Part shown: positions 1 to 48,472 of the stretch, piece after piece
Position numbering within the stretch: the first letter of the stretch is position 1
Layout: every line of letters starts with the position of its first letter
Assembly: GCA_026003075.1 (NCBI GenBank)
Contig: BPGO01000014.1
Location: 1-48,472 of the forward strand
DNA length: 48,472 nucleotides
Direction of reading: 5' to 3'
Source: Fimbriimonadales bacterium
Lineage (GTDB): Bacteria > Armatimonadota > Fimbriimonadia > Fimbriimonadales > GBS-DC
The notes under the pieces: model-generated
Database searches by the model: none
What the model was told of the DNA's origin: nothing
Seen by the model: the letters and a program-made list of their open reading frames with translations, nothing else
Position numbers and translations under genes: made by a program

Positions 1-328
1 CCGATGGACAGCAACGGGCTGGCGGTGCGGAGCGCGTATGTCTGCGCCCTGTGCGTGCCCCGTGATTGCGCCTGTATCTGGAACAGTGTGCCCCTCGCTG
101 GGATATGACGGGTGTGAAGGGAGTAGATGTGAGGAGGTTAAAGTGTCGTCTTGCTGGTGAGGCAAGCCACCATCTCTGTCGTAGTAGGTTATCTTGGTAT
201 ACATAAATGCGCTTCGCCGAGGTGATACTATTTATGATTGCTGCCGAGATGAGTGTTACAAAAAGTTTCCGCCCAAACAGACCAATCCTTCGTCGCTCTC
301 TAAAAACTAAAAAAGCAGGAGTGGAGCA
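1..328. other. Left-edge stretch without a confident gene
   Basis: I see no gene I can support here. Frame 1 is open from the window edge to a TGA near 105-108, but the peptide is Cys-rich and resembles nothing I recognise, so it may be the 3' end of a gene outside the window or chance. The rest, roughly 110-300, has stops in all frames. It precedes two short translated units with good ribosome binding sites (329 and 477), so it probably holds their promoter and leader. I could not identify a known riboswitch by eye. Confidence 0.4.
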
Positions 329-424
329 ATGGCAACTATTTGGCGGATCGAGGAAGAAATAATTGACTGGTGGTTGCCTCAGTGGGGACGACTTGGGTAT
401 GATTATTCGGGCTACGGCGTTTGA
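329..424 (+). CDS. Candidate 31-residue Trp-rich small protein or leader peptide
   Basis: A short ORF starts at ATG 329 with an AGGAG at 317-321, seven bases upstream, and stops at TGA 422-424. The 31-residue peptide starts MATIWRIEEEIIDWW and ends in a Gly/Tyr-rich tail. It has four tryptophans (positions 5, 14, 15, 19) and a three-Glu run. I do not recognise a family. It lies 52 bases before a NIL-domain protein with its own ribosome binding site, so it could be a leader ORF for that gene or an independent microprotein. The strong ribosome binding site and unusual composition are the only support; no membrane segment or export signal is visible. Confidence 0.4.
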   Translation: MATIWRIEEEIIDWWLPQWGRLGYDYSGYGV

Positions 425-476
425 TGCGGTATCTTATAAGAAACGGTTTTTACACAGCCTCTCAGGAGCGTTAACG

Positions 477-719
477 ATGACAAAGGTACATATGACCATC
501 GCAACCACGAATCGCGAGCAGGTGAACATCCCTTGGCTGTGGCGGCTCGGACGCGACTTCGACCTGAAAGTGAACATCCTGAAAGCGAACATTAACGAGG
601 ACTTCGGCTGGGCGTTCGTGGAGCTGGAAGGTCCTGTTGAGGAGATTCAGCGTGCCACTGCATGGCTGCACACCACCGGGCTGCACATTGAGCCTGCGGA
701 GCGTTCTGTTTTTGGCTAA
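477..719 (+). CDS. Stand-alone NIL-domain protein
   Basis: This 80-residue protein is essentially one NIL domain, the small ferredoxin-like fold found at the C-terminus of MetN methionine ABC ATPases and also as free proteins. Matching features are the N-terminal strand (KVHMTI), a Val-Asn-Ile-Pro turn, a central VNILKANINE strand, and a C-terminal half with WAFVELEGP followed by a helix. In MetN the domain senses methionine; the ligand here is unknown. The frame stays open upstream to 363, but ATG 477 is chosen because AGGAG at 464-468 sits eight bases before it and the domain begins there. The stop overlaps the next ATG by one base (TAATG), so the hydrolase downstream is probably translationally coupled. 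No methionine transporter genes are present nearby. Confidence 0.75.
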   Translation: MTKVHMTIATTNREQVNIPWLWRLGRDFDLKVNILKANINEDFGWAFVELEGPVEEIQRATAWLHTTGLHIEPAERSVFG

Positions 720-1630
720 TGGATCACGCGGTTCAACTTAAGAAGCCCCAGCCTCCCGCCGATTTTGAGGCGTTCTGGCAGACGGCGGCGCAGGAAGCCG
801 AGGCGACGCCCGTGCGCTACGAGCGCGTGCATTTCGAAAGAGACGACCATCCCACACATCAGGTGTTCCGCCTGCGCTGGGTGGGCGTCGATGGACGGGG
901 GCGCGAGGGCTGGTACGCTATCCCGCGCCGCGTGCCGACCCCGATGCCCGCGGTGCTGTATCTGCCCGGCTACGGCGTCGGCACAGTGCCCATCAACGAG
1001 AACACGATGTTCGAGGGGTGTATCACCTTCTCGATCAACTTGCACGGCTACGCCGTCGAACCGAATGTGCCCTATCGCCCCGAACTCGGTTATTTCACGC
1101 GCGGAATCGAGTCGCCTCAGAGTTATGTCTATCGGCGTCTCGTGCAAGATTCCATCGTGGCGATGCGTGTGCTGGCAGCGCAAGCGGAGGTCGACTCCAG
1201 TAAACTCGTCGCGGCGGGGCTAAGCCAAGGTGGCGGGCTGGCGGTGATGCTGGGCGCATGGTGTCGCCTGACGCGCTGCGTGGCGGCTGAGTTGCCTGCG
1301 CTGAGCTACTGGGAATACCTGCTGGGTAGACCCGCGTGGCGCTACCCCATCAAGGAGTTTACGGATTACATGGAACGCACCGGCACGCCCCGCGAAGCGG
1401 TTCTACAGACGCTCCAGTATTACGATGCGGTAAACCATGCACCCTTTGTGCGCGTCCCGACCCAGGTAAGCCTCGCGCTCAAAGACCCCGGCATTCGCGC
1501 GCCGGTGGTGTTCTCGCTTTATGACGCGATGCCGAAGCCCAAGCGCCTGCTGATTTACGAGGAGTTAGGGCACGACTGGCACCCCGAGATGCGGCTGCGC
1601 TTGGAAGCGTGGGCGCACGAGACGCTTTAG
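719..1630 (+). CDS. Acetyl xylan esterase-like alpha/beta hydrolase
   Basis: A 303-residue alpha/beta hydrolase of the acetyl xylan esterase/cephalosporin-C deacetylase (AXE1) type. The N-terminal half has the family layout: a helical start with FEAFW, a strand-rich region, then PAVLYLPGYG. The nucleophile elbow is GLSQGGG with Ser169; the likely acid is Asp256 (ALKDPGIRAP) and the base His285 (LGHDWH). Members remove O-acetyl groups from xylan side chains, xylo-oligosaccharides or cephalosporin C. No signal peptide is seen, so a cytoplasmic role on imported acetylated sugars or small esters is inferred. The start overlaps the NIL stop by one base, and the stop overlaps the convergent dnaB stop by four bases. 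The exact substrate is not readable from the sequence. Confidence 0.85.
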   Translation: MDHAVQLKKPQPPADFEAFWQTAAQEAEATPVRYERVHFERDDHPTHQVFRLRWVGVDGRGREGWYAIPRRVPTPMPAVLYLPGYGVGTVPINENTMFEGCITFSINLHGYAVEPNVPYRPELGYFTRGIESPQSYVYRRLVQDSIVAMRVLAAQAEVDSSKLVAAGLSQGGGLAVMLGAWCRLTRCVAAELPALSYWEYLLGRPAWRYPIKEFTDYMERTGTPREAVLQTLQYYDAVNHAPFVRVPTQVSLALKDPGIRAPVVFSLYDAMPKPKRLLIYEELGHDWHPEMRLRLEAWAHETL

Positions 1631-3030
1631 TAGACATTCACCGGCTCGCGTTCGATTCCCACAAAGCGCGAATAGTCGGGTTGGAACGCCATCACGACTT
1701 TGCCGGTGGGACCGTTGCGCTGCTTGGCAATAATGATCTCCACTTCTTCCTGACGCACATAGCCCGGCGGGGGTTCGACAGGTGTGGCTTCCTTGTCGCC
1801 GTAGTATTCCTCGCGGTGGATAAACAGCACCACATCCGCCTCCGCCTCAATCGAGCCACTGTCGCGCAGGTCGGAGAGCATCGGGCGTTTGTTCTCGCGC
1901 CGCTCCACCGAGCGCGACAGCTGCGACAACACCAGCACAGGCACCTGGAACTCACGCGCGATCTGTTTGAGCGCACGGGCAATCTCGCCGATCTCTTGGT
2001 TGCGGTTCTCGACGCGCCGATTCGACGAGCGCATCAGTTGCAGATAGTCCACCACGATTAGCCCCAGATTACGGTCGGCGAGCTTCGCTTTGAGGCGGCG
2101 GCACTTGGCGCGCATCTCCATCGGCGAGAGGCTACTGGTGTCGTCGATAAAGATTGGCGCCCGAAACAGGCGTTCCGCGGCCCCATGCAACCGCCCCCAC
2201 TCGTCCGGGTTGAGTTGCAGCCGGCGTAGTCGCTGTGCGCTGACCGCTGCTTGCGAGCAGAGCATGCGCTGCACCAACTGCTCTGCCGCCATCTCCAAAC
2301 TGAAAATCGCGACCGCCTGATTTTGCCGAATCGCCACATGCTCGGCGATGTTAATCGCCAGCGAGGTCTTGCCCACGCTGGGGCGCGCTGCCAGAATAAT
2401 CAGTTCCGACCGCTGTAGCCCTGACAAAACGCGATCCAAGTCGCGGAAGCCTGTCGAAACACCCAGCAAGAACTCGCCCCCCGGATGCTCTTGCAGGGTC
2501 TGATAACGCTCCTCAAACTGCTCCAACACTTCCAGCACCAGGTGGTTCACCTCGCGGAACTCGCGCCCGATTTGTCGCTCGGCGACCTGATACACCGCTT
2601 GCTCCGCTTGGTCTAATATCTGCTGGAGATCCAGTTCCGGGTCTTCTGCTAACTGCACAATTTCGTGCGCCGCCCGCAGCAGGCGCCGCAGAATCGCTTT
2701 CTCCTGAACGATTCGGGCGTAATATTCGGCGTTCGCTGCGGTGGGAACGCTCTCGATAATGCTCACTAACGCGGGCACCCCACCGACCTCGTCCAAACGG
2801 TTGCGCCGACGCAACTCCTCTTGCACCGTCAGCAGATCGACGGGCTGACTGCGCTCATGGAGCGAGGCAATCGCTTCGTACAAAATGCGATGCGCCGGAT
2901 GATAAAAGTCTTCCACCTGCAGGATTTCGATAACCTTATCGAGCGCATCGGCGTCGAGCATCATCGACCCCAAAACGCTCATCTCCGCTTCGGTGCTGTG
3001 CGGTTGTATCATGCCTGTGCGTGGGTTCAT
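1627..3030 (-). CDS. dnaB: Replicative DNA helicase DnaB
   Basis: A 467-residue DnaB-family hexameric helicase that unwinds DNA at the replication fork and interacts with primase. The N-terminal helical domain (about 8-110) begins with PHSTEAEMSVLG; a linker helix region is followed by the RecA-like motor. Walker A is ARPSVGKTS (Lys221), the catalytic Glu lies in FSLEM (246), Walker B is IVVDYLQLM (Asp328), and the C-terminal AKQRNGPTG motif is present. There is no intein, common in this family. Start ATG 3030 follows an AGGGGG ribosome site. It is divergent from trmD with only 41 bases between, and its 3' end overlaps the convergent hydrolase by four bases. Confidence 0.97.
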   Translation of the reverse strand: MNPRTGMIQPHSTEAEMSVLGSMMLDADALDKVIEILQVEDFYHPAHRILYEAIASLHERSQPVDLLTVQEELRRRNRLDEVGGVPALVSIIESVPTAANAEYYARIVQEKAILRRLLRAAHEIVQLAEDPELDLQQILDQAEQAVYQVAERQIGREFREVNHLVLEVLEQFEERYQTLQEHPGGEFLLGVSTGFRDLDRVLSGLQRSELIILAARPSVGKTSLAINIAEHVAIRQNQAVAIFSLEMAAEQLVQRMLCSQAAVSAQRLRRLQLNPDEWGRLHGAAERLFRAPIFIDDTSSLSPMEMRAKCRRLKAKLADRNLGLIVVDYLQLMRSSNRRVENRNQEIGEIARALKQIAREFQVPVLVLSQLSRSVERRENKRPMLSDLRDSGSIEAEADVVLFIHREEYYGDKEATPVEPPPGYVRQEEVEIIIAKQRNGPTGKVVMAFQPDYSRFVGIEREPVNVY

Positions 3031-3046
3031 TTGGGTTCCCCCTATA

Positions 3047-3052
3047 ATTGTA
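3047..3052 (-). promoter_or_regulatory. -10 box of dnaB
   Basis: On the minus strand the sequence is TACAAT, with 16 bases between it and the dnaB ATG. The transcript would have a leader of only about ten bases. No convincing -35 hexamer is seen. Confidence 0.5.
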
Positions 3053-3059
3053 GCATGGG

Positions 3060-3065
3060 TATAAT
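3060..3065 (+). promoter_or_regulatory. -10 box of trmD, predicting a leaderless transcript
   Basis: A perfect TATAAT ends six bases before the trmD GTG at 3072, so transcription would start at or next to the start codon. No ribosome binding site precedes that GTG, which fits leaderless translation. Confidence 0.55.
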
Positions 3066-3071
3066 CGCGAA

Positions 3072-3845
3072 GTGCTACGCATCGATGTGATTACGCTGTT
3101 CCCCGAGGTGATTGAAGCGGGTGTCGGTTATAGTATCGTTGGGCGCGCGTGCGCGTGGGGGCTGGTTCAAATCCGCGCCATTCAACTCCGCGACTTTGCG
3201 GAGGGCAAACACAAAAAAACGGACGACGAACCCTACGGCGGCGGCGCAGGCTTGGTGATGAAGCCCGAACCGATTTTCAAGGCGGTGGAGTTCTGCCTGC
3301 AGTCCGCGCCCGAGGCAGCCGACAAGCGCAAAACCCGTATCATTCTGCTCGAACCGCAGGGCAGGCTCTACACGCAATCGATGGCACAAGAGTTGGCACA
3401 ACAGGAGCATCTGGTGCTTATCTGCGGGCACTACGAAGGCGTGGACGCCCGCGTGCGCGAGCATTTAGCGACCGATGTGGTGAGCATCGGCGACTATGTG
3501 CTGACCGGCGGCGAACTGCCCGCACTGGTGATTGTCGATTCGGTAGTGCGCCTGCTCCCAGGCGCCATTCACTCCCCTGAGTCGCTGGAGCAGGATTCGT
3601 ATGCGGATGGGCTACTGGGCTATCCGCAGTACACGCGCCCCGAACAGTTTCGCGGGATGCGCGTGCCCAGCGTGCTCCTGTCGGGCAACCACGGCGCGAT
3701 TGCCCGCTGGCGACGCCAAGAGCAACTGCGCCTCACGCGTACCCTGCGCCCCGACCTGTTCGCAAAGGCTTGCTTACGCCAGGAAGACCTTCAACTGCTG
3801 AGCGAACTGCAAGCACACGACAAAGAGCGCCAGGGTGGGCTATAA
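3072..3845 (+). CDS. trmD: tRNA (guanine-37-N1)-methyltransferase TrmD
   Basis: A 257-residue SPOUT methyltransferase that methylates N1 of G37 in tRNAs reading codons starting with C or with G at the next position, preventing +1 frameshifts. The start MLRIDVITLFP matches the family N-terminus. The trefoil-knot SAM site is seen in LLEPQGR, LICGHYEGVDARV and IGDYVLTGGELPALV, and the catalytic-domain DDEPYGGGAGLVMK loop is intact. The start is GTG at 3072 without a ribosome site; TATAAT at 3060-3065 suggests a leaderless mRNA. It is not next to rimM, rpsP or rplS, its usual partners. The next gene has its own -10 box overlapping the trmD stop codon. Confidence 0.96.
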   Translation: MLRIDVITLFPEVIEAGVGYSIVGRACAWGLVQIRAIQLRDFAEGKHKKTDDEPYGGGAGLVMKPEPIFKAVEFCLQSAPEAADKRKTRIILLEPQGRLYTQSMAQELAQQEHLVLICGHYEGVDARVREHLATDVVSIGDYVLTGGELPALVIVDSVVRLLPGAIHSPESLEQDSYADGLLGYPQYTRPEQFRGMRVPSVLLSGNHGAIARWRRQEQLRLTRTLRPDLFAKACLRQEDLQLLSELQAHDKERQGGL

Positions 3846-3846
3846 T
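3841..3846 (+). promoter_or_regulatory. -10 box overlapping the trmD stop codon
   Basis: TATAAT spans the trmD stop codon (3843-3845) and lies 16 bases before the ATG of the metallophosphatase-cytochrome gene. An AAGGTG between them would serve as ribosome site on a leader of about ten bases. Confidence 0.45.
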
Positions 3847-3862
3847 TACTCAAGGTGAAACC

Positions 3863-5206
3863 ATGCGTTCGAAATGGGTGGTTTTTGGGCTGCCGTTGCT
3901 CGCACTTGTTGTTCTGGGCATGTATCAACCGCGCGAGACGACGGCGCGCGCTCTGCCGCTGGCGGTGATCTTCGGCTCAGAAATCAACGGCTATTTGACC
4001 CCCTGTGGCTGTAGCAAACCGATGGTGGGGGGCATCCCCCGACGCGCGACCCTGCTCAAGCAACGGGCGCAGCACTACACCCTGCTCAAACTCGAAAACG
4101 GCGACCTGACCAAAGCATCGGGGCGTCAGGACGAACTCAAAGCCGAGACGCTCATCGAAATGCTCAACGAAATGGGCTACGACGCCCTCAATCTGGGCAA
4201 GTATGACTTTCAGTTGGGGATGGACTACCTACGCTCGCTGCAGATGCAGTTCAAAGGCGCGATGCTCTGCGGGAATGTGTTGGAGGGAGGCAATCCTGCG
4301 TTTGATGCCTATACGCTGGTGGAGAAACGCCACCAGAACCGCACCGTGCGCGTACTCATCGTAGGGCTGATTTCGGAAACCCATGCCGATGCGCTGCGCA
4401 ACCGCAATCCCCAACTAAGCGTCATTCCCGCGCGCCAGAAATTGGATGAATTGCGTCCCCAAATCGAGACGATGGGCGACCTACGAGTATTGCTATTCTA
4501 CGGCACGGCGCAGGAGGCGGAGCAACTCGCACAGGCGCATCCCTATTTTCACCTCATCGTGTACGCCAACGGGGGTGATGGTCCCCTGCCCACGAAGCAG
4601 GTAGGACAGACGCGCCTCGTGTTCGCCGGCAACGATGCGAAGTTCGTCGGCGTCGCCTACCTAAGCGAGAACGCCCCCTACGAAATCGCCCGTGTGGAGC
4701 AGGTGCGCCTCACGGAAGATTTCCAAGACGACCCGCAAGTGATGGCGATTAAATTGGGGTATCTGGCGCGCGTGGAAGCCGAGAACCTGCTGGCGATGGT
4801 ACCACGCCGACCCACGCTCAACGGCAGCGCGTTCGCTGGGAGCCGCGCCTGCATGCCCTGCCATTCAGAAGACTATCGCATCTGGCAACGCACCGCCCAC
4901 GCCAAAGCGATGCAGACGCTCGTCGATGTGAAACACGACAAAGACCCCGAATGCGTGGTGTGCCATGTGGTTGGTCTGGAGTTTGAAGGCGGTTTCCAAA
5001 GCATGGAGAAGACCCCCACACTCAAAGATGTCGGCTGCGAGAGCTGCCACGGCCCCGCGAAACTCCACGCCCAAGACCCCGAAAAACACCGACTCGGCAA
5101 GGCGGGGCAACAGTCCTGCATGAGCTGCCATGTGCCCGCCCATAGCCCCGGCTTCGACTTCGAGACCTATTGGAAAAAGATTGAGCATGGGTTCAAAGTG
5201 AAGTGA
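3863..5206 (+). CDS. Metallophosphatase fused to a tetraheme cytochrome c
   Basis: A 447-residue exported protein. After an N-terminal hydrophobic signal or anchor (residues about 4-20), residues 30-300 resemble the 5'-nucleotidase/UshA-type metallophosphatase fold (LENGDLTKASG, NLGKYDFQLG). The usual Asn-His of the GNHE motif is replaced by Lys-Tyr (GKYDF), so catalysis may be lost. A Cys pair in TPCGCSKP (48, 50) is characteristic of this subgroup. The C-terminal third is a cytochrome c554-like module with four CxxCH heme motifs starting at Cys330, Cys364, Cys392 and Cys419. Location outside the cytoplasmic membrane and a redox role are inferred. The frame continues upstream to 3770, inside trmD, but ATG 3863 has the signal peptide and ribosome site. 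No obvious electron-transfer partner lies beside it. Confidence 0.8.
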   Translation: MRSKWVVFGLPLLALVVLGMYQPRETTARALPLAVIFGSEINGYLTPCGCSKPMVGGIPRRATLLKQRAQHYTLLKLENGDLTKASGRQDELKAETLIEMLNEMGYDALNLGKYDFQLGMDYLRSLQMQFKGAMLCGNVLEGGNPAFDAYTLVEKRHQNRTVRVLIVGLISETHADALRNRNPQLSVIPARQKLDELRPQIETMGDLRVLLFYGTAQEAEQLAQAHPYFHLIVYANGGDGPLPTKQVGQTRLVFAGNDAKFVGVAYLSENAPYEIARVEQVRLTEDFQDDPQVMAIKLGYLARVEAENLLAMVPRRPTLNGSAFAGSRACMPCHSEDYRIWQRTAHAKAMQTLVDVKHDKDPECVVCHVVGLEFEGGFQSMEKTPTLKDVGCESCHGPAKLHAQDPEKHRLGKAGQQSCMSCHVPAHSPGFDFETYWKKIEHGFKVK

Positions 5207-5235
5207 GCCCGGTTCCTCAGCTCCTGGAGTTTTTT

Positions 5236-5263
5236 CCCTGCACGCAGTTTCCCGCGTGCAGGG
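5236..5263. terminator. Perfect 10-bp hairpin after the cytochrome fusion gene
   Basis: CCCTGCACGC (5236-5245) pairs perfectly with GCGTGCAGGG (5254-5263) across an eight-base loop. A T-run lies before the stem rather than after it, so this is not a textbook intrinsic terminator; it could still stop or stabilise the upstream transcript. Confidence 0.45.
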
Positions 5264-5319
5264 GGGCTTCGTCTCAAGTTTAGGAACCCCTCTCGCGCGA
5301 TTTTTGGAGCGCAAGAGCG

Positions 5320-5325
5320 TATAAT
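5320..5325 (+). promoter_or_regulatory. -10 box of the PIN-TRAM/ispDF/hpf operon
   Basis: TATAAT lies 16 bases upstream of ATG 5342, with a strong AGGAGG (5331-5336) between them. It likely drives the PIN-TRAM gene, ispDF and hpf, which overlap one another. Confidence 0.5.
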
Positions 5326-5341
5326 ATTACAGGAGGTTTTG

Positions 5342-6481
5342 ATGACGATCCATCGCCTGATGTACTGGCTGTTCCTTGCGGTCGGAATGGTGCTATTCGC
5401 GACCATCGGTTTTTTGCTTGCCGACCCGTTTTTGAAGGCGGTGGATAGCTGGCTTGCGGGCGCGCCCCCCATCTCGCCTTTGTGGACCCGCATCGGGCTA
5501 ACCACGGCCGGGCTGTTGATGGGGATTCTGGTCGCCAATCACAGTTTTCAGTTGCTTTCGCGCGTGGCACGCCACTTAGAAGAGGCGGAACCTGATGAGA
5601 AACTCGCGATAGGGTTGGGGCTGGTCTCGGCGGCGGTAATTACCTTCGCGCTCTATCCGCTTTTGTTCGCGATTGGCGGGGCGCGCTTGGGATGGGCGCT
5701 CACCTTGCTCGCGTTCGTGATTCTGGTGTACCTGAGTGTCGTGAGCTTTTTGAGCATGAAAGAGTATCTGCCCCTCACAGCGCAGATGGCGCGCCGCTCC
5801 AAGGGAGTCAAGGTGTTGGATACCAGTGTAATCATCGACGGGCGCATTCGCGACATCCTGCGCACGGGCTTTCTGGAAGGCAAACTCTATGTGCCTGGCT
5901 TCGTACTGGATGAACTGCAACACATCGCCGATTCGGAAGACCCGCTGCGCCGAGCGCGGGGGCGGCGCGGTCTCGATGTGCTGAAGCAGCTGCAGTCGGA
6001 CCTGGGCGAGAACTTGGAAGTGCGTGTCCACGACCGCCTTGCACCTCATATGGGCGATGAGGTGGACGCGCGCCTTGTGCGCCTCGCCAAAGCCATGCGC
6101 GCTGACATCGTGACCAACGACTACAACCTAAACCGCGTTGCGGAGCTTCAAGGCGTGCGCGTGCTGAATATCAACGAACTCGCGGAAGCCGTGCGTATCC
6201 ATGTGCTGCCTGGGGAAGAGTTGACCGTGGTGCCCATCCGCGAGGGTCAGGAACCCGACCAAGGGATTGCCTACCTTGAAGACGGCACGATGGTCGTGGT
6301 GGAGGGTGGGCGCGATTATCTCAACCAGGCCATCGACGTCGTGGTCACGAGCGTGCTGCAGTCGACGCGGGGCAAGATGCTGTTCGCGGAGCCGAAAACC
6401 GCTGACAGAAAAACCGAAGGAGGGATGGAATATCCTACACGCCCTTATTCTGGCGGCAGGAAGCGGCGTCCGATTCGGTAA
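5342..6481 (+). CDS. YacL-like membrane PIN-TRAM domain protein
   Basis: A 379-residue protein with four hydrophobic segments in the first 140 residues, then a PIN ribonuclease-like domain starting [15 protein letters not shown] (Asp160 as first metal ligand) with further acidic residues in [12 protein letters not shown] and DIVTNDYNL, then a TRAM RNA-binding domain ([11 protein letters not shown] to [12 protein letters not shown]). This is the architecture of Bacillus YacL, which also sits just upstream of ispD, so the neighbourhood supports the call. The RNA target is unknown. AGGAGG at 5331-5336 favours ATG 5342 over the in-frame TTG at 5339. The C-terminal tail of about 20 basic residues is encoded in another frame of ispD (overlap of about 50 bases). 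Confidence 0.88.
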
Positions 6482-7613
6482 AGGCGACAAGCTGTGGCAA
6501 TCGGTCTGCGGCGCGCCGGTGTGGCGCCACGCACTCTGGCGACTGCTAAGCCACCCTGCGGTCGATTCGGCGACCTTAGCGGTGGCGCCCGACGGAGCCG
6601 AGCCGTACGAAACCTACCTGCGCCAGAACCCTGCTCCCAAGCCGTTGCAAGTTGTCCCCTGTGGCGGCGCAACGCGCCAACAGACCGTCGCGAACGCGCT
6701 GGCACACTTACCGAAAGGCGTCGCGTTCGTCGCGGTTCACGATGCGGCGCGCCCACTGGTGAGCCACACGCTGTTGAACCGGCTTATCGATGCAGCCCAA
6801 CGCGACGGCGCTGCGATCCCAGCGCTCCCCGTGCAAGACACGCTCAAACGCGCGACCGACGGGCAACGGGTTTTGGAGACCGTGCCTCGCGCAGACCTCT
6901 ACCGGGTACAAACACCGCAGGTCTTTCGCGCCGATTGGCTCATTAATGCCCATCGCTCCGCTTGCGAGCAAGGCTTTGGAGATGCTACCGACGACGCGCA
7001 GCTGCTGGAACGCGCAGGCTACCCGGTCACACTGGTTCCCGGCGACCCGTTCAACATAAAACTTACCACCTCGGAAGACCTGCGCCTGTTGCGCCTCTCT
7101 GCGGGTGAGGGCACGGTGACCCGTACCGGAATCGGGTATGATATTCATCAGCTCACCGAAGGGCGCAAACTAATGCTGGGAGGCATAGAGATCGATTATC
7201 CACTTGGGTTGCAGGGACATTCCGACGCCGATGTCGTGGTGCATGCCATTTGCGACGCGCTGTTGGGCGCGGCGGCGCTGGGCGACATCGGGCAGCACTT
7301 CCCCAACAGCGACCCGCGCTGGAAAGACGCGCCCAGCTTGAGTCTCCTGGCGCAGGTACGCACGCTGTTGCACCAACACGGCTGGCAACCCCTGCATATC
7401 GACGCGATGACCATCGCCGAAGCACCCAAACTCGCGCCCTATATTCCGCACATGCGGACACGAATTGCCCAGACGTTGGGCTTACTCCCCGAACAGATTA
7501 GCGTCAAAGCGACCACGAACGAGGGGATGGACGCGGTCGGAGCGCGACGCGCCATCGCCTGCTATGCCGTCGCAACCATCTACCCCACAACAGGAGAGGC
7601 AAACGATGAGTAA
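6432..7613 (+). CDS. ispDF: Bifunctional IspD-IspF enzyme of the MEP isoprenoid pathway
   Basis: About 393 residues joining MEP cytidylyltransferase (IspD) and 2-C-methyl-D-erythritol 2,4-cyclodiphosphate synthase (IspF), steps three and five of the MEP pathway. IspD shows [25 protein letters not shown] and RVQTPQVF. IspF starts near residue 229 with [11 protein letters not shown], and has [19 protein letters not shown] with its zinc ligands and the FPNSDPRWK loop. The frame has no ATG, GTG or TTG between 6267 and the AAGSG motif that would give a normal N-terminus. An AAGGAGG at 6417-6423 points to ATC 6432, giving a start exactly before [14 protein letters not shown] 6402 is the alternative. 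The upstream ATG at 6425 is in the PIN-TRAM frame. The last eight bases overlap hpf. Confidence 0.9.
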
Positions 7614-8184
7614 ATCCCGACGCAAACAGGTTGAGATTGTCGATGTGACCTTCCGCAGCCCCCACCAAGAGCTGAGCGAGGCGGAAAAAGCCTATGTGCG
7701 CCGCAAACTCCAAAAACTGGCGCGATTCTTCCACAAAATCTGGGCACTCGAACTCACCTACGAACCGGTGCGGGGGCAACACCATGTATCCCTTCTCGTA
7801 GACGCCGATGGACAGAAATTCCACTACGATGATAAAGGTCCCGAGTTCCGTGCCGCGGTGGATGCCGTTGTCCAGAAGCTGGAACACCAACTGGCACGTT
7901 ATAAGGAGAAGCTGCAAAAGCGCGGGCGCAAACCTCGCGAAGAGGTTATTGAGGCGGTACTGAGCGAGACCACCAAGACCCTCGAAGAGAAGCCCGTCTC
8001 GAACCCTGCGATTCGGCGTACGGTGCGCGTCTCGCTCAAGCCGATGAGTATCGAGGAGGCGTTGCTGCAAGCCGACTTAGAAGACGCGCCCGTGTACATG
8101 TTCCACGACGCCGACGCAAACCGCCACTGCGTGCTGGTACGGGTCGAAAAAGGCGTGTACGACCTGATCGAAGGCATCGAGTAG
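7606..8184 (+). CDS. hpf: Ribosome hibernation promoting factor, long form
   Basis: A 192-residue long-form HPF. The N-terminal S30AE/YfiA domain (about 8-105) binds the 30S decoding region; a linker (about 105-140) leads to the C-terminal dimerisation domain with RTVRVSLKPMSIEEALLQADLEDAPVYMFHDADANRHCVLVRVEKG, written here as one region at about residues 143-185, which pairs two 70S ribosomes into 100S dimers in stationary phase. ATG 7606 is chosen because AGGAG at 7592-7596 lies nine bases before it and MSKSRRKQ leads into the domain; the upstream in-frame extension lies within ispDF. The overlap of eight bases with ispDF suggests coupled translation from the promoter at 5320. Confidence 0.93.
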   Translation: MSKSRRKQVEIVDVTFRSPHQELSEAEKAYVRRKLQKLARFFHKIWALELTYEPVRGQHHVSLLVDADGQKFHYDDKGPEFRAAVDAVVQKLEHQLARYKEKLQKRGRKPREEVIEAVLSETTKTLEEKPVSNPAIRRTVRVSLKPMSIEEALLQADLEDAPVYMFHDADANRHCVLVRVEKGVYDLIEGIE

Positions 8185-8196
8185 GGACGGCTCCAC

Positions 8197-8221
8197 CGAG
8201 GGGTGCCATTAGCACCCCTCG
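8197..8221. terminator. Hairpin between convergent hpf and HAF-repeat genes
   Basis: CGAGGGGTGC (8197-8206) pairs with GCACCCCTCG (8212-8221) around a five-base loop. The loop carries the TAA stop of the minus-strand gene, and the stem encodes its last residues. There is no T-run on either side, so termination is possible but not certain. Confidence 0.4.
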
Positions 8222-9453
8222 CCAAACGCAAACAGCACGCGCAGCAGATCTGCGTCATCCACGATGCCGTCGTAGTTCACATCGGCGCGGTCGAAGTAGC
8301 CTGTTGCGCCGAAGGCAAACAGCACGGTGAGCAGGTCGGCATCGTCGATGCAGCCGTCGAGTGTGACATCCTCCAAGCGGCGGTCAAAACGGGGCAGTAT
8401 CGCGATCCATGCCTCGTTTTGGTTATTCGGGTTCGTGCCCGTGCCCACGATGACCGTACCGTCCGCAGAGAACGCGCGTACCTCTTCCAGCCTCCAGTTC
8501 GCGACCTGAGATAGCCCCGCGTTCAGCAGCAGGTCTTTCACACGGTACATCACGCCTTCGCGATCCCAGAGGACCGCCTCTTTGCCGATATCGGAGGTCG
8601 CGAACCCGCCGACCAGTCGCCCATCTGCCGAGACAGTGTAGGCGCGGCTGTCGTAGGCGCCCCCTTCCAGCTCGCCCAAACCAATCATGCCCGTGCTTTG
8701 GCTCCAACGGAACGCCTCCAGCCCGCTCCCGCTGGGCGCGCGACTCCAGCCGACCACAACAGAGCCATCCGCCGAGACCCCATAGGCGAAACTGAAGAAG
8801 TTGATCGCACTTAGGCTACCTAATGGCTGCCAGTTGCCGTTTTCCCAGCGGAATGCTTCGTTATCACCGTTTGCCGATGCGCTGCGCCCCACGATCACTC
8901 GCCCATCGGTCGAGATGTTCTGGGCATAGCTCAGGAAGGCGCCGCCGGGCAAGTCGCCCAGCCCCACCATGCCGTCCGAGGGTGTCCATCGGAACGCCTC
9001 CTGCCCGTTCTCAGAACGGCTCCAGCCCGTTACTACTGTGCCATCCCCAGAAACGCTGAAGGCAAAGCTCTGGAAAGTGCCGCCGGGCAGGTCGCCCAAG
9101 CCAATCATCTGCCCTGTATCGCGCCGCCAGAGGAACGCCTCGGTTCCCGAATCGGAGCGTCCCTGCCCTACGATGACCGAGCCATCAAACGAGGCGCCCC
9201 ACGCGATACTACTGAATGTCCCACCAGGCAAATCACCGATACCCACTAAGCCGGTCTCAAGCGTCCAGTAGCACGCTTCGGTACCGTTGGACGAGCTACT
9301 CCACCCCACAGCGACGCGCCCGTTAGCAGAAACGCTGAACAGATAGCTGCTCGTGTTGCCGCCGGGCAAATCGCCCGCGCCGTAGAAAGCGGGGGTCTGC
9401 GCACGCCCGAGAATCGCTCCGCTAAACACGATTAAGGTTAGTAGCATTCGCAT
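8209..9453 (-). CDS. Secreted HAF-repeat protein with dockerin-like C-terminal tag
   Basis: A 414-residue exported protein. An N-terminal signal peptide (MRMLLTLIVFSGAILGRAQ) is followed by about seven HAF-type repeats of roughly 45-50 residues with the pattern GLGDLPGG-x-SFA-x-SVS-DG-VV-GWS, which would form a beta-propeller-like surface. The last 50 residues hold two EF-hand/dockerin-like calcium loops (DGCIDDADLLTVLFAFG and DVNYDGIVDDADLLRVLFAFG) ending in GEGC. The function is unknown; a surface or extracellular structural role is inferred. The frame is open up to 9666, but ATG 9453 has a GAGGTGA ribosome site and the signal peptide. The same tag occurs on the protein at 10321-11145. Confidence 0.78.
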   Translation of the reverse strand: MRMLLTLIVFSGAILGRAQTPAFYGAGDLPGGNTSSYLFSVSANGRVAVGWSSSSNGTEACYWTLETGLVGIGDLPGGTFSSIAWGASFDGSVIVGQGRSDSGTEAFLWRRDTGQMIGLGDLPGGTFQSFAFSVSGDGTVVTGWSRSENGQEAFRWTPSDGMVGLGDLPGGAFLSYAQNISTDGRVIVGRSASANGDNEAFRWENGNWQPLGSLSAINFFSFAYGVSADGSVVVGWSRAPSGSGLEAFRWSQSTGMIGLGELEGGAYDSRAYTVSADGRLVGGFATSDIGKEAVLWDREGVMYRVKDLLLNAGLSQVANWRLEEVRAFSADGTVIVGTGTNPNNQNEAWIAILPRFDRRLEDVTLDGCIDDADLLTVLFAFGATGYFDRADVNYDGIVDDADLLRVLFAFGEGC

Positions 9454-9488
9454 TGTCTCACCTCTCACCTTTCGCATCCTAAGATAGT

Positions 9489-10253
9489 CTACTCTTCCCA
9501 AATTTCCTGTCGCTGGAGGCTCTCCAGGGTCATCGTTTTGATATGTCCGTCTACGAACGCCACATTCGCGAAGCCTCCCTCCAGCCGGTCGAACCGATGG
9601 CGTCCAAAATGGCGCGGGAACCCATGTCCGTAGCTTTCCGCGTTCAGTGGGGGTGCGCCTCGCCAAGTGCGCGGCGGTAGCACGATGTAGTAGCCCAACC
9701 AGCGATAGGCGGGGTCTGTCGTCATGCGCGGTTCCGAGTAAGTGGCGCTCTCCACGAACATCAAGATATCCGCAGGGCGTTGCACCACCGCCAACGGCCG
9801 CCCCATGAAGACCTCCGATTCGCGTGGGTTTTGGGGATCGCCCGGCGTGGTAAGGTACAGCACATTATAGCCCCATGCAGGGTTGCGCCCGAACAGGTAA
9901 TCAAAGTACTGATAATCCAACTTACGATAGATTGTGTCAGGTTCGTTTGGGCACCAGAACGCCTGCACCGATTTCACATAGGGGCGCAGCAGCCAGGGCC
10001 ACTGGTAAAACCCGAAGTTGTTCGCATTCCCCCCACGCATGCGATACGCGCCGTGGAAAAAGGTCTCGTCATAGTCCTGAATGTACATAAGCCCTGCCAT
10101 CGCGACCTGACGCAGGTTCGAAGCGCAGGTAGTCTGCCGCGCCCGTTCCCGCGCTTGTGCGAACACAGGAAACAGAATCGCCGCCAGGATCGCGATAATC
10201 GCAATCACGACCAGCAACTCGATCAGCGTAAAGCCTTGCTTTTTTGTTTTCAT
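9489..10253 (-). CDS. Prepilin with N-terminal methylation motif, DUF1559 type
   Basis: A 254-residue type II secretion/type IV pilin-like protein. The leader MKTKKQG is cut before [19 protein letters not shown], with Glu at position 5 of the mature protein, followed by a 20-residue hydrophobic helix. The body has the DUF1559 pattern common in Planctomycetes and Armatimonadota ([16 protein letters not shown]) and the C-terminal FVDGHIKTM. It would be processed by the prepilin peptidase at 17513-18547 and assembled as a minor pilin or pseudopilin. A TACAAT at 10267-10272 lies 13 bases before the ATG, with AGGGGG between, so it appears to be transcribed singly. Many paralogues per genome are usual in this group, so its specific role cannot be stated. 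Confidence 0.85.
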
Positions 10254-10266
10254 AGACTTACCCCCT

Positions 10267-10272
10267 ATTGTA
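10267..10272 (-). promoter_or_regulatory. -10 box of the prepilin gene
   Basis: TACAAT on the minus strand, 13 bases before ATG 10253, implying a leader of about six or seven bases that contains an AGGGGG. Confidence 0.45.
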
Positions 10273-10275
10273 GCG

Positions 10276-10312
10276 CAGTGCCGCGAGCAGCCTCAGCGCG
10301 CCCGCGGCACTG
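10276..10312 (-). terminator. 10-bp hairpin downstream of the dockerin-tagged gene
   Basis: CAGTGCCGCG (10276-10285) pairs with CGCGGCACTG (10303-10312) across a 17-base loop, just after the stop of the gene ending at 10321 on the minus strand and before the prepilin promoter. No T-run follows, so termination strength is uncertain. Confidence 0.4.
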
Positions 10313-10320
10313 GCAAGCGT

Positions 10321-11145
10321 TCAACAGCCATTCCCGAAATGGAACAGCACATCCAGCAAATCCGCGTCGTCGACGATGCCATCGCTGTTTAGGTCGGCTT
10401 GTGCGTCGTTCGAGCCGAAGTTAAACAGTACGGTCAGTAGATCGGCGTCGTCGGTGCAGCCATCGCTGTTGACATCGCCCGCGACGCGATACACAACCTG
10501 CAGCACGGGACCGCGCCCGCCCGAATCGTTGCGCGAATAGAACCGGTAAAAACGGGTACCACTGGCGTCCGCAGGGTTCATCCGCGAGACAAATCCGATA
10601 CCCAGCGCGCCGTTGTTCTGGTTCACCGCCTCGTTGAAGTAGGGTTCGAAGAGTTCAACATTCAGTGGAATGGGTATGGCGAACGGCGCATCGGTGCGGT
10701 AGTTGCTCATCAGGCTCTCGCCGAAGAGAGTCGTTCCGACCTCTGGGTTGTTCGGTGCGTTATAGTTCCAACTGGCTTCGGTGAAGTTCGTGTGACTTAG
10801 CGGGCGTGCCTCCAGCGGGAACTGCTCGCCTTCGTCGCGCGTGTAGCCCGGCGGCTGCGTCTGCACCACAGTGATTTGGGCACGAATAACCTGATACTGC
10901 CTGCCCGCAGGAATCCCACTTAATTGCCACTTCGCCAGCGAGTAGGAAAAGTTCAGCGCAGGACGCGCTCCCGAGGGGTCTACCGCATGTTGACCATCGC
11001 CCCAAGCGCGTAAAATCGCTGTGAAACCGGGGTTAAACGCTTGATCGTAGTACCACACATCGTCCGTCGGTTGCGCTTGGTAAGTCTGCTGCGCCAGCGC
11101 ACTCAGACATACGCTCAAACCCAAGATACTTACCCATGTTCTCAT
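10321..11145 (-). CDS. Secreted protein with DNRLRE-like region and dockerin-like tag
   Basis: A 274-residue exported protein with signal peptide MRTWVSILGLSVCLSALAQ. The body (about 20-220) has the beta-rich layout of DNRLRE/CBM96-type modules: repeated Trp/Tyr strands, FSYSLAKWQLSGIPAG, FTEASWNY, and a final RGPVLQVVYRV strand. The C-terminal 50 residues carry two calcium-loop repeats (DVNSDGCTDDADLLTVLFNFG and DLNSDGIVDDADLLDVLFHFG) ending in GNGC. A role in surface attachment or polysaccharide binding is inferred only. GGAGGTGA lies just before the ATG. The tag is nearly identical in design to that of the HAF-repeat protein, and the upstream region is shared with the divergent HxlR regulator. 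Confidence 0.7.
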   Translation of the reverse strand: MRTWVSILGLSVCLSALAQQTYQAQPTDDVWYYDQAFNPGFTAILRAWGDGQHAVDPSGARPALNFSYSLAKWQLSGIPAGRQYQVIRAQITVVQTQPPGYTRDEGEQFPLEARPLSHTNFTEASWNYNAPNNPEVGTTLFGESLMSNYRTDAPFAIPIPLNVELFEPYFNEAVNQNNGALGIGFVSRMNPADASGTRFYRFYSRNDSGGRGPVLQVVYRVAGDVNSDGCTDDADLLTVLFNFGSNDAQADLNSDGIVDDADLLDVLFHFGNGC

Positions 11146-11203
11146 ATAATCACCTCCATCGTTTCTCGTCGCTTGTGGTAAGCCGCGGTGCGACGCCTCA
11201 AAT

Positions 11204-11219
11204 TGTGGGATTTTTCACA
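11204..11219. promoter_or_regulatory. CRP/FNR-family-like operator
   Basis: TGTGG-N6-TCACA matches the CRP half-site pattern TGTGA-N6-TCACA at nine of ten positions. A second inverted repeat, TTTCAC-AA-GTGAAA (11213-11226), overlaps it. The site lies between the divergent genes at 11145 and 11334 and about 115 bases before the HxlR start, so it could control either. No CRP/FNR gene is in the window. Confidence 0.4.
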
Positions 11220-11320
11220 AGTGAAATGCTATTGCGGGAGCGACAAGTTTTTGCGCAGGGACGACATCTTGCGGTTCCCATCCCTGTTCTGCGAAGCGGA
11301 GGAGAAAATCACGCTTAAGG

Positions 11321-11326
11321 TAGACT
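11321..11326 (+). promoter_or_regulatory. -10-like box of the HxlR regulator
   Basis: TAGACT ends seven bases before ATG 11334, which would place the transcription start at the start codon. The -35 region shows no clear hexamer. Confidence 0.35.
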
Positions 11327-11333
11327 ACTTTCT

Positions 11334-11699
11334 ATGAAACGCATGCTCCCGACCGAGCAGGACTATCGGCAGCAGGAGGCGTTCCATCGCCTAACAGACA
11401 TTTTGCGTTGTAAATGGACTTTAGCGGTGTTGAGTGCTCTGTCGGAGGGCGTTAATCGTCCCAGTCAGCTGGTGCGCGCTATCCCGGGTCTTTCAACGAA
11501 AGTCCTGTATGAGCGCATCCACAAATTGGAACAGTACGGCTTGATTGTTCGCCGTGCATACTCGGAAACCCCACCACGAGTGGAGTACGAAATCACCGAG
11601 CGCGGGCGTCGTCTGGTGGCGTTGATAGATCAGATACGCGCCTTCGCGCAGGACTGGGCTGCCCACATGGAGGAAGCCACAACAATTACCGAAAAGTAA
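11334..11699 (+). CDS. HxlR-family winged-helix transcriptional regulator
   Basis: A 121-residue regulator of the HxlR type. The core from LTDILRCKWTLAVLSALSEG through PSQLVRAIPGLSTKVLYERIHKLEQYGLIVRR is the winged helix-turn-helix with the recognition helix around GLSTKVLYERIHKLE, and PPRVEYEITERGRRLV forms the wing and following strand. A cysteine in the first helix (Cys26) sits where redox-sensing HxlR proteins carry theirs. It would bind a palindrome as a dimer. A 32-bp perfect palindrome covers its stop codon, and a CRP-like site lies upstream. Its ligand and targets are unknown; the cytochrome P460-like gene just downstream is a candidate target. Confidence 0.85.
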   Translation: MKRMLPTEQDYRQQEAFHRLTDILRCKWTLAVLSALSEGVNRPSQLVRAIPGLSTKVLYERIHKLEQYGLIVRRAYSETPPRVEYEITERGRRLVALIDQIRAFAQDWAAHMEEATTITEK

Positions 11700-11717
11700 T
11701 CGATTACTTTTCGGTAA
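11686..11717. repeat. 32-bp perfect palindrome over the HxlR stop codon
   Basis: The 32 bases read the same on both strands, from TTACCGAAAAG at the left to its complement at the right, centred on ATCGAT. The HxlR stop codon lies in the left arm. It could be an operator for the dimeric regulator itself, or in RNA a 14-bp hairpin with a four-base loop ending the transcript; no T-run follows on either strand. Confidence 0.7.
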
Positions 11718-11773
11718 ATCTCTTGTGTTTGCGTCGTGGGGTTGGGTACAAATCGTGGCGGAGGTACGATACG

Positions 11774-12265
11774 ATGCGAGGGTTTCTGACTGTTTCGGCG
11801 TTTTGCGTAATGATGCTGGTGCTGGTGTTCGCGGGGTCGCTGAGAGTGCCTACCCCCGATCAACTGCCCCGCGATTGGCGCAACTGGACGCATATTACAA
11901 CCGGCGTCATCTACAGTGAGAAGCATCCCCTTTTTGGCGCCTTTGGGGGCGTGCATCATATCTACGCAAATGCACCTGCTGCGGAGGTCTACCGCAAAAA
12001 CGGTGCAAAATACCCCGATGGCAGTCAGATCGTGTTCGTTTTGTACGAGGCGAAAGATGCCAACGGGATGTATGTTGCCGGCAAAAAGAAAATCACTGCC
12101 TTGATGGTGAAAGACAGCAAAAAGTACCGTCAATCGGGTGGTTGGGGCTGGCAAGCCTGGGATGCGAACGGTAAAGCGATTGTTCAAGACCCTGTGGGAC
12201 AGTGCATGGGGTGCCACCAGAGTTCACCCAACCGCGACCTCGTGATTAGCCGATGGACGCCATAG
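11774..12265 (+). CDS. Cytochrome P460-family monoheme c protein
   Basis: A 163-residue exported protein with an N-terminal hydrophobic segment (residues about 3-22) and one heme c motif, CMGCH, at Cys144 near the C-terminus. The body, with DWRNWTHI near the start, FGGVHHIYAN, YPDGSQIVFVLYEA and GGWGWQAWD, matches the cytochrome P460/cytochrome c'-beta family. P460 oxidises hydroxylamine using a Lys-heme crosslink, while c'-beta members bind NO; the Lys-rich segment around AGKKKITALMVKD could provide the crosslink, but this cannot be decided by eye. GGAGG nine bases before ATG 11774 supports this start. With nosZ in the same window, handling of nitrogen oxides is a reasonable inference. Confidence 0.75.
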   Translation: MRGFLTVSAFCVMMLVLVFAGSLRVPTPDQLPRDWRNWTHITTGVIYSEKHPLFGAFGGVHHIYANAPAAEVYRKNGAKYPDGSQIVFVLYEAKDANGMYVAGKKKITALMVKDSKKYRQSGGWGWQAWDANGKAIVQDPVGQCMGCHQSSPNRDLVISRWTP

Positions 12266-12293
12266 TGCCCCAAGGAGCGTGCTTTAAACAGGC

Positions 12294-12320
12294 GCCGACG
12301 CGGACTGCATCCGCGTCGGC
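12294..12320. terminator. Bidirectional-type hairpin between convergent genes
   Basis: GCCGACGCGGA (12294-12304) pairs perfectly with TCCGCGTCGGC (12310-12320) around a five-base loop. An AT-rich stretch follows on the plus strand and TGTTTAAA on the minus strand. It lies between the P460-like gene and the convergent gene ending at 12346, so it probably ends both transcripts. Confidence 0.6.
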
Positions 12321-12345
12321 AAATTATTATAGGCTCTGGGAACGT

Positions 12346-13131
12346 TTAGGGTTCTCCACCGCCCATGTATTGTTCGAAGAACTTGCGTCCCAGCTCCATC
12401 ATTTCGCGTTGCTGTTCTGGCGAGAGGCTCTGCCAATACTCGAAGGACATGCGCATCCCTTCAAAAATCATTTGGTTCCGCAGGTTCGGATCGGCGTTCA
12501 TCCACATCTGCATGCTTGCCCGCAGGGCTTGGCTACGCTCTTCGGGCGACATTTTCGCCATCAGTTCGAACAGTTGCTGTTGGAGCTGAGCGAACTGCTC
12601 GGTAGGTGTCCCGCGCAAAGCGGGTTGCTGGGAGCGCGGATTCAAAATCACATACACGGGCTTTGCGCTAAACGGCGGCTGCATCTGCTCGAGGGTCTCC
12701 TCCAAGTTTTGCGGCGCAGGATAGTTGGCGACAAACGAGTTCAGCGTCGCCGAGCGCGGGTTCACCACCATCACGCCGCCGAGTTCGATAGTGAGCAGCG
12801 CGCGTACCGCGCTCAGAATCTGTTCCGGACTCGGCTCCATCCCTAAGACTTTGTTCGTATACACCTTGCGCCACACGACATCCTTCGCGTTAGCAACCAG
12901 GTCGTCCAACGCTTTTTCCAGGGTGTCTGCCTGGGTGGGCATCACACGCACAGTCAGCGCAGGATCCACAATGATTTGCACCTTGAATTTCTGGGCGACT
13001 TCTTGGGCTGCTTGAGCAATCGGGACACGCCCATCGTCTTTTTGGGTCGCGCTGCGCTGCGTGCGCCCACCTGTTTGCGCACCACCGAGGACAATCAGCG
13101 CCGCCAATCCCACCAACCATATCGTTCGCAT
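12346..13131 (-). CDS. Secreted protein with possible STN-like domain, divergent from pilB
   Basis: A 261-residue exported protein I do not recognise as a named family. After a signal peptide (MRTIWLVGLAALIVLGGAQ), residues about 35-95 (IAQAAQEVAQKFKVQIIVDPAL to DTLEKALDDLVAN) resemble the secretin/TonB N-terminal (STN) fold. The C-terminal half is helical and rich in Met, Gln and Glu (EQFAQLQQQLFELMAKMSPEERSQALR) and ends GGGEP. ATG 13131 follows AGGAG eight bases upstream; the alternative at 13152 lacks one. It is divergent from the pilB-pilT-pilC-pilD cluster with 139 bases between, so a periplasmic part in pilus function is possible but unproven. Confidence 0.5.
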   Translation of the reverse strand: MRTIWLVGLAALIVLGGAQTGGRTQRSATQKDDGRVPIAQAAQEVAQKFKVQIIVDPALTVRVMPTQADTLEKALDDLVANAKDVVWRKVYTNKVLGMEPSPEQILSAVRALLTIELGGVMVVNPRSATLNSFVANYPAPQNLEETLEQMQPPFSAKPVYVILNPRSQQPALRGTPTEQFAQLQQQLFELMAKMSPEERSQALRASMQMWMNADPNLRNQMIFEGMRMSFEYWQSLSPEQQREMMELGRKFFEQYMGGGEP

Positions 13132-13183
13132 TGTTATCGCTCCTCCATCCAAAACGGCAGGAATCGATTCCCGCTCGGTGAAT

Positions 13184-13189
13184 ATTGTA
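13184..13189 (-). promoter_or_regulatory. -10 box of the secreted STN-like gene
   Basis: TACAAT on the minus strand, 52 bases before ATG 13131. It sits 23 bases from the opposing pilB -10 box, so the two promoters are interlocked. Confidence 0.4.
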
Positions 13190-13212
13190 CCATACGCTCG
13201 CGGAAAATATGC

Positions 13213-13218
13213 TATAAT
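13213..13218 (+). promoter_or_regulatory. -10 box of the pil operon
   Basis: TATAAT lies 52 bases before the pilB ATG at 13271. The leader of about 45 bases is GC-rich and contains AGGAG at 13257-13261 nine bases before the start. A similar order of TATAAT followed by a GC-rich GCACC-GGCAGGGA stretch precedes tatA. Confidence 0.5.
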
Positions 13219-13270
13219 TGATGCGCTGCACCTCGCGAGCGGCAGGGACTATGGGTAGGAGTGATAACCG

Positions 13271-15037
13271 ATGGCTATGACACGCAGAACAGCAGCCGAA
13301 TATCTGCTGGAGAAGGGCTTAATCACGCAAGAACAACTGGAGGATGCACGCAAGGTACAACAGTCCACAGGGAAGGACCTAATTCAAATTCTGATTGATC
13401 AAGCTGTGGTGAGCGAGCGCGACGCCTACGAGGCGAAAGCGTTTGAGCTAGGGATGCCCTTCGTCGATCTCGATCGGGTGCAACCAGAGCCGTCCGCACT
13501 CAATGTGGTTAAGGAACATATCGCCAAGCGCTACAATGTCATTCCCGTCAAAAAAGACGGCAACATTTTGTATTTGGCGATGGCGGATCCCAACAATGTG
13601 ATGGCGATTGACGATGTGCGTGTGAACTCACGCTGCACGGTGCGTCAGGTTATCGCAGCGCCCGGAGCAATCGAGGATGCCATTCGTAAAGCCTACGGCG
13701 GCTCGGCTGTAGCTTCGGATGGCACGGCGACGGCGCCTACCGATGGCGGTGCCCCCGCACGTCCGCAAGACCTACGCGGCAGCGTGATGACCGATATCGC
13801 GGCCTACGGCGCGCGCGGCGACGCCGAAGAAGACGAAAAAGCCGTGCTGCGCGAAGCCGAAGAAGGCCCCATCGTGCGCGTGGCGAACACCATCATCCAA
13901 CAAGCCATCAACGAACGCGCCAGCGACATCCATGTGGAACCGCAAGCCCGCAACCTCCGCATCCGCTACCGAATCGACGGCGTGCTGCACGAAGCCCTCT
14001 CATTGCCCAAGTATGTACAAGCGCCGCTTATCTCCCGCTATAAAATCATGGCGGAGATGAACATCGCCGAGAAACGCCTGCCCCAAGATGGACGCATCCC
14101 CATCCGCTACAACCAAAAAGACTACGACCTGCGCGTCTCGTCCATCCCGACCCCCCACGGCGAGAAAATCGTCATGCGTATTCTGGACAAGACCAGCGTC
14201 TTGCTGGGCTTGAACAAACTTGGCTTTACGCCCGAAACCCAGGCGCGATTGGAAGAGTTGGTGATTCAGCCGCAAGGCATGGTGCTGTCCACTGGTCCCA
14301 CAGGATCGGGCAAAACAACAACTCAGTATTCGATACTTCACAAACTCAACTCCGTCGAAAAGAACATCTTGACGATTGAAGACCCGATTGAGTACCAGCT
14401 GCCCGGCATCGCGCAGGTGCAGGTGAACCGTAAAGCGGGCTTGACCTTTGCAAGCGCGCTGCGTGCGTTCCTGCGTCAAGACCCCGATATTATCATGGTG
14501 GGCGAAATGCGCGACTTGGAGACGGCAGAGATTGCCATCGAGGCAGCCCTCACGGGGCACCTCGTGCTGTCTACGCTCCACACGAACGACGCGCCGTCCG
14601 CCGTGATTCGTATGGTGGATATGGGTGTGGAGCCGTACCTGATTGCAGCGACGGTGACGGGGGTGTTGGCGCAACGCCTCGCACGCCGTGTCTGCCAGCA
14701 CTGCAAAGAGCCGCGTGAAATCCCTGCCGCCGACCTGCGCGCGTTCGGATTCCAAATCGAAGACCCGGACCAGATGATAACCATCTGGGAAGGCGTGGGA
14801 TGCGACCACTGCCGGGGGCGTGGGTACGCCGGGCGTGTCGGCATTTATGAACTGATGGTGGTCAACGCCGAAATCGCCGAGCTTATCGTGCGGCGCGCGC
14901 CGCTCTCCGACATCAAGGAAGCCGCTAAAGCCAACGGCATGAAAGAGCTGCGCGAGGACGGACTGATCAAAGTCCTCGAAGGGTTGACCACTCCCGACGA
15001 GGTGCGCCGCGTGGTCTTCACCGCAGGATTCTATTGA
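13271..15037 (+). CDS. pilB: Type IV pilus extension ATPase PilB
   Basis: A 588-residue GspE/PilB-type hexameric ATPase that powers pilus polymerisation from the cytoplasmic side. An N-terminal MshEN/T2SE-N domain (about 1-150) starts AAEYLLEKGLITQEQLEDA. The linker and N2 domain precede the motor with ASDIHVEPQ, Walker A GPTGSGKTT (342-350), the Asp box around LTIEDPIEYQ, Walker B IIMVGEMRD, and the His box STLHTNDA. A four-Cys zinc site (CQHCKEP and CDHCRGRGY) is the PilB hallmark. AGGAG at 13257-13261 supports the ATG. It opens the order pilB-pilT-pilC-pilD, all on one strand with short gaps. Confidence 0.95.
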   Translation: MAMTRRTAAEYLLEKGLITQEQLEDARKVQQSTGKDLIQILIDQAVVSERDAYEAKAFELGMPFVDLDRVQPEPSALNVVKEHIAKRYNVIPVKKDGNILYLAMADPNNVMAIDDVRVNSRCTVRQVIAAPGAIEDAIRKAYGGSAVASDGTATAPTDGGAPARPQDLRGSVMTDIAAYGARGDAEEDEKAVLREAEEGPIVRVANTIIQQAINERASDIHVEPQARNLRIRYRIDGVLHEALSLPKYVQAPLISRYKIMAEMNIAEKRLPQDGRIPIRYNQKDYDLRVSSIPTPHGEKIVMRILDKTSVLLGLNKLGFTPETQARLEELVIQPQGMVLSTGPTGSGKTTTQYSILHKLNSVEKNILTIEDPIEYQLPGIAQVQVNRKAGLTFASALRAFLRQDPDIIMVGEMRDLETAEIAIEAALTGHLVLSTLHTNDAPSAVIRMVDMGVEPYLIAATVTGVLAQRLARRVCQHCKEPREIPAADLRAFGFQIEDPDQMITIWEGVGCDHCRGRGYAGRVGIYELMVVNAEIAELIVRRAPLSDIKEAAKANGMKELREDGLIKVLEGLTTPDEVRRVVFTAGFY

Positions 15038-15062
15038 TACCGTAAGGAGGTCTCACCGTACC

Positions 15063-16271
15063 ATGAATATGAACCAGATGCCAACGACACCAGCGAGTGC
15101 AGGTGGGGCGACAACCACCGCACCTGCCGCGCCTGTAGTGGCGCAACCGCGCAGCCTCGAAGATGTCCACATCGACGAGCTGCTCTATATCGTCACCGAA
15201 AAAGGCGCATCCGACCTGCACTTGTGCCCCTTTGTGGAGCCAGTCATTCGCGTCGACGGGCAGCTGATCCGCCTCAACTACGAAAAAGCCCAGCCAACCC
15301 AGACGCAGCGCATGATGTATGAAATCCTGACCGACGAACAGATTCAAAAGTTCGAAACCAATTACGAACTCGACTTCTCGTACAGTTTGCACAAAATCGC
15401 GCGCTTCCGCGTGAATGTGTATAAAGATAAGGGCGCCGTGGCGGCAGCATTCCGCTTAATCCCCGCCCGTGTGCCCACGATTCGCGAGTTGAATCTGCCG
15501 CCGGTGTTGGAAGAACTTACCCGCCGCCCGCGCGGACTGATTCTCGTCACTGGACCCACCGGATCGGGCAAGTCCACCACGCTCGCGGCGATGATTAACC
15601 AAATTAACACCGAGCGCAGCGTCCACATCATCACCGTCGAAGACCCGATTGAGTACCTGCACCAGCACCGTTCCAGCATCATCAACCAGCGTGAGTTGGG
15701 GCAGGATACCAAATCGTTCGCGGCAGCGCTCCGTTCCGCGTTGCGTGAAGACCCCGATGTGATTCTGGTCGGCGAGATGCGCGACTTGGAGACGATTCAG
15801 CTCGCCATCACCGCCGCCGAGACCGGGCACTTGGTCTTCGCGACACTCCACACGAACAACGCTGCCGAGTCGATTGACCGTATCGTGGATGTGTTCCCGC
15901 CGGGGCAGCAAGAGCAGATCCGTATTCAGCTGGCGAACAACCTTCAGGCGATTATCAGCCAGCAGTTGCTGCCGCGCGCGGGTCAGCCCGGTCGCGTGCC
16001 TGCTGTCGAGGTGATGATCGCCACCCCTGCGATTCGGAACCTCATTCGCGAGAACAAGACGCACCAAATCCACACGATGATTCAGACCAGCGGGCAGCTG
16101 GGCATGCAGACGATGGATCAGTCGCTGCGTGACCTGTATGTGAAGGGCTGGGTGACCTACGAAGAGGCGATGTCGCGGGCGATTAACCCCGACGAGCTGC
16201 GCAAGATGATTGCGCCGACAGGAGGCGTGCCCGGCGCGCCTGGTACCCCACCGCCCCCACGCGGACGCTAA
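15063..16271 (+). CDS. pilT: Pilus retraction ATPase PilT
   Basis: A 402-residue PilT ATPase that depolymerises the type IV pilus and drives twitching. A 30-residue Ala/Thr/Pro-rich N-terminal extension precedes the conserved start IDELLYIVTEKGASDLHL. Walker A is GPTGSGKST from Gly164, followed by the Asp box TVEDPIEYLH, Walker B ILVGEMRDLETI, the His box ATLHTNNAAESIDRIVDVFP, and the AIRNLIRENKTHQI region typical of PilT. It lacks the zinc Cys pairs of PilB. AAGGAGG at 15044-15050 is 12 bases before the ATG, slightly long spacing. It ends with a Pro/Gly-rich tail. The gene sits between pilB and pilC as in many type IV pilus operons. Confidence 0.95.
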   Translation: MNMNQMPTTPASAGGATTTAPAAPVVAQPRSLEDVHIDELLYIVTEKGASDLHLCPFVEPVIRVDGQLIRLNYEKAQPTQTQRMMYEILTDEQIQKFETNYELDFSYSLHKIARFRVNVYKDKGAVAAAFRLIPARVPTIRELNLPPVLEELTRRPRGLILVTGPTGSGKSTTLAAMINQINTERSVHIITVEDPIEYLHQHRSSIINQRELGQDTKSFAAALRSALREDPDVILVGEMRDLETIQLAITAAETGHLVFATLHTNNAAESIDRIVDVFPPGQQEQIRIQLANNLQAIISQQLLPRAGQPGRVPAVEVMIATPAIRNLIRENKTHQIHTMIQTSGQLGMQTMDQSLRDLYVKGWVTYEEAMSRAINPDELRKMIAPTGGVPGAPGTPPPPRGR

Positions 16272-16292
16272 GGTTCAGGAGGCGACAAGGTT

Positions 16293-17513
16293 ATGCCGTA
16301 CTTCAACTACACGATTCGAGACGCTAACGGGCAAACCCGTTCCGGCAAGGTCGAAGCGCCCAACGCCGAGGAACTCAAGAAACGCTTGCAGGCGGAAGGG
16401 CTGCAGGTCATCGAGATAACGGAAGACCGTAAAGCGCCGCGCGTGCCTGCAGGCGGCTATGGGCGTGTGAAGTTGAGCGACCTCGCCATCTTCGCGCGTC
16501 AGTTCTCCACCATGCTGGATGCGGGCGTGTCGCTCATTCGCTGCCTCGATGTGCTGCAGGCACAGACCAACAACGCCCGTTTGCGCAAAATCCTGGTCGA
16601 TCTCTCTGCCCGCGTCGAATCGGGCGAGAGCCTGTCGCGCTCGATGGCGCGTCACCCAAAAGCGTTTAGCCAACTCATCATCGGGCTCATCCGCGCAGGC
16701 GAGGTCGGCGGCGTGCTCGAAGAGTCGCTCCAGCGCATCGCAGCCTTCTTGGAGAAGGATGTGGAGCTGCGGCGTAAAATCCGCTCCGCACTCACTTACC
16801 CCGTGATCGTGTTGCTGGCGGCGATTGGAATCGTGATTTTCTTGGTGTCATGGCTCGTGCCGCAGTTCGCCAGCTTGTTCAAAGAGCTGGGCATCAAGGA
16901 GATGCCCGCACCCACGCAGTTCCTAATCGACCTCAGCGCGTTGTTCACCCAGCGCTGGTATGTGGTGATTATTGCGGTCGTTGCTGTCCTGGTGGCTTAC
17001 AAACTCTTTGTGAGTACGCGCGTGGGCAGGCGCGTCGCCGATCGAGTGAAACTGCGTATCCCCGTGTTCGGACCGCTGCACCACAAAATCGTGATGGCGC
17101 GCTTTAGCCGCACGATGGGCACACTGCTCGCTTCGGGAGTGCCTATCCTGCAGGCAATGGAGACCGTCGCTGGCGTGGTGGGCAATTCGGTCGTGGCGGA
17201 TGCGGTCATCGAGTCGCGCTCCCGTATTCGCGAGGGTGAAAAAATCGCCGACCCACTCCAGCGCAGCAAGATGTTCCCGCCGATGGTGGTGCATATGGTC
17301 AGTGTCGGCGAGGAGTCAGGCTCGCTGGATCACATGCTCAACAAAATCGCCGACTTCTACGAGAACGAGGTGGAGATGACCATCGCCAGTCTCACCGCCG
17401 CGATTGAGCCTGTGATGATCGTGCTGTTGGGCTTCATCGTCGGCTTCATCGTCATCTCGATGTTCCTGCCGATGATTGAGGTTATCTCGAACCTCAGCCA
17501 GAACCAGAGTTAA
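16293..17513 (+). CDS. pilC: Type IV pilus inner-membrane platform protein PilC
   Basis: A 406-residue GspF/PilC protein. Two T2SSF domains are visible: the first around FARQFSTMLDAGVSLIRCLDVLQ to GLIRAGEVGG, the second around FSRTMGTLLASGVPILQAMETVA to VSVGEESGSLDHML. Three membrane segments follow the family layout: two central (about 170-192 and 218-240) and one C-terminal (VMIVLLGFIVGFIVISMFLPM). It forms the platform on which PilB and PilT act. The stop codon overlaps the pilD ATG by one base (TAATG). Confidence 0.95.
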   Translation: MPYFNYTIRDANGQTRSGKVEAPNAEELKKRLQAEGLQVIEITEDRKAPRVPAGGYGRVKLSDLAIFARQFSTMLDAGVSLIRCLDVLQAQTNNARLRKILVDLSARVESGESLSRSMARHPKAFSQLIIGLIRAGEVGGVLEESLQRIAAFLEKDVELRRKIRSALTYPVIVLLAAIGIVIFLVSWLVPQFASLFKELGIKEMPAPTQFLIDLSALFTQRWYVVIIAVVAVLVAYKLFVSTRVGRRVADRVKLRIPVFGPLHHKIVMARFSRTMGTLLASGVPILQAMETVAGVVGNSVVADAVIESRSRIREGEKIADPLQRSKMFPPMVVHMVSVGEESGSLDHMLNKIADFYENEVEMTIASLTAAIEPVMIVLLGFIVGFIVISMFLPMIEVISNLSQNQS

Positions 17514-18547
17514 TGCTTCCTGCGTGGAGCATTGTGTTCGGAGTCGCGTTCGGGGCGGCGGTAGGCAGCTTCTTGAATGTGCTGATCCACCGCCTGCCCC
17601 GAAGTCTTTCGATAGCATTCCCCCCGTCGCACTGCCCGGCGTGTGGGCATCGGCTGGGCGTGCGCGACCTTGTGCCGCTCCTGAGTTATCTTTTTCAAGG
17701 CGGGAAGTGCCGCTATTGCCGTGCTGCCATCCCGATTCGCTACTTCTTGGTGGAGCTATGGAACGCAGCGCTCTGGGCATGGCTGTGGTATCAGTGGCTC
17801 ATCGTGGGCGAATCGCCGTTGCGGTTTGTGTTCTACGCGCTGGCAGCGTCGGTGCTAATTGCCATCTTTTTTATTGATCTCCAGCACTACATTATCCCCG
17901 ATGAGTTGAATGTTGCCTTGCTGATTTTGGGGTTGCTGCATGCGGGCTTGCTTAAAGGCGCGCCAACCGATTGGGATTGGACGGCGCTGGGGGTGTTGAA
18001 TCTGCGCAACGCGGCACTGGGGGCATTAATCGGCGCAGGGTTGTTCAGTCTGATCGCGATTCTGGGGCGCATCGGCTTCCGCAAGGATGCGATGGGGCAT
18101 GGCGATATCAAATTAGTGCGCGGGATGGGTGCGCTGTTGCTCACGCCGGGCATGCTGGTCGCTTTCGCCATCGCCATCGCAACCGGCGCGATTCTGGGCG
18201 GACTATGGACGCTCCTGCGTCGTCGTAAAGCGACGCCAACACCCGACGAACAGGCAAACGAAGAAGCGCCAATCCCCCCAGAGCCGATAGGGAGCCTGTT
18301 GCTTTCGTGCGCGTTATACACACTGTGGGTCGATGCGCTGATTACGCTGCTACCGCGCCGCGTGCAACAGCGCGTTTACGCCTCATTAGGGCAGCCCGAC
18401 GAGGAAATCGTCGACGAGTCGTTCGAAGAGACGCCCACCATGCTGCCGTTCGGACCGTTTCTGGCGGTCGGTGCGTTGGCGACGATGCTCTTCGGCAGCG
18501 CATTCGCAGGGTGGGTAAAAGCCTATTTGGAATGGGCAGGGTTTTAG
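17513..18547 (+). CDS. pilD: Prepilin leader peptidase/N-methyltransferase PilD
   Basis: A 344-residue membrane aspartic protease that cuts the leader of type IV prepilins and methylates the new N-terminus. The N-terminal GSFLNVLIHRLP and zinc-binding Cys pairs (Cys41/44 and Cys66/69) mark the methyltransferase part. The catalytic aspartates are Asp122 in FFIDLQHYIIPDELN and Asp198 in GHGDIKL. It is longer than usual because of an Arg/Pro/Glu-rich cytoplasmic loop (about 228-260) and a C-terminal extension of about 90 residues with a last membrane segment. Substrates in this window include the DUF1559 prepilin. The start overlaps the pilC stop by one base. Confidence 0.94.
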   Translation: MLPAWSIVFGVAFGAAVGSFLNVLIHRLPRSLSIAFPPSHCPACGHRLGVRDLVPLLSYLFQGGKCRYCRAAIPIRYFLVELWNAALWAWLWYQWLIVGESPLRFVFYALAASVLIAIFFIDLQHYIIPDELNVALLILGLLHAGLLKGAPTDWDWTALGVLNLRNAALGALIGAGLFSLIAILGRIGFRKDAMGHGDIKLVRGMGALLLTPGMLVAFAIAIATGAILGGLWTLLRRRKATPTPDEQANEEAPIPPEPIGSLLLSCALYTLWVDALITLLPRRVQQRVYASLGQPDEEIVDESFEETPTMLPFGPFLAVGALATMLFGSAFAGWVKAYLEWAGF

Positions 18548-18550
18548 GGG

Positions 18551-18556
18551 TATAAT
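18551..18556 (+). promoter_or_regulatory. -10 box of tatA-secG
   Basis: TATAAT directly after the pilD stop, 30 bases before the tatA ATG at 18587. Confidence 0.45.
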
Positions 18557-18586
18557 AGGGTTGCCGTGCACCGCGGCAGGGAGACT

Positions 18587-18817
18587 ATGTTCGGAAGCAT
18601 CGGGTTTACCGAAATCATGGTGTTGTTCGTGATCGCGCTGCTTATCTTCGGCCCGCGCAAACTGCCGGAGATTGCACGCTCGGTCGGGCAAGCCATGCGC
18701 GAATTCAAAAAAGCCGGCGAAGAGGTCACACGCTCGTTGGAGGAGCCTGTCGACGAAATCCGCGAGCGCATTCAAAATATCGACTACTACGACGAGGAGC
18801 GACAATGGAGATCTTGA
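18587..18817 (+). CDS. tatA: Twin-arginine translocase subunit TatA
   Basis: A 76-residue TatA/TatE protein that forms the pore of the twin-arginine export system. It has the short periplasmic start (MFGSIGFTEIM), one membrane helix (VLFVIALLIFG), the FGPRKLPEIARSVGQ amphipathic helix and an acidic tail. ATG 18587 follows AGGGAG five bases upstream and is preferred over GTG 18566. No tatC is present here. Its last 13 bases overlap secG, so two different export systems are translationally linked. The NosZ in this window has no twin-arginine signal, so it is not an obvious client. Confidence 0.92.
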   Translation: MFGSIGFTEIMVLFVIALLIFGPRKLPEIARSVGQAMREFKKAGEEVTRSLEEPVDEIRERIQNIDYYDEERQWRS

Positions 18818-19035
18818 AAATCATCCTGACATGGGTAGATATGTTGATTATGGCGGCATTTATCGGGCTGGTCGCCATCCAGACCTCGCGCTCAGAAGGC
18901 ATCTTCAGCCCCGGCGCTGCAGACAGCATGTTCGGCAAGGCGAAGCCCGGTTTCGAAGATAACTTGTCGCGCCTGACGCTGATTTTAGCCGTTACAATGT
19001 TCGCTCTGACCGCCATCGTCACCTACATGCCCTGA
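18805..19035 (+). CDS. secG: Preprotein translocase subunit SecG
   Basis: A 76-residue SecG, the small third subunit of the SecYEG channel. Two membrane helices (about 5-25 and 55-74) flank the conserved cytoplasmic loop with SRSEGIFSPGAADSMFGKA, where SecG proteins carry a Gly/Ser-rich turn. Start ATG 18805 has GAGGAG before it and lies inside the tatA 3' end. The TGA stop overlaps the next ATG by one base. Confidence 0.88.
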   Translation: MEILKIILTWVDMLIMAAFIGLVAIQTSRSEGIFSPGAADSMFGKAKPGFEDNLSRLTLILAVTMFALTAIVTYMP

Positions 19036-19679
19036 TGGTTCCTATTGTCGAAAAACTCACTCTGGGCGTGCTGCAAGCAAACTGCTACATCGTGCAGTGC
19101 CCCGCCACGCGCGAGACCGTTGTGATTGACCCCGGGCTGGAACCTGAGCGGATTATAGAACGCCTGCACGCGCTGGGCGACCCCAATGTTGTTGCTTTGT
19201 TGGCAACGCACGGGCACTTCGACCATGTAGTGGGTGTGCGGGCGTTGCAAGAGTACACCCGCGCACCGTTCTGGATTGCCCGCGAGGAGTGGGAGCTCTG
19301 GGCGCGGCACGCCCACGAGCATCCCGTCTTCCTCAACTTGCCCCCAACCGAGCCAGTACCACCGCCCGACCGGTTTCTCAGTGAAGGCGATCAGTTCACG
19401 GTCGGCACGCTGGAGTTTGAGGTGCTCGCACTGCGCGGGCACGCGCCCGACCATCTCGGCTTCCTCTTGAAAAACACACAGCCGATGCACCTGTTCTGCG
19501 GCGACGCCATCTTTGCAGGCAGCGTCGGGCGCACCGACATCCCCTACGCCGATTTGGATACTCTGCGCGAACACCTGCATACGCGCGTGCTAAACCTGCC
19601 CGACGACACCATCCTGCACCCGGGACACGGACCCGACACCACCGTCGGCATCGAACGGGCAACGAACCCTTATTTGTAA
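19035..19679 (+). CDS. MBL-fold metallo-hydrolase, glyoxalase II-like
   Basis: A 214-residue metallo-beta-lactamase-fold enzyme. The metal motif THGHFDHVVG (His59, His61, Asp63, His64) is intact, followed by a second histidine in LRGHAPDHLGF, the Asp in FCGDAIFAGSVGRTDIP and a final His in LHPGHGPDT. The layout matches the YcbL/glyoxalase II-like subgroup that hydrolyses thioesters such as S-lactoylglutathione; the exact substrate is unknown. It is cytoplasmic, with no signal peptide. The ATG overlaps the secG stop (TGATG). Confidence 0.88.
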   Translation: MVPIVEKLTLGVLQANCYIVQCPATRETVVIDPGLEPERIIERLHALGDPNVVALLATHGHFDHVVGVRALQEYTRAPFWIAREEWELWARHAHEHPVFLNLPPTEPVPPPDRFLSEGDQFTVGTLEFEVLALRGHAPDHLGFLLKNTQPMHLFCGDAIFAGSVGRTDIPYADLDTLREHLHTRVLNLPDDTILHPGHGPDTTVGIERATNPYL

Positions 19680-19692
19680 GGAGGAACAGACC

Positions 19693-20460
19693 ATGCCCTC
19701 AATCGGATTACAACTCTACACCCTGCGCGATGACTTGAAGGCGGACTTTGAAGGCACGATTCGCGCCGTCGCGCAGATGGGCTATGAGTATATCGAAACG
19801 ACGGGCTTTATGGGCGAGCATAGCCCCGTAATGCGGCAACTGATTCAGGAAACGAATCTTAAAATCGCGGGGCTGGGCTTCGATATCAACACGCTGGAGA
19901 ACGAGCCCCAGCAGGTCATCGATGCCTGTAAGGAGTGGAATGCCCACTATGCCGTGACCTTCTGGATTGACGAGTCGCAACGCAAAAGCGCCGACGACTG
20001 GAAGCGCATCGCAGAACGGTTCAATCGGATTGGCGAGTCACTGGCATCTGGCGGCGTGCCGTTCCTCTATCACCTACACGGCTACGAGTTCGTCGCATAC
20101 AACGGCAAACGCGCTATCGACATTTTGATGGAACACACCGACCCACGCTACTTCAATCTGGAACCCGACACCTACTGGGTGGAGTACGGTGGGGTGGACG
20201 CCGTCGCACTGTGCCAGCAGTATGCCGACCGCATCCGCGCCCTGCATCTGAAAGACTACATCAGCAAGCCCGAAATGCATGATATCGAGGTGGGCGAGGG
20301 AGCTATCGATATGCACACGATTCTCAAACTCGCCTTGCAGCATGGCTGGCAGTGGCTGATTATCGAGCAGGAGCGCTACCAGCGCACGCCTCTCGAAAGC
20401 GCCGCGCGCTGCTTGCAGAATGTGAAGCGGATGCTGCAAGCGCTGCAAGCAGGCTCCTGA
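19693..20460 (+). CDS. Sugar phosphate isomerase/epimerase, xylose isomerase-like TIM barrel
   Basis: A 255-residue TIM-barrel protein of the sugar phosphate isomerase/epimerase (AP endonuclease 2) superfamily. It begins IGLQLYTLRDD and shows metal-site candidates at the usual places: YHLHGYEF, NLEPDTYWVEYGG, ALHLKDY and LIIEQE. GAGAID before the last helices is typical as GEGAID here. It likely isomerises or epimerises a sugar or its derivative in the cytoplasm; no neighbour indicates which. A good AAGGAGG precedes the ATG by eight bases, and it follows the MBL gene by 13 bases. Confidence 0.82.
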   Translation: MPSIGLQLYTLRDDLKADFEGTIRAVAQMGYEYIETTGFMGEHSPVMRQLIQETNLKIAGLGFDINTLENEPQQVIDACKEWNAHYAVTFWIDESQRKSADDWKRIAERFNRIGESLASGGVPFLYHLHGYEFVAYNGKRAIDILMEHTDPRYFNLEPDTYWVEYGGVDAVALCQQYADRIRALHLKDYISKPEMHDIEVGEGAIDMHTILKLALQHGWQWLIIEQERYQRTPLESAARCLQNVKRMLQALQAGS

Positions 20461-20547
20461 ACCGACAGGAAAAACACCCACCCCGCTGAACCGTCGAAAT
20501 AGTGCGATAACGGGAATGTCATCGCACCCAACCGACAGGAGGCGACG

Positions 20548-21900
20548 ATGGACCGAACGCAACAGATGGGACCACTGGGCGACCCGAACCGCACGCAGGC
20601 GATGCAGATGCCTGTGTTAGACCCCACGCGCACACAGGCGATGCCGCAATTGGGAGGCGCGCCGCTACAGCCCTCGCTCAGTATGGAGGTGGTGTTGGGA
20701 AGGCGGTACGCGCTGGCGCAAAGCATCGCACGCGAAGGAATGCTCATCTCTATCCGTGCGGTGCAAACCGCTGCAGGACGCGCGCCGCTCAACCTCTGCC
20801 TCGTGTTAGACCGCAGCGGCTCGATGGAAGGGGCGCCGTTCGAATACGCCAAGCAAGCCTGCGCCTACATCGTGGATCAACTCACCGAGCAGGATGTGCT
20901 CTCCATCGTGACCTTCTCCGATGCGGTGGATGTGGTGATGCCCCCGCGCAAAATCGTGAACAAGCAGTTGGTGAAAGACCACATCATGCGCCTGACCGTC
21001 GGCGACACGACAAACATCTACGACGCGCTGGTGGTGGGCACACAGCAGATTACAAGCACACCGCTGCCAGGCTACCAGAGCCACCTGATTCTGCTTACTG
21101 ACGGCGAGCCAACCACGGGGATTAAAGATTTCGCGACCATCGTGGGCGCGGCGGCGAAAGCGAAAGAGTTCGGCTTCCATATCACTGCGCTCGGTTTCGG
21201 ACCCGACTACAACGAAGAACTGCTGGCAGGCATCGCGCGACGCAGCGGCGGCAAGTATTACTACATCGACCAGCCCCACAAAATCCCCGAAGTGTTCCAG
21301 CAGGAACTGGTGCGCCTGATGACAGTGGTGGCACGCAATCCCGTGCTGGAGATTCAACTGGCGCGCTGGGTACAGGTGCGCCAAGCGTTCGGGGGCGAGC
21401 TGAAACTGCAAGGGCGCACCGCGACCCTATCGCTGGTCGATGTGGAGCGCGGCAGTACGCTAAACCCCATCTTAGAGCTGGAGTTCCCGAACCACCCCGC
21501 CGGCATTTACCGTATTGCGAAAATCACCCTCCGTTGGGAAGACATCGTGACGGGGCGCACCGAAAGCGCAACTGCCGACGCCGTGCTGGAGTTCACCACC
21601 GACCCCGCACTCGCCAACCAACCGCAAGACCCACGCGTGGCGAACGAGCTACAGGTGGCGGTCGCCTCCCGTTCGCTGGAGAAGACGATTATGGGCATGC
21701 GCGCCCAGCAGTTAGACCGCACCCAAGCGTTGGCGGAGCTGCAGCGCACCCAAGCGATTTTGCTCAGTCAGGGGCGCACCCAAGAAGCGCAAGAGGTCAC
21801 CCAAGCCATCCGCGCCTTGCAAACCCAAGACACCAACACCGCCGAGAAAACCCTGATGGGTACCCTGGTCAACTTAGAACAGGGGAAGCGTGAGGGGTAA
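20548..21900 (+). CDS. VWA-domain protein with TQ-motif tails
   Basis: A 450-residue cytoplasmic-looking protein with a von Willebrand factor A domain at about 82-260. The MIDAS metal site is intact: DRSGS (Asp88, Ser90, Ser92), Thr154/155 in GDTTN, and Asp185 in LLTDGEPTTG. Around it lie unusual tails: the first 32 residues contain RTQQM, RTQAM and RTQAM, and residues about 390-435 contain RTQAL, RTQAI, RTQEA, VTQAI and QTQDT. Such repeated Thr-Gln sites could be kinase targets read by FHA domains; this is inference. A beta-sandwich region follows the VWA domain. It has its own AGGAGG, and runs convergent into nosL with only five bases between the stops. Confidence 0.8.
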   Translation: MDRTQQMGPLGDPNRTQAMQMPVLDPTRTQAMPQLGGAPLQPSLSMEVVLGRRYALAQSIAREGMLISIRAVQTAAGRAPLNLCLVLDRSGSMEGAPFEYAKQACAYIVDQLTEQDVLSIVTFSDAVDVVMPPRKIVNKQLVKDHIMRLTVGDTTNIYDALVVGTQQITSTPLPGYQSHLILLTDGEPTTGIKDFATIVGAAAKAKEFGFHITALGFGPDYNEELLAGIARRSGGKYYYIDQPHKIPEVFQQELVRLMTVVARNPVLEIQLARWVQVRQAFGGELKLQGRTATLSLVDVERGSTLNPILELEFPNHPAGIYRIAKITLRWEDIVTGRTESATADAVLEFTTDPALANQPQDPRVANELQVAVASRSLEKTIMGMRAQQLDRTQALAELQRTQAILLSQGRTQEAQEVTQAIRALQTQDTNTAEKTLMGTLVNLEQGKREG

Positions 21901-21905
21901 GTCTC

Positions 21906-22364
21906 TCAACGCCCCCATTCTCGCTGTGCTTCGCCAAAGGTCAGCACCTTGCCGCCGCCATACTGCTTCAGCAATGTCTCGGCTCGCTCGCGGGTGCGCA
22001 CCGCTGCAGTGCGACTGCCCATCGGCGTCTGGAGCGATTCTGTTCGGGCATAGAGCGCCTGAACGCCGTCCAGCCACTGCTCCGGCTGGTCGTAATCCGC
22101 CACGAAGTAGCGCTTCGGCTGGATACGCCCCGACCGTGCATGGAGGAACATGCAGTTGAGATCATCGTACTTGTGATACTCGCCTTCTGTATCCTGAATG
22201 ACGCACGCGAATCGGGCATCGTTGATAAGCATCCCGCAGTTGGCACACGGATCCTCACCCAGTCGCACTTTCGGTAGCGTGTCGCTCGTGCGTTGGCAAG
22301 CGCCCAACACGAGCGCACAGAACCCTACGAAGCACCAGAGCAGGTATTGGCTGTTTTTTCTCAT
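21906..22364 (-). CDS. nosL: NosL copper chaperone lipoprotein
   Basis: A 152-residue NosL, an outer-face lipoprotein that binds Cu(I) and supplies it to NosDFY and NosZ. The lipobox LGAC has the acylated Cys23. The copper site EDPCANCGM (Cys40, Cys43, Met45) is followed by the NosL patterns HKYDDLNCMFLHAR, YFVADY and TPMGSRTAAVRTRERAETLLKQYGG. Start ATG 22364 overlaps the stop of the NosDFY fusion by four bases, so it is translationally coupled as the last gene of the operon. An open frame continues upstream to 23192 but is antisense noise over the fusion gene. Confidence 0.93.
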   Translation of the reverse strand: MRKNSQYLLWCFVGFCALVLGACQRTSDTLPKVRLGEDPCANCGMLINDARFACVIQDTEGEYHKYDDLNCMFLHARSGRIQPKRYFVADYDQPEQWLDGVQALYARTESLQTPMGSRTAAVRTRERAETLLKQYGGGKVLTFGEAQREWGR

Positions 22365-25300
22365 TCGATAGCCCCCTTCCGTTTGAAGTAAAGCAGCGCG
22401 AACAGGAAGGGCACGAGAATCCAGCCCAGCAACGCGCCGCCGCACACAAGCAACACGTGCTCTTCGAACAGGTCGCGTGCATATAACCCTGCCGCCCCGA
22501 ACACCTCCAGCGTGCCCTCCATCACTTGGATGACCGCAATTTTGAACACTTGGAGTGGGTTCAGAAGCGTTAGCCAGAGCAGGGTTTGCGCTTTGAGTTG
22601 GAGCGCGAGCGCCGTGCCAATCACGCCCAAGTCGCTGATGAAAGTGAGCGTGAGCCACAGCAAGATTGCCAGCCCGATAGCGGTGGAGGCACGACGGGCG
22701 AGCGCAGAGACCGCCATCCCCAACGCCATGCATGCCCAGCTGAGCATCAGCGTAAGCCCTGTTTGGAGCAAAAACTTGCCCAGCGGCACATCCGCGCCAT
22801 AGGCGTAGATGATGAGACCGCTCCCACCAAACCCCACCAGCACGGCGCCGCTGAGGACGCCGAGCGCGCCCAGAAACTTGCCCCACACAATTACGCTGGG
22901 CGTCACCGGGTGCGCGAGTAAGGTTTGCAGAGTCAGTTGGTCGCGTTCGCTTGCCAAACTCATCGCGCCGACGATAAGACCCATCAAGGGCACAATCAGC
23001 AGCGAGAGGTTCAGCAAGGTGGCGAAAGTACGCCCGAACCCGACCATCCCGCCCGACTCGCCAACGCCACCCAACCCGAACGCCGTCAGCAACACCGACA
23101 GCCCTGTGAAAATGCCCGTCAGCAGCAGCACCCAGCGATTGCGCCGCAAATCGCGTATCTCTTTGCTTGCGATTAGCTGTATCTGATGCCAAAACGGTTG
23201 CCGCTCTCCTTTACGCAACGCACTCGGTTCTGTCGCTGCTGGGGGGATTTCAGCGGCGAATCGCTCGGTTTCGGGAATCGCGCTCCAGTTCGGGGATTCT
23301 ATAGGCGCACGCCACTCGTAGTCCAGCACCTCCACACCGGCGTCCAGTAACAAGCGGATGGGCTCGATGCGCCGCGCTTCCAGATGGTGCACCACCAGCA
23401 GCCCGTCTGATACCTCGACCGTGTACCCTGCTTGCTGGAGACATCGTTGTGCCCGTTCCGCGTTGGCAGGCTCGACCATCAAGCGGAGGCTGCCCCGTTG
23501 TTGCCACAGGCGCGTGAACTGTTCCCCTGTGAGTTCCGCGGTCTTTTGACCGTTCTCCAAGACAATCACGCGATCTGCCAGTGCGCGCACCTCGGGGAAT
23601 TGATGGGTGCAAAAGAGGAGGGTTTTGCCCTCGGCTTTCAGTCGTCGCAAGAGTTCCAACCACTCGGCGCGTGCCGCAGCATCCAAATGAGCGGTCGGCT
23701 CGTCCAAGAGCAGTAGGGGCGGGTCGGACAGCAGCGCAATCACCAGCGCCAGTTTCTGCTTCAGCCCGCCCGAGAGTGCGAACACAGGTTTCTCGGCATG
23801 CTCGTGCAGTCCCCATTCGTGCAGCAGGCTCTCTGCACGCTCGGCGCTCACATGGCGCAGCTGCGCGTAGAATTGGGCAGTCTCGCGCACGCTGAGGTCA
23901 GGATGGAGATGGATGAGTTGCGGCACGTAGCCCACATAGTGCCGCGCCTGCACGCTCTGGCGCCGCACATCGATGCCCATCACCTGCACCTCCCCTTCAA
24001 AGCGTAGCAGTCCCAGCACACATCGCAGAATGGTGGTCTTGCCGGCTCCGTTTGCGCCCCAGAGGGCAATCGTCTCACCGGCACGCGCCACGAACGATAC
24101 ATCCTGCACGGCGCGGTTCCGCCCGAAACGGCGGCTCAGGTTCCGCACGGACAACACGATCGGAGGTGTTTTCTGAAGCCGAACTATACCTCTTGAAGTG
24201 CGTCGGCGTCGGATACGCGGTGCGGTTAGGCTGAGCGCGCCCAGTCCCAACGCGCTGAGCGACACCATCAGCGCCTTCGCAGCGCGTCCCTGAGTGGGTG
24301 GAGCATAGGGCAGGTCACCAGGGCGCATCCGTGGGGCGGGGTCGGTCGCCATCGGGCGCGGCGCAAAGAGCGGGAACAGACGCACCCCGAAATCCAACGC
24401 CTGCGCTGCTGGACTGTAATGAAGCACGCGCAGCGCACTGTTCCGCCCTGTCAAAAGGTCAAATACGCGCACCGCCCGATAGGGCACATCCCCATAGCCA
24501 TCCACATCCGCATCGTAGCCACTGTAGTCGCTCCAATAGTTGCCGTGCCACACCACACCCACGACCGAATCGGGACGCTCCATCGACAGGGTCTCATAGT
24601 TCTCGATGAACCGATTCTCCGCGAAGCGGTTCGGTTTTACCGCCAGCACGAGTTGCACCCCGATATCGTTGCGCACGAACCAATTGCCCTTATAGATACC
24701 TTCACCGCTGTCGATAAATAGCCCCACCCGATTGTTCGCAATCAGGTTGTTCACGATTGAGGCGCCGTCGATGTCCTTAATGCCCAGCCCCATGCCGCTC
24801 ACGCCGCGATTGCTCAGGATTTGGTTCCCTACCACTTGAACCTCCTTGCTATACATCAAGTAGATGCCCACCGAGTTCTCCTGAAGCAGGTTGTTTTCCA
24901 CGCGGCTATTGCTGCAATACATGAAGTGGATACCGTAGCGTGATTGGCGCACTTGATTACCGCGTACCACGATGCCTTCCGAGTACCAGAAGACTATATC
25001 CCGCCCACCGATGACCGTGTTGTTTTCGATTCGGGCGTGGTGGCTGTACCAGATTCGAATCTGGTCGCCGCGTCGTGCCACAGGAAGGTCATGCGAGCGG
25101 ATATGATTGTAGCGCACGAGGGTGCGATCGGCGCGGTCTAAGTGAATGCCGAAGAGGGCGTCCTCTATGTGGTTATGCTCCACGACGCAATCCGGGGCTT
25201 GTACGCGCACGGCACTGTCTTGATTGTTCAGTACGATACCGCTGTTGCGAATCACGAACCCGCGCAGCACGGTTTTGGGGGCGTTGAGGGTGATCACACT

Positions 25301-25537
25301 ACCCCGTCGCTCTCCGTCCAGCGTGGCGTTTTGCTCCCCAATCAGCGTAAGCGGTTTGTTCACCACAAAGTTGCCATGGTGGACGCCGCCGACTACGCGC
25401 ACGGTATCTCCGGGCGCGGCGCGCTCTAGAACTGCCTGCAATGGGTCGGTTGGATGCACGACCCACTCGGCTGCATGGGCCGCGACAAGGCTCAGCACGA
25501 GCCAAAATCCCGTCAAACCTCTCTGGTAAACAAACAT
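22361..25537 (-). CDS. NosD-NosF-NosY fusion: copper-maturation ABC complex in one polypeptide
   Basis: One uninterrupted 1058-residue frame carries three Nos assembly factors. Residues 1-23 are a signal peptide; about 25-375 form the NosD right-handed beta-helix with regular N-x-I/V-x-x-N turns and the terminal NYWSDYSGYDADVDGYGDVPY motif. A membrane span (about 421-439) ends in RIRRRR, placing the next part in the cytoplasm. Residues about 460-745 are the NosF ATPase: Walker A GANGAGKT (494-501), signature LSGGLKQK (588-595), Walker B LLLLDEPT (608-615), His645. Residues about 785-1058 are NosY with six predicted spans. This topology matches the separate proteins. NosDFY loads copper into NosZ. 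AAGGAGG precedes the ATG. Normally these are three genes. Confidence 0.93.
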   Translation of the reverse strand: MFVYQRGLTGFWLVLSLVAAHAAEWVVHPTDPLQAVLERAAPGDTVRVVGGVHHGNFVVNKPLTLIGEQNATLDGERRGSVITLNAPKTVLRGFVIRNSGIVLNNQDSAVRVQAPDCVVEHNHIEDALFGIHLDRADRTLVRYNHIRSHDLPVARRGDQIRIWYSHHARIENNTVIGGRDIVFWYSEGIVVRGNQVRQSRYGIHFMYCSNSRVENNLLQENSVGIYLMYSKEVQVVGNQILSNRGVSGMGLGIKDIDGASIVNNLIANNRVGLFIDSGEGIYKGNWFVRNDIGVQLVLAVKPNRFAENRFIENYETLSMERPDSVVGVVWHGNYWSDYSGYDADVDGYGDVPYRAVRVFDLLTGRNSALRVLHYSPAAQALDFGVRLFPLFAPRPMATDPAPRMRPGDLPYAPPTQGRAAKALMVSLSALGLGALSLTAPRIRRRRTSRGIVRLQKTPPIVLSVRNLSRRFGRNRAVQDVSFVARAGETIALWGANGAGKTTILRCVLGLLRFEGEVQVMGIDVRRQSVQARHYVGYVPQLIHLHPDLSVRETAQFYAQLRHVSAERAESLLHEWGLHEHAEKPVFALSGGLKQKLALVIALLSDPPLLLLDEPTAHLDAAARAEWLELLRRLKAEGKTLLFCTHQFPEVRALADRVIVLENGQKTAELTGEQFTRLWQQRGSLRLMVEPANAERAQRCLQQAGYTVEVSDGLLVVHHLEARRIEPIRLLLDAGVEVLDYEWRAPIESPNWSAIPETERFAAEIPPAATEPSALRKGERQPFWHQIQLIASKEIRDLRRNRWVLLLTGIFTGLSVLLTAFGLGGVGESGGMVGFGRTFATLLNLSLLIVPLMGLIVGAMSLASERDQLTLQTLLAHPVTPSVIVWGKFLGALGVLSGAVLVGFGGSGLIIYAYGADVPLGKFLLQTGLTLMLSWACMALGMAVSALARRASTAIGLAILLWLTLTFISDLGVIGTALALQLKAQTLLWLTLLNPLQVFKIAVIQVMEGTLEVFGAAGLYARDLFEEHVLLVCGGALLGWILVPFLFALLYFKRKGAIE

Positions 25538-25567
25538 TAGAATCCTCCTTCAATTACTCCGAGAATT

Positions 25568-26239
25568 TCAGCGTGCAGCAGCAATGGTGGGTCGGGTTGG
25601 TGTCGTGGGCGCCTCGGTAGCAGGTTCTACAGGAGACCTTTGCGACGCCCGTTGTTCGCACAGCGCACGCCGCCGCTGTGCGACAATCGCCAACACGCCC
25701 GCCAGCATGACCGCGAAGTAGCCCCATGTGGGCCACGACACCACCCCAAACTGCGCGATTTTGCCAGAACCGAAAATCGGGGGCACAAACGGCTTCACCA
25801 TCGCGCTCAGAGGCGCTTTGGGGTCTAAGTTCAGCCCGAACTCACGCAGCCAGTAGTACAGGTCAGCAGGGAACACCACGAGGACGGCAAGGGTTGGCAC
25901 AATCAGGAACCACGAGAACCACCGCGGACGCCTTACAAAGGCTGCCGTCGCTAATGCCAACGCGACCAGACTCAGCCCCGGCACAGCGATCTTGCGCTCG
26001 AAGGGCGCCGCCTCGTCCAAAGGACGCATCCCAATGTAGTGATTGAGACCGTCCACCTCACGCACATCGCCCCGTGCACCGACCACATGCACATAGACAT
26101 TTAAGCCTTTGGGATATTGCGGCGCGATAATATGGATTTTCCAATAGGGCAGGAAAATCGACGCAACCACCAGCAGCGACGCAAACCAGAGCATCGCTTT
26201 ATTCGCAAACTCTCCCGAGCAATGTTTGACAGATTTCAT
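25568..26239 (-). CDS. NosB-like integral membrane protein of the nos operon
   Basis: A 223-residue membrane protein with four spans (about 16-33, 87-104, 110-135, 163-185). A periplasmic loop after the first span holds PYWKIHIIAPQYPKGLNV and GLNHYIGMRPL, a combination I associate with clade II nos clusters, where a membrane protein called NosB lies between nosZ and nosD. The position here, nosZ then this gene then nosD, agrees. Its role in N2O reduction is not established; electron delivery or assembly is possible. The frame continues to 26302, but ATG 26239 has a GAGGTGG before it and gives a sensible N-terminus. The C-terminal 35 residues are Pro/Thr/Ala-rich. Confidence 0.65.
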   Translation of the reverse strand: MKSVKHCSGEFANKAMLWFASLLVVASIFLPYWKIHIIAPQYPKGLNVYVHVVGARGDVREVDGLNHYIGMRPLDEAAPFERKIAVPGLSLVALALATAAFVRRPRWFSWFLIVPTLAVLVVFPADLYYWLREFGLNLDPKAPLSAMVKPFVPPIFGSGKIAQFGVVSWPTWGYFAVMLAGVLAIVAQRRRALCEQRASQRSPVEPATEAPTTPTRPTIAAAR

Positions 26240-26268
26240 GATATTCCACCTCACTTGAGACTTCTCTG

Positions 26269-26307
26269 AAAAAGTGGGGCGTGCGGTGCATCCAAACCGC
26301 ACACCCC
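26269..26307 (-). terminator. Hairpin with T-run after nosZ
   Basis: On the minus strand a 12-bp stem (26276-26287 with 26296-26307, one G-U pair) and an eight-base loop are followed by ACTTTTT. This is a proper intrinsic terminator shape, placed between nosZ and the rest of the nos operon. It may let nosZ be expressed above its accessory genes. Confidence 0.7.
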
Positions 26308-26320
26308 TATCAGAGAGGTT

Positions 26321-28312
26321 TTACGGCTCTACCAACAGATAGCCCATCATCTCCAGGTGCAACGCGGAGCAGAACTCGGTGCAGTAGAACGGATAGACGC
26401 CCTCTTTGTCTGCGGTGAAGCGTACCGTCACGGTTTCGCCCGGCTCCAGACTGGCGCCGATTCCGTACGCAGGGATCGCGAATCCGTGCGTGGCGTCGCG
26501 AGTGCGCTCGGTGTTTGTCAAGTGCCACACCACCTTCTGACCACGCTTCACCTTCACCTGTTCGGGCGTGAAATGGCTCCGCACGACTGTGGTATAGATA
26601 TGCACAGTATCGCCCCGAACCTCGATGCGCCCCTTGTCGGTCGCATCAGGCGATTTTGCCTGACGGTGCGGATCCCAACCGACCTCGGGGTAGACCTCCC
26701 AAGATTTCAGTCGGTCTGCCCGGATAATCTGGGCATAGTGAGGCTCGCCCATGCCCAACGGCATGTCAGCCAGCAGCCGCAACGAATCTCCCGGTTTGCT
26801 GATGTCAATCAACTGCAGGTTCTGGGGCAGCAGGGGACCGGTGCTCAAGAAGCGGTCAACGGACCACTTGTTCAGCGCGACGAGGTACTTGCCATCGGGT
26901 TTCACAGTGTCGCCTTCCGCAACCGCCAAGTGCCCGATGTTATAATGGGTCTGCACTTTGCCGACGACCTTCCACGGCTCTTCAGGCGCTTTATACTTGT
27001 CGTTGGGTCCCAAAGTCCAGCGCACCACCGCGGTATCGAGAAACAGGCTGGTATAAGCGTAGCCTTGATTGTCGAACTGCGTGTGCAATGGACCCAGCCC
27101 CAGTTCCACTTGGGCTTCCTTGACCGCGTCGAAGCGTAGCACCGGAATCCCATATGCATCGGTCTTCTCGAAGTCCTTGCTCTCAATGGCTTTCTTGATG
27201 CGGTCGATGCTATAGACGGTTACATGCGGGTCAAGCTTGCCGCCCACGACGATATACTGTCCGCCGGGGCTGACATCAACGCCGTGGGGGCTTTTCGGCT
27301 CCGGGGTCAAATACAGGACCCCCCCTGCCACCGCTTCCTTGATCGGAATCACGCGGAAGTTGTTGATGCGGGTGAACTTACCGGCTCGCACCAGTTCTTC
27401 CGCCTTCTTCCAGTTGACGATGTGCAGGTAGTCCATATCATTTTGCGACACGCCTGCTTCAAAGGGTGGGTTGCCTTTTTCCACGCCGCCGGTCGCCAGT
27501 TCGGTGTTGAACGAGTTCACAAAGACCCAGCCGTCGCTCGCACCCTTCCCGCAGTCGGCAAGGTCTTGCCAGTAAGGGGGCAGTTCAAGCGCGAACGACT
27601 CCTCGACCACGATGCGCCCCTTCTTGCGGTCGAACTTCCAGAAGGTCAACAGCCCGCGATACTCTTCCTTATAACGCTCCAGCGGGGCGTATTTATGTCC
27701 CAGCGGCACGCTATATTGGGAGACCTCCACCACATACTCGGTGTTTGGTGTCACGAAGGCAGCGCCGTGGTTATTGTTGAATACAGGGTTGCGCACGATT
27801 TGCTTGGTCTCCCAGTCGCGCAGGTCAATCACGGCCACACGCCCGTTCAGCTTATCGCCGATGAACAGGAATTCGCCATCGTACTCGCCATTCGTCTCGC
27901 TGAGCGCAGGGTGGTGCGTGTCCGCAGGGGGATAAGGACCGCGTCCATACACTTCATGCAACGCGGTGTTCTCAACGCCGAAGCCGTAACCGCTCCACGA
28001 ATCAGGCACGAACACGGGGATTACTTTAAGGATGCGCATCGAGGGAAGCCCGATTGCGATTACCTGTCCACTGTGTCCGCCGGAGGCGAACATCACATAA
28101 TCATCTTGTTTGCCCCCTGGCACATAGGTCGCTAAGGCAGCATACACATCGTCTGGGGTCAGCCCGCGCTCGTTTGCCACTGCCATCGCATCCGCTGGTA
28201 ATCCCGTAGGCAAACTCGGACCGCGAGCATTGCGCAGCACAAAGATTAAGCCAATCACCAGCAGGACAATCAGTCCCGCAATCAAGTAGCGTGTAGACAC
28301 TGCGCCTCTCAT
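26321..28312 (-). CDS. nosZ: Nitrous oxide reductase NosZ, clade II (Sec-type)
   Basis: A 663-residue NosZ that reduces N2O to N2 outside the cytoplasmic membrane. An N-terminal hydrophobic segment (about 9-26) without twin arginines marks a Sec-exported or anchored clade II enzyme. Residues about 40-560 form the seven-bladed propeller; all seven histidines of the CuZ centre are visible: His133/134 (DTHHPALSE), His182, His343 (SPHG), His410, His461 and His525 (GEPHY). The C-terminal cupredoxin domain has the CuA ligands His609, Cys644, Cys648, His652 and Met655 in CTEFCSALHLEM. So it looks fully functional. AGGAGG precedes the ATG, and TATAAT at 28340-28345 serves as promoter. It heads nosZ-nosB-like-nosDFY-nosL. 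Confidence 0.97.
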   Translation of the reverse strand: MRGAVSTRYLIAGLIVLLVIGLIFVLRNARGPSLPTGLPADAMAVANERGLTPDDVYAALATYVPGGKQDDYVMFASGGHSGQVIAIGLPSMRILKVIPVFVPDSWSGYGFGVENTALHEVYGRGPYPPADTHHPALSETNGEYDGEFLFIGDKLNGRVAVIDLRDWETKQIVRNPVFNNNHGAAFVTPNTEYVVEVSQYSVPLGHKYAPLERYKEEYRGLLTFWKFDRKKGRIVVEESFALELPPYWQDLADCGKGASDGWVFVNSFNTELATGGVEKGNPPFEAGVSQNDMDYLHIVNWKKAEELVRAGKFTRINNFRVIPIKEAVAGGVLYLTPEPKSPHGVDVSPGGQYIVVGGKLDPHVTVYSIDRIKKAIESKDFEKTDAYGIPVLRFDAVKEAQVELGLGPLHTQFDNQGYAYTSLFLDTAVVRWTLGPNDKYKAPEEPWKVVGKVQTHYNIGHLAVAEGDTVKPDGKYLVALNKWSVDRFLSTGPLLPQNLQLIDISKPGDSLRLLADMPLGMGEPHYAQIIRADRLKSWEVYPEVGWDPHRQAKSPDATDKGRIEVRGDTVHIYTTVVRSHFTPEQVKVKRGQKVVWHLTNTERTRDATHGFAIPAYGIGASLEPGETVTVRFTADKEGVYPFYCTEFCSALHLEMMGYLLVEP

Positions 28313-28339
28313 GGTTTAGCTCCTCCTATCTCTCGCCCT

Positions 28340-28345
28340 ATTATA
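28340..28345 (-). promoter_or_regulatory. -10 box of the nos operon
   Basis: TATAAT on the minus strand, 27 bases before the nosZ ATG, with a possible -35 TTAACA 18 bases upstream of it. No clear FNR-type TTGAT-N4-ATCAA site is seen next to it. Confidence 0.5.
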
Positions 28346-28421
28346 CCAAAAAGGTCTAATAGGTGTTAATTATATACCCGATTGAGAAGGGGATTGTCAA
28401 GGGGGTAGGGAGGGTGTTCGA

Positions 28422-28462
28422 AAATGCCTCGCCCGCGTGCGGTCAACGGAGCCGAGGCATTT
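28422..28462. repeat. 10-bp inverted repeat upstream of nosZ
   Basis: AAATGCCTCG (28422-28431) and CGAGGCATTT (28453-28462) form a perfect inverted repeat with a 21-base loop. The 28313-28643 stretch between the divergent nosZ and PEP-CTERM genes also holds the nosZ promoter and the palindromic repeat next to this one, but no other gene. Confidence 0.55.
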
Positions 28463-28506
28463 CTCCCCTCGCCCACGGCGTGGGAGAGAGGCATGGGGGG
28501 GAGGGC
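28463..28506. repeat. REP-like palindromic repeat, copy A
   Basis: The sequence CTCGCCCACGGCGTGGGAG with flanking GGGGGGGAGGGCA is a degenerate copy of the element found three times between flgH and flgI. It has the same stem-loop core and the same G-rich flank, in the orientation of copy D. Confidence 0.6.
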
Positions 28507-28643
28507 ATTCAGACAAGCATCAACCACGCCAATTTGCCTGTCCGCTTTTCAATCATTTCCGAGTCCTTAATGAGTGGGAGCTGCGTAAGCGGCGCACCTT
28601 CACACAACGATGGAGGTATTTTGATGAAACGGATAGGCATGCG

Positions 28644-29690
28644 ATGGGCTTAACCGCGACTTTCAGCGCAGCAGTCATCGCCAGCGCGTTTGGACAAGCG
28701 TATCAGATGTTTTACGAGCAACGAGACGGATACGTGGCGGGTGTTACGAACCCTGCGAAATTTATCAACTTGGATACAAACAACAATGATGTCGCGAACG
28801 GCAGTTTTGTAACCCGTGGGCGCATTCAGTCGGATAGCCCCACCTCTGCTACTACCCTCGTTATTCGCACTCGGTTAGAGAATTTCACAGGCGGCGATGC
28901 CTTCGGACGGTTGGCGATAGGTTTCGGAAATGTGTCGCGCAATAGCAACTCTTCCTACGAACTGCCAAGCGATCGTGCGGGCAACCTCGCTCCAAGTAAT
29001 ACGGGATCCTTCGCTTATTTCGGTACCTGGGTGGGTTCAGGACACCAGTTCAGGATGAAAGTTTCAGGGCGTGGGCAAAGCGTGATCAGTGGTGGACAGG
29101 CGCGCTATGATGCTGAGATCCGCAACGCGGCGATGGTGAGCCTCGCTGGCGGTCCCAGCCCCTCTCAGCCCGACCTCACGCCGTACCTATGGGGTATTGA
29201 CAAAATCGATCCACTGGCTTTTCCGAGTATCGTGCTGAACTGGTCTTCGGGGGCTGTTACAGGCTCGCGTGGACTGATTAACTTCGTTCAGTTCGGCAAT
29301 ATCGCCTCGCCCCACTCGGATCGCCTTATTGTGCGCACCACGCTGAATATCACCCGAAACGGCAACGCGCACTATTCGGATGTAGATCAAGCGTCGGTGG
29401 ACTGGAACGCAGGCGACGGTACGGTTAACAAGAGCATTGGCGGCGTGGGCGACAGCTACACGCTGAACATCGCCAGCGACCCCAATGGCACCCAGTATGC
29501 AATTTCCATGCGTGTGCAGGTGCTGCACGAGGGGTATCGCGATAACTTCGGCAGCTTGGCGGGTACAGCGACCCTGTATGACCAGACCTTCAACCAAAAC
29601 TTCACCGTGCTCGTGCCTGAGCCAGCCAGTATGATTGCGCTGGGCACGGGGTTGGTCGGGCTGTGGGCGGCGCGCCGCCGCAAGCGGTAA
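28644..29690 (+). CDS. PEP-CTERM surface protein with disrupted signal-peptide start
   Basis: A 348-residue frame from ATG 28644 encoding an exported protein with the C-terminal PEP-CTERM sorting signal: VPEPASM, a hydrophobic helix (IALGTGLVGLWAA) and RRRKR. The body is beta-rich with no family I recognise. The best start is ATG 28624, with GGAGG seven bases or so upstream, but that frame reads MKRIGMRWA and stops at once. One missing T at about 28649-28651 would join it to LTATFSAAVIASAFGQA, giving a normal signal peptide. So either the gene carries a frameshift, the sequence has an error, or translation starts at 28644 with a signal lacking basic residues. No exosortase gene is nearby. Confidence 0.7.
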   Translation: MGLTATFSAAVIASAFGQAYQMFYEQRDGYVAGVTNPAKFINLDTNNNDVANGSFVTRGRIQSDSPTSATTLVIRTRLENFTGGDAFGRLAIGFGNVSRNSNSSYELPSDRAGNLAPSNTGSFAYFGTWVGSGHQFRMKVSGRGQSVISGGQARYDAEIRNAAMVSLAGGPSPSQPDLTPYLWGIDKIDPLAFPSIVLNWSSGAVTGSRGLINFVQFGNIASPHSDRLIVRTTLNITRNGNAHYSDVDQASVDWNAGDGTVNKSIGGVGDSYTLNIASDPNGTQYAISMRVQVLHEGYRDNFGSLAGTATLYDQTFNQNFTVLVPEPASMIALGTGLVGLWAARRRKR

Positions 29691-29716
29691 GCAGGAGAGT
29701 GCTTGAGCGCATTGCC

Positions 29717-29751
29717 CATCCCTTCCCCGCAATAGGGGAAGGGATGTTTTT
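29717..29751 (+). terminator. Intrinsic terminator of the PEP-CTERM gene
   Basis: CATCCCTTCCCC (29717-29728) pairs perfectly with GGGGAAGGGATG (29735-29746) around GCAATA, followed at once by TTTTTGTGTT. This is the clearest Rho-independent terminator in the window. Confidence 0.88.
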
Positions 29752-29819
29752 GTGTTAGCGTTTGCGTCCTAAGCGAACGAATCCCGGTAGACGCCTTTGG
29801 GGGTAGTTCGTTGGCATGG

Positions 29820-29825
29820 TACAAT
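29820..29825 (+). promoter_or_regulatory. -10 box of the AAA ATPase/DUF5682 pair
   Basis: TACAAT ends ten bases before ATG 29836, predicting a leader of a few bases only. It lies inside the upstream open frame (29797), which is why the later ATG is preferred. Confidence 0.45.
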
Positions 29826-29835
29826 ATCACTTGCT

Positions 29836-30918
29836 ATGCAAGCGGATGTGATTCGCGCCCCTGTGGAGGCACGTTGTCAAGAGGAGCTGCAACGACTACA
29901 AGCGTGGGATACCTATCCGAAGCCTGCCGGCTGGAACCTGTCGCCGCGTGCTGTGGAGAAGTTTATCTTGGGGGATGCGGACCTGAACATCAAGCCCAAA
30001 TATATCGGCGACCGAGACCGTATCCAAGTGGCGATTGCCACCCTTGCCAGCGACCGCGCCTTGCTGCTGGTGGGGGAGCCGGGCACCGCCAAGTCGTGGG
30101 TGTCGGAACACCTGAGCGCGGCGATTTGCAACGACTCGAAACTCACCATTCAGGGCACGGCAGGCACTACCGAAGACCAAATCAAATACTCGTGGAACTA
30201 TGCACTGCTGATGGCGGAAGGACCCAGCGACCGTTCGCTTGTGCCCAGCCCCATCCTGACCGCGATGCGCGAGGGACGCATCGCCCGCTTTGAGGAGATC
30301 ACCCGCTGCGTGGCGGAGGTGCAAGACGCGCTCATCTCGATCCTCTCGGAGAAAGCCATCGCTATCCCCGAACTGGAGCGCATTGAGTACGCCAAGCGTG
30401 GGTTCAACATCATCGCCACTGCCAACACGCGTGACCGCGGCGTGAACGAGATGTCCTCCGCACTCAAACGGCGATTCAACTTCGTGGAACTGCCCGTATT
30501 AAGCGACTTGCAGCAAGAGATGGCAGTCGTGCGCCAACGCACCCAAGAAATGCTCGCCGAACACGAACTGCAAACCGATATCTCCAACGAGCTGGTGGAA
30601 ACCTTAGTGACGGTATTCCAAGAATTGCGGCAAGGGCAGACTCTGGACGGCGAGCAGAAGGTGAAGACGCCTTCCACGGTGATGAGTACCGCCGAAGCGG
30701 TGAGCGTGCTGTTCGGGGGCTGCCTCCTGGCGACACACTTCGGCGAGGGCGTCGTGAACGGGCAGCATGTGATGCGCCTGCTGGTGGGGGCGATTGCCAA
30801 AGAAGACAAGTCCGACTTAGAGGCGTTGACCGAGTATCTGGAGACGGTCGCCAAGAAACGCGACGGGCGTGTATGGAAAGAACTGTACGAGACGCATCGC
30901 TGGCTCAAGTCGCTTTAA
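29836..30918 (+). CDS. MoxR-like AAA ATPase, partner of DUF5682
   Basis: A 360-residue AAA+ ATPase of the MoxR/RavA-like type. Walker A is GEPGTAKS (Gly80 to Ser87), Walker B lies in IARFEEITR, sensor 1 is IIATANTRDRG, and the Arg-rich ALKRRFNFVELP precedes the lid. MoxR proteins act as chaperones that remodel partners, often VWA proteins. This gene overlaps the DUF5682 gene by 46 bases. In other genomes these two families occur with VWA and SWIM-zinc-finger genes, but neither is beside them here. ATG 29836 is chosen because the -10 box at 29820 would cut off the earlier start. Confidence 0.85.
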   Translation: MQADVIRAPVEARCQEELQRLQAWDTYPKPAGWNLSPRAVEKFILGDADLNIKPKYIGDRDRIQVAIATLASDRALLLVGEPGTAKSWVSEHLSAAICNDSKLTIQGTAGTTEDQIKYSWNYALLMAEGPSDRSLVPSPILTAMREGRIARFEEITRCVAEVQDALISILSEKAIAIPELERIEYAKRGFNIIATANTRDRGVNEMSSALKRRFNFVELPVLSDLQQEMAVVRQRTQEMLAEHELQTDISNELVETLVTVFQELRQGQTLDGEQKVKTPSTVMSTAEAVSVLFGGCLLATHFGEGVVNGQHVMRLLVGAIAKEDKSDLEALTEYLETVAKKRDGRVWKELYETHRWLKSL

Positions 30919-33209
30919 GCACGGTGCGTGTACGCGGGGTGCATGTTGTGCCGGTGCGCCACCACTCGCCCGCGATTGCCCGTGCAACCGCAGCGCTCAT
31001 CCGTGCCGTGCGCCCGCGCCTGGTGCTGATTGAAGGACCCAGCGACGCGAATCATCTAATCGATGCGCTGACCGCGCCCGATGCGGTTGCGCCGCTGGCG
31101 CTCTTAGCCTACCGCCAACCGCAGGCGCGTCAAGCCTCTGCCGACCTCGCTCCCGAGGTGGTGTTCTATCCGTTCTGCGACTACTCGCCCGAGCTGGTGG
31201 CGTTGAGAACGGCGCGAGAACTCGGTATCGAGGCACGATTCTGCGACATTCCTGCCGCTGCAGTGTTGGAACATCGCGAAGCAACCGACGAAGCCCCATC
31301 TCCCACAGACGAGTCTCCTGCACCGTCGGCAAGCGCGGAGCCTGCGCCTCATGCGCCCGAATATCGTCTCAGCGTATACGACCGCGTCGCCCAGCGCATG
31401 GGGTTCGACGACAGCGAGGAATGGTGGGAGTGCCTCTTTGAGACCGCCCTGCGCGACCCCAACGAGTTATTGCTCCGCACTTTCGAGTGGGGGCAGTTGG
31501 TGATTAGCGATTTCGAGAGTAGCGACTACGATGCGCTGCGCAACGCCTATATGTGGAAGCGCGTGGAGGAGTCGGGCGTTCCGCCCGAGCAAATCGTGCT
31601 GGTGGTGGGCGCGGCGCATGCGGCGGCGTTCGCGCTGCCCGATTTCCGCGCCGAGCATGACCCAAACCATCCGCTGCTGCAGGCGCGCCCTGCCGACTTC
31701 GTGCTGATGCCCTACTCGTTCCCGCGCTTGTCGGAGCAGTTGGGCTACGGCGCGGGCAACCGGGCGCCGCAGTTCTATCAAGACGCTTGGGAGTTCGGCA
31801 GCCTGGAAGACGCGACGCTGGCGACCCTCACACGCCTCGTGAATTCGATGAAATTGCAGGGTGATGTGGCGTCCCACGCGGATGCCATCGAGGCGTTCCG
31901 CTTAGCGAAACAGTTAGCCGCTCTTCGGGGTAAACCGCAGCCGGGCTATCGCGAAACCATCGATGCGGCGATTGCCGCCTTTGGGCGTGGACAAGCCGAG
32001 CGCGTCGAGAAGCCGCTCAAACGCCTGATGATTGGCGAGCGCATCGGGCGCGCGCCGCAGTCCGAGGTTCAGCCCCCCGTACAAGCCGAGTTCTATCGCC
32101 TCGCGCACGAGCTGCGCATCCCCATCAAAGACGACCCAACCGACCTACGCCTGAACCTTGCCGAACCCCACGCCGTACAACAGTCGATCTTTCTACACAG
32201 GCTCGCCGTTGCGCAGATTCCGTTCGCCGAATTGCAATCGGGCGAGGCAGCAACCTATGGGCAAATGGCACGCCTCCGCGAGAAGTGGCGCCTGCAGTGG
32301 ACGCCGCTGACCGATGTCGCGTTGGCGGAAGCGTCGGTCTACGGCAACACCCTGCGCGAGGTCGCCACGCGCAAGATTGAGCCTCGATTGGCACAGCGCG
32401 ATACGCTCGTGCGGGTGAGCGCGGCGGCGCTGGAGGCGGTGCTGTGCGAGTTGCCCGAACTGTATGGCACGGCGTTGCAGGCGTTGGACGAGGCGTCCAT
32501 CCGCGACGCCGATTTCGCGAGCCTCGCACGGGCAGCCTACCAGATCGCCGGGCTGATCGAATACGGTGCGGCGCGGGCAGTGCAACAGGAGATGTTCGAA
32601 CCGTTGCTCCAGCGTGTCTACACGCGGGCGTGCCTACACCTGCTGTCGTCCAGCGATTGCGGCGAGGACGAAGCACGCGCCGTCGGCGAAGGCATGCAAC
32701 TGCTCCACGAACTCGCGCACAAGCTGCCCTATCTGGAGACGGGTTTGTGGATGGAGAACCTGCGCGAGACCGTGTTGAGCGAGCGGGCACAAGCGTATGT
32801 GGTGGGCATGGGACTGGGGCTGCTGGGCTTTATGCGCGCGCGAGACGAGGAACTCTGGCGCTGTGCCAAGCGGATGCTCTCACCCGCAACGCCTCCAGAA
32901 CAGGCGGCGCAGTTTCTGGAGGGCTTGCTCCACGCGCAAAGCGGCGCCGCCGCGCGCTCGCGCCCCTTCGTCCAGACGATGCACGAGTTCGTTATGCAGC
33001 TCCCCGACGCGCTGTTCCTCCAAGCCTTGCCGATGCTCCGCCGCGCGTTCAGTAAGCTCTCGAATCACGACATTCACTACCTGACGGACAACCTCTTGCG
33101 CATCATTGATGACGATGTCGCGGCGCAGGCAGAGGTGGAAGCCGAGCCGCTCCTCTCACGCGAGGAATTGGAACACATCTGGGCGCAGCTGGCGTGGATG
33201 GAATCGTAA
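30873..33209 (+). CDS. DUF5682 family protein
   Basis: A 778-residue protein matching the DUF5682 pattern: VHVVPVRHHSPA (His30, His31) and LIEGPSDA (Glu54) near the N-terminus, then VVGAAHAAAF near residue 247. These His/Glu positions recall erythromycin esterase-like and TraB-like folds, but activity is unknown. A Glu/Pro-rich insertion lies at about 135-160; the C-terminal half is helical and repeat-like. ATG 30873 lies within the ATPase gene and lacks a clear ribosome site; GTG 30924, just after the ATPase stop, is an alternative. Function is predicted only through the coupled MoxR-like ATPase. Confidence 0.8.
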   Translation: MERTVRDASLAQVALSTVRVRGVHVVPVRHHSPAIARATAALIRAVRPRLVLIEGPSDANHLIDALTAPDAVAPLALLAYRQPQARQASADLAPEVVFYPFCDYSPELVALRTARELGIEARFCDIPAAAVLEHREATDEAPSPTDESPAPSASAEPAPHAPEYRLSVYDRVAQRMGFDDSEEWWECLFETALRDPNELLLRTFEWGQLVISDFESSDYDALRNAYMWKRVEESGVPPEQIVLVVGAAHAAAFALPDFRAEHDPNHPLLQARPADFVLMPYSFPRLSEQLGYGAGNRAPQFYQDAWEFGSLEDATLATLTRLVNSMKLQGDVASHADAIEAFRLAKQLAALRGKPQPGYRETIDAAIAAFGRGQAERVEKPLKRLMIGERIGRAPQSEVQPPVQAEFYRLAHELRIPIKDDPTDLRLNLAEPHAVQQSIFLHRLAVAQIPFAELQSGEAATYGQMARLREKWRLQWTPLTDVALAEASVYGNTLREVATRKIEPRLAQRDTLVRVSAAALEAVLCELPELYGTALQALDEASIRDADFASLARAAYQIAGLIEYGAARAVQQEMFEPLLQRVYTRACLHLLSSSDCGEDEARAVGEGMQLLHELAHKLPYLETGLWMENLRETVLSERAQAYVVGMGLGLLGFMRARDEELWRCAKRMLSPATPPEQAAQFLEGLLHAQSGAAARSRPFVQTMHEFVMQLPDALFLQALPMLRRAFSKLSNHDIHYLTDNLLRIIDDDVAAQAEVEAEPLLSREELEHIWAQLAWMES

Positions 33210-33245
33210 GGCTTCGTTAAGAGCGTGGAAGGAGGTGCGTCTGGG

Positions 33246-33581
33246 TTAGCCTTCCGCTTCGAACTTCCAGTCGTTCGCGGGAGGCGTGTCGTACGATTCG
33301 GCGCACTGGCGCTGGCGTTCCTCTTGCTCCAGCTCCTGCAGCAGAGCGCGTTGCTTGCGGCGCAGCAGCGATTGGCAACGCTCATCGGCTTCCAACGCGC
33401 GACGGAGCAACGGGAGCCAGTTGGGCTTTGGCTCCAGCTTCTCCAAAGTTTGTAAAGTCTCCTCCCGACGCTGAAGCAGCCCCGTGACCTCGTCCCAACG
33501 CTCCTCCTCGATCGCGTCTTCCAGACAGAGGCTGAGCATCCAGAAGTCGTGCAGCAGCGTCTCAATCAGCGATTTAGCCAT
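33246..33581 (-). CDS. fliT: Probable flagellar chaperone FliT
   Basis: A 111-residue all-helical protein directly after fliS, with the size, charge and position of FliT, the chaperone that holds FliD before export. It begins with an amphipathic helix (LIETLLHDFWMLSLCLEDAIEEERWDEVTGLLQRREETL region, residues about 5-43) typical of the family, where residues around WDEVTGLLQRRE match the usual W/L-x-x-L-x-x-R-E pattern. The last 20 residues are polar. Identification rests on fold-like pattern and context more than on strict motifs. The first eight bases overlap the fliS end. Confidence 0.65.
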   Translation of the reverse strand: MAKSLIETLLHDFWMLSLCLEDAIEEERWDEVTGLLQRREETLQTLEKLEPKPNWLPLLRRALEADERCQSLLRRKQRALLQELEQEERQRQCAESYDTPPANDWKFEAEG

Positions 33582-33996
33582 GTAAACTCACCTTCGCTGC
33601 GGGCATGCGTACCTGCGCTTCGGCGTCCGAAGCGATGGCGTCCCACGCTTCGCGCAATTCGGAGAGCAGGTCAACGACATGCTCCAATCGTTCTGGAGCG
33701 TCCTGAATGTTCGCCTCGACGAGCTGGTTATACATGTAGGTATAGAGTCGGAACAGGTTCTCGGCGATTTCGCCGCCCTTATCGAAGTCGAGGCTGCTGA
33801 TCAGCTCTGCGAGGATTTTTTGCGCTCGCTGCAGTTTGTGGTTTTGAGTTTCGTAATCGCGCTGGCGCATAGCGTAGTGCGCCTCGTTGATGAAGCGGAT
33901 TGCGCCATCGTAAAGCATCACAATCAGCCGCGCGGGGCTGGCGGTCTCCACTGCGGTTTCCAAGTAACGATCCGTACCGTTCACGCCACCATACAT
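33574..33996 (-). CDS. fliS: Flagellin export chaperone FliS
   Basis: A 140-residue FliS, the cytoplasmic chaperone that prevents flagellin from polymerising before export. The family pattern YLETAVETASPARLIVMLYDGAIRFI is present near the start, followed by helices with AEL-SSLDFDKGGEIAENLFRLYTYMYNQLVEAN. No flagellin gene lies in the window. AAGGAGG precedes the ATG. It lies 27 bases after fliD and overlaps fliT by eight bases, consistent with one fliD-fliS-fliT operon. Confidence 0.94.
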   Translation of the reverse strand: MYGGVNGTDRYLETAVETASPARLIVMLYDGAIRFINEAHYAMRQRDYETQNHKLQRAQKILAELISSLDFDKGGEIAENLFRLYTYMYNQLVEANIQDAPERLEHVVDLLSELREAWDAIASDAEAQVRMPAAKVSLHG

Positions 33997-34023
33997 TCGT
34001 TAACAAGCCTCCTTCGGATGGGT

Positions 34024-36306
34024 TTACATACCTGCGATACCGACGCGCGGCAAGCTCGATGCGAGCGCTGCTAACCGCGCGCCCTGACTTTGCATTTGGC
34101 TAATCGCACGTTCCATGCGGGCGAACTGTTCGCGGAGCATCAGTTGGCGACGCGTCACCTCTTCGCGAATCGCTTCAATTTGGCGATCGATGGCGCTCAT
34201 CTGATCGCGCAGGGTGTTCGTGGCGTTTTGGATATCGCCGTTCACGATGTCGGTCGCCTGACGCGCGAACAGGCGCACTTGGTCGGCGACGCCGCGTGTG
34301 AAATGCACACGCCCGTAGGTTCCGGGAGCGGTCGCCGTCACGCGGATTTGCAAGCCTGCCGTGTTCGGGTTATCGCTGTTGCCCGTGAGGAACTGCCCGC
34401 GCCCCGAAGCGGGTTCACCGTTAATCGTGCCTTGCACATCCTGCCCTTCTGCGTTAATGGGGGTTGTCCCGATGCCCGAGTTGTTGGACGACGCCGCCTT
34501 ATCCGAGACCACCGTGAAGTTGCTGGCGGAGCCGTAGTTCACCGCGCGGATGACCAGTTTCCCATCTTCCACACTGGCGACCACACGATTGCGCAGGCGT
34601 GAGTCGTTGTTAATCTGGTTCACGATGTCTTGCTGCGTGCTGCCGGCGCTAATGACCAGGTTCACGGGGTCGTTGCCGAACAGGGCGCCGCTGAAGGTGA
34701 GGGTCTCGGTTTCGGTGCTGGCGGCGGTCTGCGCCACGCTCGCGGTCGCGGCAGCGCGTGTGGCTACCTGCGTAATCACGACCTCGTACCCCCCCAGCGG
34801 CGAAGCTTTCGTTTTATCGGTGGACGAGACGAAACTGATATTCGGGTCAGTGGTGCGTCCCCAAGCGGTGAAGAGGCGCATCACACCTTGCAGGTCTTGC
34901 GTGATCGCCTGATTGAACTTGCCCTCATCGAAAGTGAGTTTGCCATCCTGCCCCAGCTGGACGCCGACCTGCGCCAGCACGCGCAGCCCCTCCTCCACAT
35001 TCGGCAGTGCGCTGATGGTGCGGTTGATAAGTCCGTCCATGACCGTGCCGACGGTTGTGTCGCCGAACAGCACGCCCACTTGAAGCGTTTGCTTATCAAG
35101 AGACGCATTTTGCTTCAAAAAGTCCACAAGGCTATTGAAGGCGTTTACGAAGTTGCTGACCGCGCCGCGCGCTGCCTCCGCATCGCGGGTGAGGGTGAGG
35201 GTCGCTGTCTTCGGGTTGCTGGCGTCCGCGCTCAGCAGGGTAATTGTTACCCCCGGAATCACATCGTTAATCTGGTTGCGGCTGCGTGTGAACTGGAACC
35301 CGTCAATCGTGAATTCAGCGTCTTGGGCTTGCACCAGCTCCTGCTGATACTGATTTTGCAGAATGCCCAGCGCTTTGAGGATGTTCTGGTCGTCCGTGAA
35401 AGTGGGCAGACTGCCGCCTCCATCGATTTTGAGGCGATAGTAGGTCACGCCGTTGTCAGTTTCGGTTTCCAGCGACGCCGTGACGCCCGCCCCTGCGTTA
35501 TTAATTTTGTTCACCAGCGAGGCGAGTGTGTCAGTGGCGAAATCGATCGCGATACTCTGTCCATTGATTTGAATCGTGCCGCTGGTGGGGTTGGTCATGC
35601 CGAACACCTGCGCCAGCGTCTGCCCCGAGTCGCGGAATCGGTCGGAAAGAGCGGCGTTGCCCTGTTGATTGCGGATAAATTCATCGTAGGAGACCAGTTT
35701 GAGTGTGGGGGCAAGCACTTGCCACCCCCCTACATCGGTCAGCTGAATCTTGCTGTTTTTGCCGGTTTCGTTTGCCGTGAGGGTCAGGTACGCGCCAGTG
35801 CTGGTCGTCAGCACCGACGCGGTGACGCCAGCGCCTGCCGCATTGATTTTCTGCGCGACGCTGTTGAGGGTATCGCTGCTCTGGAGCGTGATAATCTTGC
35901 CGTTCACCATGAACTGTCCTTCCACGCCCAGTTCCGCGGTGGCAGAGGCATGCGCGCCACTGACAATCTTGTGCGCTTGGGCTAACTTACTCACGCGCAG
36001 TTCGTAGGTTCCCGGGAGGGCTTCCGTAGAAGAGGTAATGGTGGCGACATTCGTATCGCTGGAGCTGCCGCGTACAGAGGTGAACGCGCTGTTGACCGAG
36101 AGCGCACCCGCCGCCGACGCCAGACTGTTTACCAGCCCGCGAAACTGGTCGAACGCGCTCATGCGGTTCTGAAGTTGCGACTTGCGCACCATCAGCCGCT
36201 GAATCGGGCGCGACTGCAACTCCGTTAACTTCTGGATAATCGACTCGGTGTCGATACCCGTCGCTAACCCTGCAAAGTTGATCCCACTCAAGTTGCCGCC
36301 AATCAC
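34024..36306 (-). CDS. fliD: Flagellar filament capping protein FliD
   Basis: A 760-residue FliD (hook-associated protein 2) that caps the filament and helps flagellin fold into place. The FliD_N domain is clear (ISGINFAGLATGIDTESIIQKLTELQ region, residues about 7-35), the hook-associated middle domain repeats occur near residues 120-290, and the C-terminal FliD_C region ends in a coiled coil (NTLRDQMSAIDRQIEAIREEVTRRQ). It is longer than most (450-680), with an extra beta-rich insertion at about 480-690. The start is GTG 36306, with GGAGG nine bases upstream. A sigma-28-like -10 box lies at 36374-36381 on the same strand. Confidence 0.93.
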   Translation of the reverse strand: MIGGNLSGINFAGLATGIDTESIIQKLTELQSRPIQRLMVRKSQLQNRMSAFDQFRGLVNSLASAAGALSVNSAFTSVRGSSSDTNVATITSSTEALPGTYELRVSKLAQAHKIVSGAHASATAELGVEGQFMVNGKIITLQSSDTLNSVAQKINAAGAGVTASVLTTSTGAYLTLTANETGKNSKIQLTDVGGWQVLAPTLKLVSYDEFIRNQQGNAALSDRFRDSGQTLAQVFGMTNPTSGTIQINGQSIAIDFATDTLASLVNKINNAGAGVTASLETETDNGVTYYRLKIDGGGSLPTFTDDQNILKALGILQNQYQQELVQAQDAEFTIDGFQFTRSRNQINDVIPGVTITLLSADASNPKTATLTLTRDAEAARGAVSNFVNAFNSLVDFLKQNASLDKQTLQVGVLFGDTTVGTVMDGLINRTISALPNVEEGLRVLAQVGVQLGQDGKLTFDEGKFNQAITQDLQGVMRLFTAWGRTTDPNISFVSSTDKTKASPLGGYEVVITQVATRAAATASVAQTAASTETETLTFSGALFGNDPVNLVISAGSTQQDIVNQINNDSRLRNRVVASVEDGKLVIRAVNYGSASNFTVVSDKAASSNNSGIGTTPINAEGQDVQGTINGEPASGRGQFLTGNSDNPNTAGLQIRVTATAPGTYGRVHFTRGVADQVRLFARQATDIVNGDIQNATNTLRDQMSAIDRQIEAIREEVTRRQLMLREQFARMERAISQMQSQGARLAALASSLPRVGIAGM

Positions 36307-36373
36307 TGTGTTTCACCTCCAGGTTATCCCTTCTCATCTGCCGCGCGTCCATGCGACTCCACCGTCGTTGCGA

Positions 36374-36381
36374 TTATCGGC
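36374..36381 (-). promoter_or_regulatory. Sigma-28-like -10 box facing fliD
   Basis: GCCGATAA on the minus strand, matching the FliA/SigD -10 consensus. No good TAAA -35 lies 15 bases upstream, although a TAAA is present closer in, so this promoter is less certain than the opposite one. Confidence 0.5.
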
Positions 36382-36405
36382 AAAGCGTTTAGCAATCTGG
36401 ACTCT

Positions 36406-36432
36406 CAAAAATGCGGGTTTTGTTGCCGATAA
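36406..36432 (+). promoter_or_regulatory. Sigma-28-like promoter of the flgA operon
   Basis: CAAA (36406-36409), 15 bases of spacer, then GCCGATAA (36425-36432). This matches the flagellar sigma-28 consensus TAAA-N15-GCCGATAA except for one base. It would start transcription at about 36439, on top of the flgA start codon. Confidence 0.7.
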
Positions 36433-36442
36433 TCGGGGCGTG

Positions 36443-37234
36443 ATGCTCGCCGTGTTGATGTTAGGGCTGCTATGGACGGCGTCGGCACGGCTTACGGAGG
36501 AGCGCATCGCGCATCGCGTGGACAAGACTGTCCAAGCCACGATACGCGTTCAGGCGGAATTAGCTGTGAGCGCTGCTCGCTTTCGCCTGGGCGACATCGC
36601 GACTATCGAGACCGAAGATACCGCTTTGCGGGCGGAATTGGAGCAAATTGAACTGGGGGCGTCGCCTCTGGCAGGGCAAACGCGCATGTTCACCAAGCAG
36701 CAACTCCTTACGCGCCTGCGCCAACATAAAATCGACCTCAACGCGGTACGAGTGGAGATGCCCGATACCGTGCGCCTCACACGCGCCGCTCAAAATTTAG
36801 ACACTGCGCAACTGGAGCAGTTCGCGCGTGAGCAGTTGAAGACCGTTTTGGGCGAGGCTGTGAGCGAATGGACTCTGGAAAATCCGCCGGCGCCTGCATC
36901 GGTTCCCAGCGGTGCGGTAGAGTTCCGCTTGGAGGGGGCGCCGCGCGTGGCGTCGGGTTCCGCCACGATGGAGATCACCGCCTTAGTGGAAGGGCAGCCC
37001 CGTGCAAAATACCTACTGCGCTTCAAAGCTCCCCAGAAAGCGCGTTCGGTTGCCGTGCGGTCGGGCGCGAGCGTGCAGGTGCGCGTGTATAGCGGCGGCG
37101 TGATACTGGAAACGCGGGGCGTCGCACGCGCCACAGGCGCCCTCGACGAAATCATCCCCGTGTACATCCCCGACACCCAGAAAACGATACGCGCCCAGAT
37201 TGTGGAACCGGGCGTTGTGGAGGTGAAACTATGA
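36443..37234 (+). CDS. flgA: Flagellar P-ring assembly protein FlgA
   Basis: A 263-residue exported chaperone for P-ring assembly. A signal-like hydrophobic start (MLAVLMLGLLWTASA) is followed by an N-terminal region with RFRLGDIATIE and a C-terminal SAF-type domain (ARSVAVRSGASVQVRVYSGGVILETRGVARATGALDEIIPVY, residues about 205-248), ending in the QIVEPGVVEV strand typical of FlgA. GTG 36440 directly precedes ATG 36443; either would be at the predicted transcription start, so this may be leaderless. The stop overlaps flgH by four bases (ATGA). Confidence 0.82.
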   Translation: MLAVLMLGLLWTASARLTEERIAHRVDKTVQATIRVQAELAVSAARFRLGDIATIETEDTALRAELEQIELGASPLAGQTRMFTKQQLLTRLRQHKIDLNAVRVEMPDTVRLTRAAQNLDTAQLEQFAREQLKTVLGEAVSEWTLENPPAPASVPSGAVEFRLEGAPRVASGSATMEITALVEGQPRAKYLLRFKAPQKARSVAVRSGASVQVRVYSGGVILETRGVARATGALDEIIPVYIPDTQKTIRAQIVEPGVVEVKL

Positions 37235-37851
37235 CCGCTTGGACATTAGCCTACCTCATGAGCAGTATCCTCGCGCCATGGCAAGACCCACTCACGACGG
37301 GCAGACCGACGCCCCTGCAAGAGGCTCCTGCCCCTGGCTCCCTCTGGAACGACAAATCGGTCAGCCTCTTTGAAGACTTCAAAGCCCGCCGCGTGGGCGA
37401 CCTGCTGACGATTGTGGTGGTGGAAAGCACCACCGCCTCCGCACGCGCCAATACCGCGGTGCAAAAATCGGAGTCGGTGTCCACAACGGCGGGAGTGGGT
37501 CCGATTCTGAACTTCTTTTGGCCCGAGTTGGGCGCATCGGGCAAGACCGACTCGAATGTGCAGGGCAACACCGCACGTGCAGGCACGCTCCAGACCCGAA
37601 TCACGGTACAAGTGATGGAGACCTTCCCCAATGGCGTACTGCGCATCGAGGGGCGGCGCACCCTGAAGATTAATGAGGAGACCCAAACGCTCGTGTTTAG
37701 CGGGCTGGTGCGTATCCGCGATATCCGCGCCGACAACACCGTACCCTCCACCGCGATTGCGAACGCCGAGATCTATTTCGAGGGCAAGGGCATCGTCGGC
37801 TCGCGCCAGCGTGAGGGCATCCTCACACGGCTGTTCAAGATTATCTTCTGA
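37231..37851 (+). CDS. flgH: Flagellar L-ring protein FlgH without lipobox
   Basis: A 206-residue FlgH, forming the L-ring in the outer membrane. Family features: GSLWNDKSVSLFEDFKARRVGDLLTIVVVEST, the SAF-like middle with GTLQTRITVQVMETFPNGVLRIEGRRTLKINEE, and SGLVRIRDIRADNTVPSTAIANAEI before a G-rich end; the longest runs here are given as regions at about 35-65, 120-150 and 155-180. Most FlgH proteins are lipoproteins; this one has no Cys after its short hydrophobic start (TLAYLMSSILA), so anchoring may differ. It implies an outer membrane. It overlaps flgA by four bases, and flgI follows after a repeat insertion. Confidence 0.93.
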   Translation: MTAWTLAYLMSSILAPWQDPLTTGRPTPLQEAPAPGSLWNDKSVSLFEDFKARRVGDLLTIVVVESTTASARANTAVQKSESVSTTAGVGPILNFFWPELGASGKTDSNVQGNTARAGTLQTRITVQVMETFPNGVLRIEGRRTLKINEETQTLVFSGLVRIRDIRADNTVPSTAIANAEIYFEGKGIVGSRQREGILTRLFKIIF

Positions 37852-37884
37852 GGTGGGACGATGATGCTGATGAAGAATTGGAGA

Positions 37885-37924
37885 CCCTCACCCCCTACCC
37901 CTCTCCCACGCGGTGGGAGAGGGG
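37885..37924. repeat. REP-like palindromic repeat, copy B
   Basis: An 11-bp perfect stem (CCCCTCTCCCA at 37898-37908 with TGGGAGAGGGG at 37914-37924) follows a C-rich flank CCCTCACCCCCTA. Copy D downstream is the same element in opposite orientation. Confidence 0.8.
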
Positions 37925-38020
37925 ACGTCAGCGCTCCCTTGCCTGCGTGCGGGCGCGTGGTCAGGTGGGTGAGGGTACCTCTGCGGAGTTCGTCTGTGGG
38001 GACAGGGGCGCGCTTTTTCT

Positions 38021-38067
38021 CGCCCTCACCCCATGCCCCCATTTCTCACGCGATGGGAGAGCGAGAA
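38021..38067. repeat. REP-like palindromic repeat, copy C (degenerate)
   Basis: CGCCCTCACCCCATGCCCCC followed by a stem around TTCTCACGCGATGGGAGAG, in the orientation of copy B but with several mismatches. Confidence 0.65.
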
Positions 38068-38092
38068 GAGCGAAGTGTTGAAACGCATAACT

Positions 38093-38134
38093 CCCCTCTC
38101 CCACGCGGTGGGAGAGGGGGTGGGGGTGAGGGCA
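38093..38134. repeat. REP-like palindromic repeat, copy D
   Basis: The stem CCCCTCTCCCA (38093-38103) with TGGGAGAGGGG (38109-38119) is identical to copy B, followed by the G-rich flank GTGGGGGTGAGGGCA. It is the near-exact reverse complement of copy B, so B and D bracket the inserted block. Confidence 0.8.
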
Positions 38135-38142
38135 AAAAGCAG

Positions 38143-39294
38143 ATGCAACGCACGCTCCTGAACCTGAGCGTTATATCCTTGCCATGCGGCGGCTTTCGGG
38201 TGAAGGCGCTCTTAACGCTCTTACTCCTCGCCTGCATGCTCCACGCCCAAGCCCCCTCCGTGCGTCTGAAAGATATTGCCCAGGTGCGCGGCGTGCGGAG
38301 CAACCAACTTATCGGCTATGGCATCGTGGTGGGGCTGGAGGGCACCGGCGACAGCAACGGCGCCATGTTCACCGTACAGTCCATCGCCAATATGCTGGAG
38401 CGGTTCGGTATCACGGTGTCGCCCAGCGCCATCAAGGTTAAAAATGTGGCCGCGGTGATGGTGACCGCTGAGTTGCCCCCCTTCGCACGCACAGGCAATA
38501 CAATCGATGTCGTGGTCTCCAGTATTGGCGATGCCCGCTCGTTGCAGGGGGGCACCCTGCTGCAGACGCCCCTACGCGGTGCGGATGGGAATGTGTACGC
38601 CGTTGCGCAAGGACCCATTTCTATCGGCGGATTCAACTTCGGCGGGGGCGGCGCGCGCGTGCAACGCAACCATACAACCGTCGGGCGCATCCCGAACGGC
38701 GCCCTGATCGAACGCGAAGTGCCCTCCAGTTTCCTGCAGGGCGATAGCGGTCTGACCATCCAACTCAATCAGCCCGATTTCACCACCGCCGCGCGCGTGG
38801 TCAGTAGCATCCGCAGCGCATTCCCGAACCTGACCGTGCAAGCGCTTGACCCGTCCACGATTCGCGTCTTGCTCGACCCCCAAAGCGCGGTGGACCCTGT
38901 GATGCTGATTGCCTCGCTGGAGACGCTAAGCGTCCTCCCCGACATCAAGGCGCGTGTGGTGGTGAACGAGCGCACGGGAACAGTGGTGGTGAACGGCGAT
39001 GTGCGCGTTGCACCTGTCGCAATTGCCCATGGGGGCATCACCGTGCGCGTGCAGACCACTTTCGAAGTGTCGCAACCGCCGCCGCTGAGCAATGGGCAGA
39101 CGCAAGTCGTGCCCCAAACGCAGGTCGATGCCTCCGAAGAGCCTGCAAGGATGGTCTATTTGCGCGACGGCGCGTCGGTCGAATCGCTGGTGAAGGCGTT
39201 GAATGCCTTGGGGGTCAGCCCTCGCGATCTGATTGCGATTCTGCAGTCGCTCAAAGCCGCGGGCGCACTCCACGCTGAAATCGAGGTGCAATAA
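38143..39294 (+). CDS. flgI: Flagellar P-ring protein FlgI
   Basis: A 383-residue FlgI from ATG 38143, forming the periplasmic P-ring. Conserved parts: VRLKDIAQVRGVRSNQLIGYG, GLEGTGDSN, NMLERFGI, VVVSSIGDARSLQGGTLLQTPL, VGRIPNGALIEREVPS, and VVVNERTGTVVVNGDVRVAPVAIAHGGITV near the C-terminus (each a short part of a longer match). The same frame is open back to 37861, through three palindromic repeats, but the hydrophobic export signal (KALLTLLLLACMLHAQA) must be near the N-terminus, so the start is 38143 or GTG 38200. The original start, next to flgH, may have been the ATG at 37861 before the repeats inserted. Confidence 0.93.
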   Translation: MQRTLLNLSVISLPCGGFRVKALLTLLLLACMLHAQAPSVRLKDIAQVRGVRSNQLIGYGIVVGLEGTGDSNGAMFTVQSIANMLERFGITVSPSAIKVKNVAAVMVTAELPPFARTGNTIDVVVSSIGDARSLQGGTLLQTPLRGADGNVYAVAQGPISIGGFNFGGGGARVQRNHTTVGRIPNGALIEREVPSSFLQGDSGLTIQLNQPDFTTAARVVSSIRSAFPNLTVQALDPSTIRVLLDPQSAVDPVMLIASLETLSVLPDIKARVVVNERTGTVVVNGDVRVAPVAIAHGGITVRVQTTFEVSQPPPLSNGQTQVVPQTQVDASEEPARMVYLRDGASVESLVKALNALGVSPRDLIAILQSLKAAGALHAEIEVQ

Positions 39295-39572
39295 TGCGAA
39301 TAAACCAAGCATTTCCGCCTATAGAGCCGACCCCAGGCACGCAGCGCAACCCGCAACTCCTGCGCGCGTGCCAAGAGTTCGAGTCGATCTTCATCTTGCA
39401 ACTGTGGCGTGCGATGCAAAACACGATTCCAAACCAACCGAAAACGCTTAACTATACAGAGATGTTTGATGTGCAATTTGCCGATTATTTAGCCAAGCAT
39501 GGGCGTTTCGGATTGGCAGAGCAACTCTATGAGCAGTTGAGCCGACATTTACCGAAGGAGCCGACGCCATGA
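39294..39572 (+). CDS. flgJ: FlgJ-like rod-binding protein, N-domain only
   Basis: A 92-residue protein equal to the N-terminal rod-binding half of FlgJ. The pattern ACQEFESIFILQLWRAMQNTIP and the final helix with FADYLAKHGRFGLAEQLYEQL match the family. There is no muramidase half, as in many non-proteobacterial flagellar systems, so a separate peptidoglycan hydrolase must open the wall for the rod. The ATG overlaps the flgI stop by one base (TAATG), and the end overlaps flgN by four bases. Confidence 0.88.
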   Translation: MRINQAFPPIEPTPGTQRNPQLLRACQEFESIFILQLWRAMQNTIPNQPKTLNYTEMFDVQFADYLAKHGRFGLAEQLYEQLSRHLPKEPTP

Positions 39573-39970
39573 AAACTTACACAGATTGGCTGAACGACTG
39601 GCTGCGCGAGGGCAGGCGCGCATTGCCGCTGCTGGAGCAGTGGCGCGACGCCCTCGTCCAACGCGACCTCGAGCGCATCGACCGCCTGAACGCGCAACTC
39701 CAGCCGATTCTGGAGCGGTTAGAGCAGGCGCGCGCCGCCGTAGCGCAACTGGAATCGCCCGAGATGCTGCCCACGCCCTTGCTCCAGAGCGCATTCCACC
39801 TCGCCCAGCAGATCGATACGATCGCTCAAACCGCCTACGACATCATCTTGAACGAACTGGACTACACGCACGGCTTAATGGCGATTCTCACCCGTGCAGC
39901 GGAATCGGAACACTACGCTCCCACCGTTGCGCCGAGCAGCCCCACTGTGCTGCTCAACACGGAGGCATAA
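39569..39970 (+). CDS. flgN: FlgN-like flagellar export chaperone
   Basis: A 133-residue helical protein at the position of FlgN, the chaperone for the hook-filament junction proteins FlgK and FlgL, which follow directly. Long amphipathic helices occur (LREGRRALPLLEQWRDALVQ, DRLNAQLQPILERLEQARAA) and the last part is polar and Pro/Ser-rich. Sequence motifs in FlgN are weak, so context is the main evidence. It overlaps flgJ by four bases (ATGA). Confidence 0.78.
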   Translation: MKTYTDWLNDWLREGRRALPLLEQWRDALVQRDLERIDRLNAQLQPILERLEQARAAVAQLESPEMLPTPLLQSAFHLAQQIDTIAQTAYDIILNELDYTHGLMAILTRAAESEHYAPTVAPSSPTVLLNTEA

Positions 39971-39973
39971 ACC

Positions 39974-41329
39974 ATGCCCAGTTTTCAAGGCATCGAGTTA
40001 GGCGCACGCGCCCTGCGAGCCTTTCAGATAGGCTTGGAAGTCACAGGGCACAATGTGGCGAATGTGAACACGCCGGGCTTCTCGCGTCGGCGCGTGCATT
40101 TCGCCAACACGCCCGAATACGCCTTCAACCCCAACATTCGCATTGGCACAGGCGTCGTCGTGCAGCATGTGCAGCGCGTGCGCGATATGATGCTGGAGCA
40201 ACGCATCAACGCCAATACCAGCGATTTCGCACGCTTGGATACCCTGCGCCAGCAACTGCAGGGCATCGAAGGCGTCATGCTGGAGCCGGGGGAGGAGGGT
40301 GTCAGCGCACGCCTGAACGCCTTCTTCAACGCTTTTGATGAACTTGCCACCCGTCCCGACAGCATGGCAGCCCGTCAGAGCGTCCTCCAAGCCGCCAGCG
40401 CGCTGGTCGGCAGCATACGAAGCCTCTATAAGAACTGGCAGAATCTGAACACCCAGATACAGCAGCGCATGAGCCAGACCATCAGCGAGGCGAACGACCT
40501 CGCGGCGCAAATCGCTCGGCTCAATGAGCAAATCCGCGCGGCGCAGTCCAACGGCGCAGAAGCCAGCGACCTGCTCGATCAGCGAGACCGCATGATGACC
40601 CGCCTGAGCGAGCTGGTCGGCGCACGGGCGCACTACACCAGCGACGGGGGCATCATGGTCTTCGTGGATGGGCACACCCTCGTGCAGGACGGCGCATCGT
40701 TCCCATTGCCCAATGCTATCGATGTGCCCAATCGCGACTTGGATAGCACGCCCGTCGACATCCGCATTCAGAGTGGGCAACTGCGTGGACTGATGGACGC
40801 CGCTGCGAACCTTCAGGACTACATGAGCCGCCTGAACCTGTTCACCAACACACTGATTACCGAAGTGAATGCCCTCCACCAGACAGGCTACGGGCTGGAC
40901 AACAACACTGGCTACCTGTTTTTTGATGGGACAGACGCTTCGAACATCGCGCTGCATAGCGACATCAGCGACCCCCAGCGCATCGCCGCCAGCGGCTTGC
41001 CCAACACCCCGGGCAATAACGGCATCGCACAGGCATTGGTGAACCTGCGCAACCAGCCCCTGGCGACGCTGGGCGGCATGAGCCTGACGCAATATTACCG
41101 CGACTTGGTCGGACAGGTCGGAAACGAGGCGCAGGTCTCCAGAAATCGCGCCGAATCGCAACAATTAACGCTGGAGCATCTCTACCAGATTCGCGAATCG
41201 GTGTCAGGCGTCTCGTTGGACGAGGAAGCGGCGAATCTGGTGAAGTATCAGCGCAGCTATCAGGCTGCTGCGAAGGTGATTAGCACCTTCGATGCGCTGA
41301 TCCAAGATGTGTTGCAAATCGTACGGTAA
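39974..41329 (+). CDS. flgK: Hook-filament junction protein FlgK (HAP1)
   Basis: A 451-residue FlgK. The N-terminal flagellar rod-type motif is clear (ELGARALRAFQIGLEVTGHN, then VANVNTPGFSRRRV), and the C-terminal helix ends with VSLDEEAANLVKYQRSYQAAAKVI and FDALIQDVL, both diagnostic. In between lie long coiled-coil segments (LNTQIQQRMSQTISEANDL, ARLNEQIRAAQSNG). It joins the hook to the filament with FlgL. It is at the short end of the family, lacking most of the variable outer domain. It follows flgN by three bases and precedes flgL by six. Confidence 0.96.
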   Translation: MPSFQGIELGARALRAFQIGLEVTGHNVANVNTPGFSRRRVHFANTPEYAFNPNIRIGTGVVVQHVQRVRDMMLEQRINANTSDFARLDTLRQQLQGIEGVMLEPGEEGVSARLNAFFNAFDELATRPDSMAARQSVLQAASALVGSIRSLYKNWQNLNTQIQQRMSQTISEANDLAAQIARLNEQIRAAQSNGAEASDLLDQRDRMMTRLSELVGARAHYTSDGGIMVFVDGHTLVQDGASFPLPNAIDVPNRDLDSTPVDIRIQSGQLRGLMDAAANLQDYMSRLNLFTNTLITEVNALHQTGYGLDNNTGYLFFDGTDASNIALHSDISDPQRIAASGLPNTPGNNGIAQALVNLRNQPLATLGGMSLTQYYRDLVGQVGNEAQVSRNRAESQQLTLEHLYQIRESVSGVSLDEEAANLVKYQRSYQAAAKVISTFDALIQDVLQIVR

Positions 41330-41335
41330 GACGCG

Positions 41336-42220
41336 ATGCGAATCAGCACCTACTGGCAGTTTCGGCGAATGGAACGCGCAACCGAGCAGAGCGTGCATCA
41401 GATGACGCTTTGGCAGCAGCGCGTTGCCACCGGCAAGCGCATCGAGCAGCCGTCGGACGACCCCGTCGGCTCGGTTCACGCGCTCGCCCTGCGCGAGCAA
41501 ATCCAGCAAATCGACCAATATGGGCGCAACATTCGTGAGGCGCGCCTCTTTTTGCAAGCGACGGAGCAAGCGTTTGCAGATATCGGCGACATCCTGCACC
41601 GCACGCGCCAGATTATCACGCAGGGCGCCAACGACACCAACGACGCCAACGCACGCGAAGCCTTGGCCCAAGAGATCCGCGAACTCCAGCGCCGCCTGCT
41701 ACAGATTGGCAACCAGCGCCCCGACGGCGAACGGTACCTGTTCAGCGGGCAGACCGTACATACCGCGCCTATCGATGTGGTGGGAGGCGTGGCGAGCTAT
41801 GTGGGCGACGGCAACCCGATGCTGGTCCAAATCGCCGCTGACCGCACCCTCGCGATGAACTTTTCAGGCGCACGAATCGCCGACCTGTATAACAAACTCA
41901 CACAGATCGAAAACAACTTACTCAGCGGCGCGTCAGCGCAACTGTCGATGGTCGACCTGCAAGATATCGAGCAGTTCCAAAACGAGTTCCACCGCTATCG
42001 GGGCGAGGTGGGCGTGCGTCTACGCGAACTCACCAACTACGAGCAGCTGCACCTGAACCGACGCGACCAACTCACGGGCAACCTCGCCGACATCGAGGAG
42101 ATCGACCTCGCCGAAGCCATCAGCCAACTGAAACAATCGGAGCTCAGCTATCAGGCATCGTTACAAGTGTTCACGCGAATCCAGAGCGTGAATCTGTTCG
42201 ATTTCCTGCGCGGAGGTTAA
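41336..42220 (+). CDS. flgL: Hook-filament junction protein FlgL (HAP3)
   Basis: A 294-residue FlgL. The flagellin-like N-terminal domain (MRISTYWQFRRMERATEQSVHQM, then RVATGKRIEQPSDDPVGS) and the C-terminal helix (AISQLKQSELSYQASLQVFTRI, ending FDFLRGG) match the family; these are short extracts from longer matches. The middle contains the expected NDTNDANAREALAQEI and RYLFSGQ motifs. It forms the outer part of the hook-filament junction. The ribosome site is weak, and expression probably depends on coupling to flgK. fliW follows after three bases. Confidence 0.96.
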   Translation: MRISTYWQFRRMERATEQSVHQMTLWQQRVATGKRIEQPSDDPVGSVHALALREQIQQIDQYGRNIREARLFLQATEQAFADIGDILHRTRQIITQGANDTNDANAREALAQEIRELQRRLLQIGNQRPDGERYLFSGQTVHTAPIDVVGGVASYVGDGNPMLVQIAADRTLAMNFSGARIADLYNKLTQIENNLLSGASAQLSMVDLQDIEQFQNEFHRYRGEVGVRLRELTNYEQLHLNRRDQLTGNLADIEEIDLAEAISQLKQSELSYQASLQVFTRIQSVNLFDFLRGG

Positions 42221-42223
42221 AGC

Positions 42224-42688
42224 ATGGAACTTGAAACCACACGATTCGGTACAATTAATGTACAAGCGGACGACATCATCACTTTCGAGGACGGACTGGT
42301 GGGTCTTAGTCAGTATCGTCGTTTCGTCCTGATACGCCATGATAGCGAGGGTCCTTTCTGGTGGCTGCAATCGGTAGAGGAGCCGAGTTTTGCAATGCTA
42401 CTGATTGACCCGTGGTACTTCCGACCGGACTATGAGGTGGTGTTGTCGGATTCTGAAGTTGAGCGGCTACAGTTGGATGAGTCGACGCCGCGGGCGGTTT
42501 TGACGACCGTAACGATACCGGCGGGCAAGCCGCATGCGATGACTTCCAACTTGCTCGCGCCGATCGTGATCAACACAGAGCGGCGCATCGGACGGCAGGT
42601 GATTTTAGATGACGAGCGCTACCATACGCGCCATCCGATCTTGCAGGAGATGTGGCGCTATACGCAGACCGCGGAAGCCGCCGGCTAA
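42224..42688 (+). CDS. fliW: Flagellar assembly factor FliW
   Basis: A 154-residue FliW. It starts TTRFGTINVQADDIITFEDG and continues LVGLSQYRRFVLI, then FWWLQSVEEPSFAMLLIDPW, then LTTVTIPAGKPHAMTSNLLAPIVIN and a final QVILDDERYHTRHPI, all expected FliW blocks. FliW binds CsrA and blocks it until flagellin releases FliW, linking flagellin translation to assembly. The next gene is csrA, the classical arrangement. CGGAGG precedes the ATG. Confidence 0.96.
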   Translation: MELETTRFGTINVQADDIITFEDGLVGLSQYRRFVLIRHDSEGPFWWLQSVEEPSFAMLLIDPWYFRPDYEVVLSDSEVERLQLDESTPRAVLTTVTIPAGKPHAMTSNLLAPIVINTERRIGRQVILDDERYHTRHPILQEMWRYTQTAEAAG

Positions 42689-42715
42689 CGCAACACGCCA
42701 GGGAGGGCAATCTCT

Positions 42716-42949
42716 ATGTTAGTGCTGACACGCAAGGTTAACCAGAGCATTATGATTGGCGATGAGATTGAGGTCGTCGTGCTGGAGGTGCGCGGCGAGC
42801 AGGTGCGCCTCGGCATCAAAGCCCCCCGCAATGTGACCGTGCATCGGCGCGAGATTTACGAAGCCATCCAGAAAGAGAACCTCATGGCAGCGCAGACCCA
42901 GCCCGAAGATGTGCCTACCCCCACAAAACAGGTCAAAAGCGCGTCGTAG
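42716..42949 (+). CDS. csrA: Carbon storage regulator CsrA
   Basis: A 77-residue CsrA, an RNA-binding translational regulator. The [20 protein letters not shown] start, [26 protein letters not shown] core with Arg residues that bind GGA motifs, and a polar tail are all present; each extract is part of the full-length match. Together with fliW just upstream it would repress flagellin translation in the FliW-CsrA switch. The gene has an AGGGAGGG ribosome site that itself contains GGA, so autoregulation is possible. Confidence 0.97.
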
Positions 42950-42991
42950 GGTATCAGGTAAGCCCGCAAATTGTGGAATAACCCCCATGCC

Positions 42992-43768
42992 ATGAAACCG
43001 CTGGTGAAGGTGCTGGCAGTGGGGGTTGTTGCTGCAGGCGTGGGCGTGGCTGCTGGCAGGATGCTCGCGCCCCAGCCGAAACCAATACCCACAGAACCGT
43101 TGGGCAAACTCCAGTACGGCAACGACCTGTTCGCCCAAGGCAAGTTGCTGTCGCAGCCGGTGGACGAGATGACCCGCTACAAACTGGAGACGGAGGGACA
43201 AAAACCGTTTGCGATTATCGTCTCCTGTGCCGATTCGCGGGTGCCACCAGAGCTGATTTTCAATCAAGGGCTGGGCGACCTGTTCGTGGTGCGCGTGGCA
43301 GGCAACATCGTCAACGCAGAGAACCTCGCCTCCATCGAGTACGCAGTGGAACACCTCAAAACACCGCTGATTGTAGTGTTGGGACACACCCACTGTGGGG
43401 CGGTCAAGGCGGCGGTTTCCGGCAAGCACCTGGAGGGGCACTTACCGCAACTCGTCGCGCATATTGAACCCGTCGTGAAGCAACTCCACGCCACCCATCC
43501 GCATCTCAAGGGCGATGCGTTGATCGAACGCGTGGTTGAAGAGAATGTCCGACACACGCTGCAGACCATCTACCAGCGCAGCGACATTGTGCGCCATTAT
43601 TACGAGCAAGGCAAATTGGAATTCGCAGGCGGCGTGTATCACTTGCGCGAGGGGAAGGTGGAATGGCTGAAGCTGCCCGAGCCATTCGATTCGAGCGAAG
43701 AAAAATCGGCGTCCTCAACCGGTTCGAGCGCGGCGCACGCCGCTGATGCGCATTCGTCGCACCCTTAG
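42992..43768 (+). CDS. Membrane-anchored or exported beta-carbonic anhydrase
   Basis: A 258-residue beta-class carbonic anhydrase, converting CO2 and water to bicarbonate. The zinc site is intact: Cys79 with Asp81 and Arg83 in SCADSRVPPE, and His132 and Cys135 in GHTHCGAVKAA. Unusually for the class, the N-terminus has a membrane segment (VKVLAVGVVAAGVGVAAG), so it is anchored to or exported across the membrane. The C-terminal 25 residues are Ser/Ala/His-rich. TTG 42971 is an earlier possible start, but ATG 42992 gives a normal signal. There is no clear ribosome site; it follows csrA by 42 bases and precedes pyrK. Confidence 0.92.
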   Translation: MKPLVKVLAVGVVAAGVGVAAGRMLAPQPKPIPTEPLGKLQYGNDLFAQGKLLSQPVDEMTRYKLETEGQKPFAIIVSCADSRVPPELIFNQGLGDLFVVRVAGNIVNAENLASIEYAVEHLKTPLIVVLGHTHCGAVKAAVSGKHLEGHLPQLVAHIEPVVKQLHATHPHLKGDALIERVVEENVRHTLQTIYQRSDIVRHYYEQGKLEFAGGVYHLREGKVEWLKLPEPFDSSEEKSASSTGSSAAHAADAHSSHP

Positions 43769-43772
43769 CAGG

Positions 43773-43778
43773 TACACT
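43773..43778 (+). promoter_or_regulatory. -10-like box of pyrK-pyrD
   Basis: TACACT ends eight bases before the pyrK ATG at 43787, right after the carbonic anhydrase stop. This again predicts a transcript starting at or next to the start codon. Confidence 0.35.
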
Positions 43779-43786
43779 TTCTGCTG

Positions 43787-44590
43787 ATGAGGCGTTATGA
43801 GTTGCCTGCTGTGGTGGTGGAGCATCAACGGCGTGGCAAGAACCTCTATGAGCTGATTCTGCATGCGCCGCCGATTGCCCAGAGCGCAACGCCAGGGCAG
43901 TTTGTGATGTTGCGTCCCGTGCGCACGCATGCCCCCCTCTGGCGTCGCCCGTACAGTATCCTGCGTGCGAACCCCGACAAGGGCGTGTTCAGCGTGCTTT
44001 ACTCGGTGCAGAGCGCGTTCACTGAGTTGCTCTCGATGAAGCCCATTGGTTCCACAGTGCAGACGCTGGGTCCGCTGGGGAGCTCGTTTCAGCCGGTGCG
44101 ATCAGCGCGGCGGCACATTCTCGTGGCAGGCGGGGTGGGCGCACCGCCGCTGTGCTTTTTCGCCTCGCGCCTCGCCCCGATTTTACAAGCAGGGGAACAT
44201 CTCCTCATCCTTGCCGGAGCGCGTCGCGCGGATCTACTGGTGGGGCTGGATGAGTTCCGTGCGCTGGGTGCGGTAGTGCAAATCGCCACCGACGACGGCT
44301 CGCAAGGCTACAAGGGGTATGTCACCGACCTGCTCCAAGACGCTTTGGAAGACCCCATCGAATCGGCGGTCTATGCGTGCGGACCGAACCGCATGCTGCG
44401 GGTCGTGGCGCAGCAGTGCCTTGCGCGTGGCGTCCCGTGTCAGGTCTCGCTGGATGCGCCGATGCCTTGCGGGATTGGCGTCTGTTTGGGTTGCGCCGTG
44501 AAAGTAAACATCCCTGGGAGCGGCGTGTGGTACAAGCGCGCCTGTATAGAGGGCCCCGTGTTTCGCGCGGAGGAGGTGGTCTGGGAATGA
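43787..44590 (+). CDS. pyrK: Dihydroorotate dehydrogenase electron-transfer subunit PyrK
   Basis: A 267-residue FAD and 2Fe-2S protein that passes electrons from dihydroorotate, via PyrD, to NAD+. The N-terminal FAD-binding barrel (GQFVMLRP, WRRPYSIL) is followed by the nucleotide-binding domain (ILVAGGVGAPPL, ILAGARRADLL) and the C-terminal iron-sulphur motif with Cys228, Cys233, Cys236 and Cys253. The stop overlaps the pyrD ATG by four bases, so the PyrK-PyrD complex is made from one transcript. Confidence 0.95.
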   Translation: MRRYELPAVVVEHQRRGKNLYELILHAPPIAQSATPGQFVMLRPVRTHAPLWRRPYSILRANPDKGVFSVLYSVQSAFTELLSMKPIGSTVQTLGPLGSSFQPVRSARRHILVAGGVGAPPLCFFASRLAPILQAGEHLLILAGARRADLLVGLDEFRALGAVVQIATDDGSQGYKGYVTDLLQDALEDPIESAVYACGPNRMLRVVAQQCLARGVPCQVSLDAPMPCGIGVCLGCAVKVNIPGSGVWYKRACIEGPVFRAEEVVWE

Positions 44591-45501
44591 CGCCAGACCT
44601 GCGCGTCACGCTGAGCAGGCTCCAGTTACGCAATCCCGTGATGGTCGCAGCAGGAACCTTTGGCTATGGGCTGGAGTATCATCACTTGCTTGACCTCACG
44701 CAGTTGGGCGCGATAGTGACCAAAAGCCTCACCCTTGCGCCTCGTATGGGCAACCCGCCCCCACGCGTCGCCGAAACGCCTGCGGGCATGCTCAACGCCA
44801 TCGGGCTGCAAAATGACGGCGTGGATGCGTTCCTGATGGAGACCCTGCCCCGCCTCCGCGAGTACGGAACGGCGATCATCGCCAGCGTTGCAGGGGAAAC
44901 TCTTGAAGAGTATATGCAGGTCGCCGAGAAACTGAGTCGCGCGGAAGGCATTGCCGCGCTGGAGTTGAACCTCTCCTGCCCGAATCAAGCGCGTGGCGGG
45001 ATAGAGTTCGGCATCAACCCAGAACTCACCGCGCATGCCGTCAGCTTGGTGCGTCAAGCATCGGACCTTCCCCTCATCGCGAAACTCTCGCCGAATACGG
45101 GCGATATAGTTCCGATTGCCCAAGCTGCCGTTCAGGCAGGAGCCGATAGTTTATGCCTGATCAACACCGTCTTAGGCGTCGCGGTGGATGCCGAAACGCG
45201 TCAGTTCCGTATCGCCAGCAAGGTCGGCGGCTTATCGGGGCCTGCCATCAAGCCCATTGCCCAGTACCATCTTTGGCGGGTGCGTCAGGCTCTGCCCGAA
45301 ACGCCCCTGATTGGCGTGGGCGGGATTAGCAACGCCGCCGACGCCATTGAGTTCCTCCTGTTGGGGGCGCACGCCATACAGGTCGGCACGGCGAACTATG
45401 TGCAGCCAACGCTTGCGCTTGAGATTTTGCAAGGAATCGAGGAGTATCTAACGACGCACGGATTCGAGAGCGTGGAATCTATTCGAGGAACTGTTTCCTG
45501 A
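44587..45501 (+). CDS. pyrD: Dihydroorotate dehydrogenase catalytic subunit, class 1B
   Basis: A 304-residue FMN-dependent class 1B dihydroorotate dehydrogenase, fourth step of pyrimidine synthesis. Conserved parts: LRNPVMVAAGTFGYG, VTKSLTLAPRMGNPPPR, MLNAIGLQNDGVDAF, the active-site loop ALELNLSCPNQARGG with catalytic Cys131, LIAKLSPN, and the FMN-binding GGLSGPAIKPIAQ, LIGVGGISNAADAIEFLLLGAHAIQVGTA end region (extracts of a longer match). ATG 44587 overlaps the pyrK stop; the longer frame from 44377 lies within pyrK. The last 23 coding bases overlap the convergent mqnA gene. Confidence 0.96.
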   Translation: MTPDLRVTLSRLQLRNPVMVAAGTFGYGLEYHHLLDLTQLGAIVTKSLTLAPRMGNPPPRVAETPAGMLNAIGLQNDGVDAFLMETLPRLREYGTAIIASVAGETLEEYMQVAEKLSRAEGIAALELNLSCPNQARGGIEFGINPELTAHAVSLVRQASDLPLIAKLSPNTGDIVPIAQAAVQAGADSLCLINTVLGVAVDAETRQFRIASKVGGLSGPAIKPIAQYHLWRVRQALPETPLIGVGGISNAADAIEFLLLGAHAIQVGTANYVQPTLALEILQGIEEYLTTHGFESVESIRGTVS

Positions 45502-46255
45502 GCATCGCCTCATACTCACGCCGAAATCGCTCCAGCCCGTGCAGAAACGCCGCGTCAATCGCATAGACCATCACTTCGCTCAGGTAGCGTCGGCACAGAT
45601 CCAACGGGATGCCCGTGCGCTTGGACTCGGTTTCCACAATTGCTGGGAGGTGCGCCTGACCCCACTGATAGGCATCGTGGAGCAACGCGGCAATCGATTC
45701 GGCGGGCGATTCGGGATTCATCAGCCACACCGCCCACACGAACGGCAATCCTGTCCATGCATTCCATGCCGCGCCGAGGTCTAACCACTGCGCAACGGCT
45801 TCATGCTGTGCCGTCATCCCCAAATCGCCAATCAACAGGGCTGCATCCGCCGATTGAAGCATCACATTCAGGTCTGGGGGAGCGGAGAGATATTTCGGGT
45901 AGACCCCATAGGCGCGTTCCAGTAAGATGCGCGTGAGTGCCGCCGAAGTGAGTGAGCTGGTGTCCAGCGCGACGGTCTGGATATGGGCTATCGGCGTCTT
46001 ACTGAACAGGCGCACACTGAGCGCCTCACGGCGCGAAGCGATTGCCAAGCCGTCCACAAATCGCGTCTCGGGACGCCGAAAATGCTCTACTGAGGAGACC
46101 AGCGCGACCTCGATGGTCCGCTGTTCCAGCATCTGTGCCAACCTCGAAGGCGGTGCGTAAACCACCTCCGCATAGCGCATCCCCGCGTCGGTTTCCAGCC
46201 AGCGCGTGAGCGGCGCGGCGTTGATGTACGGCACGCTTCCTATTCGTAAACGCAT
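45479..46255 (-). CDS. mqnA: Chorismate dehydratase MqnA
   Basis: A 258-residue MqnA, first enzyme of the futalosine pathway to menaquinone, converting chorismate to 3-[(1-carboxyvinyl)oxy]benzoate. It has the periplasmic-binding-protein-like fold and family pattern: RIGSVPYINAAPL, VALVSSVEHFRR, IASRREALSVRLFSK, VALDTSSLTSAALTRILL, ALLIGDLGM, and TGLPFVWAVW. It lies one base after the prenyltransferase gene on the same strand, so both menaquinone genes form an operon. Its 3' end overlaps pyrD coding sequence by 23 bases on the opposite strand. Confidence 0.94.
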   Translation of the reverse strand: MRLRIGSVPYINAAPLTRWLETDAGMRYAEVVYAPPSRLAQMLEQRTIEVALVSSVEHFRRPETRFVDGLAIASRREALSVRLFSKTPIAHIQTVALDTSSLTSAALTRILLERAYGVYPKYLSAPPDLNVMLQSADAALLIGDLGMTAQHEAVAQWLDLGAAWNAWTGLPFVWAVWLMNPESPAESIAALLHDAYQWGQAHLPAIVETESKRTGIPLDLCRRYLSEVMVYAIDAAFLHGLERFRREYEAMLRKQFLE

Positions 46256-46256
46256 T

Positions 46257-47105
46257 TTAGAACACCCTATCTAACAGCGCGAACACGAACAGACCGATAC
46301 TGACATAACCGTTCAGCGTGAAGAAGGCGACATTCAAGCGGCTGAGGTCGTGCGGTTTGACGAGCGACTGTTCGTAGGCAAGCATCAGCGCGGCGAACAC
46401 CACGCCAAGATAGTACCATAAGCCGGCTCCCAGAGCGACGCCGCCCATCAGGAACGCGCCGATACACAGCGCGTGCGCGATTCGTGCGATACCAATCGCG
46501 CGCGCCCCGCCCAGGGTTTGAGGCAGGCTGCGCAAGCTGTGCGCACGGTCGAACACCTCATCTTGCAGGCTATAGAGGATATCGAACCCCGCCACCCACA
46601 GCGTGACGCCCAGCGTGAGCCACATCGGCGCAGGCTCCAGCGTCCCCCGCACGGCAATCCAGACTGCGCTCGGCGCAATCCCCAGCGACAGCCCCAGCCA
46701 AAAGTGCGACAGTGGCGTGAACCGCTTGGAGTACGAATAGCCCAGGATCACCGCCAACGCAACGGGCGCCAGCACAAAGCAGACCCAGTTCAACTGCCAC
46801 GCCGCGTACAGGAACACAATCACCGAAACCCACATCGCCGTGCGCATCTGCTGCACGGTAAGCAATCCCGCAGGGAGAGCGCGGTTGCGCGTGCGCGGAT
46901 TGAGCGCATCGATGTCGCGGTCGGCGATTCGGTTAAACGCCATCGCCGCTGTGCGCGCCGAGACCATCGCGACGAGAATCCAACCTACCACCCGCGCCGA
47001 CGGAACCCCTTCTGCCGCGTACAGCAGGCTCAAAAGCGCGAACGGCAGCGCGAAAATCGTATGCTCGAACTTGATGGCTTCCAAAAAAATCCGAACCGTG
47101 CGCAT
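46257..47105 (-). CDS. mqnP: UbiA-family prenyltransferase, MqnP-like
   Basis: A 282-residue membrane prenyltransferase of the UbiA family with about eight membrane spans. The first Asp-rich motif is NRIADRDID (Asn58, Asp62, Asp66) followed by NPRTRNRALPAG; the second is FDILYSLQDEVFDRAHSLRSLP. These bind the prenyl diphosphate through magnesium. Together with mqnA in one operon it is most likely MqnP, which attaches the prenyl chain in the futalosine menaquinone pathway. The frame continues to 47195, but ATG 47105 begins the family-typical MRTVRIFLEAIKFEHTIFALPFA, given here in short. Confidence 0.88.
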   Translation of the reverse strand: MRTVRIFLEAIKFEHTIFALPFALLSLLYAAEGVPSARVVGWILVAMVSARTAAMAFNRIADRDIDALNPRTRNRALPAGLLTVQQMRTAMWVSVIVFLYAAWQLNWVCFVLAPVALAVILGYSYSKRFTPLSHFWLGLSLGIAPSAVWIAVRGTLEPAPMWLTLGVTLWVAGFDILYSLQDEVFDRAHSLRSLPQTLGGARAIGIARIAHALCIGAFLMGGVALGAGLWYYLGVVFAALMLAYEQSLVKPHDLSRLNVAFFTLNGYVSIGLFVFALLDRVF

Positions 47106-47126
47106 TCTCAGGCGATTTGCATGCCA

Positions 47127-47132
47127 ATTGTA
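47127..47132 (-). promoter_or_regulatory. -10 box of mqnP-mqnA
   Basis: TACAAT on the minus strand, 21 bases before the mqnP ATG at 47105. It is divergent from the TATACT of the ATPase gene on the other strand. Confidence 0.4.
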
Positions 47133-47163
47133 CCTGAACACGCCTATGGTAGCCCCACTGAGG

Positions 47164-47169
47164 TATACT
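47164..47169 (+). promoter_or_regulatory. -10-like box of the GspE-type ATPase gene
   Basis: TATACT lies 40 bases before ATG 47210, whose AGGAG (47198-47202) is seven bases upstream of the start. Confidence 0.35.
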
Positions 47170-47209
47170 CTCGCTGTCCACAAGCGTCTAAGCACTCAGG
47201 AGCAAAACG

Positions 47210-48472
47210 ATGTACGGCGGTATGCGCGGTTCTGGGCGAATGTTTCGGCTGATTATGCGCCATGCGGGCGTCGCGCGTGAAATGGGCGGCGAGGAACTCT
47301 CCCTCGCGGTGCAGCGCGTTGACCAGATGTTCATTCAGGCTCTCGAAAAGGGCGCGTCGGATATCCATATGCATCCCGAACACAACGCTCTGCGTATCCG
47401 ATTCCGCATCGACGGCGTGCTGCACGAACACGAAGTGATTACGCAGCCCGACCTGATTCAGGCAATGATTAGCCGCGTGAAACTCGCCGCGAACATGCAC
47501 CTGGACGAGAAGCGCGATACGCAAGACGGGCGCATCGATATGGAGTATCTGGACAGGCGTCTCAGCGCACGCGTGTCGTGTATCCCGACGCTCAACGGCG
47601 AGCGAATCGTGATGCGTATCTTAGACCCCGCCAAGATGCAGGTCAAGCTCGATTCGCTGGGCATGCCGCAGGATGTGATGGCGAACTGGCGACGCGCCCT
47701 GCAAGTCGCCTACGGAATGTTGGTGGTCACCGGCCCCACAGGCTCCGGAAAAACATCTACCCTCTACGCCTCGCTTCATACCCTGGACCGCGTGCATCGC
47801 AATATCGTGACGGTGGAAGACCCTGTGGAGTACGAGTTCCCCGACAATGTGATGCAGGTGCAAGTGACGGAGAAGATTACTTTCCCGCGTGCGCTTCGGG
47901 CGATGTTGCGCCACGACCCCGATGTGATTATGATTGGCGAGATTCGCGACCGCGAATCGCTCCAGATCGGCATTCAGGCAGCGCTCACGGGGCATTTGGT
48001 GTTGTCCACCCTCCACACGAATAACGCGATCGAGACGCTGAGCCGCATGATGGATATGGGCGCAGAGGATTATCTGATTGCGGCGACCCTGCAGTGCGCG
48101 ATGGCACAACGGTTGGTGCGCGTGATCTGTCCCGACTGCCGCGTTCCGTATCAGCCCACGCCCGATGAGATTGCCGCGCTCAAAATACCGCAGGAGTGGC
48201 TCGCGCAAGCCCGATTCTACACGGGCAAGGGCTGCCCCAAATGTATGGAAACCGGCTATCGCGGACGCACGGGGATCTTCGAACTGCTACGCATTAGTCC
48301 CGCTATCCGCGAGGCGGTTGTGAATCACGCCTCCAGCGATCAGATTATGCAAATCGCCGTCAAAGAGGGTTTCCGCACGATGCTCGACGACGGACGCGAC
48401 AAGGTGCTGCGCGGAATCACCACCCCCCACGAGGTGATTCAAGCCGTCTATGCAGGCGTGTACGAGTCGTGA
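47210..48472 (+). CDS. GspE/PilB-type ATPase lacking the N1 domain
   Basis: A complete 420-residue secretion/pilus ATPase that ends at the last base of the window. The motor has GASDIHMHPE, Walker A GPTGSGKTS (from Gly175), the Asp box TVEDPVEYEF, Walker B IMIGEIRDRES, the His box STLHTNNAIETLS, and a zinc site (CPDCRVP and CPKCMETGYRGR). It is closest to PilB/GspE but lacks the roughly 150-residue MshEN domain of the PilB at 13271. It could serve a second type IV pilus or type II secretion system, or a competence pseudopilus; partners lie outside the window, if anywhere. Confidence 0.9.
   Translation: MYGGMRGSGRMFRLIMRHAGVAREMGGEELSLAVQRVDQMFIQALEKGASDIHMHPEHNALRIRFRIDGVLHEHEVITQPDLIQAMISRVKLAANMHLDEKRDTQDGRIDMEYLDRRLSARVSCIPTLNGERIVMRILDPAKMQVKLDSLGMPQDVMANWRRALQVAYGMLVVTGPTGSGKTSTLYASLHTLDRVHRNIVTVEDPVEYEFPDNVMQVQVTEKITFPRALRAMLRHDPDVIMIGEIRDRESLQIGIQAALTGHLVLSTLHTNNAIETLSRMMDMGAEDYLIAATLQCAMAQRLVRVICPDCRVPYQPTPDEIAALKIPQEWLAQARFYTGKGCPKCMETGYRGRTGIFELLRISPAIREAVVNHASSDQIMQIAVKEGFRTMLDDGRDKVLRGITTPHEVIQAVYAGVYES

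Follow-up and report, generated by a model that had tools for sequence, protein, structure and literature searches.

A single-chain NosD–NosF–NosY protein beside a clade II nitrous oxide reductase gene in Armatimonadota

NosD, NosF and NosY are encoded by one gene in the window (the whole stretch of 48,472 nucleotides from a Fimbriimonadales bacterium that was analysed), and the fused chain is conserved in a clade of Armatimonadota. The initial annotation had described NosD, a membrane span, NosF and NosY fused in 1058 residues; this was borne out by one stop-free frame on the minus strand, by domain matches and by the same join in relatives. Frame 1 of the plus strand of positions 22361–25537 contains many stops, and the coding frame is that of the minus strand. 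The single frame is real, being neither a chance reading nor an assembly error. The features of the locus are collected in Table 1.

Table 1. Features of the fused gene and its neighbours. Positions are those of the window; residues are those of the fused chain.
Feature	Positions	Strand	Remarks
nosL, 152 aa	21906..22364	minus	start overlaps fusion stop by 4 nt
Fused nosD-nosF-nosY gene	22361..25537	minus	1058 codons and stop, ATG start
NosY permease module, residues 782–1058	22364..23194	minus
NosF–NosY linker, residues 744–781	23195..23308	minus
NosF ATPase module, residues 460–743	23309..24160	minus
NosD–NosF linker, residues 438–459	24161..24226	minus	basic, low-confidence
Membrane span, residues 419–437	24227..24283	minus	hydropathy and helix in predicted model
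NosD beta-helix module, residues 24–405	24323..25468	minus
Predicted Sec signal peptide, residues 1–23	25469..25537	minus	hydrophobic stretch, then A-x-A motif (AAHA)
Shine-Dalgarno match AAGGAGG	25544..25550	minus	7 nt, spacing 6 nt to ATG
Separate NosB-type gene, 223 aa from ATG	25568..26239	minus	between nosZ and fusion
nosZ, Sec-type clade II nitrous oxide reductase, 663 aa	26321..28312	minus	TIGR04246

The modules were recognised by profile, and those of NosD and NosY also by fold. The NosD profile TIGR04247 scored 396.9 bits at residues 33–405 (cut-off 300), and the module shares the right-handed beta-helix fold of the solved NosD. Behind the hydrophobic span 419–437 stands TAPRIRRRRTSRGIVRLQK, in agreement with the basic cytoplasmic edge proposed earlier; the basic linker 438–459 has the same length as in the single-contig relative (locus L028) at an identity of 23%. 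The NosF module matched PF00005 far above the cut-off (residues 478–616) and carries GANGAGKTT (494–502), LSGG (588–591), LLLLDE (608–613) and H645, which we take to be the Walker A motif, the signature, the Walker B motif with its glutamate and the H-loop histidine. Compared with the NosF chain of 7o0y the module gave an E-value of 2.7e-36, a score that other ABC chains exceed. The NosF–NosY linker is five residues longer in L028 than in the window. PF12679 matched residues 789–1055 far above its cut-off, and the last module agrees with NosY in both sequence and fold. The order of the domains is in keeping with the topology expected for the complex: NosD would lie outside, the span 419–437 would run from outside to inside, NosF would lie inside and NosY in the membrane. 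The predicted model is a monomer with a pTM of 0.69 and low-confidence linkers (439–457 and 768–778), and the position of NosD relative to NosY is therefore not predicted.

The linkage by which the gene was tested as NosDFY was found, as nosZ and nosL both lie in the locus. NosZ scored 853 bits with TIGR04246 (cut-off 625), whereas the TAT-type profile TIGR04244 remained below its own cut-off; NosL scored 43.5 bits with PF05573 (cut-off 24; scored on 21906–22358). The NosB-type gene is 244 codons long in the list of open reading frames, which uses an upstream GTG at 26302. Its product is a polytopic membrane protein whose predicted model shows four long helices, and is 75% identical over 194 residues to the N-terminus of a four-part fusion (P0008). 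Two sequence stretches, LNHYIGM and YGHN, are published features of NosB (PMC9697520). The first is exact in the window protein, and is found in all 120 separate NosB homologues listed (the window's own included) and in 66 of 68 fused ones. At the position of the second the window protein reads FGLN, 69 residues after LNHYIGM versus 68 in the published protein; across 67 sequences the G of this site is invariant and the N nearly so.

The same join was found in relatives. In the window's family nosZ is present in 5 of 18 genomes, and the fused chain is present in the same five; close relatives with three separate genes, the case that would have spoken against the fusion, were sought and all five nosZ-bearing genomes have the fused chain. 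The frame is stop-free in four genomes besides that of the window. The single-contig genome (G010) has the same three parts as the window, and G014, G016 and G017 carry a NosB-type module ahead of NosD–NosF–NosY. Searches of the five genomes gave a single NosD match and a single NosY match in each, with no further gene for either protein, a separate NosY included. Among the 120 database relatives listed, 7 have the three-part chain (D-F-Y) and 21 the four-part chain NosB–NosD–NosF–NosY (B-D-F-Y), one of the latter cut short and one with a damaged NosD. These 28 proteins were matched at 49–95% identity, with P0024 and P0027 incomplete; some are the genome loci themselves (P0007 and L028, P0008 and L010, P0011 and L011 are identical in NosD and NosF). 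The initial annotation had overlooked that the NosB-type neighbour is joined in relatives, that NosD–NosF joins are widespread and that the three-part form looks derived.

Outside the family, NosD–NosF and NosB–NosD–NosF proteins occur in Poribacteria, Planctomycetes, Chloroflexota, Omnitrophica and others, as named in the database. They show the same collinear NosD–span–NosF join as the window; in those of the examined loci that include NosY (L029, L030, L031, L034, L038 and L059) it is a frame of its own. The NosD–NosF join is present in 119 of the 120 proteins listed; since the protein search admits only 0.55–1.75 times the query length, separate NosD proteins could not appear, and this figure is uninformative on frequency, for which the genome searches give the counts. 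Separate NosD, NosF and NosY genes were found only in other phyla, mostly in a similar gene order, and in the nearest relatives with separate genes the order is collinear (Z-B-D-F-Y). Z-B-D-F-Y-L was rejected as a general gene order: when 20 loci of a second phylum were recounted by position it was found in only 3, next to Z-B-D-F-L-Y in 8, Z-D-F-Y in 4 (a NosR-like gene replaces NosB), Z-B-D-F-L in 2, Z-B-D-F in 2 and Z-D-F-L-Y-B in 1. No nos module was found in locus L036, and L045 (genome G201) contains a NosD relative that scores under the cut-off.

In trees made with FastTree and IQ-TREE the form of the window falls within the four-part clade, from which it follows that NosB was probably joined first and later split off again in this lineage. 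The FastTree set contained 133 rows, with P0027, P0029, P0099, P0100 and P0102 dropped as too short, and gave a warning that long branches meet within the outgroup. The IQ-TREE set contained 38 rows: 27 fused proteins (the window and P0001–P0028 minus P0024 and P0027) and 11 outgroup rows chosen by us.

Wolinella succinogenes is published as requiring NosB, with an exact function that is still to be elucidated (PMC9697520; PMC11102522); a third source names it with the proteins that serve maturation and function of NosZ (PMC13274427). Since NosB precedes NosD on a single chain in relatives, it is likely to be part of the copper-loading machine, and not of electron transport alone. A role of NosB in electron transport to NosZ, with the join to NosD a by-product of gene order, is plausible but, in our judgement, somewhat improbable. 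One of the published suggestions for NosB is electron transport (PMC9697520), and NosB–NosC2 fusions (PMC11409646) and NosBC2 (PMC11539149) have been published, as far as the accessible text of these papers goes; moreover, nosB adjoins nosD in most loci and is a separate gene in the window itself. However, NosB is joined to NosD in 68 of the 120 proteins listed, none of the 68 has a CxxCH haem-c motif, and NosB–NosL, a join to a copper-binding protein, has also been published (PMC9697520).

Behind the signal stretch of NosD a strict A-x-A motif was counted in 4/21 B-D-F-Y, 5/8 D-F-Y (window included), 20/42 D-F, 10/36 B-D-F and 3/11 B-B-D-F chains; in a control span after NosD the corresponding counts were 0/21, 0/8, 7/42, 5/36 and 1/11. 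The count covers 42 of the 44 D-F proteins, with at least 20 residues before NosD (three with a split NosD match counted); P0027 was placed in B-D-F-Y, and P0030 is without NosD. These motifs decide neither for nor against a signal-peptidase cut that would free NosB from the four-part chain.

The solved NosDFY complex (PDB 7o0y and related entries; 7osf and 7znq with NosL, 7qba with NosZ), which we take to be that of Pseudomonas stutzeri, holds NosD, NosF and NosY at 1:2:2, as the initial annotation had stated. It consists of three separate chains, whereas the window encodes one. The match to the solved NosD stops at residue 421 of 436, and the remainder is too short for a membrane span like that following NosD in the window. 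From the fused gene, synthesis would be 1:1:1, because there is a single frame, no good internal start was seen at the junctions of the window and no further gene for NosD or NosY turned up in the five genomes. We consider it probable that the fused chain is a homodimeric NosDFY copper-maturation transporter for the N2O reductase encoded beside it, and that it has two tethered NosD arms instead of the single NosD in the solved complex. The NosF and NosY modules, linked in the manner of ABCG half-transporters, would dimerise into an ATP-driven core. The span, which follows the last ordered part of NosD by a few residues, would keep each NosD at the membrane, and a flexible basic linker (about 22 residues) would connect it to NosF. 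Either a single NosD or the two in turn would dock on the NosY dimer, exchange copper with NosL and hand it to apo-NosZ. The tether would take the place of a binding equilibrium between NosD and NosFY, with synthesis locked at 1:1:1. Copper delivery might also be processive, as the initial annotation had suggested. ABCG half-transporters, the top-ranked Foldseek matches, likewise have the ATPase followed by the permease in one chain, and act as dimers; unlike the fused chain they are eukaryotic and without a NosD module, at 16–20% identity (ABCG Foldseek rows).

A bolder extension of the homodimer, which we put forward tentatively and regard as rather doubtful, is that NosB–NosD–NosF–NosY is the entire clade II copper-insertion machine. 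NosB (predicted claudin-like fold) would be a fourth NosDFY subunit, and two tethered NosD arms of a symmetric dimer would load NosZ alternately. The one-NosD stoichiometry of Pseudomonas would then be a special case, because NosD and NosF share one covalent chain in many phyla.

The chain might instead be a precursor, processed between NosD and NosF or within the linker to a working complex that keeps one NosD per NosF2Y2, as in the solved entries; the linkers 439–457 and 768–778 are of low confidence, and linker sequences vary. We judge this unlikely. A span running from outside to inside, as proposed for the NosD–NosF span, has the wrong orientation for signal peptidase, and the strict A-x-A after it is missing in 8/8 D-F-Y (window included) and 21/21 B-D-F-Y chains. 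The spacers are of limited length, 55–78 residues between NosD and NosF and 105–132 between NosF and NosY in 26 of the 28 chains (P0001–P0028). It may also be argued that, if the product were always cut, several lineages would have gained little from uniting the genes of an operon.

Very unlikely is a second start inside the gene that yields extra NosF–NosY and restores 1:2:2. The scan for internal starts covered the window, L028, L010, L011 and L012. In-frame ATG, GTG or TTG codons are present at both junctions, and the last four loci have an ATG a few codons ahead of the NosF module, where the Shine-Dalgarno match is 4, 3, 3 and 0 nt long, respectively. These ATGs could be remnants of a NosF start, and in these loci a separate start is harder to dismiss than in the window, which has only GTG or TTG codons at this place (461, 462 and 464; matches of 0–3 nt). 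At no start of either window junction does the match reach 5 nt, compared with 7 nt at the true start, and the stronger internal matches of the window (223, 235, 288, 519/520, 524, 884 and 1012) fall within domains, where a start would yield incomplete modules. An assembly or gene-calling artefact with genes that are really separate was rejected and deserves practically no weight: the genome of the window is a draft (84% complete, 18 contigs), but the same open frame is found in four other genomes, one of them single-contig, and in the 28 database proteins, some identical with genome loci, and the linkers are heavily substituted relative to L028 yet in frame.

The literature searched contained no description of these NosD fusions, nor of any NosB–NosD, NosD–NosF or NosF–NosY join, and to this extent the earlier remark that no example has been described holds; fused proteins are, however, already in the sequence databases, mostly named NosD or ABC transporter. 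Joins of nos accessory proteins in clade II clusters were known from NosB–NosL (PMC9697520) and NosB–NosC2 (PMC11409646), and the accessible text of these papers reports NosD, NosF and NosY in neither.

Nitrous oxide is a greenhouse gas, and the chain unites three copper-loading proteins of the enzyme that destroys it. The single-chain version offers one gene to express, tag and solve, by which the question of one or two NosD becomes testable. The graded joins within one gene order, among which one was likely split again later, illustrate clearly how an operon becomes a multidomain protein, and the four-part chain argues for copper maturation as the role of NosB, a question that is open in print.

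The nos genes of the window form a cluster (see table below), with a gap of 30 bases between the stop of the NosB-type gene (B) and the start of the fused gene. The fused NosD-NosF-NosY chain (D-F-Y) singled out in the initial annotation is a trait of the family. Of 291 genomes of the window's phylum, 9 gave a NosD match with an E-value of at most 1e-40, and 8 of these were above the cut-off. Five of the 8 belong to the window's family, and their chains are of the D-F-Y (G000 and G010) or B-D-F-Y type (G014, G016 and G017); the remaining three carry B-D-F (G121 and G122) or D-F (G219). The same five genomes are the only ones with nosZ among the 18 of the family, and each of them has one NosD and one NosY match, both within the fused frame.

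Genes of the nos cluster and its surroundings in the window
Feature	Coordinates	Strand or orientation	Remarks
Type II secretion F protein and type IV leader peptidase genes	16293-18547	plus	past the nosL end of the cluster
VWA-domain protein	20548-21900		one flank of the cluster
nosL		minus	downstream of the fusion; start overlaps the stop of the fused gene by 4 bases
Fused nosD-nosF-nosY	22361-25537	minus	1058 codons
NosB-type membrane protein gene	25568-26239	minus	upstream of the fusion; 223 aa (244 aa with an upstream GTG as start)
nosZ	26321-28312	minus	upstream of the fusion; TIGR04246, 853 bits (cut-off 625)
PEP-CTERM protein gene	28437-29690	divergent from nosZ	adjoins nosZ
AAA_5 ATPase and DUF5682 protein	29797-33209		other flank of the cluster

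Our impression of the VWA, AAA_5 and DUF5682 genes is that they could be pieces of one MoxR/VWA-type system, interrupted by the nos genes.

A database search with the fused chain yielded 1496 protein matches, of which the best 120 were classified, all with the window's own modules. Among these 120, D-F was the arrangement in 41 (a further 3 have a NosD match in two pieces), B-D-F in 36, B-B-D-F in 11, B-D-F-Y in 20 (including P0024, which ends inside NosY) and also in P0027, whose NosD is damaged, D-F-Y in 7 and F-Y in one (P0030, 688 aa); the length rule of the search hides separate NosD proteins, and these counts are not frequencies. Relatives carry the database names Fimbriimonadales (same genus as the window), Armatimonadetes bacterium DC, bacterium HR15 and Armatimonadota. 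The fused proteins are known as database sequences, those with a name mostly as NosD or ABC transporter. In the full-text literature searched (mostly outside subscription journals), fusions of NosD with NosF, of NosF with NosY or of NosB with NosD were not found described.

The chain was compared with its three-part relative in G010 (L028). The modules are 76–78% identical at the amino acid level, with differences mostly at third codon positions, and the linkers 23–50%; the NosD-NosF linker aligns without gaps, and L028 has five additional residues in the NosF-NosY linker. Spacer lengths in 26 of the 28 chains P0001–P0028 were 55–78 residues (NosD-NosF) and 105–132 residues (NosF-NosY). At both junctions of the window, no start codon has an anti-SD match of at least 5 nt; better internal matches are located inside domains only, and their products would be broken modules. 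L028 and the further fused loci L010, L011 and L012 have an ATG right before the NosF module, with anti-SD matches of 4, 3, 3 and 0 nt, respectively. A span running from outside to inside is not a cutting site for signal peptidase, and a strict A-x-A motif behind the NosD-NosF span was absent from all 29 chains inspected (8 D-F-Y, the window included, and 21 B-D-F-Y). The chain may be cut by another protease.

The 223-aa protein gave no family match in Pfam and NCBIfam. It is assigned as NosB-type because of its position between nosZ and nosD and an exact LNHYIGM stretch. LNHYIGM and YGHN are given as NosB stretches in section 13 of PMC9697520; the window's protein has FGLN where YGHN is expected, at a spacing of 69 residues versus 68 in the published protein. 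Among the matches listed, LNHYIGM is kept in 120 of 120 separate homologues (the window's own included) and 66 of 68 fused ones. The window's protein shares 75% identity with the N-terminus of the four-part protein P0008 across 194 aa, and the structure model of the window's protein, with moderate scores only, predicts a claudin/TARP-like fold of four membrane helices and a small beta sheet. A tandem NosB module was seen inside fused chains (L029, P0031, P0048 and nine more B-B-D-F proteins; P0060 and L029 are Poribacteria by name) and as a separate protein of 359–379 aa (P0132, Dehalococcoidia by name, and P0133). Three separate NosB-type proteins (P0147, P0197 and P0207) are listed as 'copper chaperone NosL', which is likely a misnaming; Pfam detects no NosL domain in P0147.

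The order Z-B-D-F-Y-L (Z, nosZ; L, nosL) was followed, to the extent of each contig piece, in 15 of 15 loci from the window's phylum and other searched contigs, some of which are the same places; 11 have all six modules. The joins differ: all genes are separate in L033 (Omnitrophota) and L035 (Thermoanaerobaculia), and joined are B-D in L032 (Omnitrophota), D-F in L034 (WOR-3), B-D-F in L031 (Armatimonadetes) and B-B-D-F in L029. In L032, L033 and L035, NosD is not joined to NosF and ends in its own membrane span; therefore, loss of one stop would place NosF at the inner face of the membrane. In the phylum of L035, NosD was found at E 1e-60 or better in 32 of 297 genomes, and 20 of these loci were classified: one D-F, four with NosD behind a NosR-like protein and 15 with NosD unjoined to NosF. 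In 11 of these 15, a simple hydropathy rule detects a span at the C-terminus of NosD. None of the 20 joins NosF to NosY. nosL lies between nosF and nosY in eight (L065, L067, L068, L070, L071, L074, L076 and L077), an order in which a NosF-NosY join could not come from simple stop loss, and three follow Z-B-D-F-Y-L. The NosR-like protein and NosD share one frame without stop in L062, L063, L066 and L069 (1108–1156 codons stop to stop), with no ribosome-binding site evident by eye before candidate NosD starts; in L063, the one frame of the four compared with Pfam, FMN-binding and 4Fe-4S domains were detected. Together with the NosB-NosD chains, these frames show the front of NosD joined to NosB or a NosR-like protein, depending on the lineage.

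Trees were made of 133 D+F rows and, more carefully, of 38 D+F+Y rows. All F-Y joins form a single clade in both (support 100/99 in the 38-row tree), with B-D-F chains as nearest outgroup, and the window's D-F-Y group (100/100) nests among B-D-F-Y rows; the AU test rejects monophyly of the 19 B-D-F-Y rows (p 5e-9), which costs 86.6 units of log-likelihood. On these grounds, the simplest account would be stepwise joining from D-F to B-D-F to B-D-F-Y, followed by a single separation of NosB from the chain in the lineage of the window. Support is weak (82/75) for the branch that unites the window's group with P0008/P0013. D-F rows also occur within the B-D-F and B-B-D-F groups, and NosB joins and splits therefore occurred more than once. 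L030 (about 1287-7125), in the B-B-D-F clade of the 133-row tree, has a separate shorter NosB frame, a D-F frame and early-stopping NosZ and NosY frames, and is possibly decayed or wrongly assembled.

Matched sequences in deposited NosDFY entries comprise 16 NosD chains in 16 entries, 30 NosF in 15 and 34 NosY in 17, a 1:2:2 ratio. In contrast to this single NosD per two NosF and two NosY, a homodimer of the fused chain would have to carry two NosD unless cleaved. The NosF-NosY halves would pair into an ATP-driven transporter core, like ABCG half-transporters. Residue 413 is the last of NosD to align with the solved chain, the span starts at 419, and the basic linker behind the span has 22 residues (stretched reach estimated at about 75 Å), so each NosD would form an arm tethered to the membrane surface. 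According to PMC7558416 and PMC11573801, both NosD and NosFY are required for CuZ formation, and apo-N2O reductase is bound by NosDFY. The two NosD arms of the fused dimer may dock one at a time or both together, on a path that would run from NosL via NosD to NosZ.
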